Positions 1 through 64,000 of a stretch of DNA of 64,000 nt are shown piece by piece. This DNA is from Daucus carota subsp. sativus (taxonomy: Eukaryota; Streptophyta; Magnoliopsida; Apiales; Apiaceae): positions 41,884,390 through 41,948,389 of the forward strand of contig NC_030384.2 in assembly GCF_001625215.2 (NCBI RefSeq). Reading direction: 5' to 3'. Below the pieces are notes generated by a model, which was not told where the DNA came from, searched no databases, and saw only the letters and a list, made by a program, of their open reading frames with translations. The stretch's first letter is position 1; each line of letters opens with the position of its first letter. Made by a program: the position numbers and the translations under genes.

Positions 1-752
1 ATTTGAAGATGTGAAACAATGAATCCCTCAGGCCTAGATAGGCTAGGTTGTAAAGTTCACAGGCTGCAGGACTGATAAATTGTCAAATCTTTAATTTCAT
101 ACATAAGTCCTGTGGGGTTTAAAACCATAATGACAGAGTAAGATTATATCTAGCATTTAGAAAGGAAGTATGATGTTTTGTTGATAATTTGACTTCGAAA
201 TTCATAGATGAGTATTAGGTGGCCAAATTATCTGGTTTAGATATATGTACTGTAGTCTTTACATTTTTGCTTCTCTACTTGATAGGTTATTGATTCAGGA
301 CAGGAATTAACCGCAGAGAATTAGATAAATCTTGGGTGAATTAACCGCAGAGAATTCACTACCCCGAGGGTTTCCCAACCGCATAACAGAGAAAAACCTA
401 TGGATTGCAACCCATAAAGAGAGCCAATTCAAGATTTAACGATGTTTTCAATTATCAAGTCTCATTCAATACGTGTGGATTACAATGCTTATATAGTGAA
501 TAGAAGCCTTAACAAAATATTCAAATGGACCAAGGCCTGTAACAATTGGGAAAAAATAACCGACACGACTAATAAACTACTAGATCTAGATAAAACATAT
601 AAACAAATAATTTAATACTCTCTAAACTGTATACATATAGACTAACTAATAACTTCCTCATCACTTATCATCATTAACATTTTTTGAATATGTTGGCACT
701 TGGCAAGCTAGTCATTAATTATCGGTTAAATTCTTGATACTTCTTTTGCCAG
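1..752 (+). other. Intron of the O-fucosyltransferase gene (partial)
   Basis: No coding segment is visible before the splice acceptor at 751-752, so this is most simply the end of an intron whose upstream exon lies outside the window. A short direct repeat (TTAACCGCAGAGAATT) occurs near 308 and 342, perhaps part of a small insertion. Nothing else is recognised. Confidence 0.5.
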
Positions 753-3501
753 ATTACAGATGCTGTTGTTGCTGCTCGCATATTAAATGCTACTCTTGTT
801 GTTCCAACACTGGACCAGAAGTCGTTCTGGAAGGATTCAAGGTCAGTCTGGAGTATTCATTGCACTTGCATTTGTGATAGTTTTTTTTTTTTTTTCTTTT
901 GCTCTAGTTAAAATAAAGAAATTTTTATCTAAGTGTACAAGTGTTGATAATAAAAGAGACTCTTCTTTATGTGCAGTAATTTTTCGCAGATTTTCAATGT
1001 AGATCGGTTTATTTCGCATCTAGCTAAAGATGTTAAAATCATAAGAGAACTTCCAAAAAGGCGAGGCAGGACGTGGGCTCCATATACCATGCGTGTCCCT
1101 AGAAAGTGTAGTGATAGATGCTACATAAGTCGTGTTCTACCCAATATATTAAAAAAGCGGGTAAGATATTCGATTCCTGAAATAATGAAATTCATTATAA
1201 AGCATGGGAATCTTGATTGATTTTGTTTAAGCCTTCAGTTTCAGTTAGTTCTCCAGATTTTACAAATCATTGTTTACCCTCTGAATTTCTGCTGTGTCAT
1301 ACTGAACAATAGATCGACACTCCTTGTTTGTCTGAGATATTCATTTGGAAAGGTTTTAAAAATATTAAACAAAGATGAAAGTTTCAGCTGGCCATAATTC
1401 CACCCTACCGCTGTTCTATTGATCTAATTTTTTTCATTCTGATGTAATATAATTGCCGTTCTTGTGACAGGCTGTCCGGCTCACCAAGTTTGACTACAGA
1501 CTAGCAAATAAGTTGGACAGTGATTTACAGAAGCTTAGATGCAGAGTAAACTATCATGCCTTACACTTTACAGATCCTATTATTGAAATGGGTAAACAGT
1601 TGGTTAATCGAATGAGGATGAAGGGCAAGCATTACATTGCCTTACACCTGAGGTACTTTGGATAATGTCTCTACCAGTAATTTCAGATCTTGACTTTTTA
1701 CCTGTGAGCTTAATCTATGATCAGTTTTAACTATAGTAAAACTGCTGGTTCAATAAGCGATATTCCAAATGTTGTTTTAATATTAATCGGACTCTTTGAA
1801 AGTTGCTTATGAGAATCAATAGTTGTTGCTTTCTAGAACATCAAAACCAATCATATCAAACGAAGCCTGGGTTTACACTTGTACCTATGCTGCTGGATTA
1901 ATAATGTAAGGTATGTAATAAAAAATGCAAAGAAGTCATGACAAGTTGATGAACTGACCAAAAATGGATTTTGATGAGAATATAACTATCTTTCCTAATA
2001 TGGTTACCAATTGTGCTCGAAGTGTTATTAACGCCTTGTTCAACTCATTCCCGCCATTCTACTCGATCTTTCCTTTTCTATTTTAATGTTGCTTAAAGCA
2101 CTTTGGTTTTCATGCACCTGGTTAGTTCGTGAGTAGTTATCTTCACACAACAATATGTTTTCTTATATCAGGTTTGAACCCGATATGCTTGCATTCTCAG
2201 GATGTTATTATGGTGGAGGAGATAAGGAGAGAAAAGAACTGGGTAAAATACGAAGGAGGTGGAAAACTTTACATGTAAAGCTCCTTCTGTCTTGGTTAGC
2301 TTAATCTAATATTTGGTTACTACAGCGTGCAGAAACTCCGTAGAACCTAAATCACTAAAATTTTCAAGAAAGTTTGTATTTCTATTTCTTTCTTATTAAT
2401 GTCTGAATTTCAAGACCATTAGTTGACACTCAAGATGCGACTATTTTTTTTATTTTTTTTGCTAAACAAGATACGACTATTTATAACCAGGCAACCAAAA
2501 ATATAGCAATGACAATTTGTTACTCTCAAAGTAATAACTGACCTGCTTTCGTTTTTTGTATGGACCAATATCAGGGTAACACTTTTTATATTATGAATTA
2601 TTTTACTTATGTTCCCATTAATTTACAGAATATCAACCCAGATAAGGGAAGACGGCAAGGAAAATGCCCACTGACACCTGAGGAAGTAGGTCTGATGTTG
2701 AGAGCACTTGGATATGATAAAGATGTTCACATTTATGTGGCTTCCGGTGAAGTTTATCGAGGTGAAGAGTCCTTGGCTCCCCTGAAGGCACTCTTCCCAA
2801 ACTGTTACTCAAAAGATACTATAGCTAGTGAAAGAGAGTTGGAACCATTTGCTGGTTTTTCATCACGCATGGCTGCACTGGATTATATAGTTTGCGATGA
2901 AAGTAATGTCTTTGTTACAAACAATAATGGTAACATGGCAAAAATGTTAGCTGGACGGAGGTATGCTTGTTTCAATCATTTTTTTCTGTATCTTGTACTG
3001 CAAGTGACTTTTGGAAGCGCTGATTCATGCTGGTATTACAGGCGATATTTTGGTCATAAGCCTACCATTCGGCCTAATGCTAAGAAACTGTCAAGATTGT
3101 TCATGAACCGTAATAACATGACTTGGGACGAATTTTCCTTTGAAGTTCGTAAGCACCAGCAAGGCTTTATGGGTGAACCAAAAGAGGTAAGGCCTGGCAG
3201 GGGTCAGTTTCATGAGAATCCATCTGCCTGCATATGTGAAGATTCTGTGGCTAAAGCAAAAGCGGAATTGAAACTTGGAATATTTGGGACTGGTAACAGC
3301 ACCACAAACATGCACGTGTCTGGTTCAGTTGATGTTCAAAATCACCCTAGCGAGCAAGAGCAAGAGTGGTCTGATCAGGAAGAAGAAGAAGATGATGACA
3401 TGAGTGACTTTCAAACTATAAGTCAGTTAAATGGAACAAGTAGTGATTATGATGGTGGCTCCTCGGAGGAACCTGAGCTGGAAGAATTGTTATCAGATTG
3501 A
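753..3501 (+). CDS. O-fucosyltransferase family protein (GT106/DUF246), 3' part
   Basis: Six exons were read: 753-841, 977-1160, 1471-1652, 2172-2274, 2629-2960 and 3042-3501, giving 449 residues in one continuous frame with GT-AG introns. The 5' end is outside the window. Family signatures are the start ITDAVVAARILNATLVVP, the HLR-FEPDML segment across the exon 3/4 junction, CPLTPEEVGLMLRALGY, and the C-terminal block SRMAALDYIVCDESNVFVTN followed by NGNMAKMLAGRR, which belong to the GDP-fucose-binding fold of plant protein O-fucosyltransferase-like enzymes. These are usually Golgi type II membrane proteins; the membrane anchor would be in the missing part. The tail is strongly acidic (runs of E and D, then EEPELEELLSD), as in one subgroup of this family. 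The exact acceptor sugar or protein is not known from sequence. A reading frame running through the retained introns at 2560-2628 and 2961-3041 is an artefact. Confidence 0.9.
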
Positions 3502-4077
3502 GCATCAGATCCTTTTGGTTGTCAATAGTTCTCTGCTGCACAATCCTACATTTTGTAAGTTCCAGTTTAGTTGTACTTCTGTTCCCTTGCTGTAGCATGT
3601 TGTACCAGCAGGATGTGATATAGCGCTCTTTCCTAGAAGAAGTTTATACCTGAGTATATTATGCAATCTGAAGAAATTTCTTCCCAACCTTAGCTTTCAT
3701 GTTCGTGGTTGGATTTCCGATATACATAAGCCTAAGCTTGTATACAATTGTGGTACCAATCTTTTGCTGGAGGGTCACTTAAAGAATTAAGTTTGCAGAG
3801 AATAGTATCCTAAAAAACAATTCTACAGGGCAGCGAGTATATATATCTGCCAGTTAAATACATCCAACTGTTGTTATATCTGTATTCTTTATACAAGTAC
3901 AATTTTCTAGGTTTTTTCCTCAAAGAAAATATTTGGACACTGGGTGGAGCCAATGGGTGATTTTATATTTTTTAGTAGTGTTTCCGTTGAGAAAATCTTC
4001 TCACCAAAATACTATCTCACCTTTGCCCTTGGAAACTTTGCTAGAAAGTTACTATATCCTTGTTTTACTTTGGAACA
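3502..4077. other. Intergenic, 3' flank of the O-fucosyltransferase gene
   Basis: This stretch should hold the 3' UTR and polyadenylation region. No other gene or repeat is recognised; short open frames here do not resemble known proteins. Confidence 0.4.
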
Positions 4078-4816
4078 GAGCATCTCCAATGGTGTTGGCT
4101 ATAATCGTTGTCTAAATTAGACCTACAAGACATTATATATAATTTGCTGAATCTACATAGTGCTTCAATATTATTGGCTATATTGGTTGGCTATAATTTA
4201 AAAAAAGTATGTTATTAATATTTTAGATTGTTAAAGTAGAATATATCAGTTCAATATGGTAATAGATGATGTGCAATGTTCTTGCAGATTTTTTATAGAC
4301 TTGTAGAGGTTCGACAAAGGAGGTTGCCTAAAATTATAGACAAAGGGGTCAATGTGGTTGGAGTGTGAGTTTTTGGCAGGTTGGCTATTTTTTTTTTAAT
4401 TTTGGTATGTCAGCTCACATTTTAGCTAAAGGTTAGCGTTGACTATAATCGTTGGTTAAATTGGACCTGTAAGACATTATGTAAAATTTGCTAAACTTGT
4501 AAGATATTTTGCTTCAATGGTATTGGTTATATTGGTTGGCTATAATTTAAAAATAGTATATTATTAATATTTTAAATTGTTAAAATAGAATATATTAGTT
4601 CAATATGGTAATAAATGATATGCAATCTTCCTACAGATTTTCTTACAGACCTGTAGAGGTTCGACAAATTTAGCCATCCATAGGAGATTGACTAAAATTA
4701 TAGACAACAGCTGAGTATGGTTGGAGTATGAGTTTTTAGAGAAGATGGTTAAATTTTTTATTTTTAGTATGCCAACTCACATTTTATCTAAAGGATTTTG
4801 ATGGTTGTAGATGCTC
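4078..4816. mobile_element. Tandemly doubled Tourist-like MITE
   Basis: The ends are GAGCATCTCCAATGG at 4078 and the inverted form GTTGTAGATGCTC ending at 4816, the terminal motif common in plant PIF/Harbinger-type MITEs. Inside are two diverged direct copies of about 360-380 bp (about 4078-4432 and 4433-4816). Each holds TTGGCTATAATTTAAAAA, TTCAATATGGTAATA and GACCTGTAGAGGTTCGACAAA or close variants. No coding region is seen. The 3-bp target duplication is not clean (ACA against TTA), so the family call is moderate. Confidence 0.6.
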
Positions 4817-4969
4817 TTAAGGAGTATTTAATATTCTGAAATCGGTAAAATCTTATGGTGGGGTGTGGACGTGTGGTATAGGATTGGAATTATAAATGAA
4901 GGTCAGGTGGTATGGGTTTAGGATATTTGATATCATGCGTTTAGTTATTAATTTATAATAATTAAAAAT

Positions 4970-5160
4970 ATTAATAAAATTATTATTATTATTATTATAT
5001 ATATTTACATCATTGATTTTTTTGTATGAAATATTAATATCTAATTAATTAAATAGAGATAAAAAGAATTAAAAATGAAATTGATTATTCTTGTATGAAA
5101 TATTAATATCTAATTAATTAAATAGAGATTAAAAGAATTAAAAATGAAATTGATTATTCT
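4970..5160. repeat. TTA microsatellite and 69-bp tandem repeat
   Basis: A short run of TTA/TAT units near 4980-5000 is followed by two nearly identical 69-bp units starting at 5022 and 5091 (each begins TTGTATGAAATATTAATATC) and the beginning of a third at 5160. It is not coding. Confidence 0.75.
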
Positions 5161-5751
5161 TGTATGACATGTATTTTGCTTTCCGAATCCGAATTCCTAA
5201 CATTCTCGTCAGCGGAACGGATGACTTATAGACCAGATTATATCTCTCTAGTCATTGACGAATAATATTAGTTAACTTCGAGTCCACACTTTTGTATTGA
5301 TGTCAGAATAATATTATTAGCCTTCTTTCCACCTTCGACAACTTGATTAAATTTTTTGAAAGTTAACTCGAACTAATCTGGATATAGATAAGAACTTGGG
5401 TAATCTACAACTCCAACACGTACATATACATATGCTCTCACAAGATCACGGTTCGTTGATTAAATTTGCAGCTGTCCTTTTTCTTATTACAGGCATGTAT
5501 TCGACTTAACCTGCAAGTTATTTTGAGCAATAAATTATTTAAAAATAAAAATCAAATTTTAGTTTATCTATATAAATTTATTATATAAATTTGTCTATAT
5601 AAATTATATTCTTTCAAAAAAACAATATAATTAAAAATATTAAAAACAATTTCTTACGACGTCTAATACATTTTTAACTAGCGTAGAAGCCCGTGCAAGG
5701 CACGGGCCCGCATCTATAATATATATATATATTATTTATTTCAAATAATAA

Positions 5752-7643
5752 TTTTGTTTGTTTTTATAATATAATTGTGTTTTTATTAAATTTTTAAGTA
5801 TAATTTTATTTTGAAACCAATTAATAATACCAATAATTTCTAATTTAGGATAGTAAATCTATTTTTATTTACTCAGACTAACACTAAATAATCAGTACAT
5901 GAGAGATTTTTACGATCAGTGAAGTCTGGTGGCCTATTCAATCCAATCATAATGACATAGGTACAACTTTTAGACGCAAATTATATATTTCAATTTATAA
6001 AATAGTTTAATAGTTGAAATTGATTTAATATGTTCACAATTTGCGGTCACCTTTAGTGATACGATCGAATTCAAGCCATGAACATACAGTAGTTTAACTA
6101 TACGAGTCGATCAAAGTTCACATAGTTGTGATCTCTTTCTGTCTCTTTCTCCCATTTTTCTCAATCTTCTTATAACCGGTCTACACATAATTATATGTGT
6201 TAGGTGTCAGCCCATTACAATGATAGCATGGACTTTGGTGATCCCAAATATATAAGGATAATAATTGTATGTTTAGACAATTATTATAAAAGATATGTTT
6301 TGGTCACAAAGTTAGAACATGCAGTTGGTGGATTTTGATTTGAGTTGAATATTTCAGAATTGGATTCCAATTGCAGTTAAGTATTTCAGAGTTAGAGTTA
6401 GATTCTAATTTGTCTAGTTTGATATGGCTATATATACATAGTCATATTGTGTTTGATAGGTGTGCTCAAGATGTAGACTTAGGTATTGCTTGCGGGCGGA
6501 TGCTTAAGTAGTAGGCTTGAGTATCAAAATTTGGTTAATTGTATTATTGATAACAGTTTTGATTAATAATACAAGTTGGGACGTGGGTTTTCTGCATCAA
6601 ATATATTGTTGTGTGCGTGCTTTGCATTAGAAGTTGAATCTCGTGTTTTTATCCCTAACAATATGTTGATCAATACTATGATCATCAGCCGGTCGAACAA
6701 TCATTTGCTACCCTATTACTATCTTATCATGAAAGTTTATCAATATTTAATATGGTGAACTAAATTTATAAAATCATATGTGATTATTTTATTTAATAGT
6801 CAATTGTCTAAAGTTCGACTGATATGAGTTGTAATTCGGTTGAGTACCTGCACTCGAACTCTTTTCCAAACTAATTTTATATTGTTTGGATGATAACTCA
6901 ATTTTGAGTGCCACTCGAGTAAAACTCGATTTTTGTTTCTTTTTTATAATATAATTATGTTTTTATTAAACTTCTAAGCATAATTTTTTTTTAACCAACT
7001 AATAACATCAATAATATCTAACTCGAGATAGTACATATATGTTTATTTACTCAGACTAACACGATATAATTTTTATATGAAAGATTTTACCATCAGTGAA
7101 ATCTAGTGGGCTATTCAATCCAATTATAATAACACATGTTGAATTTTTAGGCAGAAATTATATATTTTAATCTATAAAATATATAAATAGTTGAAATTGA
7201 TTTAATATGATCACAAGTTACGATCGCCCGTAGTGATATGACTGAATTCAAACACATGCGCATATAAAAGTTTAACTATACGAGTCGATCGAACTTCAGA
7301 TACACATAATAATTGTTGTCTCCCTTTCTCTCCTCTTCTCTCTCATCTTCTTATAACCAGTCTACACATATTTATATGTTAAACAATACTATGATCATCA
7401 GTTGGTCGAACGATCATTTGCTACCCTATTACCATCTTATCATGAAAGTTTATCAATATTAAACAAGCTCATTTATTTTTTATAAAATTATATGTGATTA
7501 TTTTATGTAATAGTGAGTTGTCTAAAACTCGATTGATTTGAGTTGTAATTCAGTTGAGTAGTTGCACTCGAACTCTTTTCCAGGCTAATTTTATATTATT
7601 TGGATGATAACTCAAATTTAAGTGTCACTCGAATAAAACTCGA
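5752..7643. repeat. Two-unit tandem duplication inside Helitron B
   Basis: Unit 1 (about 5752-6931) and unit 2 (about 6932-7643) share the same order of blocks. These are a TATAATATAATTNTGTTTTT start, TTTACTCAGACTAACAC, CTATTCAATCCAAT, TAGTTGAAATTGATTTAATA, a CTATACGAGTCGATC block, CAATACTATGATCATCAG, and a final GAGTA/GAATAAAACTCGAT. Identity looks to be about 80-85 percent by eye. Unit 1 is longer only because it carries a 463-bp solo LTR plus one target copy. Confidence 0.85.
6198..6660 (+). mobile_element. Solo LTR, probably Ty1/copia type
   Basis: The segment starts TGTTAGGTGTCAGCCC and ends ATCCCTAACA, so it has TG...CA ends with a short inverted terminal repeat. It is flanked by the 5-bp target duplication ATATG at 6193-6197 and 6661-6665. 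The sister tandem unit keeps the unoccupied site (one ATATG at 7374-7378 between the same flanks). The 463-bp size and ends fit a copia-class LTR. No internal region remains, so it is a fossil left by recombination between LTRs. It is younger than the tandem duplication. Confidence 0.88.
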
Positions 7644-8021
7644 TAAAAGCTTGTGCCAACTTGAATTAGACGTTAAGAAATTTAATAAATGAAAAAAGTT
7701 TTAAAACTAAAAAGATTGAATATAATGACATAATTATTCAAGACTCGTGAAATTGGATATAGTATTATAATATATAATATAATTTATCGTATAATATGCA
7801 CATGTTAATAATTTAATCTCCAAAATTAATCTATAAATAAATCCAATTTTTCCCGGTACTTCAATATTTACCCGAGCACTCATTAGTTGATATAATCACT
7901 GAGTCAAATCATAATTTGGTTTTTAAACAGTGGCTACAGAATTTTAATTAAGTTGTCGCTTGAGTCCATTATATGTAAATAATTTTTATTTTTTAATTAA
8001 ATGAGAATTACAAGATCTTAA
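7644..8021. other. AT-rich 5' part of Helitron B
   Basis: This non-coding, AT-rich stretch lies between the tandem block and the insertion point of Helitron A. Its last 18 bases (ATTACAAGATCTTAA and neighbours) recur twice inside Helitron A at about 8094-8110 and 8153-8169. Confidence 0.4.
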
Positions 8022-8039
8022 TCTACTTCTATATATTAA

Positions 8040-8495
8040 ATTGCAACCAAGGGCAAAAAGAGCAAAAGAATTAGGCGTGAAATGTCCATTATAGAATTAC
8101 AAGATCTTAATTTAAAAGAGTAAAAGAATTAGGCGTGAAATGTCCATTATAGAATTACAAGATCTTAATTAAAATCTATAATTAAAATGATAGTTTGATT
8201 AAATGTTCCAAAATCAGTTCAGATAAATATTTCTTCTGTAAATTAGCTAACTATTAACATTTAATTTTTTTTGTATGAATATATTAATTAAAATTTTTTT
8301 GTAAATGAGGAATCATAAATAAGTGGAAAGTGTAATTAACATAAATATTAATGTGCAAATACCTTAATAAATGATATTTAATATGTTGAATATAATAAAT
8401 GAATCATATTGGCATTCTTGTAATTATAGGTTAAGTAGGGGTATAATGGACATTTCACGCCTATTTTTTTTGCTCTTTTTGCCCTTGGTTGCAAT
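8040..8495. mobile_element. Foldback/MITE element with 53-bp inverted repeats
   Basis: The arms 8040-8092 and 8443-8495 are inverted repeats with only a few differences, both carrying TTGCAACCAAGGGCAAAAAG then AGGCGTGAAATGTCCATTAT. The left arm is partly duplicated: a 59-bp step repeats the stretch from AAAAGAATTAGGCGTG to AAGATCTTAAT at about 8064 and 8123. No coding region. It lies inside the head of Helitron A. Confidence 0.75.
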
Positions 8496-8646
8496 CAATA
8501 TACTTATATAAAGGAGAAGCATGGGACGTTCAGGTGGCGTCTCTCAGAGAGCTCCGTTATATTTTTCTAATTTTTTGAAATTTATGGATGAAAAAAATAT
8601 CAAAAATAAAAACTGTCTTTTTTAGTTTTGAATATATTGAAAGAAA

Positions 8647-8826
8647 GTTTCAGAACTACCTTTTTCAAAATATCAATATTAAATCAGAATTTGAAAGTAT
8701 CATCATATTTTTGGAAAAGGTGTATATCAAAACCAGTTTCAGAATTACCTTTTTCAAAATATCAAAATTAAATCAGAATTTGAAACTATCATCATATTTT
8801 TGGAAAAAATGTATATCAAAAACAGA
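8647..8826. repeat. 89-bp tandem repeat within Helitron A
   Basis: Two copies start at 8648 and 8737 (TTTCAGAAYTACCTTTTTCA). Each runs through AATCAGAATTTGAAA, ATCATCATATTTTTGGAAAA and TGTATATCAAAA. The 95-codon open frame over it is an accident of the repeat; its Lys/Phe/Ile-rich translation matches nothing I know. Confidence 0.8.
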
Positions 8827-8946
8827 AAGTAATTTTGATAAACAGTCTTTTCTCAAATCAATCCCTATAAATTGAGGTCAGACATCATAAAATTTAACAT
8901 ACAAATTTTTTTTTGAGCTTATGTGTCCTTTCTATCTAATACAATA

Positions 8947-9057
8947 ATGAGTTACACTATGTTAGATGATTTGAATGGTGATAGAGATGATTGGCTGATA
9001 AGAGTAAGAGTTCGTCGGATGTGGGAGTCGACAAATCCAAACGGAAGAACAATATAG
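8947..9057 (+). pseudogene. Replication protein A 1-like fragment (Helitron-borne)
   Basis: The frame reads MSYTMLDDLNGDRDDWLIRV followed by RVRRMWESTNPNG and then a stop. This resembles the N-terminal OB-fold region of plant RPA 70-kDa-like proteins, where DW-I-VRV-RMWE is a common string. Such RPA1-like frames are known passengers of plant Helitrons. After the stop, SLD appears, as expected from the continuing RPA sequence, so it is a degraded copy. It is 37 codons long against more than 400 residues for the full protein. No function is expected. Confidence 0.65.
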
Positions 9058-9419
9058 TCTTGATGGATGAAATGATTAATAAATTAACTGTTAGAGATAT
9101 ATGTTTGTTCGTTATTCTTTTATAATGTTTGTTTTGTTCATCAGACATGTTTTTTGTTTTTATATGATCTACATTGTATACAACAAAAGATTATTCATGT
9201 AACACCTCCCCAATATTTGTTTGTTCAGTTCAAGCACTTTTTAAGTGAAGGCTGTTTATACAGTATCAAAAAAATAAATGTTGTTGCAACTTGCAAGCAA
9301 GGGTTTGCAAAAACATCAATTTAATTTATTTTATAAATATTAATATTAAATCATTAATATAATTTTTATAACCCGCCGCAACGCGCGGCTTCTCAACTAG
9401 TTTAATATATAGAAGTAGA

Positions 9420-9698
9420 TTTTAACTGATCTCGAGAACTTATGAACCCTTGTCTTAAAATGTCTGGTCTGTTCTGTTGTATACAAGTAAACGTTTAATA
9501 AGAAAAAGAAAAAACTCTGCACTCGCCTCTCTGTGATATCCAAACTACAGGAATTTTTCACTTTGATTGGGCTTTAGGCCCAAAAAGAACAAGACAGGAA
9601 ACAAACGAGGCCTTCCGGATCTCAACTCGTCACTGCCTACCAGTGTTACAGAGACTACCTCCATCGGCATCGATATTGAACATCCGGTGTAGGCAAAG
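9420..9698 (+). promoter_or_regulatory. 5' flank and leader of the EIPR1-like gene
   Basis: This 279-bp stretch between the Helitron end and the start codon must hold the proximal promoter and 5' UTR. No convincing TATA box is seen close to the ATG. The Helitron boundary lies within 300 bp of the start codon, so the insertion may have replaced upstream promoter sequence. Confidence 0.4.
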
Positions 9699-12600
9699 AT
9701 GCAAGGAGGATCAACGGGCATTGGCTATGGTCTCAAGTATCAGGTGAATAATAGTCAACAACACACACACACAATTAAGCAAACAGACTCTAATTTGGAC
9801 TCTCTCTCTCTATCTCTCCCCCTCTCCCTCCCTCTCTTGTCAGGCTAGATGCATTGCGGATGTGAAAGCAGACACAGATCACACCAGCTTCATTACTGGC
9901 ACTCTCTCTCTCAAAGAGGAAAACGAGGTTAGCTTATTTCTCGATTTCTCAATTCGATTCGATTCAATTTTATTTGAGTTATTGTCATCTGCGTTTTGTA
10001 TAGGTGCATTTGATTAGGCTCTCTTCCAGTGGCACGGAACTTGTATGCGAGGGTTTGTTCTCGCATCCTAACGAGATTTGGGATCTTGCTTCCTGTCCTT
10101 TTGATCAGCGTATTTTCTCTACCGTCTTCTCTTCTGGTAATTCCCTCGTGCATTCTCCCCTTGGCCCTTGTTTGCTCATTATATTTACCGCTTCATTTGC
10201 TATATTGGATTTGTGTTTTAACTATGTGTAATTAGCTGATTACCTAAACTAATAAATATTGCTATACTGATTGGACTCAACCACAGTTACTTGAGAAATG
10301 TGTTTTAGTGTATAAACATGTTGCATGATGTGCTAATTTTAAACATAATGACTTGACTGGTTTCAAATATAATCGATTGATCGTTGTTACTAAGGTTGAT
10401 CTAGAAGATTAGTTTCGAAATGGTAAATCATTGGAATTTGTTGTTGTTGTAGGCGAGTCACATGGAGCAGCCATCTGGCAAATTCCCGAACTTTATGGCG
10501 AACTAAATTCTCCACAGTTAGAAAAAATTGCTTCTCTAGATGCACACAAGTCAAAGCCTAAATGGTAAGTCACCAGTTCATTGCTTCTGGCCTCATTATC
10601 TACTCCTTACAACTGCTTTAGCTCATTGAATTTGAGATTGTGTGGACTCTAATTATTGTTTACCGAAGAATGTGCATGGTGCTAAGCGCCAACACAGAAG
10701 CAGAGGGTATTGGAATTTCATAAAAAAAACTTACAAATGACTACAGATTACAATGTCTCTGTATAGGGTTCTGCTCTTTATATCCTTTTGACTTGGGAAT
10801 TTATATTTCTCTAAAAGTGTAAAATCACAAAGTTGGAGGGAGGCAGGACATGCAACTCACAGAGGGATAAGAATGTAAAATTGTATGTTGAAAATTTAGC
10901 CGTCTCATCTGCCCAGACTTTAATGCCTCAAACATTGCCAACCATTACTGCACCGCCAAAGTAGTGAAACACCTTATTCTCTGGCATGAAATGAAACCGG
11001 TAAGATGTAACACTACTGCTTCCACTTTCTAAAGAGAAATCTAGACGTAGCCGCACACCTCAAACAGTGGACAAAATTGTGTTAAAAGATTGGAAAAAGG
11101 AGAAACAGATGGGAATTAGTCTCAGTAGCCCATAAAACAAGTTTAGCTTATATGCACGCTCATTTTAATGTTACAATAATTACAGAGATAAACTATCTTC
11201 ACTATAATAGAGTTTTTTAGTATTTAAATGTACTTTTGATTGCTTAGAGTTGTGCATCTACTTAAATGATATTCACAGTCACAGGGCACTTTATTTACAA
11301 TTGCGTTCATCACAAAGCTAACTCGTTTTAACTGCACATTTATAAGTGTTCGAAGAATTTAAACAGATTTTTGTTCCTTGCATGTTTTCTGACTTAACAT
11401 GCTGGACCTTCATGACAGCATACTATGGTGGCCGACTGGGAAACATGACAAATTGGTTAGCATAGATGAGCAGAATCTCTATCTTTGGAGTTTGGATACT
11501 TCAAAGAAGGCTGCACAGGTATTGTTTAGGGTAAATGTATTATTGTAGCGAGTACACAATTTATTCCTGTGCAATTTTATTATGGGAATTTACCAAGTAT
11601 ACTACTTTTTGGATCTTATTTGCAAATGTACTACCTTCTTTAAAATCTTGCAAATATACTATCTTCTGGATCTTATGTGTAAATATACTACCTTCTCTAA
11701 TTCACCTCTAATACCACTAACATCATTCCCATCCACATGCTTCCCTAACCTTATCCGGCGCCGTATGCTGTTTTGATGGAGTTATCACCTACCATCACAA
11801 ATCTATGTTTTGGCTGCTTAAACAACGCATTAACGCCGTCATTATACACACTCATTTATAAAATAAACCACCTGAATAACCTGCCGGAAAATAAAAATGA
11901 ACACTTCGAACGACACCGTTTCAATACCATTCTCCGACTTCCCCGAAGACGTCCAACTCAGCATCCTCTCGTTCTTGACCCCATCAGAAATCACAGCTTT
12001 TTCCTGCACATCAGAACGATTCGTCTCGCTCTTGAACACCAATTCAAAGCTCTGGTTCTTTCTCTGTGACCGTAAGTTCGGCTCAAAAACTCAAATCAAC
12101 AATTGGGGTTCAGGGAATTGAATGCGCGTCGATCTATTCTTCGATATGTTTATTTGAGTTGGTTGATTTTGAGTTAATTTGTAATTTGTTGTTTTTGTTG
12201 CTTTTTAGGTTGCAATGTTCATATTAGAAGTGGCCCCGCAGGGGTGTTTTTCTGCCTTTGCAACCAGTTGCAACTTATTATGCAAATAAATATAATTTTC
12301 AAAAGATTTTTTCAAAGTTGCATTTCTGGTTGCATATATGGTTGCTAACAGTTGCAGATATGGTTGCATATGCAACCACCGTATTTTTGCAAATACTTTC
12401 AGGAACATAGTATTTTTGCAATTTTTTTTAAAAATTGACAGTATTTTTACAAAAATTCTTTTAAACTTGGTTGTTTATAAAAAAAAGCCCATTTATTATT
12501 CCAGCGTTGTTAATATTTGCTGCATTAGTACTTAATCATATACATGTGTTCATGTTACATACGTTGGTCTTGATTCTGGTTTGATACAACTTTTTATTGG

Positions 12601-14338
12601 ATGCACTTGCTACTTTTACATCAAATTTATATTTAAGTGATAGGCACTTCACCCGAATATTGTGCTTACCCTTATTCAGGTCTTACTGCAAAATCTAGGT
12701 ACTGTCCCAAGAATCATCTGGAATACTACATTACTTATCTGGTGGAGCGTGGGATCCACATGATGTAAATGTGGTTGCATCCACATGCAAATCCTCAATA
12801 CAGTTCTGGGATCTTCGAACAATGAAGTAAATTCTTATTTACTACTTGAGTTGTCACTTGTGTATATTTTACTCAGCTGATTAAAGTGATAAACATTATT
12901 CTGATTTTGAATTCATTTTAGGTTGCTATAACTTGAAATTAGTTGAGCCTGTAGAGCTGGTTTAAAATTCTCATGTTTGTTTGGTTTACAGGAAAACAAA
13001 TTCTATTGAGCATGGTCATTTCCGTAGTCTAGATTATGACAGCAAGAAGAAGCATATGCTAGTGAGTGTCTTCCTTGCTATATAAAGCAGAACACCTTTT
13101 TAATTTTGAAACTATACCATCACTTTAGCACATAAGGACAAGTTTAATGTGTCCCGTTTGCAATCAACTAGATATGTCATGTCCTCTTATCGTTAATTAA
13201 TTGATCTACTATCGGTTTGTGTGTTTTACCTGCTATGGCATATAATTTAAAATTATTATTCAATGTGTAGATTCAGTTGTCATGCTGTTTCCTCATTTTC
13301 ATCTTGTAATTCAGTAAAGATGCAGATTGTGGTATCCTATTCACTGATTTTTTAAAGAACATATTAATAGTTCCTGCACTTCCACTGTCTGACATTTCTC
13401 CATGATAGTATGTTGACACTTACTAGGTTGAACTTATTTGTACTTTCTTACTTGAATAACATTATATTAAGAAATAATACATTTGACGGAGATGGTGCCA
13501 ATATGAGTTTTATTTATAATTACTACCCCCAAGTGGAATCTGAAAGAACAGAAATCTTAATGTGTAGCATTATTTAGTCATCAAACTTGCAATTTGATAT
13601 TATATTGTAAAATATTACAGGTTACTGCCGAAGATGAATCTGGAATACATATATGGGATCTAAGAAAGCCAAAGGTTCCTGTTGTAGATCTCCCTGGTCA
13701 TGCACACTGGTAAGCTTTGCAGATGATACCTGTATGGTTTTGCATCAATGCTCCCTGTCCAAAGGAGAGGATAACAATTAACATCTTGGAAGGATATACT
13801 AAGATGAAGTACACTTTTTAGGACAGAAAGATTCTAAATAATATAGCGTTAACACTTGTCACATATGACTGGTGTAGCTTTCAGCATGCATGTTACTTCC
13901 TACATTAATTATTTAGTCTCAATCAATAATCTTTTCTTCATATTTTTGCAGGACATGGGCAGTTAGATGTAATCCTGAGTATGAAGGGCTTATTGCGGTC
14001 TCTCCCTCCTTCCCCTCCCCCTCCCTCTTCCCCCACCCCTCTCTCTCTAATTATGCATGCACACACATGAGTTTCTAAAGATCGGGGCATAGCCACATGT
14101 CCAGCTGTGAAGACACTTGCTAGTTGGGGAAAATTGATAATATTACATAAGTAGCTAGTAAATAATTAATCAATTTAAATTTTTGACCACACATTTTTTT
14201 TCATGGCTTTGCATATGTCTAAGGACAAGGACACAACACACATGCAAACACATGCTCCATTTGTTGAGCACAAAATCTTATGTCGTCAGATTGTTGGAAA
14301 TTTAGTTTTCGTCATTTGCTTACCTGATCTCCAGTCCC

Positions 14339-14369
<31 letters not shown>

Positions 14370-15560
14370 AAAAAACATGATCAGTGTCTTCTGCTACTCT
14401 GTTCTTGTCCTGCCATCCTATCCCTGATGCCACTTCTGTAATGACCATATCTATTACATTTTGCTGACATGAACAACTCTGCAGAGTGCAGGGACAGATT
14501 CGACTGTCAACTTGTGGTTTGCTTCTCCTAGCAGGGATGATTTATCTGAGAGGTCCTTCATTGTATGCAATCTCGAAGTTGGCGCATATTTTATCCATGT
14601 GAAGTCTTGATTTATGTTTTATGGCTTTGCAGCTTTACAGAGTCACCTTTGAAGAGAGTCGATCCATTGCTAAATTCGTACAGTGACTATGAAGACAGTG
14701 TGTATGGTAATTGAGACATATACTCTCTCTTTTTGTGAGGTTTATACTTGCTTAGCCTAACTGTTGCACCTCATACTGCAGGCCTGGCTTGGAGTTTTCG
14801 AGAACCTTCATTGTTTGCTTCTTTGTCTTATGATGGGAGGGTAAGTACTCTTGTGTCATACACCAGTTTCAAGTAGAAAAGTAACACATGGAAATATGAA
14901 AATATAATTTTTTTTTAATAGTGCTTGTTTCTGAAATATTGTACATCTTATGTCTATATTTGCTTGCTGGGAAATATTTTCTTATAGATTTATTTCTATA
15001 ATATTAGTACCTGTTTAGAATTTTATTTTTTTTAATTTATGCTGGGTGTTAGTGTAGTGCATGGATACTGTTTATCATACAGGTTATGACAGAGCATTAG
15101 GTTTAGCAGTACCAGCTTCTTCAAATTGACCCATTTTATTACCGCCTCTGGACTGACTTGAATAGGGTTTGTACTGAATGTCTGAAACTGTAATATATGA
15201 TTATACGTTACATTTAAATATTATTTCAATTCAAATATTATAAATGAGTCAGTATAGAGTTTGTGGAAACCACATCTAGACAGAGTTTGTGTTACTTGCT
15301 TGCCTTGTAAAAGCTTGTCAAATCAGGTTGTCAAAGTTATTATAGACAAGTTGAGCTTGGCTTGTAAATGCAAATTCTATCTTGTAGCCCTAATTCTTAC
15401 TAGTAAAAGCAAGTGCGCAATTGGAGCTATATTGCATTTTGATAAATTTTATGCTTTAATGATACTGTTTGGTAATATAAAAGTTTGTTTGTCCATGTTC
15501 TCTATGCATGCACAACAGGTGGTTGTGGAATCTATCAAGCCCTATCTCACCAGGAAATGA
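9699..15560 (+). CDS. EIPR1: WD40 protein, EARP/GARP-interacting protein 1 (EIPR1/TSSC1) type
   Basis: Thirteen exons were read: 9699-9743, 9844-9927, 10004-10136, 10453-10564, 11419-11518, 12699-12826, 12992-13061, 13621-13709, 13952-13997, 14485-14552, 14633-14706, 14782-14840 and 15519-15560. They join in one frame to a protein of 349 residues, the usual family length. The start MQGGSTGIGYGLKYQARCIA is the conserved N-terminus. WD-type repeat ends are seen at SHGAAIW, LYLWSLD, IQFWDLRT, IHIWDLRKP and VNLWFAS, and the C-terminus YDGRVVVESIKPYLTRK is typical. In animals EIPR1 is a beta-propeller adaptor for the GARP and EARP tethering complexes in retrograde trafficking to the trans-Golgi; a similar role in plants is inferred by homology. 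All introns are GT-AG. Intron 5 (11519-12698) carries a captured F-box fragment, and intron 9 a C-run/A-run. Confidence 0.9.
11540..12480. mobile_element. Possible gene-capturing transposon in EIPR1 intron 5
   Basis: The left part has repeated short units such as TTGCAAATATACTATCTTC (11600-11700). The right part has inverted versions (TAGTATTTTTGCAA, ACAGTATTTTTACAA; 12370-12460) plus TTGCAACC-type repeats at 12205-12380. Between them lies a piece of an F-box gene. Inverted arrays around a captured gene piece fit a Pack-MULE or similar element. Exact ends and a target duplication were not found, so the class is uncertain. Confidence 0.4.
11897..12121 (+). pseudogene. F-box protein N-terminal fragment in an intron
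   Basis: The 74-codon frame reads MNTSNDTVSIPFSDFPEDVQ then LSILSFLTPSEITAFSCTSE, RFVSLLNTNSKLWFFLCDRK and FGSKTQINNWGSGN. The segment FPEDVQLSILSFLTPSEI-F-CTS-RF is a clear F-box (SKP1-binding) motif, and the W-LCDRKFGSKTQI-NW continuation recalls the plant group that includes At5g39450. Only the first exon of such a gene is present, followed by what looks like the start of an intron, and no further domain follows. It shares orientation with the host gene and lies wholly in intron 5, so it is a captured fragment and should be spliced out. Confidence 0.75.
14337..14375 (+). repeat. Poly-C/poly-A run in intron 9 of EIPR1
   Basis: About twenty C residues are followed directly by about sixteen A residues. 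It is a simple-sequence run likely to vary in length and to be prone to sequencing error; it is not coding. Confidence 0.9.
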
Positions 15561-15943
15561 ATTTAAATGGTATACTGGACGCAAGTCTAAACTTCAATTT
15601 CCTTTGTTACTTGGTCTTCGATGTCAACTCCCTTTTTGCTTTAATATGTATGACCTTGCATCTGTCTATCAGATTGTCGGTGGGCAATCAAGTTGGAAGA
15701 TGTAATCCTGCCTTATTATCGGTGGCCATGTTGTGATAACATTATGTTCAATTGTGTGAGAGGGACTTTCATTCTCTTCTGTAATGTGACAAAATTTCGA
15801 TCACTTTAAGAAACTATCAACTCTGTTTTGTTAGGATCGCTCTCTTGTGTTGCACAAAGTTTTAACTACATATATGTCTTTTGGTTGGTGTAATAAAGTA
15901 CAGTGGTTTCTGTAGTAGTGAACTCTACTGTCACTGCGCGCTA

Positions 15944-16179
15944 CTCCCTCCATCCCAAATTAGATGAGCTAGTTGACTTCAGGCACACAATTTGAGGTTC
16001 ATTGACCGCATAGCTATATTATTTATTTTTAAAATATTTTTTTGCAAATAAAAATTAATATATGAAATTTTTATTTACAAAAGAAAATTTTTAAAAATTA
16101 ATTTCGGAACTAGACGGTCCATACACCTTAAGTTATGTGCCCAAAGTCAACTAGCTCATCTAATTTGGGATGGAGGGAA
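15944..16179. mobile_element. Stowaway-type MITE
   Basis: The ends are CTCCCTCCATCCCAAATTAG and the inverted CTAATTTGGGATGGAGGGAA, with inverted repeats of about 34 bp (both include GATGAGCTAGTTGAC in opposite sense). TA target duplications are at 15942-15943 and 16180-16181. The 236-bp length, TA target and CTCCCTCC ends define a Tc1/mariner-type Stowaway. It lies about 380 bp past the EIPR1 stop, so it could lie in or near its 3' UTR. Confidence 0.92.
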
Positions 16180-16188
16180 TATTATAAG

Positions 16189-16432
16189 TCTTGAGCGTCA
16201 ATGTAAAGGCCTCGACTCTTCAGTTTCACTACTTTTAGGTTAAGGCCTTGAGCATCAATGTAAAGGCCTTATATTTGAAAGAAAAGCAGACTTGAGTGTC
16301 GATCTTGTTCCATATATAGAGTTTATTCAGTTTCACTACTTTTAGGTTAAGGCCTTGAGCATCAATGTAAAGGCCTTACATTTGAAAGAAAAGCAGACTT
16401 GAGTGTCGATCTTGTTACATATATAGAGTTAA
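16189..16432. repeat. 107-bp tandem repeat
   Basis: Two units, 16219-16325 and 16326-16432, are almost identical (both start TTCAGTTTCACTACTTTTAG and include TTGAGCATCAATGTAAAGGC). A partial earlier unit with TTGAGCGTCAATGTAAAGGC begins at about 16192. It is not coding. Confidence 0.9.
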
Positions 16433-17049
16433 GTTATTTTATCGTAGATTGTGGAGATCATGTATGTTTTGTTTTGCTGCTAGAAAATATTAAGAAATGT
16501 ATTATATGATCGGAGACTGTGGATATCAAGTATGTTCTGCGTTAAAAATATTACAAAATGTATTATATTATAAAATATATATTCCGAATTATCTTGTTTT
16601 TGTGGGGTTTTCCCCAGATCTAAGGATTGTTTTAGTTTAACTAATATTTCATTTACACATTTGCAAATCTAAGGTTGTTAATTTGTCACTCTTAGTTCGT
16701 GTTTGATTTTAGGATTTTTGTTGTCTCACCGTTTGTGTGAGTTTTCTTATTTTCTCATTGTTTGTGTGAATATGATGCTTGATTTATAAAAATAAAATCA
16801 AAAATCATTAGATGATTGCATTCTTAGTCGATAGCTCAAATTGGCATGGCGGAAGCGAAAGTACATCTTCAACAAATCACGTGATTTTATCTTTAAAAAG
16901 AATAGACCACGTGATTTTATCTCTAAGAATGGATTATGATATGATGATTGTTTCTGGAATTCGTTTGTTTGAAGCAAATGTAGATATCGTATTATTTTTT
17001 ATTATAGAATTGACTCATTTATCAAGAAAATAAGTGAGTAAAACTTGTA

Positions 17050-17280
17050 CTCCCTCCGTACCATTTTAACTGCTTTTGACTTTTTTACACATATTTTAAA
17101 GTGTTAAAAAAATCACATCTAAACATAATATTTTTTTATAAAATTTATATCAAATAAAAGTTTAGATTCTGAACTTTTATTTGATATAAGTATTGAATTA
17201 TTTTATTGAGTATAGATATTATTTTTTTACACCTCAATGTGCGTGTTAAAAAATCAAACATCAGTTAAAATGGGACGGAG
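17050..17280. mobile_element. Stowaway-type MITE
   Basis: It starts CTCCCTCCGTACCATTTTAA and ends TTAAAATGGGACGGAG, flanked by TA at 17048-17049 and 17281-17282. It is 231 bp, AT-rich, with no coding region. Subterminal stretches are also inverted (CACATATTTTAAAGTGTTAA-like sequence and its complement), so a hairpin is expected. Confidence 0.92.
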
Positions 17281-17282
17281 TA

Positions 17283-18116
17283 TCATCTTTCGGTCAAAAC
17301 AAAAACCTTGGTATCATCTTAATCAACTTCCATCTTAGTCAACATCTAACGTGCGAAGTAGTAAATGATTTCTTCTATTGAGAAGAGAGAGAGAAAGAGA
17401 ATCTATCAAATGAAATTGATTATTTATCTAAGGAGGTTTAAAATTGACATTTTAACTAAAAATTTTGCAAAGTCAAACGTCGTACGCGATTATTATATAA
17501 AAACTAGTGTGCATGTTAAACTATACAACAAATCAATACTATAAATATAAATTATGTTTTAAAGTATAATCATTGTACCAAAAAAATATAACAATTATTC
17601 TTTATAAATCGAAAAAATTATGTGTGACGATAAAACTCATAAATAGAATAATGATAGAACAATGATGTGAATGATTGTTAAAGTTTAAAGATATTATTAG
17701 TTAATTAATAATAATATTTAAGACTGCTTGCAAGTTGTAAATGATGAAGTATTTGGATGATAGAAAAGAAAATATATATGATTAAACTAAAAATTATGGC
17801 TCATATTCAATACTCCAGCTTAGATGTGGATTTCATAAAATCTAATATATATATATAATATAATGTTAAAATATTTTGATTCTTTGATGTAAAAAAATTA
17901 TCAATTTTTTCATATGATCAATTTATTCAATTATTAAAAATATGATTATTGTGCTTATATTCATCTAAAGTATTAGCAATTTGTTATGGAGTATTTGTTT
18001 GTTTTTTTTTGCTTTCATACGTATGAATCTCGTAATGAGAATTCTTGTAACACTCTCTTGGGTCCGCTCCTTCATAATTTCATTCAAGTATCATCATCAT
18101 CTCACGTGTCTGACTC
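17283..18116. other. AT-rich intergenic stretch
   Basis: No gene, RNA or defined repeat is recognised here, apart from short simple repeats such as the TA-rich run near 17840-17860. Confidence 0.4.
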
Positions 18117-19066
18117 ATATATATCCCATGTTTTTTTTTTTTTTTTTTTGACAAAATGCAAATTCAATTCATTAAATTAAAACAAGTCTAGTCGAGACAA
18201 ATCCCCAACTGACAATGCAATCAGGTTGATAAACAATAAAACGAGCTAAACAAATAGCCGCATTGTTTCCAGACTGCTTGACACATTGAATCCAAGGATT
18301 CTTGAAATTGAAAATGAATACAAAGACTTCTCGAGTAAACCAGCACACATCAATCCCGAAAATGATAGCTTCACAATTGACCTTCACAATAGTTCCATTG
18401 CTGTTGCGGTGTTCAGACGACTCAGTTATAAAAACTAAGAAATGAGGAACAAAAGTCCTCGAATAATGAACAACTATAATTTGTGAAAGGTGAGCACATG
18501 CGATCGCCACCGTTCCAAGCATACCCCAGCTATCTACATGCCGGGAGCCAGCTACAGACATGCCGAAAGTATTAATGATGCGATAAGCCAGATCTCTCAA
18601 AACTCCATCCCAATCATTTTCATTAATAACACAGAAACACATAACAATCACAAACATAACAACGCACAATCACCCAAAAATTGGGTACTAAATCAACACA
18701 CGCCAAAAGGCGAGACGGGAAAACACAATCAGACCTTTGATTTCAAAAGATCTGATTTATTCAGAAAACAATCAATTCCAAGCTCAAATCTGAAACAGAT
18801 CCGAGAATAAAACTCGATTGTATTCTTCGAGGTTTAAGCAACACTCGATTTTATTGAATAACAAAAAACTGGTAAATAATGGAGAAGATGGGAGAGCGAA
18901 AAGGATTTGGTGGATGAAGAGGATGAAGATGAAGAATGAAGAAGCGACGGCTAATTTTGGGAGTCGACTCTCAAAACCCTAATTTGAGAGAATAATGCGG
19001 CTCCATATAAAAGCTAAAGATAAAGAAGCATAAGTTGAATTTACCGGAGACTATATATATCCCATG
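18117..19066 (-). mobile_element. Retrocopy of an RNase H-like transcript with 14-bp target duplications
   Basis: The unit 18131-19052 is flanked by identical 14-bp repeats ATATATATCCCATG (18117-18130 and 19053-19066). On the minus strand it ends in a run of about twenty A residues, right at the left repeat. A poly-A tail plus variable-length target duplications is the mark of LINE-driven reverse transcription of an mRNA. The rest reads like a cDNA: a GC-richer leader with TTAGGGTTTTGAGAGTCGAC, a pyrimidine-rich stretch, then an open frame, then a short 3' end. No intron is obvious. A 5'-truncated or non-autonomous LINE is the alternative; no reverse transcriptase is encoded. Confidence 0.85.
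18172..18669 (-). CDS. RNase H-like (RVT_3-type) protein in a retrocopy
   Basis: The 165-residue frame has an end that fits the RNase H-like fold found in many plant RVT_3 proteins. IVKVNCEAIIFGIDVCWF matches the beta-strand/helix around the metal-binding acidic residue, and WIQCVKQSGNNAAICLARF matches the usual V-R-GN-AAH-LAR string, with H replaced by I or C. The expected Asp-rich first strand is not clear, and the N-terminal part is hydrophobic and unlike the family. It may therefore be a decayed copy or the start may be wrong. It is probably inactive as a nuclease. The context (poly-A tail, target duplications) says it arrived as a reverse-transcribed message. Confidence 0.45.
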   Translation of the reverse strand: MCVVMFVIVMCFCVINENDWDGVLRDLAYRIINTFGMSVAGSRHVDSWGMLGTVAIACAHLSQIIVVHYSRTFVPHFLVFITESSEHRNSNGTIVKVNCEAIIFGIDVCWFTREVFVFIFNFKNPWIQCVKQSGNNAAICLARFIVYQPDCIVSWGFVSTRLVLI

Positions 19067-19295
19067 TTAATTCCTCTAGATTTCCGTAATTAATCCCTGA
19101 ATATCCTACAACGTTACAGTAGACTTACCTTTGATTTGTTATACGCTACGTAATATTTATATCATGACCTTGGACCAAATACATCGTGACCTTAGACCAA
19201 ATACATCGTTCTAAACTAGCAACAGCCAACAGTAATGCTAAGGATTTAGGATTAGTATTTTTTTTTTTTAAACGAGGATTAGTTTTAAAATAATA

Positions 19296-19740
19296 CTCTT
19301 CCCGTCTCAAAATAAATCTCCTTTTCACACGTAATTTGAGCTGTAAATATACTCCCTCCAGCCCATTCAATTGTATATGTTGCACATTTTTTAAAACTTA
19401 TTTAAAGTATAACTTCATAATATATTTTTAAATTATTTTTTTGAATAAAAGTTTGATGTTTAAACTTTTCTTCAGAAAAAGAAATTTTAAAAAAATATTA
19501 TGAAACTATATTTTATAAGAGCATCGAAATGCTTGCAAACAGTGAACGCATACAATTCACCGGGACGGAGAGAGTACTTCTACAAGTTATTTTACATATT
19601 TTATTTTCCAAATAAAAATTTAACATTTATATTTATATTCAGCAAAAAGAATTCAAAAATAGTATATGAAAATAAGTTTTTTATAAATCTCAACTTACTT
19701 GTAAAAAGTCAAAACGACACTTATTTTGAGATATAGAGAG
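19296..19740. mobile_element. Outer Stowaway-type MITE, split by another
   Basis: The ends CTCTTCCCGTCTCAAAATAA and the inverted TTATTTTGAGATATAGAGAG are flanked by TA at 19294-19295 and 19741-19742. A second MITE (19352-19574) sits inside, so the original length was about 220 bp. No coding potential. Confidence 0.82.
19352..19574. mobile_element. Inner Stowaway-type MITE
   Basis: The ends CTCCCTCCAGCCCATTCAAT and ATTCACCGGGACGGAGAGAG are inverted relatives, with TA duplications at 19350-19351 and 19575-19576. It lies fully within the Stowaway at 19296-19740 and so arrived later. It is AT-rich, 223 bp, non-coding. Confidence 0.85.
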
Positions 19741-19742
19741 TA

Positions 19743-20488
19743 AGATAAATAATGTTATAGATTATAAACCGGATATAATATTTATTGTAAAGTAATGTGA
19801 CATCAACAATATGATTTGGCAGTTAAAATTTTTTGACCGGAGATATTAATACAAATATGAAGATTAATTGTTATTGTCATTTTATTCCCATTTTTGTACC
19901 GTATTCAATTTCCTTAGTTTTTTCTAATTACCTGATTACATTTAGTTATAGTCAAGTTTTCTTTTAATTAATAAACTAATCTCATGTCTCCATTGTTACA
20001 TTTTGTTTAATGGTTAAAATGAAAATCTTATTTCTTCGCTAATCAAATGTTTTTAGAGGCTGCGGTGATGATAAAAATGACTCTGATATTTTATCATTAG
20101 CCTTTTACAATTATTCAATTTTTAGCTATTTATTTGAGAAATACAAATTATAAATATCCGATTGCTGAAATGATAAGCAAAGGCCTGTTATTTATAGCGA
20201 GAAAAGAAAGATCGATATCTTTTTAATGGAAGGATATCGAAAAGATTCTTAAAAGTCAATATCTTTTTTTAAACGTAAAGCAATAAAAAATACAGCTTAA
20301 ATTGGCTGAATAGTTGTATAATGACTCTGATTAGAAGGTGTGATTACCGCGGTTAAAGCAAAGCTAATTAAGCTCTCTAGCTTCTTCTTCTCTATTGAAT
20401 TTTCAAAGGCCTAACATTCAAAATCTCTCATTCATAGCTATACAACTTATACACACGCCTATACATACAAATATATGAAGCAGCTTCA
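19743..20488 (+). promoter_or_regulatory. Upstream region of the DUF7796 gene
   Basis: AT-rich sequence with no recognised gene or repeat. The last 100 bp (CTCTCTAGCTTCTTCTTCTC and beyond) are pyrimidine-rich and look like a transcription start and 5' leader. No clear TATA box was identified. Confidence 0.4.
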
Positions 20489-23262
20489 ATGATGATGATG
20501 ATGTTCAAAAATCCGCAGAAACTAGTGGTGCAGATAACGAGAAAGGTTATGGATCTCGAATGGCGTCTCCTCCTCCTCCTTCTCCTGCCTCTCTCTCTCA
20601 TCGTCTTCGTCTCTCTCTCGACGACATCATCTCTCTCGTCTCTCTCGATATTCGGCGGCAACTCAACTCGCGAAAACGACGCTGCCTCGTCGCCAAGACA
20701 TCCGTACGTTAACTTCGTGGAGTCGCTGAAGAACAGGAGAGACGAGAAGCGCAAGGCCGAGTTGGACCGGTCGAGAATCGCGGTGTGCTTGGTTGGGGGA
20801 GCGCGGCGGTTCGAGCTGACCGGAGAGTCGATTGTGGAGAAGATACTGAAGGTTTATCCGAGCTCTGATCTCTTTTTGCACAGTCCGTTGGATCAGAATT
20901 CGTATAAGCTGTCGATTTTGAAAGACGCGCCGAGAATCGCCGCGGTGAAGATTTTTAAACAGGAGCGTGTTCCAGAGACTGAGTCACAGGTCCGAGTTTT
21001 AACCGCGGACAACTCACCAAACGGTATACAGGTATTATCATCTCAATTCTGGAGAATTTCTGTTGAATTCTGTTTGGTTGTTGGAAAATTTAAATTAAAT
21101 TAGTTGATAAAAACATGATAATTAGATACTGTTTGATGCATAACTGGTTACCAGAAAGGAAACGTAATGCTAAAAAAGGAAGCAGCTGTGATTTTTTTCC
21201 ATTTAGCTGAGCTGTGTTTGGCCAATGAGATGAGAAGATGATGATCTTTATCTTATCTACGGCTTTTGTCGATATACTGTAAGGATGAGTTTTCGTTTTC
21301 ACTAGCCCTTGTGTCACACATTTGCGCCAATGCCTGATCTAGAATTTCTTACCTCATTTTAATTTCCCCTACAAATTTCTGGATTTTTATATTCGGTAGA
21401 AAATATTAAGAAAAAAATCAGTGAAAAAATTAGAGGTAGCTATGATGTGGATGAGAAGATAGATAGTGGTTGCTTGCACTTGATACTGTCGAGGTAATTA
21501 TGGGGTCAAGTGATCATTTTGGTAGAGTTTGTTGGCCTTTTGATTGATTATGATTATGACAATCTATCTATATTGGTGGCCATATGAAACCTACTGTATA
21601 TGTTAGTAGTTTTTTTATATTGTTTTAGAGAAGATGTTACTTGAATCATAAATGTAGAAGAATGGTTTCACAAGTACATAGCACGTTTAAAGATTTTACT
21701 TTATGCTCCCATACATTATTTACTCACGAAGAATGTAAGTGTAGAGATGTAGGTCCAGTCTTGTTAGTTCTGATAATGTTGGCAGGTGTTTGTGGCATGC
21801 ATGCTTATGGTAGGTACTCACTGCTCATGGGATACATATGATTGTTCTCGCCTTGTTGAACTTGCATCACTCACTCTTTCAGTGTTTTACAACCAATATG
21901 TTTGCAGAACACCGTTGAGGTAGATTATAGTAAATAATTGAAACATTCCACGTCGGGCTTTTATAAGCACAGGCAAGCAATGAATATATACCGATTTGCT
22001 AGATATGAATCTAGTTGTGGGGTTGAGATGTTATAATAATAATAATTTATTTTGAGTTGTAATAATAGTAATTTATACCCAGCGTAAAGAATGTCTGACT
22101 TACGTATAAAATAAATTTTACTGTTCATATTATCACTATCTCAGTATTGCCAGGAGCATTATATTATTGATTTGAGATAGAAGTAGTAGTATTATATTTG
22201 CCAAGAACAAGAGCGTGACAGAGGTTGTTTTGATTTGGAGGCCTAACGACCTAACTAAACTCAGCCTTCTATCTTGGATGTGAAAGCCAGAGAGATACTT
22301 ATTGATTATATAGTCATTATAAAATTAATGTTATCCATGTTTATCATTTATCGGGTTATATAAAAGTCAGGGTTAGGTGATTTTTTGATGGTAAAGAAGT
22401 AGATTAAATATAGAAATGTGCTTAGGTTTGACCTCGTCTCTTGTATTAAAAAATGGCAATTTAATGATTTATACTTTTTCTTCAGGGGCTGCTGCAGTAC
22501 TTTAATCTGGTAGAAGGATGCATCACTCTGATCAGATCATATCAGGCCCAAAAGAATTTTACCTACGACTGGATAGTCCGAACCAGAGTCGACGGCTACT
22601 GGTCTTCCCCGTTAAGCCCTGATAATTTCCTAAAGGGTCAGTATGTGGTTCCACCAGGCTCATCTTATGGTGGCCTTAATGACCGTTTTGGCGCTGGCGA
22701 TTTCGACTCATCGGTTGTGGCTCTGTCTCGCCTCTCTTTAATCCCTGAACTCAATTCCTCTGGCTTTTATCAACTCAACTCAGAACGAGCCTTCAAGGCC
22801 CAGCTTACTGTCAGAAAAATTCCCTACACATTTAAACGCCTACCCTTCTGCATTGTTACTGACCGCCGCTATGATTATCCTCCAGCTCGTTTTGGAGTCC
22901 CAGTGGCAGCATTGTCCAGCCATGGACCGCTCAGCGGCGCGAAGTGCAGGCCATGCACAGTTGTTAGTTCTGGGCCGGATGTGGGCAATGTGATGAGTAA
23001 ACTTGACAGGGGTTGGAGCTGGACAGAGTGGGCTAATGGAACAATGGATCTCTGTGATGCTAGTGGGGAGTGGGAAACCGGGTGGCAGAGACTATTTGAT
23101 AGGACTGCTGGAAAGAAGTTGGCGGCGGTGAGGAAGAGAGCGGAGGTCTTGAAAGTGAAGGAATGTGTAGCTAACTTTGAGGATATGAGGCGGAGGTCGG
23201 CCATCTGGGAAGCTCCACCACCGTTAAATATTTGCGAGTTAGGACTGAGTACAAAGTCATAA
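20489..23262 (+). CDS. DUF7796 type II membrane protein
   Basis: Two exons, 20489-21031 and 22486-23262, joined in phase 0 across a 1,454-bp GT-AG intron, give up to 439 residues. A hydrophobic stretch (about residues 25-47, [17 protein letters not shown]) follows a basic segment, as in a Golgi-type signal anchor. The body starts with [20 protein letters not shown], continues with [20 protein letters not shown], then [50 protein letters not shown] and a C-terminal [15 protein letters not shown]. These match a conserved plant family of unknown function (DUF7796) that resembles glycosyltransferases in layout, with an R-T-R-DG motif. Function is not established. The start is ambiguous: five ATGs lie in a row at 20489, and ATG 20549 (MDLEWRLL) is also plausible and still includes the membrane anchor. 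Confidence 0.85.
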
Positions 23263-24546
23263 TATACAACTATAAAATACAGTTGCTTTGGTGACTAAAC
23301 ACACATCGATTTAGGTTAGCTGATTAAGGGCTGTGGATAGGGAAGAAGGTATATTTCAGAACGAGGCAAAATTAAATATAGCAGTAAAATATATGAATTT
23401 TACTTGTGGGATATAGAGAAGTGACGTTGTGCATGTCACAAAATAAATTTTGAGATGCAGGGGTGAGCAATTACTCCCAGAAACAAATATTCGCCTTTAT
23501 AATTTGATAGGTGTACTTAACATTCCTTGTCTGAGAATTAAGTAACAAGTCACTAATTATCAGAGAGAAATATTGATGAATGACTTATTTTCTCTCCGGA
23601 TTACATGTGAGGATACATCCTCCTATCCCTCCCATTCTCCGTGGAAACATTTTCTGTATTCTGGTCTGTTTTTACATCCACTTAACATGATAACATGCTA
23701 AACAAGTGAGTGAAGTCGCAAGTGAGGAATACAACACACTAGGGTGACACATGGACATGGTGCATGGTTTGGGCCATGTGATGTTGGACAGGCTTGTTTT
23801 GTGTACAAAAGAACATTACATGTATATTCTCACACTGGACTGGTTGGACCGTGCCCAGATGTCCAATTCAAGGATGTACATGTTAAACCCAACCCCAACC
23901 CATCAGGATCTGAGAGGTGAGGGTGAGTTATGACTAAATATGTAAGAAAAAACCTTTCGAGTTTGGCTCCACTGAGGCTCGTTTAAATTAACGAGGCTCT
24001 GTTTATTTAGTAGTCACATGATTCACACTGTGGCCTGAGTTATATATATATATATATTCGGCTCGAGTTTTATCAATTAATTAATAAGTAAATAAATAAT
24101 GTAACTTAGTTAATTAAGTTGTAAAACGTAGTATACGTGTGTTATGATTTTGACAATTTAGACTATGTGCCTTAACAATTGAGGATAAAATCAATCCTGC
24201 TTATGTCTCCTGTTATTGAGTTTTACTCTATCATCGAAAGGAAATGTACAAAATGTGACAGAGTCCTTTTGCATGTAAAAAAGATGGTGTTTGATTCCCT
24301 ACGGCCGGCCCTACATGCATGATATCTTTATTTGTATTTTAATTAAATAAATGTTATATATCTGTATGTAATATTGTAAAGAATGGAAATCATACTGGAT
24401 AACTGTATGTATCTGCATGTAATGTTATAAGAAACTAAAAATCACACTTAATTGATGAAAAAATGTATAAAAATGATTAATCAAAAATAATCATACAATT
24501 AATTAAATATTTAAATTTTGACGAGTTCCCAAATTTCAGAACATGT
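23263..24546. other. Intergenic, no feature recognised
   Basis: The 3' flank of the DUF7796 gene is followed by AT-rich sequence with a short TA microsatellite near 24040-24056. No gene or element is recognised. Confidence 0.4.
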
Positions 24547-24554
24547 GCGTGTGA

Positions 24555-25062
24555 TAGGGGTGAGCAAAAAAAACCGAAAAACCGAAACCGAGCCGAATAA
24601 CCGAAAAACCAAACCGAAAAAAACCGTAACCGACAAAAATCCGAAAAAAACCGTAACCGAACCGAACCGACATAACGGTTTGGTAACGGTTACGGTATTA
24701 CCCTAAAAACCGAACCGAAAAATCGAACCGTTTATATAATATATAATAAAAATATAACATTTATTATATATAACATATTATATACATATATGTGCTACAA
24801 TATACTAATTATATAGTTTATTAAGAGATATTGATATTATAAGTATGTAAATATTTTTCTAAAATTAATAATAGTATTAAATTTGTATACTAGTTTCTAA
24901 CTATATAAAAACCGGGAAAAACCGACGGTTAACCGAACCGGAAAAAACCGTTTGAAACGGTTCGGTTACGGTTTCTACCTAAAAACCGAACCGAACCGAA
25001 ATACACGGTTCGGTAACGATTTTAGATAGAAATCGAACCGAACCGACCCGTGCACACCCCTA
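24555..25062. mobile_element. hAT-type MITE with CCGAACCG arrays
   Basis: The ends TAGGGGTGAGCA and TGCACACCCCTA are near-perfect inverted repeats. They are flanked by 8-bp target duplications GCGTGTGA (24547-24554) and GCATGTGA (25063-25070), which differ at one base. Length and ends fit a non-autonomous hAT element. Both subterminal regions (24570-24740 and 24910-25045) are packed with AACCGAACCG, ACCGAAAAACCG and CGGTTCGGTT motifs in opposing sense, so the element can fold back. The open frame over it is simple-sequence only. Confidence 0.9.
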
Positions 25063-25070
25063 GCATGTGA

Positions 25071-25980
25071 GATAATGAGCAGGAATTGTGATATTATGAT
25101 CCACGTACATATGCTGAATTATGAAGCAACTGAAACACTGAACCTTGTGAAAGTGTTCGTATTGTAATCACAAGTGGCCTTCCCATAAAAGTATATGACA
25201 GCTACACCATCCACGGCCAACACAGTGCGGTCAGAAATCATTTTACTTGATAAGATTTTTGCCATCACAAATTTACAAACAGAGTCAGATCGGAGAGATC
25301 TCTCTGAAAAACTTAAAACTCCCTGCCCCACTTATAAAAGATGTATAATCCCAATTATTTTTTCTTACAAATTTCATCATAGTCAGTAATGTGAGTTTTA
25401 TATTTGTTAGATCAGTGAGAAAAATGTTGGAGTAAATGTATGAAGCAAATTCGAAAATAAATACAAGTCCAGCAAATGTGTACGAGTAAATTTTATCATT
25501 TTATGGTACGCATAACGCATGTAGTAATGATTTAAATCGCATTCGATTGTGATCCAAAAGAGAGAGAGAGAGAGCAGAGCAAATGGGATTCTCCAGCTCT
25601 AAAGTAAGATTGTATAGGCTGTCAAATTTGTACGTACTGCATCTTGCAGTCACTTCTGTGTCCATGAAAAGACCTTGTGAATATGAGGTATCCTATCCTT
25701 TCCTTCTTCTCCAGCTTTTCTTTTCTTTTTCTGCATTTTATTTATTGAGTAGTTTCATATTCCATCTTTTTCCTACATCTGTGTTTCTCAGCACTGACTT
25801 TTTTTAGTGTATGTTTTTTCTACGACTCACGTATTCTACATCACACTTTGTCGCGTACTGGCGTTCTTTTCGGTCTTCTTCTGCTCGGGATTAATTATTT
25901 TGATGTAATTATCGATTGAATCTTTTCTTATAATAGTGGAATATAATGAATGAGCTGACAGATTCACACCCATACACACA
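25071..25980. other. Intergenic, possible unrecognised short exon
   Basis: A GA-run (25559-25574) leads to an ATG at 25583 with the frame MGFSSSK followed by a splice-donor-like GTAAG. It could be a first exon with a myristoylation-type start, but no continuing exon or family match is visible, so no gene is called. Confidence 0.25.
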
Positions 25981-26946
25981 GGGGTGTTTGGCTGTGTTTT
26001 TAAGCCCAGCTTCTGGATTTATAAGTCATTTGTTTGTATCGTTTCTGTAAAAAGTCAAGAAACACTTATAAAAAGTTAGAAATGTTAGTTTTTGTTTCAT
26101 AACTTTTACTTATTTCCCAAACACTTTAATCACTTTCCAAACTTGCTTCTCACTTTTACTTCACTTTTTTACTTTAAATAAAGGCAAACCCAGCACTGAT
26201 CCAAATATCCAAATTTGGGGCAGATTACCCCAAATTTTCCTCCAGCAGTGATCCAAAAAGTGATCCAAATTTGGATCAGTGAATAGTACTGATTCAAATT
26301 TGGATCACCACTGTTCACTGATCCAAATTTGGATCACCTACTTTATGATTATTAATATTTAATTAATAATAGTTTATAGTTAATAATTAATAAAATTAAT
26401 GTTTTAGTAAAAAATTAGAATGATAGGGAAGCAAATTTCATTGAAATTAAAAAAATAGTACATTACATGCATAAAATAAAAAGTACATAAAATGCATAAA
26501 ATAAAATTACAATACCGGGAAATGACTAGAAAACATTACGATAAATATAAAATTTGATTTAGTCGAACTGATTATTTTTGCTTCCTCCGAGATAATCAAT
26601 TTATTGTCCGTAGCTATTCATATCATTTGGAAATCCTTGAGCTTCATCTTCATTTCCTTGATTTTGAGATACTTTGATCGATTTTAAAAACAATAATTAA
26701 ATTAATCAATTAAATATAATACGAGTAGTTAATAATGATTAAAAATTAAATTTAAGATTATATAGTTTAATATAAAATTTATGTAATCTAATATACAAAA
26801 AGTAATTTGGATCAGAATTTGGATAAAGCTGCTGGAGTTGGTCTCTAATTTGGATCAGTTGGTGATCCAAATTTGGATTTTTGGATCACAACTACTGGAG
26901 ATGGCCTAAGAATCACTTATTTTAAGTTCAATCAAACGGCTCCACA
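25981..26946. mobile_element. Possible outer hAT-like MITE
   Basis: The left side has GGGGTGTTTGGCTGTGTTTT and the right side ends CAATCAAACGGCTCCACA, whose inverse (GGAGCCGTTTGATTG) resembles the left end. TTTGGC/CCAAAC-type ends are common in plant hAT MITEs. A Tourist-like element (26182-26906) lies between the two arms. A target duplication was not established. Confidence 0.35.
26182..26906. mobile_element. Tourist-like MITE with GATCCAAATTTGGATC palindromes, copy 1
   Basis: The left end (A)GGCAAACCCAGCACTGATCC and the right end inverse GGCCATCTCCAGTAG are related. TAA flanks occur at 26179-26181 and 26907-26909, as expected for PIF/Harbinger MITEs. Near each end the palindrome GATCCAAATTTGGATC recurs (about 26257-26335 and 26863-26880). 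The middle is AT-rich and non-coding. A second family member lies at about 38659-39323. Confidence 0.65.
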
Positions 26947-27648
26947 AACCGAGTTGTCAATAAAAAGCGCACTAAAAATAGTTAAACTTCGTTATTTTGA
27001 GTAAAAATAAATCAGTAATCTCCGAGCTCAAGAAGTACTCCTACACATAAATGTGGGCATCTGGGCTGAATAAAAATATGGACGGAGTTGGTGTCAACTG
27101 TCAACCGTAACGTCAGGCGTGGTTGCGCACAGGAACGGAACAACGGGATTACGTAAGCCAAAACGTCCGAGGTAAGTATGAATTGTTTCAAAATTCAAAG
27201 AGTCTAATCTTTATTGTCGCAAGACAAAACGTCGGCAAGATAGTGAAAGATTAATTCCTGATTAATACATAAACGCTGATTAACATCGATCCTCTCCACC
27301 TCTCATTTGACTAATTGCGTAACAATGCAATATAATATCCATACTGTACATACACACTGTCTCACTCAAGTATCTACGCTGTCTTCCAAGCTTGATTTTT
27401 CGAAGCTTTGCTGCTGCTAGTGGATGGTCGGACCACTAGCATGTTTCTTTATTTTGTTTTCATATGTAAATATAATTTATACATCATATATCACGTTTGT
27501 GTCATGTTCACCAGGTCATCGCATCATTTTGATTTTCCATTCGATCCCGCAAATTCTATATATGTACAGGGGACCTGTAACTGTAAGTAATTTACAGTTT
27601 TATTTTACTTGTTACCGTTTTCAATATCAGTTAAACCCCTCTTACATT

Positions 27649-27945
27649 TAGGGTTCGTTAAACGGAAAGATAAATAGTTGGTGTTGTTTTGAGTTATTTT
27701 GAGTTATAATACAAAAAAATAATGTTTTTGATGAGATTTGACGGTGAAATTTGTAGCAGCTCTTGCAAAAGCTGAAAGTCAGTTTTTTCCAAAAGTATAA
27801 GAAGACTTGTTTTTTCTAAAATTAACTTTTCAGCTAAAAATTGTTGTTCAAAAAAACTGTTTTTTATTTATCAAACAGTTTTTCATATGTTTTTCAGAAA
27901 AAACTGTTGTTGCAGTGTACAACAACGCCAAACGATATTATATTA
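27649..27945. mobile_element. Possible hAT-like MITE
   Basis: AGGGTTCGTTAAACGG at the left and CAACAACGCCAAACGA at the right are of the GTTTGGCG/CGCCAAAC kind found at ends of plant hAT MITEs. The inside has AAAAACTGTTTTTTATTTAT and other A/T runs that pair. No target duplication was confirmed. Confidence 0.3.
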
Positions 27946-28835
27946 AAAATTGTAATCCTCCATATAATAGATGTCAATCCATCATCTCATTTGTAGCCCC
28001 TTCTATAACTTTTCTTGTTAGAAATTCATACCTTAACTTATTTAAATTAAAGGAAAATATATTTCCATACAAAAAGGCTAATTAATGCTTAGTTGTTATA
28101 ATAATGCTGCAATATACAAAGTTGGCACTCATTAACCTGAAGAGAATCATTGCAAAAGTGAAAGAAAAAAGGCGTTTCTCAAATGAAAATATAAAACAGG
28201 AAAAAGTAAAAAAGGATAGAATAGAGAAACACGGGAAGGATACATAGACAAGCCACACACGCATGACATTTGAGTGCGACTGCACAAGAACAACAAAGAC
28301 GACGAACACGCTTGTTTCTTGCTTGTCTCTTTTGACCATAATACCCTCACTCTTATTTCGAAATGACTCCTCACCCGTACGGCCTACACTCCTACTTAAA
28401 ATTACAATCAGGTAGTGCTACAGTAGTTTCTATCACTTATTCATATATGATGATATATGATATGATATATGATATATACTTCTAAAATATTTTCATATAA
28501 ATCACAAGTGACACGTTCGATTTTATACACGTCAAATTATTCAATTATTTCATTTAATGTATTTCAAACTTAAAAATTTAACTGAATATAAATAAACGAT
28601 AAAATTTAACTCGGTTCGGCTCGGTTCAGAGCAGAGTTGCACATGCATAGAAAACATACATGTACACACACAACGCGCAAACTATTATTTTTATTTCTCC
28701 TTTTTTCTCCACCTATTTGCAATAATAAGTTAATGAAAGTTGTATGTATCTAGTTGTACTTGTATATTGTAGGCGTTGTTTGGTTATGTTTTTAAATTAA
28801 GATTTTCCATCACCACCGAGTCAACTCACTGAGTC
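27946..28835 (+). promoter_or_regulatory. Upstream region of BSK1
   Basis: An AT-rich region without other genes; a run of ATATGATATATG units lies at about 28442-28478. It must include the BSK1 promoter and 5' UTR, but I cannot place a TATA box or start site with confidence. Confidence 0.4.
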
Positions 28836-34106
<5,271 letters not shown>

Positions 34107-34880
34107 TTTCAAGGAATCTACTGGGCTTCATTAATATCTGTATACAGTTGTATTAATTTTGTGGGGAAGAAAGGCACCAGTTAGTATGTGATCCATATTA
34201 ATAAACTACGTAGAAGTAATTGTATAATAATACCAAGGGCTGAGTAGTTTGGTGGAAATCCATAGCTGTACCATAAGAAAAGTGAAGTTTGTCTCTCTTG
34301 CCATTAAAATTACTTCATTCTTTTACCGAATTTGACCTCTTTTACAATTTTGTTCTTCTGAAAGCTCGTTTGCTTTTCAGTATGATCACGTCTACTTGCA
34401 CACTTTTATTCTACTTGCATTGTTGGACTCCAATGAATCATCTGATGTATGCATCTGTATCATCATATGCACACAGCCACACTTGAATTTCTTGAATATT
34501 CAGTCTGGTTGCATTAATTTCATTAAATTATTTTAAAATACCCAATTCGCTAAAAAATTCCTAATTAATTCATGATTTATTATTAAAAACTATTTTATCG
34601 ATTACACTTTGATTTAAATTTAAAATTCCTGATTTATCAAAAAAATCTCTGATAAATCTTGAATCAACATATCAACTATTTTCGATTTCTACAACCATGC
34701 ACGCACATGCTAGATCATTCATAAGTTTTCAAGATTTGCTTTTCAATATGAGATGTTTGGGCCTGATGTATTTCTACAACTGTTATATGATTACACTGTC
34801 ATTTCATGTACCTGTACGGATCAGTATCGACATATGTTTACAATACCTCATGAATTGCATATGTTATGAACAAAGTGGAA
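34107..34880. other. Convergent 3' intergenic region (BSK1 / FTSH)
   Basis: These 774 bp hold the two facing 3' UTRs. No other gene is recognised. Both genes run toward each other, so overlapping antisense transcript ends are possible. Confidence 0.5.
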
Positions 34881-37800
34881 TTATGCAACATATAGCTCAG
34901 CCTTGCCATCAATGAAAAGGCTCATGAACTCTTCCCCGTCAACACTTTCCTTCTCTATAAGAAGTTGGGCAAGCTTGTGTAGTATGTCAATGTGTGTGTT
35001 GATGATCTCTGTGGCCCTTGCGTATGCCTTCTCTACCAGCTCTCTTACTTCTGAGTCCACCACATCAGCGGTTGCCATAGAGTAATCTTTCTGGGAAGAC
35101 ATCTGCATTTACATTAATGCATAACAAGTCAGCAATATCCAAGTTAACTATGTCAATGTAAAACAATTCTACGGAAGAAGTCGAACAATTTCTGGGTGGC
35201 GTGACAAATTTACCTGCTGCCCTAGGAAGGGATCTCCTCCAGATCCACCTACAGCTACTTGCCCAATCTTTTTGCTGAACCCGAATCTCTCCACCATCTG
35301 ACGTGCAACTCGTGATACTTGCATAAAGTCATTTGATGCCCCTGTTGTTACATTCTCTTTGCCAAAAATAACCTCTTCCGCAACCCTGACATCATACTAA
35401 GGTCAGGAACACATTTACTAGAAGTATATAAGGAATCCATGGTGGTGTTCCAAGGAAATGTAGTACTAGGGTCCATAGTCAAGAATTATAAAACATTCCA
35501 TGCGCATGTGTTAGGGTGTAAGGTGTATGCTCTACAACTGTTTTTATGAACTGAGAAATTTGAACAAGTAGTTTACTAGATGAATATGAAGTTTGTGCAA
35601 CTAACCTTCCACCGAGGGCTACAGCCATCTGATTCTCAAGGTAACTTCTGCTATACAAGCCAGATTCAAGCCTCTCTTCGCTTGGGGCGAAAAAGGTAAG
35701 CCCACCAGCTTGGCCTCGAGGAATGATAGATATTTTGGCTACTGGATCATATTCAGGCATGAGTGCTCCAACCAAAGCATGCCCAGCCTCTGTACGCGCA
35801 GACAAATATGCATTAATACAAATGTAAAGATGACTAAAACAACAAAGAACAAAAGGAATCTTGTGCTAGTTTGATCAGAACAGACCATGGTAAGCAACCA
35901 ATTTCTTCTTCTCTTCTGAGACGACAGCATTTTTCTTCTCTGGACCAGCAATTATCCTCTCAAGAGCATCAGCAATCTCATCTTTGCTGATTTCTTTAAG
36001 ATCTCGTCTGGCAGCGAGAATGGCTGCTTCATTCATCAAGTTTTGCAAATCAGCTCCAGTGAAACCTGGTGTTCTCCTTGCAACCTTATCAAAATCCACA
36101 TCCTTTGCCAAAGACTTTCCTCTGGAATGCACCTAAAATTTACAAAAAATGGAAAGACAAAGTAAATACTGGAGTAATCGCAACAACTCTTGGTTATCAC
36201 ATATTAACTACCGGAGTCAATACATGAAGATGCAAGACCTCGACGTAAGGTTTCTTTATTAGAATGTACATCAGTAGTGTCGTACTATACATACAAGCAC
36301 GGAAAGCTCCTCACTATTATTAATGGGACATGTACTCGCTTTCACATAAACACTGATAGTTATAGGGATCATATCGAATTAGCTACAATTTTACAACGCA
36401 TATATGCAATAGATATTTTTGTTCTAAACTAACATATATCTATATATTAAGCCATAATTCAATTCTATCAGAATTCTCATGATCTTATTTATGGAATTTT
36501 TTATACCAGAAACTAATTTACCATCCTAATATTTATCTATTGTAGTTATGAACATGCATCAACTTATGAACACTGAAAAAGAACAACATAACAAAGAGGT
36601 TAGCTGTGTATGGTAACCTGAAGGATCTTGACTCTACCAGCAACATCAGGCCTGTCCACTGTAACCTGTCTGTCAAACCTTCCAGGCCTTAGCAATGCTG
36701 AATCAAGAACATCAGGCCTGTTGGTAGCAGCCAAGACAATAACCCCAGAATTACCAGAGAACCCGTCCATCTCTGTCAACAGCTGGTTAATAGTCTGCTC
36801 TCTCTCATCATTTCCACCTCCCATTCCTGCTCCTCTCTGCCTCCCCACAGCATCAATCTCATCAATAAACACAATGCAAGGAGCTTTCGCCTTTGCCTTC
36901 TCAAACAAATCCCTCACTCTTGAGGCACCAACACCAACAAACAATTCCACAAACTCAGAAGCAGCACATGAAAAGAATGGAGTGCCAGCCTCACCAGCCA
37001 CCGCCCTAGCCAAAAGGGTCTTCCCTGTACCCGGAGGTCCAACCAAAAGACACCCTTTAGGAATCTTAGCACCCAGAGCCGTGTACTTATCAGGATTCTT
37101 CAAGAAATCAACCACCTCCTGTAATTCCAATTTAGCCTGATCAGCCCCTGCAACATCAGCAAACGTGACACCAGTCTCAGGAACCTCCTGAAACTTCGAT
37201 TTCGACCTCCCAAAATCCATAGGCCCCCCTAACCCCCCAGGTCCTCCAGGCCCTCCCTGAGACCTCTGAAACAAAAAGAACAACCCAGCAAAAGCAAGAA
37301 ACGGAAACACCAAATTCCCAATAAATCCAAGCAACCCATTGCTTGCTTCACCCTCAGAAACCGAAATATCGACACCATTCATTGCCAAAATATCAATAAG
37401 ATCAGGATCATTAGGCACAACAACACTAGCTCTCCGCCCATCAACAGCAGTCAATTGCAAAACCCCTCCATCTTTATTAAACCTAACCCTCTCAACTTTC
37501 CCCTTTTTAACCGCATTCAAGAACTCACTGTACCTCCACTGAGTCCCATCAGGAATATCAGCCACAGCCTGTGGCTTAGGAGCATCCAATGAAAGACTCT
37601 GAGCAAAAGGTGAAGACTTTGAAGCAGCCTCAGCCTGAATCACCTCAGGAGCGCTTGGTGGTGGAACAGTGTCATCCAAAGCAATAGCTTGTGGAGCCAC
37701 TGAGGAGAAAAGCAAGGCCGCCAAAGCAGCATTAGAAGTCAAATTCTGAACAAGATTAGAAGACTTGGGCTTCTTGTTGTGATTGAGAAGTGAATGGGCT

Positions 37801-37937
37801 ATCAAGAATTTGTGTTTAGATAGAGAAGGCAAGGAAGATGATCTAGTTGTCTTGGGAGTTGGGGGTGAGAGTAGTACTAATTGAGAACCAAAGAATTGCT
37901 TAGAAGATGAGAGTATTGAATTGGTTGAAGAAGCCAT
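34881..37937 (-). CDS. FTSH: Chloroplast ATP-dependent zinc metalloprotease FtsH, type A (FTSH1/FTSH5 group)
   Basis: Five exons on the minus strand (37937-36618, 36132-35886, 35789-35606, 35385-35214, 35102-34881) give 714 residues, close to Arabidopsis FTSH1. Residues 1-60 are a Ser-rich transit peptide; a hydrophobic stretch ending in APQAIALDD (about 81-89) suggests a thylakoid-targeting step. The membrane segment is about 202-224, followed by a Gly-Pro-rich linker. The AAA module has GPPGTGKT (300-307), the Walker [10 protein letters not shown] (354-362) and [20 protein letters not shown] (402-421). The zinc motif HEAGH (522-526) is split by the exon 2/3 junction. The C-terminus [17 protein letters not shown] is typical of type A. 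In thylakoids this subunit forms hexamers with type B (FTSH2/8) and degrades damaged D1 during photosystem II repair; loss in Arabidopsis gives leaf variegation (var1). FTSH1 and FTSH5 cannot be told apart here. Confidence 0.95.
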
Positions 37938-38658
37938 GGATTTATGTAAAGAAACCCAAGATTAAAATTGAAGAAATGAGGTTGGTGTTTATTTATATTG
38001 ATTTGGGAAGGAGAAGAGTGAATCAGTGTGAATCAGAATTGGGCACTACATGCATCAACCAAGACCATAAGCTTGAGGAGTTGCTTGGATAGCATCAACG
38101 TGTATCAACACATGTCCCTCATCCACATTTACTTTTCAGCTTAATCGTCGACTAAGAGCATCCATCATGTAGAATATTAGTTTTAAATTATTACTAATAT
38201 ATATTATAAATACAGAATATAGAAATTGTTTTAAAAAAATATAATTGGGATTAGGTAAATAAAATTCAACTCCAATAATATTTTTCTCTTATTTATATAT
38301 ATTAAATTTATCATAAACAAATTTATTATTATTTAAAATGATATATTATATAGTAACAACTTAAAATATTAAAAAAAATGTTATTTTTAAATATAGTACA
38401 CATATCATCAAAATACAATTTCTTGAAGGTTTACTAAATTCTATACAAAACAAATTTTCACCCGGTATTTGAATTTAATAAGATTCAAACTTCAAATGGA
38501 GACCCGTGACTATGATAATTTTCATCATGATTTCATGGATCATTTTCCTTTTTAAACATAAGGAAGTTAACTGCCGTAACTAATTAAAGACGTATTATAA
38601 TCACCACCTGGGAAAAACGTGTGTATATACGTAAGCAGAGCCCTAGGAACCGCGATAA
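37938..38658 (-). promoter_or_regulatory. Promoter side of the FTSH gene
   Basis: The region upstream of the FTSH start codon. A 5' leader is expected in the first 100-150 bp; a TATA-like AATATAAATA is present on the minus strand at about plus 37990-37999. Further out the sequence is AT-rich with no gene. Confidence 0.4.
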
Positions 38659-39323
38659 AAGTCCTAATCCAAAAATTTAAATTTGGAGTAGTTCTGCTCC
38701 AAATTAGTTGAACTGTGTACTAAAAAGTGATCTAAATTCAGATCGGTGATTAGTATTGGTCCAAAATTGGATCACTACTATTCAGTTATCCAAATCTTTT
38801 TAACACTAAAATATTATTATTTTTATTATTTGATTATTTTGTTGATGTTATTAAAGATAGATTAATTAAAATTAAAATATAATTAAAACAATGATTAATT
38901 ATAAATAAAAATTTCAAAATACATAAAATTTCAACAATTTATCAATCTCTACAGAAAAATCAAAGATAAATATTGTTCCTCTTGAACTTTGAAACACACT
39001 TATTGAGCATTTGTAGTAAAAATATACTAATTCTGAGAATTAGTATTTTAATGTAATATTTTAATACTTTTAATTTATTTTTATGTACCGTTTTAACTTT
39101 TTCGAATTATTTGTAATATTTTAACTTTGTGTAGTCGTTAATTATATAATTAAAATTAATGATGAGATTAGTTAATTATTTTTTAAAATATTTAAAATCA
39201 AAAGTATAGGAATATTATAAGAATGAGTGGATTTGGATCTATATTTGTTCGAATAGGATTTGGATCCGTCCTAAATTTGAATCATTTGGTGATCCAAATT
39301 TGGATATATGGTTAAAGTTTGCC
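38659..39323. mobile_element. Tourist-like MITE with GATCCAAATTTGGAT motifs, copy 2
   Basis: The right end GTTTGCC followed by TAA (39324-39326) is the inverse of the GGCAAAC left end of the copy at 26182. The left end near 38659 follows TAA (38656-38658) but is degraded (AAGTCCTAATCC). Related palindromes occur at both sides (AAAATTGGATCACTACTATT, GGTGATCCAAATTTGGAT). It is non-coding and AT-rich. Confidence 0.55.
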
Positions 39324-39326
39324 TAA

Positions 39327-40100
39327 GCGAATTGTAACTAGATATTTCAATACAGAATTTATGAAAGAATTAATAATCTTAAAGAAAAATGTTACTAATC
39401 AAATACTTTGATCGATTATCATCTTTTAATAATTATACTGAATTAAATTGAGTTTATGTAAATATTATTTAAATATAAAAATTATTAAAAAAAATTTAAA
39501 ATTTTGTTTTGAATAAATAATCTTGCGTCTATCACATTTTTCCTGAATAATACTTCAAATCTCAGTGTCTAATAAAATACTTCTAATCGAAAAAACAAAA
39601 TCTTCTAGTGTTATTTTCTCCTTCACTTCTTAACTTCATCTTTCATTTCTTAACGGGGTTCGGGGATCGTGTGAGAAAGAACCTGTAAAAGGAGCGCACA
39701 GCAAGTACTGCAAGTCAATTTGTAATCTGAGATGAGGTACAAGATCTAATGAGAATTTACTAAGATATCATCAAATTCATATAGCCTTGTGAATATACAG
39801 AAAAATCCACAGTCATTCTCTGCATAATCCAAATTTCTTGTTATCAACATAATAAAAAAGTAATTAGCTTCTTAAACTCACTAGTGCACTCCCACATGGT
39901 TTTCTTTTCTACATCTGTATTTCAAATGCTGGTACACAGTACACTGCTAAGTGCTAATACTCCTCTGCATAGATCCTCAAGTACACGATTACTATTCGTA
40001 CTACGGATTAGGATACACACTCTGATGCTTCTTATCAATTCTGCATGTTTGGACCTGCTGCAAGCACGCGGAACGCGTAGTCTAGTTGTTTAATTAGCCT
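39327..40100. other. Intergenic between FTSH and the DUF241 cluster
   Basis: AT-rich sequence; no gene or repeat recognised. The two flanking genes are divergently transcribed, so distal promoter elements of both may lie here. Confidence 0.4.
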
Positions 40101-40121
40101 TGATTAATCTTTCAGTAATAC

Positions 40122-40411
40122 TATAAGGTAGCATGATCCACATTACTAGTTTCAGATAGTGATTCATATGATTTATTCAACTCTTGTCCAATCTTGTTTC
40201 TTGGAGTAGTGACAAGAACCGCATGCATGCAATTTTTAATTTCCAGCAAAATGGTTAGACATTTGAGGTGGATGAGATTCCTTATGTTTCATAGTTTCAT
40301 TCACTTCTTTTGTATAAATAGTCTTGGTTTGATATGAGATAGTCACAACATCTTCACAAGTTTCAGACTTCAATAATATACTCTTGAGACTTTCTTCAGG
40401 TCTAAAGAAAG
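40122..40411 (+). promoter_or_regulatory. Promoter of DUF241 gene 1 (duplicated with that of gene 2)
   Basis: From AAGGTAGCATGATCCACATT at about 40124, it matches the upstream region of gene 2 (from AAGGTGGCATGATCCACATT, about 42399) through ATCTTGTTTCTTGGA, CCAGCAAAATGG and ACATTTGAGGTGGATGAGAT. A TATA box (TATAAATA, 40313-40320) lies about 95 bp before the start codon. Confidence 0.75.
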
Positions 40412-41281
40412 ATGGCTGGCTCAATTGCAGTTTCTAAAACAACCTTTCACTCTAGATCAAGCAGTTTCCCATCTAAGTCTCATCCTCTGACCACCAGCGT
40501 CGAGGATCAGCTGAGCAGATTAAGGGCTTCTGCTGCTGCCTCCACTTCGGCATCTGCAGCATGTACCAACTTGGATAGCCTTCAAGATTTGCATCACCGC
40601 GTCAATGAGATGATTCACTTGCCATCATTCCAGAGAGCCTTTTGCCAGAAGAGGTCTGCATTGGATGAGATTCTAGAAGGTTCTCTGAGGTTGCTGGATT
40701 TTTGCTCAATTGCAAAGGAAGCTTTGTTGAGTACAAAGGAATCTATCCAAGTGCTCCAATCATCTCTGAGGAGGAAAAATAGAGAAACTGGCTTGGCACA
40801 GGAAGTTATGAGCTACATGGCCTCAAGAAAGAATATCAACAAATCTGTTTCCAAAAGCATAAAAAGTTTGATCAATTTTGAGAAGAATATCAGCCTACCA
40901 CTCCTAAATGAAGACAGTGACCTTGTGGCCATTGTAAACATGGTCAGAGAACTACAAGTTGTCAGCTTTTCGGTTCTGAAATCAGTGTTGTCTCGTGTGT
41001 CCAAGACAAAGGCGGTTACCAAGCAGAGTGGATGGTCACTGGTTTCCAAATTCATGCAACCAAAAAAAGAAACTGAAGGCCATGAAGTCGAGAAGATTGA
41101 TGAGATCTTGAATGCCTTGGCTACTCAAAAATCCTGCAAAGACATCAATGCTGTGCAAAACGTGTTGAAGCAATTGCAGACACTAGAATGTAGTATTCAG
41201 GAGCTTGAAGAGGGATTAGAACCTATCTTTAAGTGCTTATTAAACACTCGAGTATCTCTTTTAAATGTTCTGAATCATTAA
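40412..41281 (+). CDS. DUF241/BPS1-like protein, gene 1
   Basis: A single-exon gene for 289 residues. The N-terminal signature is FHSRSSSFPSKSHPLTTSVE followed by DQLSRLRAS, then a mostly helical protein with LRLLDFCSIAKEALLSTKES and LQSSLRRKNRETGL. The C-terminus LECSIQELEEGLEPIFKCLL followed by NTRVSLLNVLNH is the family end. It belongs to the plant family PF03087 (DUF241, BPS1-related). Molecular function is not known for this branch; Arabidopsis BPS1 prevents production of a mobile root signal that arrests shoots, but these shorter relatives should not be assumed to do the same. There is no signal peptide and no membrane segment. It is the first of seven tandem copies, nearest to gene 2 in sequence and promoter. 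Confidence 0.88.
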   Translation: MAGSIAVSKTTFHSRSSSFPSKSHPLTTSVEDQLSRLRASAAASTSASAACTNLDSLQDLHHRVNEMIHLPSFQRAFCQKRSALDEILEGSLRLLDFCSIAKEALLSTKESIQVLQSSLRRKNRETGLAQEVMSYMASRKNINKSVSKSIKSLINFEKNISLPLLNEDSDLVAIVNMVRELQVVSFSVLKSVLSRVSKTKAVTKQSGWSLVSKFMQPKKETEGHEVEKIDEILNALATQKSCKDINAVQNVLKQLQTLECSIQELEEGLEPIFKCLLNTRVSLLNVLNH

Positions 41282-42398
41282 TTTTGTATCACAGTGATGT
41301 TAATAGTACACGAGCTCATACAAATTTTGTTAGATATCTTGTTGTAAATGATTGCAAAAATTATACAGTGATAAATTGACAGTTCCATACATATCTTTTT
41401 CTATATGATGCTTCCTTTCTTTCTGTATGAAATCAATATTAAATCTTTAGCAGCTTCTAATTTAGTGATTACAAAACTTCAATATCTCTGCATGGATAAT
41501 GATCATGCAGCTATGCCTGCTTGCTAAAAAGTTAACAGTCTCTTTATTCAGATTTGACTTCTACACATAAACTTTCTCCATGAATTTATTGTTATACTTA
41601 GACATTGTGTTTCAAATTTACTAATCACAGTAAGAGCCTCATGAAGCCACAAAAGTTATCAGTAAAACAGTTAAAATTAACAGAAATCAAGTCGTTGATT
41701 ATGCTTTGGCGTGGATTTAATTAAATTAGAATCTTGTATAGCTGTAAAGATTCCACTTGTTTGCAGATAACAGACCATAGATTGTGAGATCTGAGAAATG
41801 TTAATAATGACATGTAAGATCATGTACACGCTGTGGTAGAGTACTCGTGTGCATTACAATATCTTTACTCCTCAGATCTTGAGCTTGCTGCAATGTGCAT
41901 CTACTTATATTTAATCAAACCGACGAGTAATCCTCTATTAACGTGTTGCAGGCACATAAAAACACCTGTCATCAGGCCGTGTGCACAATTAGTTTAGACA
42001 CAGACAGAATAGTGATCAATAATTTCATTTGCCTAAGGAAATTGCTTGATATCATTCCATCTTTTAGGTGTTTTGTGAAAGACAGTGTTGGTATTTTTTT
42101 TCTTTTAATTTTCTTACTATTGATTAAAAGACATGCATGTTAGCCTTCATATATCTCTGTAAATTCTGATATATATGTTTAAATTAGGATAGTAGTAATT
42201 GTCTTCTTCCGTGCACCTATTTACATATACGTACTACGGACTAATTAAAACAGACATTGTAGTGGTTCTAATATAAATATTTAAGCTCCAACCTGATGAA
42301 TGCACGCGTAAAGATCAGAATATGAGAATGGCATTTGGTAATATACAAGAAGTTGAGTTGTTTGATTTAATCTCATTTAATTTTTCAGTCTATAAGTA
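41282..42398. other. Spacer between DUF241 genes 1 and 2
   Basis: No gene. Parts recur after gene 2: GAATCTTGTATAGCTGTAAAGATTCCACTTGTTTGC near 41729 and its match near 43981, and the ACTCGTGTGCATTA block near 41842 and 44099. The duplication therefore included 3' flanking sequence. Confidence 0.55.
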
Positions 42399-42672
42399 AG
42401 GTGGCATGATCCACATTATTAGTTTCAAAATGGTGGTTCATATGATATATTCAACTCTGGTCGAATCTTGTTTCTTGGAATAGTGACAGTAGCCTCATTG
42501 AAGTATTATCAACTCCAGCAAAATGGTGAGACATTTGAGGTGGATGAGATTCCTTATGTTTCCCTCACTTCTGTATATATACTCATGGTCCGCGATGGGA
42601 TAGTCATAACATCTTCACAAGCTACAAACATCAATTGTACATTCTTAAAACTCTTTTCTTACCAAAAGAAAG
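42399..42672 (+). promoter_or_regulatory. Promoter of DUF241 gene 2
   Basis: Homologous to the gene 1 promoter over about 200 bp. The TATA region is TGTATATATACTC at about 42570-42582, roughly 95 bp upstream of the start codon, the same spacing as in gene 1. Confidence 0.7.
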
Positions 42673-43560
42673 ATGTCTAGTTCTATTGTAAATTCCAAAA
42701 CAACTTTCCACTCAAGATCAAGCAGCTTCCCATCTAAATCTCACCCTCTGACCACCAGTGTTGAGGATCAGTTGAGCAGATTAAGAGCTTCTGAAGCTGC
42801 CTCAACCTCAGCGTCTTCTGCATGTAAGAACTTGGATAGCCTTCAAGATTTGCATCAACACATCAACGAAGTCTTTCAATTGCCATCATTCCACAGAGCT
42901 TTCTCTCAGAAAAGGTCTGCATTGGATGAGATTCTAGAAGGTTCTCTCAGATTGCTAGATTTTTGCTCAATTGCAAAGGAAGCTTTGTTGAGTACAAAGG
43001 AATCTATCCAAGTGCTTCAATCATCTCTTAGGAGAAAATCTAGAGAAACTGGCTTGACACAGGAAGTTATGAGCTATATGGCCTCGAGAAAGAAGATCTT
43101 ACAGCTAGTTTCCAAGAGCATGAAAAGTTTGATCAATTTCGAAAAAAATATCAGCCTACCATTCTCAAATGAAGATGCTGATCTTGAAGCAATTGTAAAC
43201 ATGGCAAGAGAAGTACAGGCTGTAAGTTTTTCGGTCTTGAAGTCAGTGTTGTCTCATGTGTCTGACACAAAGGCGACTTCAAAGCAGAGTGGATGGTTAA
43301 AAGTTTCCAAATTTATGCAATCAAAACGTGTTTCGTCTGACACAAAAGACACTGAAGATCATGAAGTGAAGAAGATTGATGAGGCTTTGAATGCTTTAAC
43401 TGTTCAAAAATCCTGCAAAGACATCAACACAGTGCAAAATGTGCTGAAGCAATTGCAAACACTGGAATGTAGCATTCAGGAGCTTGAAGAGGGATTAGAG
43501 CCCATCTTTAGGTGCTTATTAAACACTCGAGTTACTCTTCTGAATGTACTCAATCATTGA
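42673..43560 (+). CDS. DUF241/BPS1-like protein, gene 2
   Basis: An intronless gene for 295 residues. It is the closest relative of gene 1: long stretches are identical, such as FHSRSSSFPSKSHPLTTSVE, RSALDEILEGSLRLLDFCSI and AKEALLSTKESIQVLQSSLR. It is a few residues longer because of an insertion around KRVSSDTKDTEDHEVKKIDE. The C-terminus NTRVTLLNVLNH is intact. It appears functional. The role is unknown, as for the whole PF03087 branch. Confidence 0.88.
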   Translation: MSSSIVNSKTTFHSRSSSFPSKSHPLTTSVEDQLSRLRASEAASTSASSACKNLDSLQDLHQHINEVFQLPSFHRAFSQKRSALDEILEGSLRLLDFCSIAKEALLSTKESIQVLQSSLRRKSRETGLTQEVMSYMASRKKILQLVSKSMKSLINFEKNISLPFSNEDADLEAIVNMAREVQAVSFSVLKSVLSHVSDTKATSKQSGWLKVSKFMQSKRVSSDTKDTEDHEVKKIDEALNALTVQKSCKDINTVQNVLKQLQTLECSIQELEEGLEPIFRCLLNTRVTLLNVLNH

Positions 43561-45600
43561 GTTTTTTCGACAGTGCTCAGATCATAAAATTTTGTAACAT
43601 AGTATCTTGTAAATCATGGAAAATATTATACAATGATAAATCTATTGTTCTGTACATATCTCTCTTTGTTTCATAAATCTCCCTTCGCATAGGAAGAAAA
43701 AACTAAATCTGCAGTAGCTTCTGATTTAAATGATAATGAAGGATGCGATAACTTCATACTTATGAAGACATTAACAAACTTGATTCCATACTTTTGGCCC
43801 TAAAACTTTCATCTGGTTTATGATGATGAGGGCTGCACCTGTGCCTGCTTGCAAGGACTCTCACGGTACCTTAGAAATTGTGTTCCCTTCTCATTAAACC
43901 ACTGGAAGTTTAATTAGAATATTTATTTTCAAGATTAAATCAAGGTGGCGTTCATGCTTTGACGAGGACTATAATAATTAGAATCTTGCATAGCTGTTAA
44001 GATTCCACTTGTTTGCAAATATCAGACCGTACCTATTGAGATCTCAGAAATAATAGTAATCCATTGTAGGATCGAGAAGAGAACACATGGCGGTAGAGTA
44101 CTCGTGTGCATTATAATAACTTTACTCGTCGCACCTTGAACTTGCTTCAATGTGCAAATAATTTATTCATCAAAGCAATGAGAACACCCTGTAGTACATG
44201 TCGCAGACTATAGCATATGAACAACTTGATCAAAAAAATGTGTCATCAAGCTTGATAAGCCTACTGAATTCTCAGTTGGAGCACAAGTGTGCATACTTTA
44301 TTTAATTACTTTCAAGGCTGCCATTTTTTCCCTTGTTTCATACATCTTTTTAGTACTGCAGATTGACACTATCATTACTCCCAAGATCCTAAGCTTGATT
44401 CAATCTGTCCAGTCATTAGTTTAATTTAATTAACCCGATGATAACTCTACGGATTATTATATACGTGAATATCTTGATCACCTTAAGCAATCAATATAAT
44501 TGTACATGAGGAATACAAATTTAATCTTCCAAAGAAAGTTGCTTCATATCTTTCTAATTTTGAAAACACCTTACCTGTACATTAAGCTAGTGGATTTGGA
44601 TTTAGATTTCCCATGTCATGATTGTCGTCATACTACATCTTTTGGGTGTTCAATGAAAAACTAATCTTGATTCATATAATCTTTCCCCTTGATTCCTAAA
44701 CCACTGCAGTATGGTGGATTGGTAGTTAGATAAATTTTATGCAGTCGACATGAATGATAGTCTTCAATTCATATATATTCTAAATCCGACATAATATTTC
44801 CATGGAGGATACCTGAAATTGTCTGCTGCTGAGAACCTGTTTTCATATTAAAATTTGTTTGTCCAGACAAAATTTTAAAGTGATACCCTTTTCTCTATGT
44901 CTTCCAGCACCTTTTGGCCTACCCTAAAGTGATATCTTAACTAGATCATCAAGGTATTGCAGGCTGGTAACATCCTCCTATCCAAATCCAAACCATCCCA
45001 TAAGCAAAATTTTACTGCATCACTTTAGATTCCAGAATATGAATAAAGCAATAATGGCCACCTATTCCTTGTCTACAATACATGGTGACAACTGGCAATC
45101 CATCCGTGCAGTTATTTTGTTTATTTAGTTAGTTTTTTTTTTTGTGACAAATATTTAGTTTGTTTTCATTATCAGCAAGATGAATTCAGCAATAATGGCC
45201 ACCTTTCCCTTGTCTACAATACATGGTGGGAACTGGCAATCCATCCGTGCAGTTGGTTTCTTTATTTAGTTTGTCTTCATTAGCAGCAAGATGCATAGAA
45301 GGAGGCAATGTATGCGGGATAAATGAAGCTTTAGTATATGACACATGGAGGGAGCTGCAGATATTATGGGGATTATCTTTTTGTCTACTTTCTTCTGTAT
45401 AAATAAGTTATTAAACTTAACAGAAAAAACACCAGCTAGACCCTTTGAAATATATATTGCTTTACGAGCTGCAAAGGTTCCTTTTGTCCACAGACACTCT
45501 ACTATTATTGAGATCTGCGTTTCCTGAATCTTAGCAAGTTCTGAAGTCCAGCACATGAAAGCAAGTAAGTTATGATAATATGATTCCTTTTGCCTCCCAT
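43561..45600. other. Spacer between DUF241 genes 2 and 3
   Basis: About 2 kb with no gene. It includes copies of blocks also found after gene 1, and a duplicated segment: GCAATAATGGCCACCT, CTTGTCTACAATACATGG and CAATCCATCCGTGCAGTT occur from about 45048 and again from about 45190 (step about 140 bp). Near 45474 AGGTTCCTTTTGTCCACAGA is a diverged copy of the distal module found before genes 4 to 7. Confidence 0.6.
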
Positions 45601-45694
45601 TACCCTATATATATAGTAGTACCAAAAGAATAGCTTCATCAAACTAAACTAGCATTTCATTGGCAATTTGGCATCTAACCCCCATACAAAGAAA
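45580..45694 (+). promoter_or_regulatory. Core promoter of DUF241 gene 3
   Basis: GATTCCTTTTGCCTCCCATT at 45581-45600 is followed by a TATA region (CTATATATATAG, 45604-45615), then a leader of about 80 bp. It is a diverged form of the core promoter of genes 4 to 7. Confidence 0.6.
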
Positions 45695-46510
45695 ATGGCT
45701 CCCTCTACTACAACCACAAAGGTTAACTTCCATTCCCGTTCCATCAGCTTACCATCTAGATCTCATCCTTTCACTGCCAGTGTTGAGGAGCACTTGTGCA
45801 GATTAAGGACCACAGAATCCAACAAATTATCCGCGCTTAAAGACTTGTACGAGTGTGTGGACAATTTGATTCAATCACCAGCCACACAACAAGATCATTT
45901 CAGCTGTGGAGAAGAAATTCTTGGCGGTTCAATTAGATTATTGGATTTGTGCAGCACCTCAAGAGACGCTATCTCACAAATGAGATCTTCTGTTCAAGAT
46001 CTAGAGTCATCTCTACGAAGAAGAGAAACTGATGTATCAAGCAAAGCTGGAAGCTACTTGATCTGTACCAGAAAAGCCAACAAAACAATTTCCAAGTGCT
46101 TTTCTAATTCTAAGAAATTGAAGACTAACAAAAACACTGAGACTCCTGCTATTGTTAGCCTTCTGAGAGAAGTTGAAGAAGTCAGCATAAATGTATTTGA
46201 GTCTATTTTTTCATCCATCTGCCCTGCAAAGGAAACATCAAAGCAAACCAGATGGTCAATGGTTTTCAAGTCAACACAGTCCAAGCGTGTACAATGTGAG
46301 GGAGACAACCAGATTCAGAAAATGGATATGGCTTTGGAAACCCTGTACAAGAAATCAAGCAAGGAAAACGATATCATGGGAACTCAAGAAGTCCAGAAAT
46401 GTCTGATGGCATTGGACATGAACATGCAAGAAACTCAAGAAGAACTAGACTGTCTCATTCGATCATTGATCAAGACCCGAGTATCACTTCTCAATGTGAT
46501 CAACCACTAG
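45695..46510 (+). CDS. DUF241/BPS1-like protein, gene 3
   Basis: An intronless gene for 271 residues starting MAPSTTTTKVNFHSRSISLP. An upstream in-frame TTG start (45668) is ignored because the ATG at 45695 fits the family N-terminus. The core has SRSHPFTASVEEHLCRLRTT, GGSIRLLDLCSTSRDAISQM, SSVQDLESSLRRRETDVSSK and the C-terminal LMALDMNMQETQEELDCLIR then RVSLLNVINH. It links the gene 1/2 type (longer N-terminal Ala/Ser region) with the gene 4-7 type and is the most diverged single copy. Function unknown. Confidence 0.87.
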   Translation: MAPSTTTTKVNFHSRSISLPSRSHPFTASVEEHLCRLRTTESNKLSALKDLYECVDNLIQSPATQQDHFSCGEEILGGSIRLLDLCSTSRDAISQMRSSVQDLESSLRRRETDVSSKAGSYLICTRKANKTISKCFSNSKKLKTNKNTETPAIVSLLREVEEVSINVFESIFSSICPAKETSKQTRWSMVFKSTQSKRVQCEGDNQIQKMDMALETLYKKSSKENDIMGTQEVQKCLMALDMNMQETQEELDCLIRSLIKTRVSLLNVINH

Positions 46511-47207
46511 TTCTTTTTCAAAAAGAAAACCATGTATTAGATAGAATACAACTGCATCTCCAATTTTTTGTGAGGGATGAGTTGTTGTATATGATAGAAC
46601 AGAAATTGTATATGAGGTATATTCAAATCAAAGTGAATACGTTATGAGAAACAACTTTTCTTATCAACTTCCAAATTTCTTATTTATTTAAGCACAAGAT
46701 GACAATTTAATACTTCCCTTTTCAATTATCTTCAAGAAAATAATGCAAAACTTAAATATATATTAGGCATATGGCTTTAATTTACATTTTAGCTTAGAGA
46801 TGAAAAGAAAATGGCCAGGTCACAAATTTAGCTGTGAAGTTGTGAGCTGGAACATTCAAAGGAAAAATAATACAGACAAGTCTTCCAGATAACATCTACA
46901 GTGATTATGTGCATATAGATTTAGCATGCAAATAATTCAGATTAATTAGTTACACTTTGATTTTATACCAGCCTAATTCTGTGAAGCATTGCTAGGTAAT
47001 TTACCAGCCTAATTCATGTTCCAACCTCTTTTTTTATATCCAGGAATTCGTGTGCTTTTATATTCTCAGAAAGTTATCGTTTTCAGCAATAAAATGCATA
47101 GTATACAAAGTAATGACAGCTTTTAAATAAAACACATGAGAGGCTAAAATTATTATCTCCCTTGTCTCCTTTTCCTTCATAAGAATTAAGGCATTAAATC
47201 GGCACCA
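46511..47207. other. Spacer after DUF241 gene 3
   Basis: The 3' flank and AT-rich spacer; no gene or element recognised. Confidence 0.4.
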
Positions 47208-47910
47208 GCTCTGTCCACTCTAATTATGAAGGTGGTGCAGAACCACTGAAAAGATTCTTAATGTTCTATAGGCAGGCTACAGAAGTTGGGTTTCTCCATC
47301 AAGATATGTTATAAACATGATTATAAAAATATCAGATATAATTTTGTCCTCCCTATGCCTACGCTTAAGAAGCATGGTTCTCGTGGTCATCACCACTTAG
47401 ATTATAAAAATTGATTTAGCTAATTGCTGATAAGCATGATCTTCATATATGGATCACGGTCATCGTTAATTAAATGACAGGCTATCAAGGTTCCTTCTGT
47501 CTGCAAAAACTATAGTTCTGTTGATATATGCACATTTTCCACAGCAGAACTTTGATTTCAAGAAATAATTAAAGCCTTAATGGTAGTGTCATGTCTAGAA
47601 GACTTCAGTAATCTACTGGTAGTTGATCATATAAAACGATAGACCATTTTATGATTGAACTCTCTGTGTCTGGGAGACTTTGATCCCATCGTGTTTGATT
47701 ATGTAATTTTTTTTTATTAGCTTATAATGCAAACAAAGTTGGAACGATCCTGAATTACAGCACGGTATGGTGTACAGAACATGAAAGGCCAATATGATTC
47801 TTTTTGTCTCCTCATCTTTATATAAGAGGTGCTAATGGCAAAACTAACATCAAACCAATATCCCGGCTCAGCATATTTCATCAAGCTATTCTCTTTATCC
47901 AATATATAAC
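47208..47910 (+). promoter_or_regulatory. A-type upstream module and core promoter of DUF241 gene 4
   Basis: This is the first of three copies of the A-type upstream block (others 52444-53173 and 63081-63453). Shared landmarks are AAAAGATTCTTAATGTTCTA (about 47247), GCATGATCTTCATATATGGA (47435), GACAGGCTATCAAGGTTCCT (47476) and TCTGTCTGCAAAAACTATA. The core promoter is GGCCAATAT (47788), GATTCTTTTTGTCTCCTC (about 47796) and TTATATAAGAGG (about 47818), some 90 bp before the start codon. Confidence 0.75.
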
Positions 47911-48729
47911 ATGGATGCCTTTAATGCAACCACGAAAAACATTGGCCATTCTCGTTCAATCAGCTTACCGTCCATACCACACCCTTCAGCCGCAAATGTT
48001 GAGGAGTTTTTGTGCAGGCTAAGGTCGTCAGAAGCCACATCCACTTCATCACTATGCAATAAATTAAATGGCCTTAAAGACTTGTATGAATGTCTTAATG
48101 ATTTGGTTCAATTACCAATAATGAATTCTGGCGATTCTGAGGAGGTCCTTGGTGCATCTATTAGGCTGTTGGATTTGTGCAACACAACAAAAGATGCATT
48201 TTCACAAATGAGAGCCTCAGTGCAAGATCTTGAGTCAGCTCTTCGAAGAAGAGAAACTGATATGTCAAGCAAACTCAGAAGCTACTTGATATGTATGGAA
48301 AAGGTCAACAAAATGGTTTCTAAATGCCTGGATAATTTGAAGATATCACAAAGTAAGAAAAGCAATCTGACTTCTACTGCTGTGAGCCTCCTGAGAGAAG
48401 TAGAAGAAGTCAGCGCAGCTATGTTTCAGTCCATTTTTTCATCAGCTAAACAAAATCGGTGGTCTTTGGTTTTCAAATCAACGCAATCCAAACGTGTACA
48501 CGAAGTCAGTGAAGGCAATAGCAATGAAGCTCAGAAAATGTTAATGGATATTAAAGCAATTTACAAGCAGAAGATAGACGTGCAATCTGATTTCTCGATG
48601 ATCCAAGAAACACAGAAGGGTTTGATGGCACTTGACATGAACTTGCAACAATGTGAGGAGGACTTAGACTGTATCTTTAGATCTTTGATCAAGACTAGAG
48701 TCTCTATTCTCAATGCCCTCAACCATTAG
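47911..48729 (+). CDS. DUF241/BPS1-like protein, gene 4 (type A)
   Basis: An intronless gene for 272 residues starting MDAFNATTKNIGHSRSISLP. Most similar to gene 6: both have the stretch EEVLGASIRLLDLCNTTKDA then FSQMRASVQDLESALRRRET. The C-terminus LMALDMNLQQCEEDLDCIFR then KTRVSILNALNH is intact. The predicted structure is helical with two or three coiled-coil-like segments and no membrane span. It is probably functional; role unknown. The 3' flank (TTGTAGTAGGATTACATAGC, TTTTAACGAGGGATCT) also matches that of gene 6, showing duplication of the whole unit. Confidence 0.88.
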   Translation: MDAFNATTKNIGHSRSISLPSIPHPSAANVEEFLCRLRSSEATSTSSLCNKLNGLKDLYECLNDLVQLPIMNSGDSEEVLGASIRLLDLCNTTKDAFSQMRASVQDLESALRRRETDMSSKLRSYLICMEKVNKMVSKCLDNLKISQSKKSNLTSTAVSLLREVEEVSAAMFQSIFSSAKQNRWSLVFKSTQSKRVHEVSEGNSNEAQKMLMDIKAIYKQKIDVQSDFSMIQETQKGLMALDMNLQQCEEDLDCIFRSLIKTRVSILNALNH

Positions 48730-49360
48730 CCTCGATTTGTGAATATTCATTTTGTAGTAGGATTACATAGCATCCTTTATCTTTTAACGAGGGATCTGTG
48801 TTTTGTGAATGATATGTAAAGATATTATTACAGCAGTATACTGAGATTGAAGCTAGTTTTGTTTAACAACCTAATATTATCTCCAAGTTCCAACTACTTC
48901 AAATATTATTATCAACCAAAACAATTACAGAAAACAATATAATTCCTAAACACAACTATTTGTGCTTAACCTCTTCCCGACTACAGTCATGGAGTTTAAG
49001 GAAATTAAGATGATCAAGCACGAACATTCTTTTGCAAAAGATAAGTAAATGAGTAATACACTAATTTCAGGGCACCAGAACTAAACCATTTGATTTGTTA
49101 ACTAAACAATAATCCGTGTAAGTGATCTTGTTGCATAACTACAGTACATTTTATTCATCTGCAATGCACCAGTGGTAATGAATGTGGTAAACTGGTAATG
49201 ACTTTTTTAAGCAATCCTATTAATCCCTTGCATTCTTATCACTGTTGTGCTGTCAGTTAACCGTTGATGCCTCTATTTTTCAAAGATGTCCCTACTTCTG
49301 TGCTAAATTCCCTATCCTATCTAGAGTCACAGAAGTAAGGAGATCACCAGATGCCAGAAA
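48730..49360. other. 3' flank of gene 4 and spacer
   Basis: About the first 200 bp match the 3' flank of gene 6 (54002-54180). After that no gene or repeat is recognised up to the hairpin array. Confidence 0.5.
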
Positions 49361-49790
49361 TTTTTTTTTACTACTTCTAGCGTCGGTTAAACATAAGGCG
49401 ATGCTAAAGGGTTACTTTTCAGTTGAGTAAAACCGACGCTTAAAGGGTCAGTTAGGCGCTGGACCGACGCTATAGGATCGATTTTATGCGTCGGTTGAGT
49501 AAAGACCGACTCTGCAGGCCTTATTTTAGGCGTCGGATGATTAAAGATCGACGCATTAGAGTCTGTTTTAGGCGTCTGTTGTTTATACCGACGCTAAAGG
49601 TCTGTTTTAGGCGTCGAGTGAGTAAAGACCGACGTTAAAGAGTCAATTTTAGATGTCAGTTCTTCATGACCGACGCGGAAGATTCAACACACATGATAAC
49701 GACACTTAAAGTATGTATAGGCTACGGCTCTCTATATAAACGACGCTAAAAGTACGATGCTAAAAGACAATTTTGCATTATTGAATGATA
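49345..49790. mobile_element. Array of GCGTCGGTT/AACCGACGC hairpin units, CACTA-like end
   Basis: Seven to eight units of about 33-45 bp each hold a GCGTCGGTT-like word and an inverted ACCGACGC-like word (for example GCGTCGGTTGAGTAAAGACC at about 49488). Successive units share spacers such as TCTGTTTTAG. Arrays of this kind are typical of subterminal regions of CACTA (En/Spm) transposons. The left neighbour GCCAGAAATTTTTTTTTACT could be a decayed CACTACAAGAAA-type end. No transposase and no opposite end were found. The array has no counterpart between genes 6 and 7. Confidence 0.55.
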
Positions 49791-50450
49791 AAGGTTGAAA
49801 GGGTACTTTTTACCTTGTCGCTTTTAAAACCTCTCTGCGTGATGAGATGCTAGTTATTATCTCAGGAATATATTATGTCAATTGGAAGAAATCTGAGAAT
49901 TGTACCAGCAAATAGTTTACATGTGGACTGGACAACAATACAAATTCATTAAGGAGCCGGCTTGTAGAAATTGTACAGCACAGACATAGCATTGCAGCTT
50001 CTGAGCTTCTGTCCCTGGTACGTAAGCCTACACAATTACAAACTGGTTGTCTGAAAATATTAGAAAACAATAATATTTTTAATCTAATAATTTAGACCTC
50101 CAAAAAGGTAGAAACAGCAAGAGTTTTGATTCCTAATAAAAGGCAAAATTTATATTAGTCAGATTTAGTAGTTTTTGTTGAATAATATGTGATCCTGTTG
50201 GGGCCTTTCTTTAAGACCTTAATGTATTAGATGAGTTGCTTACTTAAAACAGTATTAGTGCTCGGTTCAGGGAAGGGTCACGGGTTTAAGTCCTCCCACC
50301 CCAATTGTTTGATTTAATTATATGTTCGTCCTGATCCATATATGAAGCAAGTATGCAAACCATGAGCTAAGTGACCTCTTTTTAAAATCTTTAAGCCACA
50401 GGCAGAAAATGTTTCAAAATTTAGAAAAAGTGCAAATATATTAATTTAAG
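49791..50450. other. Spacer between genes 4 and 5
   Basis: No gene. A stretch near 50270-50300 (GGGAAGGGTCACGGGTTTAA) resembles a tRNA-type B box but no tRNA or SINE could be drawn. Confidence 0.4.
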
Positions 50451-50590
50451 ACAAATGAACTCAGATACATGATGGTCCTTCCTGATCTGCATAATAAGCC
50501 AAATAACCATTTGCTAAGAGACCTTCTCTTAAAAATTCTTTGAGCCACATGCAGAAAATGTATCTAAATTTAGGGAAATGCAAATATTTA
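50337..50590. repeat. Diverged tandem repeat of about 140 bp
   Basis: Two units start near 50337 and 50475. Each has GATCTGCAT or GATCCATATA, AGCCA or AGCAAGTATG, then AAGNGACCT, TTTAAGCCAC or TTTGAGCCAC, CAGAAAATGT and AAATTTAG. One unit only is present in front of gene 7 (61060-61170). Confidence 0.5.
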
Positions 50591-50749
50591 AATTTAGGCT
50601 ACTCATGATTTTGTAATGCGCTTCATTCTAATTATAAATGTATGTCTGGATTAAAAGACAGAGAAAAGATGAAATCGGTTGTTTATCATATTCACTTTTT
50701 ATAAATATTGGAATTCTTCCGAGACAACTAGCAAATGTATGATTGCTTA

Positions 50750-51289
50750 CACCTATATAAATTATCCCATATATGATTTGATGTAAATTCATTGCTGATG
50801 AGGCTGATCTTTATATCAGGAATTTAACTAATGACAGGCTGCCATGGTTCCTTCTGTTCCCAGACACAATTTGATCATTGAAATATGCAGATCTTCCATT
50901 GCATTTATACAGTGTTTATAAATATAAATCAAGCACAGTGGTACTCTTCATGTCTGGAAGACTCTGGCAAGCCACTCGTGGTTGGTTATATAATAGGAAA
51001 AACCATGCTATAATTGCATTCTGTTTGTATGCGAATCATTTAGCAATCTGCTCGTGTTTGATTAAATAAAGATTATTATATAGGTTGAAATGCCAACAAA
51101 GAGGGACAATTCCTGAATTTAAGCAACTTTAGGTGCCTAACACATGAAAAGCCAATATTTAATCATGTCAATAGGATTCCTTCCGTCTCCTCTGCATATA
51201 TAAAAGGTCTCAAAGGCTATTTAACTCACACCAGACTTTGAACTTAACATCTACTTAAGCTCTTCTCTCTTTTAAGTTACAAAATTAAC
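50750..51289 (+). promoter_or_regulatory. B-type upstream module and core promoter of DUF241 gene 5
   Basis: It matches the region before gene 7 (61310-61887) closely: TTGATGTAAATTCATTG, GATGAGGCTGATCTTTA, TGACAGGCTGCCATGGTTCC and ACTCTGGCAAGCCACTCGTG recur. The core promoter is AGCCAATAT (51152), GATTCCTTCCGTCTCCTC (51176-51193) and TATATAAAAGG (51197-51207). Confidence 0.78.
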
Positions 51290-52123
51290 ATGGAAGCCTG
51301 TACTGCAACCACAAAAAAGATGAACCATTCTCGTTCAATCAGCTTACCGTCCAGACCTCATCCTTCAGTAGCAAATGTAGAAGAGCATTTGTGCAGAGTA
51401 AGATCATCAAATGCAGCATCCACTTCATCACTGTGCAACAAACTAACTGGACTCGGTGACTTGTTTGGCTGTCTGGATGACTTGCTTCAGTTACAAACAG
51501 TGCAGTCTTGTGATTCTGAAGTTGTTCTAGGGGCATCTATTAGACTATTGGATTTGTGCAACTCAGCTAAAGATGCATTTTCACAAATTAGAGCTTCTGG
51601 TCAAGATCTTGAGTCAGCTCTACGAAGAAGAGAAGCTGATGTATCAAGCAAAGTTGGAAACTACTTGATCTGTGTGAAAAAGGTCAACAAAATGGTTTCT
51701 AAGAGCTTTGTTAATTTTAAGAAATCTCAAGATAAGAAAAGCAACGAGTCTTCTGCTATTCTGAAAGTCCTTAAAGAAGTTGAAGAAGTCAGTGTATCAG
51801 TATTTCAGTCCCTCTTCTCATCAGTCTTTCCTGCAAATGAAACATCAAAGCAAAACAGGTGGTCAATGGTTTTCAAGTCAACACAATCCAAACGTGTACA
51901 TGAAGCCAGTAAAGACAACGAAGTTCAGAAAATACACTTGAATTTGCAAGCTCTATACCAGCAGAAAAGAAATAAGCAATCTGATCTCTTGAGAATTCAA
52001 GAAACACAAAAGTGTTTGATGGCATTGGACATGAACATGCAACAAGTAGAAGAGGATTTAGATTGTATTTATAGATCTTTGATCAAGACCAGGGTCTCTG
52101 TTCTAAATGTTGTCAACCAATAG
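51290..52123 (+). CDS. DUF241/BPS1-like protein, gene 5 (type B)
   Basis: An intronless gene for 277 residues. The start MEACTATTKKMNHSRSISLP is shared exactly with gene 7. It has SRPHPSVANVEEHLCRVRSS, GASIRLLDLCNSAKDAFSQI, LESALRRREADVSSKVGNYL and FSSVFPANETSKQNRWSMVF. It ends LMALDMNMQQVEEDLDCIYR then KTRVSVLNVVNQ. It is probably functional; role unknown. Its 5' and 3' flanks match those of gene 7, so the pair arose by duplication of a larger block. Confidence 0.88.
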   Translation: MEACTATTKKMNHSRSISLPSRPHPSVANVEEHLCRVRSSNAASTSSLCNKLTGLGDLFGCLDDLLQLQTVQSCDSEVVLGASIRLLDLCNSAKDAFSQIRASGQDLESALRRREADVSSKVGNYLICVKKVNKMVSKSFVNFKKSQDKKSNESSAILKVLKEVEEVSVSVFQSLFSSVFPANETSKQNRWSMVFKSTQSKRVHEASKDNEVQKIHLNLQALYQQKRNKQSDLLRIQETQKCLMALDMNMQQVEEDLDCIYRSLIKTRVSVLNVVNQ

Positions 52124-52443
52124 ACAATTAGGCCAAAATAGCTTTTTTACGGAATCTACCAGTGTTTTTGTACATGAATCAGAAGTAAATGTGTAAATGA
52201 TTGAAATCAAAATATTATGATAGAAAAGTTCACTCCAGATTCAATATATTTATTATATCCATCATTTGTGCAATATTATAAAGAGAAATTTGTTGCTGTT
52301 TTATCTTGATTTAAAGGAAAGGTAAAAAAATATAAAGAAGTGAAAAATTCGTCAGTAATAATATGCAGCTACATTTAGCTGGACATAACTACTACATAAG
52401 TACTAAAAATTATATGATGAATCCATAACAGAGTGCTTTCATG

Positions 52444-53173
52444 CAGATGTTTATCATTTCCTCAACCAGGTCAACTTATCTGGTTAGCCTAAACAACTCT
52501 ATTATGAGCCACTGAAAAGATTCTTAATGTTCTATAGGTAGACTACACAGTCAGCGCTCCATCCAGATATATTATATACAAAATTAAGACAATATCAGAT
52601 AAAATCTTGTCCTCCCTATGCCTACGGTTAAGAAACATGGTACTCGTGGGCATTGCTACTTTAATTAGAAAAATTGATCTCACCAATTGCTGATGAGCAT
52701 GATCTTCATATATGGATCACGGTCATTGTTAATTAATGACAGGCTACTAAGGTTCCTTCTGTCTGCAAAAACTATACTATCATTGATGTATGCACATCTT
52801 CCACAGCAGCAGTTTGGTTTTTAAGAGATAAACAAAGCCATAATGGTAGTGTTGTGTATAGAAGACTTCAGTAATCCACTCGTGGTTGATCATTTAAAAA
52901 GAAAAACCATTATATGATTGAACTCCATGTCTGGAAGACTTTGATCCCATCGTGTTTGATCATATTAAAGTTTCTTATCACATTATAATGCAAACAAAGT
53001 TGGAATGGTACTGAATGATAGCAAGGTATGGTGTACATACAGCAAACAAAGGCAAATATGATTCTCTTTGTCTCCTCGTCTTTATATAAAAGGTGCCAAT
53101 GGCAATTGTAAGATCAAACCAATATATCCAGACTTCACATTTCATCAAGTTATTCCTTTATCCGATAGATAAC
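52444..53173 (+). promoter_or_regulatory. A-type upstream module and core promoter of DUF241 gene 6
   Basis: The second copy of the A-type block, from CAGATGTTTATCATTT through AAAAGATTCTTAATGTTCTA (52513), CATATATGGATCACGGTCAT (52707) and AAGGTTCCTTCTGTCTGC (52749). The core promoter is GGCAAATAT, GATTCTCTTTGTCTCCTC (53060-53077) and TATATAAAAGG (53083-53093). The coding start is the ATG at 53174, not the in-frame ATG at 53093, which overlaps the TATA region. Confidence 0.78.
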
Positions 53174-54001
53174 ATGGAAGCCTTTACTGAAACCACAAAA
53201 AACAATGGTCATTCTCGCTCAATCAGCTTACCTTCCATCCCAACCCCTTCAGCCGTAAATGTAGAGGAGCTCCTGTGCAGAATAAGGTCGTCAGATGCCA
53301 CATCCACTTCATCACTATGCAACAAACTAAATGGCCTTAAAGACTTGTATAAATGTCTTGATAATTTGATTCAGTTACCAATTATGCATTCTAGTGATTC
53401 TGAGGAAGTTCTTGGTGCATCTATTAGGCTGTTGGATCTGTGCAACACAACGAAAGATGCATTCTCACAAATGAGAGCCTCTGTGCAAGATCTTGAGTCA
53501 GCTCTTCGAAGAAGAGAAACTGATATGTCAAGCAAACTCAGAAGCTATTTATTATGTATGGAAAAGGTCAACAAAATGGTTTCTAAATGCCTGTATCATT
53601 TGAAGAAATCGCAAAATAGGAAAAGCAATCAGACTTCTACTGTTGTGATCCTCCTGAGAGAACTAGAAGAAGTCAGTGCAACTATGTTTCAGTCCCTTTT
53701 TTCATCAACCGTTCCATCAAAACAGAATCTGTGGTCAATGGCTTTCAAATCAACACAATCCAAGCGTGTGCACGGAGTCAGTGAAGGCAATACCAATGAA
53801 GCTCAGAATATGCAAATGGATATTAAAGCAATTTACAAGCAGAAAATAGACATGCAATCAGATTCCTTGATGATACAAGAAATACAGAAGGGTTTGATGG
53901 CACTTGACATGAACTTGCAACAATGTGAGGGGGATTTAGACTGTATTTTTAAATCTTTGATCAGGACTAGAGTCTCTGTTCTTAATGCGCTCAACCGTTA
54001 G
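53174..54001 (+). CDS. DUF241/BPS1-like protein, gene 6 (type A')
   Basis: An intronless gene for 275 residues beginning MEAFTETTKNNGHSRSISLP. The open frame extends upstream to 53093, but that start lies in the core promoter and the family N-terminus begins at 53174. It is highly similar to gene 4 (identical over EEVLGASIRLLDLCNTTKDA and FSQMRASVQDLESALRRRET). The end LMALDMNLQQCEGDLDCIFK then RTRVSVLNALNR differs slightly from the usual NH end. It is probably functional; role unknown. A retroelement lies about 330 bp downstream. Confidence 0.88.
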   Translation: MEAFTETTKNNGHSRSISLPSIPTPSAVNVEELLCRIRSSDATSTSSLCNKLNGLKDLYKCLDNLIQLPIMHSSDSEEVLGASIRLLDLCNTTKDAFSQMRASVQDLESALRRRETDMSSKLRSYLLCMEKVNKMVSKCLYHLKKSQNRKSNQTSTVVILLRELEEVSATMFQSLFSSTVPSKQNLWSMAFKSTQSKRVHGVSEGNTNEAQNMQMDIKAIYKQKIDMQSDSLMIQEIQKGLMALDMNLQQCEGDLDCIFKSLIRTRVSVLNALNR

Positions 54002-54332
54002 TCTAATATTCACTTTGTAGTAGGCTTACATAGCATCCCTTACCTTTTAACGAGGGATCTATAATCTATAGATTATGTAACGATGGCATTACAGCAGTAT
54101 ATTGATGTTGAAGCTAGTTTCTTTTGACAAACTAATCTTTCTTTCAGCCTCTTCAAGTATTATTAACAACCAAAACAATGAAAAAATTTATAATATTTTT
54201 AATTTTTACCTCCACAATGTGAGAAACTATTTAAAGTTATATGTTTCCGACAAACAGGTGAAATTCAAATTAGTCAGATTTGGTTGTCCTAATCTGTAAT
54301 AGTAAAATAGACAAGATCTACTCAGATATAGA

Positions 54333-55624
54333 TGATGTGTTAAATAATAACTAACCGCAAGCGCACGGTGTCTATTGTAGTGTAGACTGGCAAATGCGGG
54401 TCGTATCCTCAAGGAGACAGATGTTATCAATTCTATTTAGTCACATTCAATTGTTTCCAAATCAAACGATGATTGAAAGAAATATTTTTAACTAACTACT
54501 ACAACTAAATAACACTAGCTAAAAAGACAAGAAAATAATATATTAAAAATCCAGGGCAATCAGGTCTACCATGCTTACACAATGACTGGCTCTAAGCTAA
54601 AGCAATTAAAGTGGTCAAATAACAAGAGTATGTTAATCTCTCTCAAGTATCAACACTCTCGAAACATGATTACACGTATAATCACTTTTAGTAATTCGAT
54701 TAATCAGGTAATTAAAACAAGGTTAATCTCTCTCGAGTATTAACGCTTTCAGAAATCCAATGATGCTCTCGCACTCAAATTCAATTCTGCTAATTGTATG
54801 TGTGCCTCTAGTAGTATATCTCTCGATTATACTCCTATTCGCATAGAATCAATTCATGATATCGGCCGATTACATAAATCAATATTAAAACGTATCAATT
54901 AGAATTAACCAATCAATCAAATCACTGTTAAATCATGCCAAGATCATAGCACAAACATGGCTTCCCCTTAAACCCTAGAACACACTACTCGATACTAATT
55001 AAACAACTAGAATAATTAAAAGACATAATTAAACTAACAAGTAAAGAGAAGAAAACTATAGAAGAAAACCTTTATTAACCTTCATTGTTGTCATCCAAAA
55101 AAGAGTCATGGCCTCTCCTCTAAGTTTCTCTCTAACCCTAACCTACTCTAATATTGTACAATGATAAAACTAATCCTCTCTCTAATAATATATGTCTTTT
55201 AATATTTAAAACTAATATACAAATAAAACTCCAAAACCAAGTAGGATTTAGTCTCAAAATTCGCAGCTTTCTGTTCTGTCCAGTTTTCGGGCCTTTACAG
55301 TTGGACTTTGCTTCTTGGACTACTTCTGAATTAAAGAGAATTTCAAGGGCTTCGCGTGGGCTGTAAGATCGTCCAATTCTGACACCCGGAACTCAAGATA
55401 TGGCCCAAACAGTGTAGAAATCGGGTAAAACCCAATAAATCCGAATTTTAGTAGAAATTAGCTACAAAATAGCTATTTTAGCTTCAAATCCTTCTCAACT
55501 TGGAATTCTTTATTTCCTACAATAAAACAATAAAATCTATTAAATAAATATCCAAATCAGTGCAAAATATAATTAAATATGAGAATAAAATCATATAGAA
55601 TATATATAAAAATATATTCTATCA
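54333..55624 (-). repeat. Left LTR (3' LTR of the minus-strand element)
   Basis: This 1,292-bp repeat begins TGATGTGTTAAATAATAACT and ends ATATTCTATCA on the plus strand. It is nearly identical to the right LTR. Confidence 0.92.
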
Positions 55625-56759
55625 AACATCCCCACACTAAGCTTTTGCACGTCCTCGGGCAAATAAGCGAAATAAAATCTAAGTACTAACTAACTAACAC
55701 CACTTTCGTAGATGAGACGATTGCATTGAGCATATGCAACAAGCCGTTAAACCCCTAGGCAGCCCTAGTAGGACGAGTTTTGTCTCGTGAGGGTTTATAG
55801 TGAATCTACCCACAAAATTCATTATTTTCTACCAAGTCTCAAACATGCAACTACTATGAATGCAATCTAAATGAATAAGACTAAAAACAAATCATGAAAA
55901 CATCAACCTCGTCAATATATAATCCTCAGAATATGCAACAATCAAGGAATTCATCTATCTCACATACTAGTCATGCAACTTTTCCACTGCAAGTACGGAG
56001 TGCATCGTGTGTGCTCAACATGCCCTCTAGTGAAACAAAACAGAGACCAACAAACTTCAACAGAGTCTTAATCATGATTCGTTTATCAGAATAATGCTTA
56101 AACACTTCGTTACATTAGAGTCAACTACGGCTTAGGGTCACAAGAGAATTTCTATGCCTCTCCTATATATTTCACTTTTTTTTTCATGCTCGGTCTAAGG
56201 TCGGGACGCTTCTCAGGGTAAGTAAGTTACGACCACCATAAGACTTTGCTAGCTCATTTTTTTTTTCTATTTTTTTTTAAGTCAAGTAATTCTCCAGTAA
56301 CCAAGGGTTGTGAAAAGTCACCAAGAAAATTTATTTCTAGTACAATTGCACTTAATACCAGCACAAGTACATGGATCGTCCCTTTCAAAATTTACCACCC
56401 GTTGATCTCAAAAGGAGTATTCGATACTTTATTTGCAATATTCTATTTTTTTTTCAATTTTTTTTTAGAAAGGCATATACATCCTAAAGTTCCCCTAAAC
56501 TTAAGAATTACATACTCTAAGCTCAAAAGGGAATAGTCAAAATTCTACGTCCGACTCATAACTAAGACTCAAGAATTAAGCTAGTCTAAGTCTTGTCTCT
56601 AGAGCATCAAATAGTGTAAATAAAATTTCCGCACAAGCAATTTCTAAGCATGCAAGACATCGCACATGATCAAGATTACTAGCCAAGAAATTATGCAAAT
56701 AAACTCATCATGAGAAATTAACTTGGTATTATTTACTTTCATGAAATATGCAAGCTAAA

Positions 56760-56760
<1 letters not shown>

Positions 56761-56811
<51 letters not shown>
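56761..56811. repeat. (TA)n microsatellite inside the LTR element
   Basis: About 25 TA units; simple sequence likely to vary between individuals. Confidence 0.9.
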
Positions 56812-56814
<3 letters not shown>

Positions 56815-58121
56815 TACTAAAAAAATGCATACAAAATTAATAACTACATGTTCTAATTTAAATGCAACTAACATGAATTTCCTAACTTTAAGACATGGCA
56901 ATATACAATTTTTTTTTTAATTTTTCTATTTTTTTTGAATTTTATAATATATAATTTTTTTTTTTGAATTTATAATCATTGAGAAACCATCCCCACACTA
57001 AAGTGGTTCATTGTCCTCGATGAACAAATATGACATGGATATATAAATATATTAATATAATTATATAATATAAGTTAAGAAGAAAACTCCCCTGAAATGT
57101 CTTTGAACTGTGAATTGGCTCTTGACTCCTCAGATTTTTATTAAAGTGATGCACTTCCCAAACAAACGCATTAATTGGCACAACGGCGGGAAGGTGACAC
57201 TTAAAGTCTTCCTTGTAGAGGTGCAAGGATCAAATCCTACCATCCTCATTTCTATATTTTTAAATAACACAAGCATCTTCCAATCTTTCAAATCTGTCCA
57301 AGAGACTTTCACAGGAATGAGCTGGACTATGGAATGGACACTGGACGCAGCACTGTTGGACTGGGCTTGGAGCATGGGCTGAATGAGAACCGAGAGTTGA
57401 TCACAGAAGGCTAGGAAGTGACGTGCTCCTCCTAGGCAATGTGATGTGTGATTTGCGGGCTGACAGCAACTCTGATGGGCTGGATTTCGTAGAGCAAGTA
57501 ATGGGCTTGATAACATGAACTTGGAGAGGCAAATGGGCTTGAGGCCCATCTGCCTTAAAGAAAGGTTAAACGCGTCAATAGCTATTGCACGCCCGTTCAA
57601 AATCTACTGGGCACTGTGCACGTTGGCAGAAGCTCCCGCACTGCCGGCACTGAATCAAGTTGACCGTGCCAATACATCTGCTCCCTTCTGTTTTTTTTTT
57701 CCCCTCACAGACAGTTGCATCCCATATAGTAGCTGTTTTTTTTTCTTTTTCAAACCCATTTCTTCTTAATTTTTACAAATCATTGCGGTGTCTGCAAGCT
57801 CAATAGTTTACATTTCCATATCTGAAACACTTCACACGAATTCATCAAGGCATCTTATGGGAGTAAAAAAAAATAAAAATAAAAAATTTTAGCTCCTAAA
57901 AAAAATACAAAAATATATTATATAAATTAAATAATAAAAACCTTGGGTTGCCTCCCAAGAAGCGCTTTTTTAAAATCATTAGCTTGACTTCTTACCTCCA
58001 CCTTCTCGAACAAAACCTCGCCATCACTAATAATATCATGAATATAATTAGTTGTTTTGATCCGGCAAAAATTCTCCAAACAAGCATTATTAAATTTAAT
58101 TGTCACATTAAAAAATAATAA

Positions 58122-59369
58122 TCAAGCAAGAGATTTCAAAATTTTGGAGAAATTTGTGACAAAACAACGATAAAATTCACAGCCAGAAAAATGAACTCCC
58201 TGAATATTCACACGAGGTGGAGGCTCAGGTGGCGGCTTTTCGAAGCTCCTCACTTTCTCAGGAGCTAGTTGAATTTCTTGGCTTCTCACATCAATGAATA
58301 TGGGATTAGTATCACTTTGCCCATCTTCCGAGAATTGAAGTACAAGAGCCTTTTGGAATAGATCACCCACCAAATTTTGAGAAAGATTTCCTAGGACAAT
58401 TCTTGACATCTCTTCAACCATGAAACATGTATTCTCATGTACAAGAGTAGAGGTTGGAGTAAAAGCAAATTTATCATTATCAAACCATTGATCCACTTTA
58501 GTCATGTCATCCATCCGAGTAGGCATTAGTATTTCAGGCACATATGTTGGAATAGACACAAGAACCAATTTTGCATTGCTTTCCTCGCTAACCCCATCAT
58601 CAAGCACGTGGTCTACAACAACAACATCATCAATTTCATCATAAATGGCACGATCCTCCTCTTTATCCGTAAGCACATCATCAACACAGATCGAGAAATT
58701 ATCACACTCTTCATCACTTGCAAGTATGACAGTATTTATGCCCATCTCTGGTTGAATAAATGAAGAGGGTGAGAGGGATTCGGTTTGCCATGTAGTGGAA
58801 GAACTAGCCAACTGTTCAATTTGAACCTCCATCATTAGATTTTGAGTTTTTAGCTCATTGATCTCCTGCATCACTTCTTTCAACATCTCGTTAGTTTTTT
58901 CAGCTTCCATAGCCACATCAATTAGAGAAAATTGTGGCTCTTCCGGTAGAGAATATTGATATTGTTGCAGTGGCTCATACTGCTCTTCATAATATTGTTG
59001 TTGAAACTGCGGTTGATCATTATATGAAAAATTCTGAAAACCATTGTCCGTGTAAGAGAAACTTGGTTGACCCATCCATTCTTGATCACAAGAATTAGAA
59101 TACTGGTTGTACTCATATTCTTCACGATAATCATTCATCGGTCCCAATTGAGCATTCTGAGAATTGAAGACATTGTACGAGCATTCATAAGCATAATGAC
59201 CCTGAACACCACAAACTTGACAAAAGTTGTAAGTTTTCGGGGCAACTTGTGACATCTCATTAATACTCATCGGACGCATAGTAGGCTCTGTAGCATTCAG
59301 TGAGGCATTTCCACGAGTATATGCCTCGATCAGGGAAGATAGATGTGCAAAGTTATCAGCTCCCTCCAT
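58122..59369 (-). other. Gag-like reading frame of the LTR element
   Basis: A long minus-strand frame whose likely start is MEGADNFAHLSSLIEAYTRG. It has a CCHC zinc-knuckle-like motif (CQVCGVQGHYAYEC) near the N-terminus, a Gln/Tyr-rich stretch and an acidic C-terminal half. It resembles the capsid-side region of Athila/Tat-type elements and their non-autonomous derivatives. Internal DNA near 57940-57975 carries the GGTTGCCTCCCAAGAAGCGC motif common in such elements. Recorded as part of a transposon, not a host gene. Confidence 0.65.
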
Positions 59370-59522
59370 TGTAAACCTGAAAGAAAAAAACACAAGCCAA
59401 GAAAACACAGTAAAATCCGCCTCAATCGGAACAAGGGTTCCAACGAGGCAAAGGAAACAATCTAGATAACCAAACAAAACTAATAGAAACTAGCCGTCTC
59501 CCCGGCAGCGGAGCCAAAAACT

Positions 59523-60817
59523 TGATGTGTTAAATAATAACTAACCGCAAGCGCACGGTGTCTATTGTAGTGTAGACTGGCAAATGCGGGTCGTATCCTC
59601 AAGGAGACAGATGTTATCAATTCTATTTAGTCACATTCAATTGTTTCCAAATCAAACGATGATTGAAAGAAATATTTTTAACTAACTACTACAACTAAAT
59701 AACACTAGCTAAAAAGACAAGAAAATAATATATTAAAAATCCAGGGCAATCAGGTCTACCATGCTTACACAATGACTGGCTCTAAGCTAAAGCAATTAAA
59801 GTGGTCAAATAACAAGAGTATGTTAATCTCTCTCAAGTATCAACACTCTCGAAACATGATTACACGTATAATCACTTTTAGTAATTCGATTAATCAGGTA
59901 ATTAAAACAAGGTTAATCTCTCTCGAGTATTAACGCTTTCAGAAATCCAATGATGCTCTCGCACTCAAATTCAATTCTGCTAATTGTATGTGTGCCTCTA
60001 GTAGTATATCTCTCGATTATACTCCTATTCGCATAGAATCAATTCATGATATCGGCCGATTACATAAATCAATATTAAAACGTATCAATTAGAATTAACC
60101 AATCAATCAAATCACTGTTAAATCATGCCAAGATCATAGCACAAACATGGCTTCCCCTTAAACCCTAGAACACACTACTCGATACTAATTAAACAACTAG
60201 AATAATTAAAAGACATAATTAAACTAACAAGTAAAGAGAAGAAAACTATAGAAGAAAACCTTTATTAACCTTCATTGTTGTCATCCAAAAAAGAGTCATG
60301 GCCTCTCCTCTAAGTTTCTCTCTAACCCTAACCTACTCTAATATTGTACAATGATAAAACTAATCCTCTCTCTAATAATATATGTCTTTTAATATTTAAA
60401 ACTAATAATATACAAATAAAACTCCAAAACCAAGTAGGATTTAGTCTCAAAATTCGCAGCTTTCTGTTCTGTCCAGTTTTCGGGCCTTTACAGTTGGACT
60501 TTGCTTCTTGGACTACTTCTGAATTAAAGAGAATTTCAAGGGCTTCGCGTGGGCTGTAAGATCGTCCAATTCTGACACCCGGAACTCAAGATATGGCCCA
60601 AACAGTGTAGAAATCGGGTAAAACCCAATAAATCCGAATTTTAGTAGAAATTAGCTACAAAATAGCTATTTTAGCTTCAAATCCTTCTCAACTTGGAATT
60701 CTTTATTTCCTACAATAAAACAATAAAATCTATTAAATAAATATCCAAATCAGTGCAAAATATAATTAAATATGAGAATAAAATCATATAGAATATATAT
60801 AAAAATATATTCTATCA
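59523..60817 (-). repeat. Right LTR (5' LTR of the minus-strand element)
   Basis: This 1,295-bp repeat is nearly identical to the left LTR; the one difference noticed is a 3-bp longer AATAATA run at about 60403-60410. Confidence 0.92.
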
Positions 60818-60822
60818 ATAGA

Positions 60823-61310
60823 GTATAGTGATTATGTTCATGCAGTTATTCTAAATTTATACTTTAGCTAGGGCATGCAAGTTAGTGAATCGCGTAGCTA
60901 GGACAACTAAGCGAGTTAGCCTTAGCAGTTGAAAAAATTGAATACCAGTCTGTCATTATTCTCAATGTTTACAATCTGTAAGACAAATTATTTAGGTTTT
61001 AAAGCAAAAAAAGCTTGGTTAGATCAGTAAGACAAACACCACTATATATGATGTTTTTCCTGTTCAGCATATGAAGCACGCATGCATGTTACTGATAGCT
61101 AAGTGACCTCTTGTTAATTAATCTTTAAGCCACACTCAGAGATTTATTTGAATTGAGGATAATGCTAGGCTACTTATGAATCTGTAATGCATCTCGTTTT
61201 AATAAGAAATGTATGTCTAGTTGGAAAAATACAAATTACATGGATTCAATTGTTCATCATATTCACCTTTCAGAATTATGTGATTTCCTCCTAGGCAACT
61301 AGCGAATGTA
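60823..61310. other. Spacer right of the LTR element
   Basis: No gene. The part from about 61050 (AGCATATGAAGCACGCATGC, GCTAAGTGACCTCT, CTTTAAGCCACA) corresponds to 50335-50650 before gene 5, so it belongs to the B-type block. Confidence 0.5.
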
Positions 61311-61887
61311 TAATTGCTTACACCTAAATAAATCATCTAATATATGATTTGATGTAAATTTCATTGTTGATGAGGCTGATCTTTAAAAAAGGGATTTCGG
61401 ATCATATTGATTGTTAGATAATGACAGGCTGCCATGGTTCCTTCTGTCCCCAGACACAATATGATCATTGAGATATTCACATCTTCTATTGCATTTATTA
61501 AGTTTTTAGAAATATAAATCAAGCAATAGCGGTACTCTTCATGTCTGATAGACTCTGGCAAGCCACTCGTGGTTGATTATATAATAAGGAAAACCATGCA
61601 ATAATTGCATTCTCTTTGTAAACGAATCATTTAGCAATCTGCTCGTGTTTGATTAAATAAAAATTTCTATATAGGTTGAAATGCCAACAAAGGGGAAACA
61701 TATACGAAATTTAAGCAATTGTAGGTGCATAACACATGAAAAGCCAATATTATTATCATGCCAGTAGGATTCCTTTTGTCTCCTCTGCATATATAAAAGG
61801 TCTCAAAGGCTTTGTTAACTCATACCAAACTTCGAACTTAACATCTCATCAAGCTCTTCTCTTTTTCTTTCTAATTACAAAATTAAC
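61311..61887 (+). promoter_or_regulatory. B-type upstream module and core promoter of DUF241 gene 7
   Basis: It matches 50750-51289 along its length. The core promoter is AGCCAATAT (61742), GATTCCTTTTGTCTCCTC (61768-61785) and TATATAAAAGG (61790-61800), about 90 bp before the start codon. Confidence 0.78.
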
Positions 61888-62706
61888 ATGGAAGCCTGTA
61901 CTGCAACCACAAAAAAGATGAACCATTCTCGTTCAATCAGCTTACCTTCCAGGCCTCATCCTTCAGTAGAAGTTGTAGAAGAGCAACTGTGCAGAGTAAG
62001 GTCATCAAACGCGGCATCCACTTCATCATTCTGCAATAAACTAACCGGCCTCAACGAATTGTTTGAGTGTCTGGATGACTTGCTCCAGTCACAAACTATG
62101 CAGTCTTCTGATTCTGAAGATGTTCTCAGGGCATCTATTAGGCTATTGGAATTGTGCAACTCTACTAAAGATGCATTTTCACTAATGAGATCTTCTGTTC
62201 AAAATCTTGAGTCATCTCTACGAAGAAGAGAAGCTGATGTATCAAGCAAAGTTGGAAACTACTTGATCTGTGTGAAAAAAGTCAACAAAATGGTTTCTAA
62301 GAGCTTTACTAATTTCAAGAAATCTCATGATAAAAACCGTGACTCTCCTGCTATTCTGAGCCTCCTAAAACAAGTTGAAGAAGTCAGTATAACTGTATTC
62401 GAGTCCCTCTTCTCATCAGTCTTTCCTGCAACATCAAAGCAAAACAAGTGGTCAATGGTTTTCAAGTCGACACAATCCAAGCATCTACATAAAGACAATA
62501 ACAACCAAGTTGATAAAATACAATTGAACTTGGAAGCTCTGTACCAGCAGAAAAGAAATTCGCAATCTGATCTGTTGAGAATTCAAGAAACGCAAAAGTG
62601 TTTGATGGGATTGGACATGAACATGCAACAAGTTGAGGAGGATCTGAATAGTCTTTACAGATCTTTGATCAAGACCAGGGTCTCTATTCTAAATAGCATC
62701 CTTTAG
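61888..62706 (+). CDS. DUF241/BPS1-like protein, gene 7 (type B')
   Basis: An intronless gene for 272 residues. Its N-terminus MEACTATTKKMNHSRSISLP is identical to gene 5, as are long internal stretches such as LRRREADVSSKVGNYLICVK. It lacks a few residues relative to gene 5 around the FPA(NE)TSKQN region. The C-terminus ends RVSILNSIL and lacks the usual N-H/N-Q pair, so the last residues differ from all other copies. It is otherwise intact; role unknown. Confidence 0.87.
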   Translation: MEACTATTKKMNHSRSISLPSRPHPSVEVVEEQLCRVRSSNAASTSSFCNKLTGLNELFECLDDLLQSQTMQSSDSEDVLRASIRLLELCNSTKDAFSLMRSSVQNLESSLRRREADVSSKVGNYLICVKKVNKMVSKSFTNFKKSHDKNRDSPAILSLLKQVEEVSITVFESLFSSVFPATSKQNKWSMVFKSTQSKHLHKDNNNQVDKIQLNLEALYQQKRNSQSDLLRIQETQKCLMGLDMNMQQVEEDLNSLYRSLIKTRVSILNSIL

Positions 62707-62908
62707 TTTTTCTGTATGGGGAACAAATGTGTAAATGAATTGAACTCAAAGTCAATATACATTACATAAAAATAGTTCAGCTTCATATCCAGATCTGTTA
62801 TACTCTCTTATTGCAGTTATTTGAGCAACATCTAAAAGTTGAAATTTCAGGTCTATTTTCTCATGATTTAAAGAAAAAGTGTGCAGCTATATTAGCTCGT
62901 AACATCTT

Positions 62909-63063
62909 GGGTGGCAATGTCAGACCCCAAACCTAATTGACCCGAAATCGACCCAAAATATCGAAAAAGAATTTCATTCCTAAAAAGATTATCAATTTTA
63001 CTAAATTTTAAGTGATTTTATCTTGAGCCAAAATCGACCCGTTTATCGACTTACCCAAACACC
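62909..63063. mobile_element. Possible small hAT-like insertion
   Basis: GGGTGGCAATGTCAGACCC on the left and TTACCCAAACACCACTG on the right are of inverted type, with internal GACCCGAAATCGACCC and ATCGACCCGTTTATCGAC. The segment is absent from the matching 3' flank of gene 5. No target duplication was confirmed. Confidence 0.3.
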
Positions 63064-63080
63064 ACTGTTGCTGCTTCTAT

Positions 63081-63453
63081 GCAGATGTTTATGATCTTAA
63101 CCAGGTCAACTTTGCTGGCTAGCTCAAACAACTCTAATTATGAGCGAGGTGATGCAGAACGATGAAAGATTCTTAATGTTGTAGCGGTGGGCTACATTAG
63201 ATAGGTTTTTATTGGACAATATCTTGTCGTCCCTGTGCATATGGTTAAGAAGCATGCACTCGTGGGCATCACTAATTTAATCACAAAAATTGATCTAACT
63301 GCTGATAAGCATGATCTTCATATATGGATCATGCCCATTGTTAATCCAACACAGACTGTTAAGGTTCCTTCTGTCTGCAAAAATTATGCTAGCATTAATA
63401 TATGCACGCTCAGCAACAGCAATTTGGTTTTCATGAGATAAACAAAGCCAGCG
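63081..63453 (+). promoter_or_regulatory. Orphan A-type upstream module (third copy, no gene)
   Basis: It matches 52444-52833 before gene 6 and 47208 onward before gene 4: CAGATGTTTATGATCTTAAC, AAAGATTCTTAATGTT (63165), GCATGATCTTCATATATGGA (63308), AAGGTTCCTTCTGTCTGCAA (63360) and GAGATAAACAAAGCCA (63437). The match stops at about 63453. The remaining 340 bp of promoter and the coding region of an A-type gene are missing here. Confidence 0.75.
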
Positions 63454-63589
63454 TTGGGGTTTTAATACGAGTTTAATGCCTAAAAATATTAGCTTCCTGG
63501 GCCTGTGCCCCAAGAGGAGAAGCTGATCTTTTATAATTGAAATAAGACCTTCAATTTAGATTGATAAACTGAGTAGAACTCCCAACAGA

Positions 63590-63662
63590 TCCGTTGTAGT
63601 CTAGTTGGTCAGGATACTCGGCTCTCACCCGAGAGACCCGGGTTCAAGTCCCGGCAACGGAA
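63590..63662 (+). tRNA. trnE-CUC: tRNA-Glu (CTC anticodon)
   Basis: A 73-base cloverleaf starts TCCGTTG and closes with CAACGGA plus A. The A box is TAGTCTAGTTGG, the anticodon arm is CTCGGCTCTCACCCGAG (anticodon CTC, glutamate), and the B box is GGTTCAAGTCC at 63641-63651. It has no intron, and CCA is not encoded, as expected for a nuclear gene. A T-run at 63666-63671 serves as the Pol III terminator. The sequence matches the plant cytosolic tRNA-Glu consensus, so it is likely active. Confidence 0.96.
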
Positions 63663-63665
63663 ATC

Positions 63666-63671
63666 TTTTTT
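63666..63671 (+). terminator. Pol III terminator of tRNA-Glu
   Basis: A run of six T residues three bases after the tRNA 3' end; a standard RNA polymerase III stop. Confidence 0.85.
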
Positions 63672-63840
63672 ACTTCCCTTTTTCTTGGGCTGGTTTTTTG
63701 AATCTCCGTAGTATACTAGTAATCTAGTATGTAGCCCTCAAACTTTGTCCAATATAAAATTGGGCCGAGTTTCAGAATTTGAATTCATGGTACCGATATG
63801 AACTCAAACTTAAGTTCATCAAAGATAACTGGGCTGGGCT

Positions 63841-64000
63841 TAGGGCTGAGCAAACGGTCGGTTCGGTCGAAAACCGAACCGAAATAACCGAAAACCGAAC
63901 TTTCATATTTTTTGAAACCGCACCGAACCGTACTTATCATTCAAACCGAACCGAACCGAACCGAAATTACTTCGGTTTTTCCGGTTCGGTTCGGTTAAAA
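63841..64000. mobile_element. hAT-type CCGAACCG MITE, start only
   Basis: It begins TAGGGCTGAGCAAACGG, one base off the left end of the element at 24555 (TAGGGGTGAGCA), and goes straight into dense AACCGAACCG and CGGTTCGGTT motifs. The element continues past the window, so the right end and target duplication cannot be checked. Confidence 0.7.

Follow-up and report, generated by a model that had tools for sequence, protein, structure and literature searches.

The window analysed here is a stretch of 64,000 nucleotides on chromosome 4 of carrot DH1 v3, and it carries seven genes of a single family, with an eighth standing just past its right end (Table 1). All seven window genes and gene 8 consist of a single open frame and match PF03087 (BPS1/DUF241), which we take to be the former DUF241. 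In profile searches the seven scored 160-228 bits and gene 8 scored 209.9 bits, each above the Pfam curated cut-off of 23.5 bits, and nearly the entire 238-position profile is covered by all eight. “BPS1” is the Pfam label and serves here as a family name only; Arabidopsis BYPASS1 falls under a different Pfam model. Genes 4 to 7, referred to below as A, B, A' and B', each have a TATATAA site 91-98 bp upstream of the ATG by pattern match (4/4). The sequence-only reading had recognized A' as a gene, although its start is corrected here to the ATG at 53174. No studies on this locus were found in the literature searched with DUF241.

Table 1. Features of the carrot locus in window coordinates (aa, amino acids; TSD, target-site duplication).
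Feature	Position	Strand	Remarks
P4, distal part of the gene 4 upstream region, at the left edge of the block that was duplicated	47207-47576	+	matches 63121-63449
Gene 4 (A)	47911-48729	+	BPS1/DUF241, 272 aa; PF03087 E 8.5e-49
A-B spacer piece, block 1	50064-50172	+	colinear with 54172-54287 of block 2; 70.7% over 116 columns, E 7e-10
Gene 5 (B)	51290-52123	+	BPS1/DUF241, 277 aa; PF03087 E 1.4e-51
B-side flank before A'	52434-52488	+	like 63072-63123; unrecognisable upstream of gene 4; local and three-way alignments
Likely duplication junction	52500-52510	+	left Px-side, right gene-4-like; read by eye from three-way alignments
P6, distal part of the gene 6 upstream region	52506-52840	+	alignments with P4 and Px
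Gene 6 (A')	53174-54001	+	BPS1/DUF241, 275 aa; PF03087 E 2e-49 (read from one codon upstream)
TSD ATAGA, left copy	54328-54332	.	
LTR retrotransposon between A' and B'	54333-60817	-	6,485 bp; LTRs 54333-55624 and 59523-60817
TSD ATAGA, right copy	60818-60822	.	
Gene 7 (B')	61888-62706	+	BPS1/DUF241, 272 aa; PF03087 E 9.5e-47
Px, distal part of the upstream region of a third A unit	63121-63450	+	core promoter and gene absent
DNA adjoining Px beyond the break	63451-63589	.	no other copy found in genome searches with 63451-65478 and 63456-63832, bar a few bases beside the tRNA gene
tRNA-Glu (CTC) gene	63590-63662	+	ARAGORN; 140 bp past the break
MITE-like element 1	~63841-64439		GCTGGGCT on both sides
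MITE-like element 2	~64735-64966		TA on both sides
Gene 8	65524-66219		just beyond the window; BPS1/DUF241

The relationships among the genes point to the copying of one two-gene block. The family tree was built from 29 of the 33 family matches, leaving out two damaged chromosome 5 copies and the two weakest matches (C6 and C2); one C8 row was short of its initial residues, as the locus ended there, gene 6 had one additional N-terminal residue, and the reading of gene 3 began at a TTG. In this tree genes 4 and 6 paired at 100/99 and genes 5 and 7 at 100/98. The dS was 0.258 between genes 4 and 6 (95% interval 0.18-0.36) and 0.238 between genes 5 and 7 (0.15-0.34); the intervals overlap, and the two values agree, placing the A pair and the B pair at one age. 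Of the C4/C5 pairs, the two put through the bootstrap were older, with dS of 0.58 (0.43-0.79) and 0.64 (0.48-0.92).

Similarity extends well beyond the coding regions. Self-BLAST, considered for alignments of at least 60 columns (at least 80 in the chromosome 5 comparison and at least 50 in a further one), matched 47240-48943 to 52506-54194 for the A pair (84.8% over 1719 columns) and 50447-52840 to 61028-63450 for the B pair, where the match runs past the gene and through the start of the A flank that follows (76.1% over 2502 columns). The spacer keeps its order between the blocks, the piece listed in Table 1 being followed in each block by the B-pair alignment, and for ~1.1 kb of extra spacer in block 1 (48944-50063) block 2 offers no clear counterpart. 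Outside the genes the copies are ~80-85% alike. Flanks were further compared with 200 dinucleotide shuffles per pair, after removal of the LTR element by joining its flanks. The 5' flanks reached z=143 for A-A' and z=139 for B-B', and the 3' flanks z=34 and z=13, respectively, the B-B' 3' flank being patchy (54.5% in a global alignment, 332 positions). In the controls, all four A-B pairs of 3' flanks gave z of -0.4 to 1.2, and gene 3 compared with the other four scored 2.6-4.6 (3') and 6.1-10.8 (5'). The 5' flanks of A and B genes are also clearly related (z 39.5-49.6, 4/4 pairs), and part of the 5' flank similarity is therefore family-wide.

The sequence-only reading had proposed that genes 4/6 and 5/7 are alike in coding sequence and both flanks, and the self-BLAST alignments and flank scores, far above chance, agree with this. 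A different pairing in the tree, or flanks aligning no better than chance, had been named beforehand as evidence against a duplicated two-gene block; the tree paired 4 with 6 and 5 with 7, and the non-coding flanks aligned above chance. Because the pairing, the agreeing dS values and the colinear spacer and flanks all point the same way, a single duplication of the A-B block 47240-52505, with 52506-63120 as its copy, is well supported. Copying of A and B one by one, with the order A-B-A'-B' arising by chance, would have a precedent in six near-identical gene-3-like copies that recur every ~2,033 bp on chromosome 5, which attest to single-gene tandem duplication in the family, but it would leave the colinear spacer and B-to-A flank and the equal dS in both pairs unaccounted for, and we regard it as very improbable.

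The homologous array on chromosome 5 (C5:7315470-7380451) shares the order of gene types, with gene-3-like genes, then A/B-like genes and a gene-8-like gene at the end. It comprises 14 open genes and two damaged copies by family search, together with further fragments. This array has expanded separately: its six A/B-like genes cluster (100/100) beside the A pair, and the A-B-A'-B' order is not seen there.

The A-B-A'-B' layout, as first read from the letters, stands with the additions that the eighth gene lies outside the window and that B' is 7.9 kb away from A', owing to the LTR element between them. The LTRs of this element show zero substitutions in ~1,292 aligned positions and a single 3-bp indel. 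Its LTR ends are TGATGT...CTATCA, and the near-identical LTRs, the TG...CA termini and the target-site duplication identify it as an LTR retrotransposon, the family of which is repeated in the genome. It is a very young insertion.

To the right of B', the similarity to A upstream sequence resumes in Px. P4 and Px align over 47207-47576 and 63121-63449 (70.3%, E 1e-47, self-BLAST), and the right-hand limits of the two BLAST alignments are 63449 and 63450; Px was taken to 63455 or 63456 in some comparisons, which thus included 5-6 unrelated bases. In windows a few bases longer, P4 shared 84.6% ungapped identity with P6 and 76.7% with Px. The tree of these regions placed Px with P4 and P6 (97/97), with P4 and P6 together at 94/93 and polarised sites divided 12 vs 3 vs 3. 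After trimming, Px joined P4/P6 at 96/95 and the support for P4 with P6 was moderate (90/90), p-AU being 0.080 for both rival groupings. We read Px as the remainder of a third A unit, one that is probably older than the block copy. The start at 47208 that had been given for the whole repeated stretch was right within a few bases (BLAST start 47207), and so was the right end of the third A upstream part, placed at 63081-63453; its left end has to be moved, since 63081-63120 is flank that also occurs on the B side ahead of A' and similarity to the gene 4 upstream region begins at 63121. Nor does the term “orphan promoter” apply to 63121-63450, which holds only distal upstream sequence. Px ends ~335 bp short of the expected ATG position and, judged by position, ahead of the TATATAA site (-91 to -98), and because it stops there it is not an entire promoter.

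From the absence of a gene beside Px, we infer that the third A gene was lost. Between 63451 and 64998 the best protein match to A', B' or gene 3 had an E value of only 0.27, and over 47.5 kb rightward the sole match below E 1 was gene 8. A weak DNA match between the B upstream region and 63529-63578 (53 columns, E 0.026) may reflect faint upstream similarity past the break. An A/B-like fragment of 98 bp on chromosome 1 is unlikely to be the missing gene because it begins at an ATG and is nearest, among the three proteins compared, to B' (75% over 32 aa). There is no support for a transposon insertion having caused the break at 63450: 63456-63832 has no other copy save for the tRNA-Glu gene, and a genome search with it matched 22 other places only around the tRNA (query 122-232), in a search that skips very common words and so does not prove a single copy. 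Two MITE-like elements take up ~830 bp between Px and gene 8, both to the right of this unmatched segment.

Px might instead belong to gene 8, displaced from it by insertions, given that gene 8 is only 2.1 kb rightward and the MITE-like elements occupy part of the gap. We give this next to no credence, as gene 8 belongs to another subfamily, pairing with C5:7315470 at 100/97, and the similarity of the two loci starts only at 64999. A chromosome 5 counterpart of 63456-64998, which would represent the unbroken state, was not found except for a short match at 64171-64255, and the four chromosome 5 loci scanned contained no tRNA. An assembly error at 63450 could also mask a third A gene, tandem arrays being prone to such errors. 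However, the 131 kb examined contain zero N, the copies are too loosely alike outside the genes to favour this, and the 11 contigs searched yielded no additional A-like gene; the likelihood of such an error is accordingly very small.

A lost third gene and a crossover point had been offered as alternatives for the right end of the array. The evidence favours both, at separate places: Px from 63121, as the remainder of the third unit, and a likely duplication junction at ~52505, where A' begins. For 55 alignment columns leftward of 52505 the sequence before A' resembles the Px side, and the gene 4 upstream region gives only short, weak matches there; to the right the sequence is P4-like. The switch falls at the margin of what is shared (p-AU 0.080), and ~15-20 bp of the other two copies are missing at the junction site. 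Similarity between P4 and Px left of the junction is limited to ~33 bp (47207-47239). With the junction at the margin of the similarity and so short a shared stretch beside it, unequal exchange is not told apart from tandem duplication by end-joining: the seemingly hybrid junction is consistent with exchange between A upstream regions but may also be due to end-joining.

A junction formed without the A upstream repeats would mean either that the block was end-joined beside a third A unit or that three full A-B blocks once existed and the right end was deleted. Such an origin would suit a junction at the margin of the shared sequence, and also the decay frequently seen in the chromosome 5 sister array, with its damaged copies and fragments beside open genes. 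Against these, three full blocks would be expected to leave behind some of a third B, or some A coding sequence, on the right, where neither is seen, and end-joining makes it a coincidence that both block ends fall at the starts of A upstream regions, which exchange accounts for directly. We consider a repeat-independent origin rather unlikely.

Unequal exchange at the A upstream edges, with loss of the third gene and a later LTR insertion, is the history that we think probable. The ancestral array would have had the order A, B, third A unit, and misaligned copies would have paired at the upstream regions of A and the third A unit, with the exchange taking place at the left edge of both. The product would have retained the upstream piece of the third unit at its right end (63121-63450) and gained a hybrid start before A', with Px-side sequence on the left and gene 4 upstream sequence on the right. 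The core promoter and gene of the third unit may have been removed, either ahead of the duplication or later than it, by a deletion or some other rearrangement that joined 63450 to the tRNA-Glu DNA. A later and very recent step would be the entry of the LTR element between A' and B'. It is doubtful, in our view, that the A upstream regions are a lasting seed of unequal exchange, which would leave carrot accessions with differing numbers of A-B blocks and make the end piece the mark of an array still growing and shrinking.

In this locus the growth of a plant gene cluster is legible in one stretch, from block copy and partial end unit to later transposon insertions and decay. It adds a carrot cluster, comparable among accessions, to a family with few studies found in the literature. 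General views are unchanged by it; no new mechanism is called for, and the locus is clear but ordinary, the block having most likely been copied by ordinary unequal crossing-over. As in plant gene clusters shaped by unequal crossing-over (non-allelic homologous recombination), the carrot array is head-to-tail on the same strand with colinear spacers, both genes of the block are of one age, the block ends at sequence common to two sites, and a partial unit stands at the end. There is no difference in kind from such clusters, homology-driven exchange being the probable route in carrot, and it is simply convenient that a partner piece, likely the older one, can still be seen.

The window maps to positions 41884390-41948389 of contig C4 and is taken to belong to carrot (Daucus carota) chromosome 4, with the chromosome number assumed from that of the contig. 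Each of its seven family genes holds, in one open frame, a match to PF03087 (BPS1, formerly DUF241), scoring 160-228 bits in a profile search with a cut-off of 23.5 bits. A whole-genome search gave 33 family matches, eight on C4, 16 on C5, five on C8, two on C3 and one each on C6 and C2; the eighth on C4, gene 8, lies at 65524-66219, directly beyond the window edge. Literature searches on DUF241 with tandem, carrot or gene-family topics found no account of the cluster among the open-licence papers listed, and it may be described elsewhere; neither 'DUF241' nor 'BPS1' appears in the main text of the carrot genome paper (PMC10581907). The window also contains open frames matching an AAA ATPase and an FtsH extracellular domain (36600-37937, minus strand) and, partially, an O-fucosyltransferase domain (2560-3501), and upstream of gene 3, the family neighbour left of the block, two direct 101-bp copies are 88% alike (45036-45277).

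A protein tree built from 29 of the 33 family matches pairs gene 4 with gene 6 (A4 and A6, or A') at branch supports of 100/99 and gene 5 with gene 7 (B5 and B7) at 100/98, as the sequence-only reading had claimed in proposing that a two-gene A-B block was duplicated. Self-comparison aligns A4 and its flanks (47240-48943) with A6 (52506-54194) at 84.8% and B5 and its flanks (50447-52840) with B7 (61028-63450) at 76.1%, the latter match extending into the upstream part of the following A unit. The A-B spacer is colinear in both blocks (50064-50172 matches 54172-54287, E 7e-10), about 1.1 kb of block 1 (48944-50063) has no clear counterpart, and the chain of matches is unchanged when the LTR element is removed.

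The claimed likeness beyond the coding regions also held. Against 200 dinucleotide shuffles, the 5' flanks scored z=143 (A4-A6) and z=139 (B5-B7), and the 3' flanks z=34 and z=13, respectively. Ungapped identity was 83.6% (A 5'), 80.8% (A 3') and 85.8% (B 5'); the B 3' value of 54.5% comes from a global alignment with large gaps, and locally the similarity is clear yet patchy. As controls, A versus B 3' flanks scored -0.4 to 1.2 and 5' flanks 39.5-49.6, each in all four pairs, and gene 3 versus the four A/B genes scored 6.1-10.8 (5') and 2.6-4.6 (3'). Part of the flank similarity, given the A-B 5' and gene 3 scores, therefore predates the block copy.

The dS values are similar for the two copied pairs, at 0.258 for A4-A6 (95% 0.18-0.36) and 0.238 for B5-B7 (95% 0.15-0.34). 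Their dN/dS values, 0.29 and 0.44, have bootstrap intervals below 1, and thus the A and B copies look constrained. Older by dS are the pairs of gene 3 with C5:7347937 (0.58 in pairwise, 0.537 in joint alignment) and gene 8 with C5:7315470 (0.644). Six genes of the C5 sister array join the A pair at 96/91, with the B pair outside; by this topology the A-B split would be older than the split of the C4 and C5 arrays, an order to which dS lends no clear support (A-B 0.55-0.69; C5 to A 0.51-0.61; C5 to B 0.44-0.65).

Inserted and neighbouring features, in window numbering
Feature	Position	Strand	Ends	Flanks
LTR retrotransposon	54333-60817	minus		ATAGA on both sides
tRNA-Glu (CTC) gene	63590-63662			
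MITE-like element	~63841-64439		TAGGG...CCCTA	8-bp repeat GCTGGGCT on both sides
MITE-like element	~64735-64966		CTCCCTCCGTCCC	TA on both sides

The LTRs of the retrotransposon differ by no substitution and one 3-bp indel, and match at least 38 other places in the genome (40 scored among 972 candidates). In its 451-aa open frame (58122-59477), the single frame scanned, the zinc-knuckle profile scores weakly and falls short of Pfam's cut-off.

A third, gene-less A piece (Px, 63121-63450) matches the regions upstream of A4 and A6 and ends there. When compared with the upstream regions of genes 5 and 7 (P5, P7) and five from C5, it groups with those of genes 4 and 6 (P4, P6) at 97/97. P4 and P6 are likely closer to each other than to Px, being mutually closest at 94/93, with polarised sites of 12 versus 3 versus 3; trimming the alignment more strictly lowers this support to 90/90, with a p-AU of 0.080 for the rival groupings. 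Px stops about 335 bp short of the ATG position and therefore has neither gene nor core promoter, since a TATATAA motif lies 91-98 bp upstream of the ATG in genes 4-7 by pattern match. The description of Px as an orphan A promoter thus stands for its A-type upstream sequence and fails for the core promoter.

Right of 63450 follow sequence for which no other copy was found and the tRNA gene, then the two MITE-like elements and gene 8. We take the first element, with relatives across the genome, to be hAT-like, and the second, with matches elsewhere up to 99% identical, to be Stowaway-like. Between 63451 and 64998, A6, B7 and gene 3 proteins reached only E 0.27 and the A/B units, as DNA, E 0.026 (53 columns, 63529-63578 against the B5 upstream region). 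Over the 47.5 kb to the right, gene 8 alone matched these proteins below E 1. Px was rejected as the gene 8 promoter: gene 8 groups at 100/97 with C5:7315470, and the two loci begin to resemble each other at 64999, upstream of gene 8.

Left of ~52505, A' resembles the sequence lying left of Px (52434-52488 / 63072-63123), and right of it the gene 4 upstream region. Gene 4 upstream gave only short, weak matches to the stretch left of ~52505; in this comparison the Px stretch ran to 63127, short of most of the 33 bp common to P4 and Px. Alignments read by eye show a gap in A' at the switch, where both other copies have some 15-20 bp more. Unequal exchange between the A upstream region and that of a third A unit would be expected to produce such a pattern. 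Tandem duplication through end-joining at the ~52505 site is also possible, as the switch sits on the edge of the shared region. In the inferred order of events, the splits of A from B and of the C4 array from the C5 array (dS ~0.44-0.69) would have come first, followed by the rise of a third A unit on chromosome 4 and then by copying of the A-B block (dS ~0.25). The third unit would have lost its gene before or after the block copy. The LTR element would have arrived last, a position given to it because its LTRs lack substitutions.

Elsewhere, a lone 98-bp fragment at C1:7861018-7861115 (minus strand) begins with ATG and shares 75% identity with the B7 start over 32 aa; the surrounding 10 kb held no more matches to the three proteins tried. 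At C5:7369597-7380451, six gene-3-like copies ~2,033 bp apart encode nearly identical proteins and form a single-gene tandem array of very recent origin. Among intact A/B-like copies at C5:7324500-7349500 and at a further locus (L029) are several that are broken or partial, which shows that genes of the sister array do decay.
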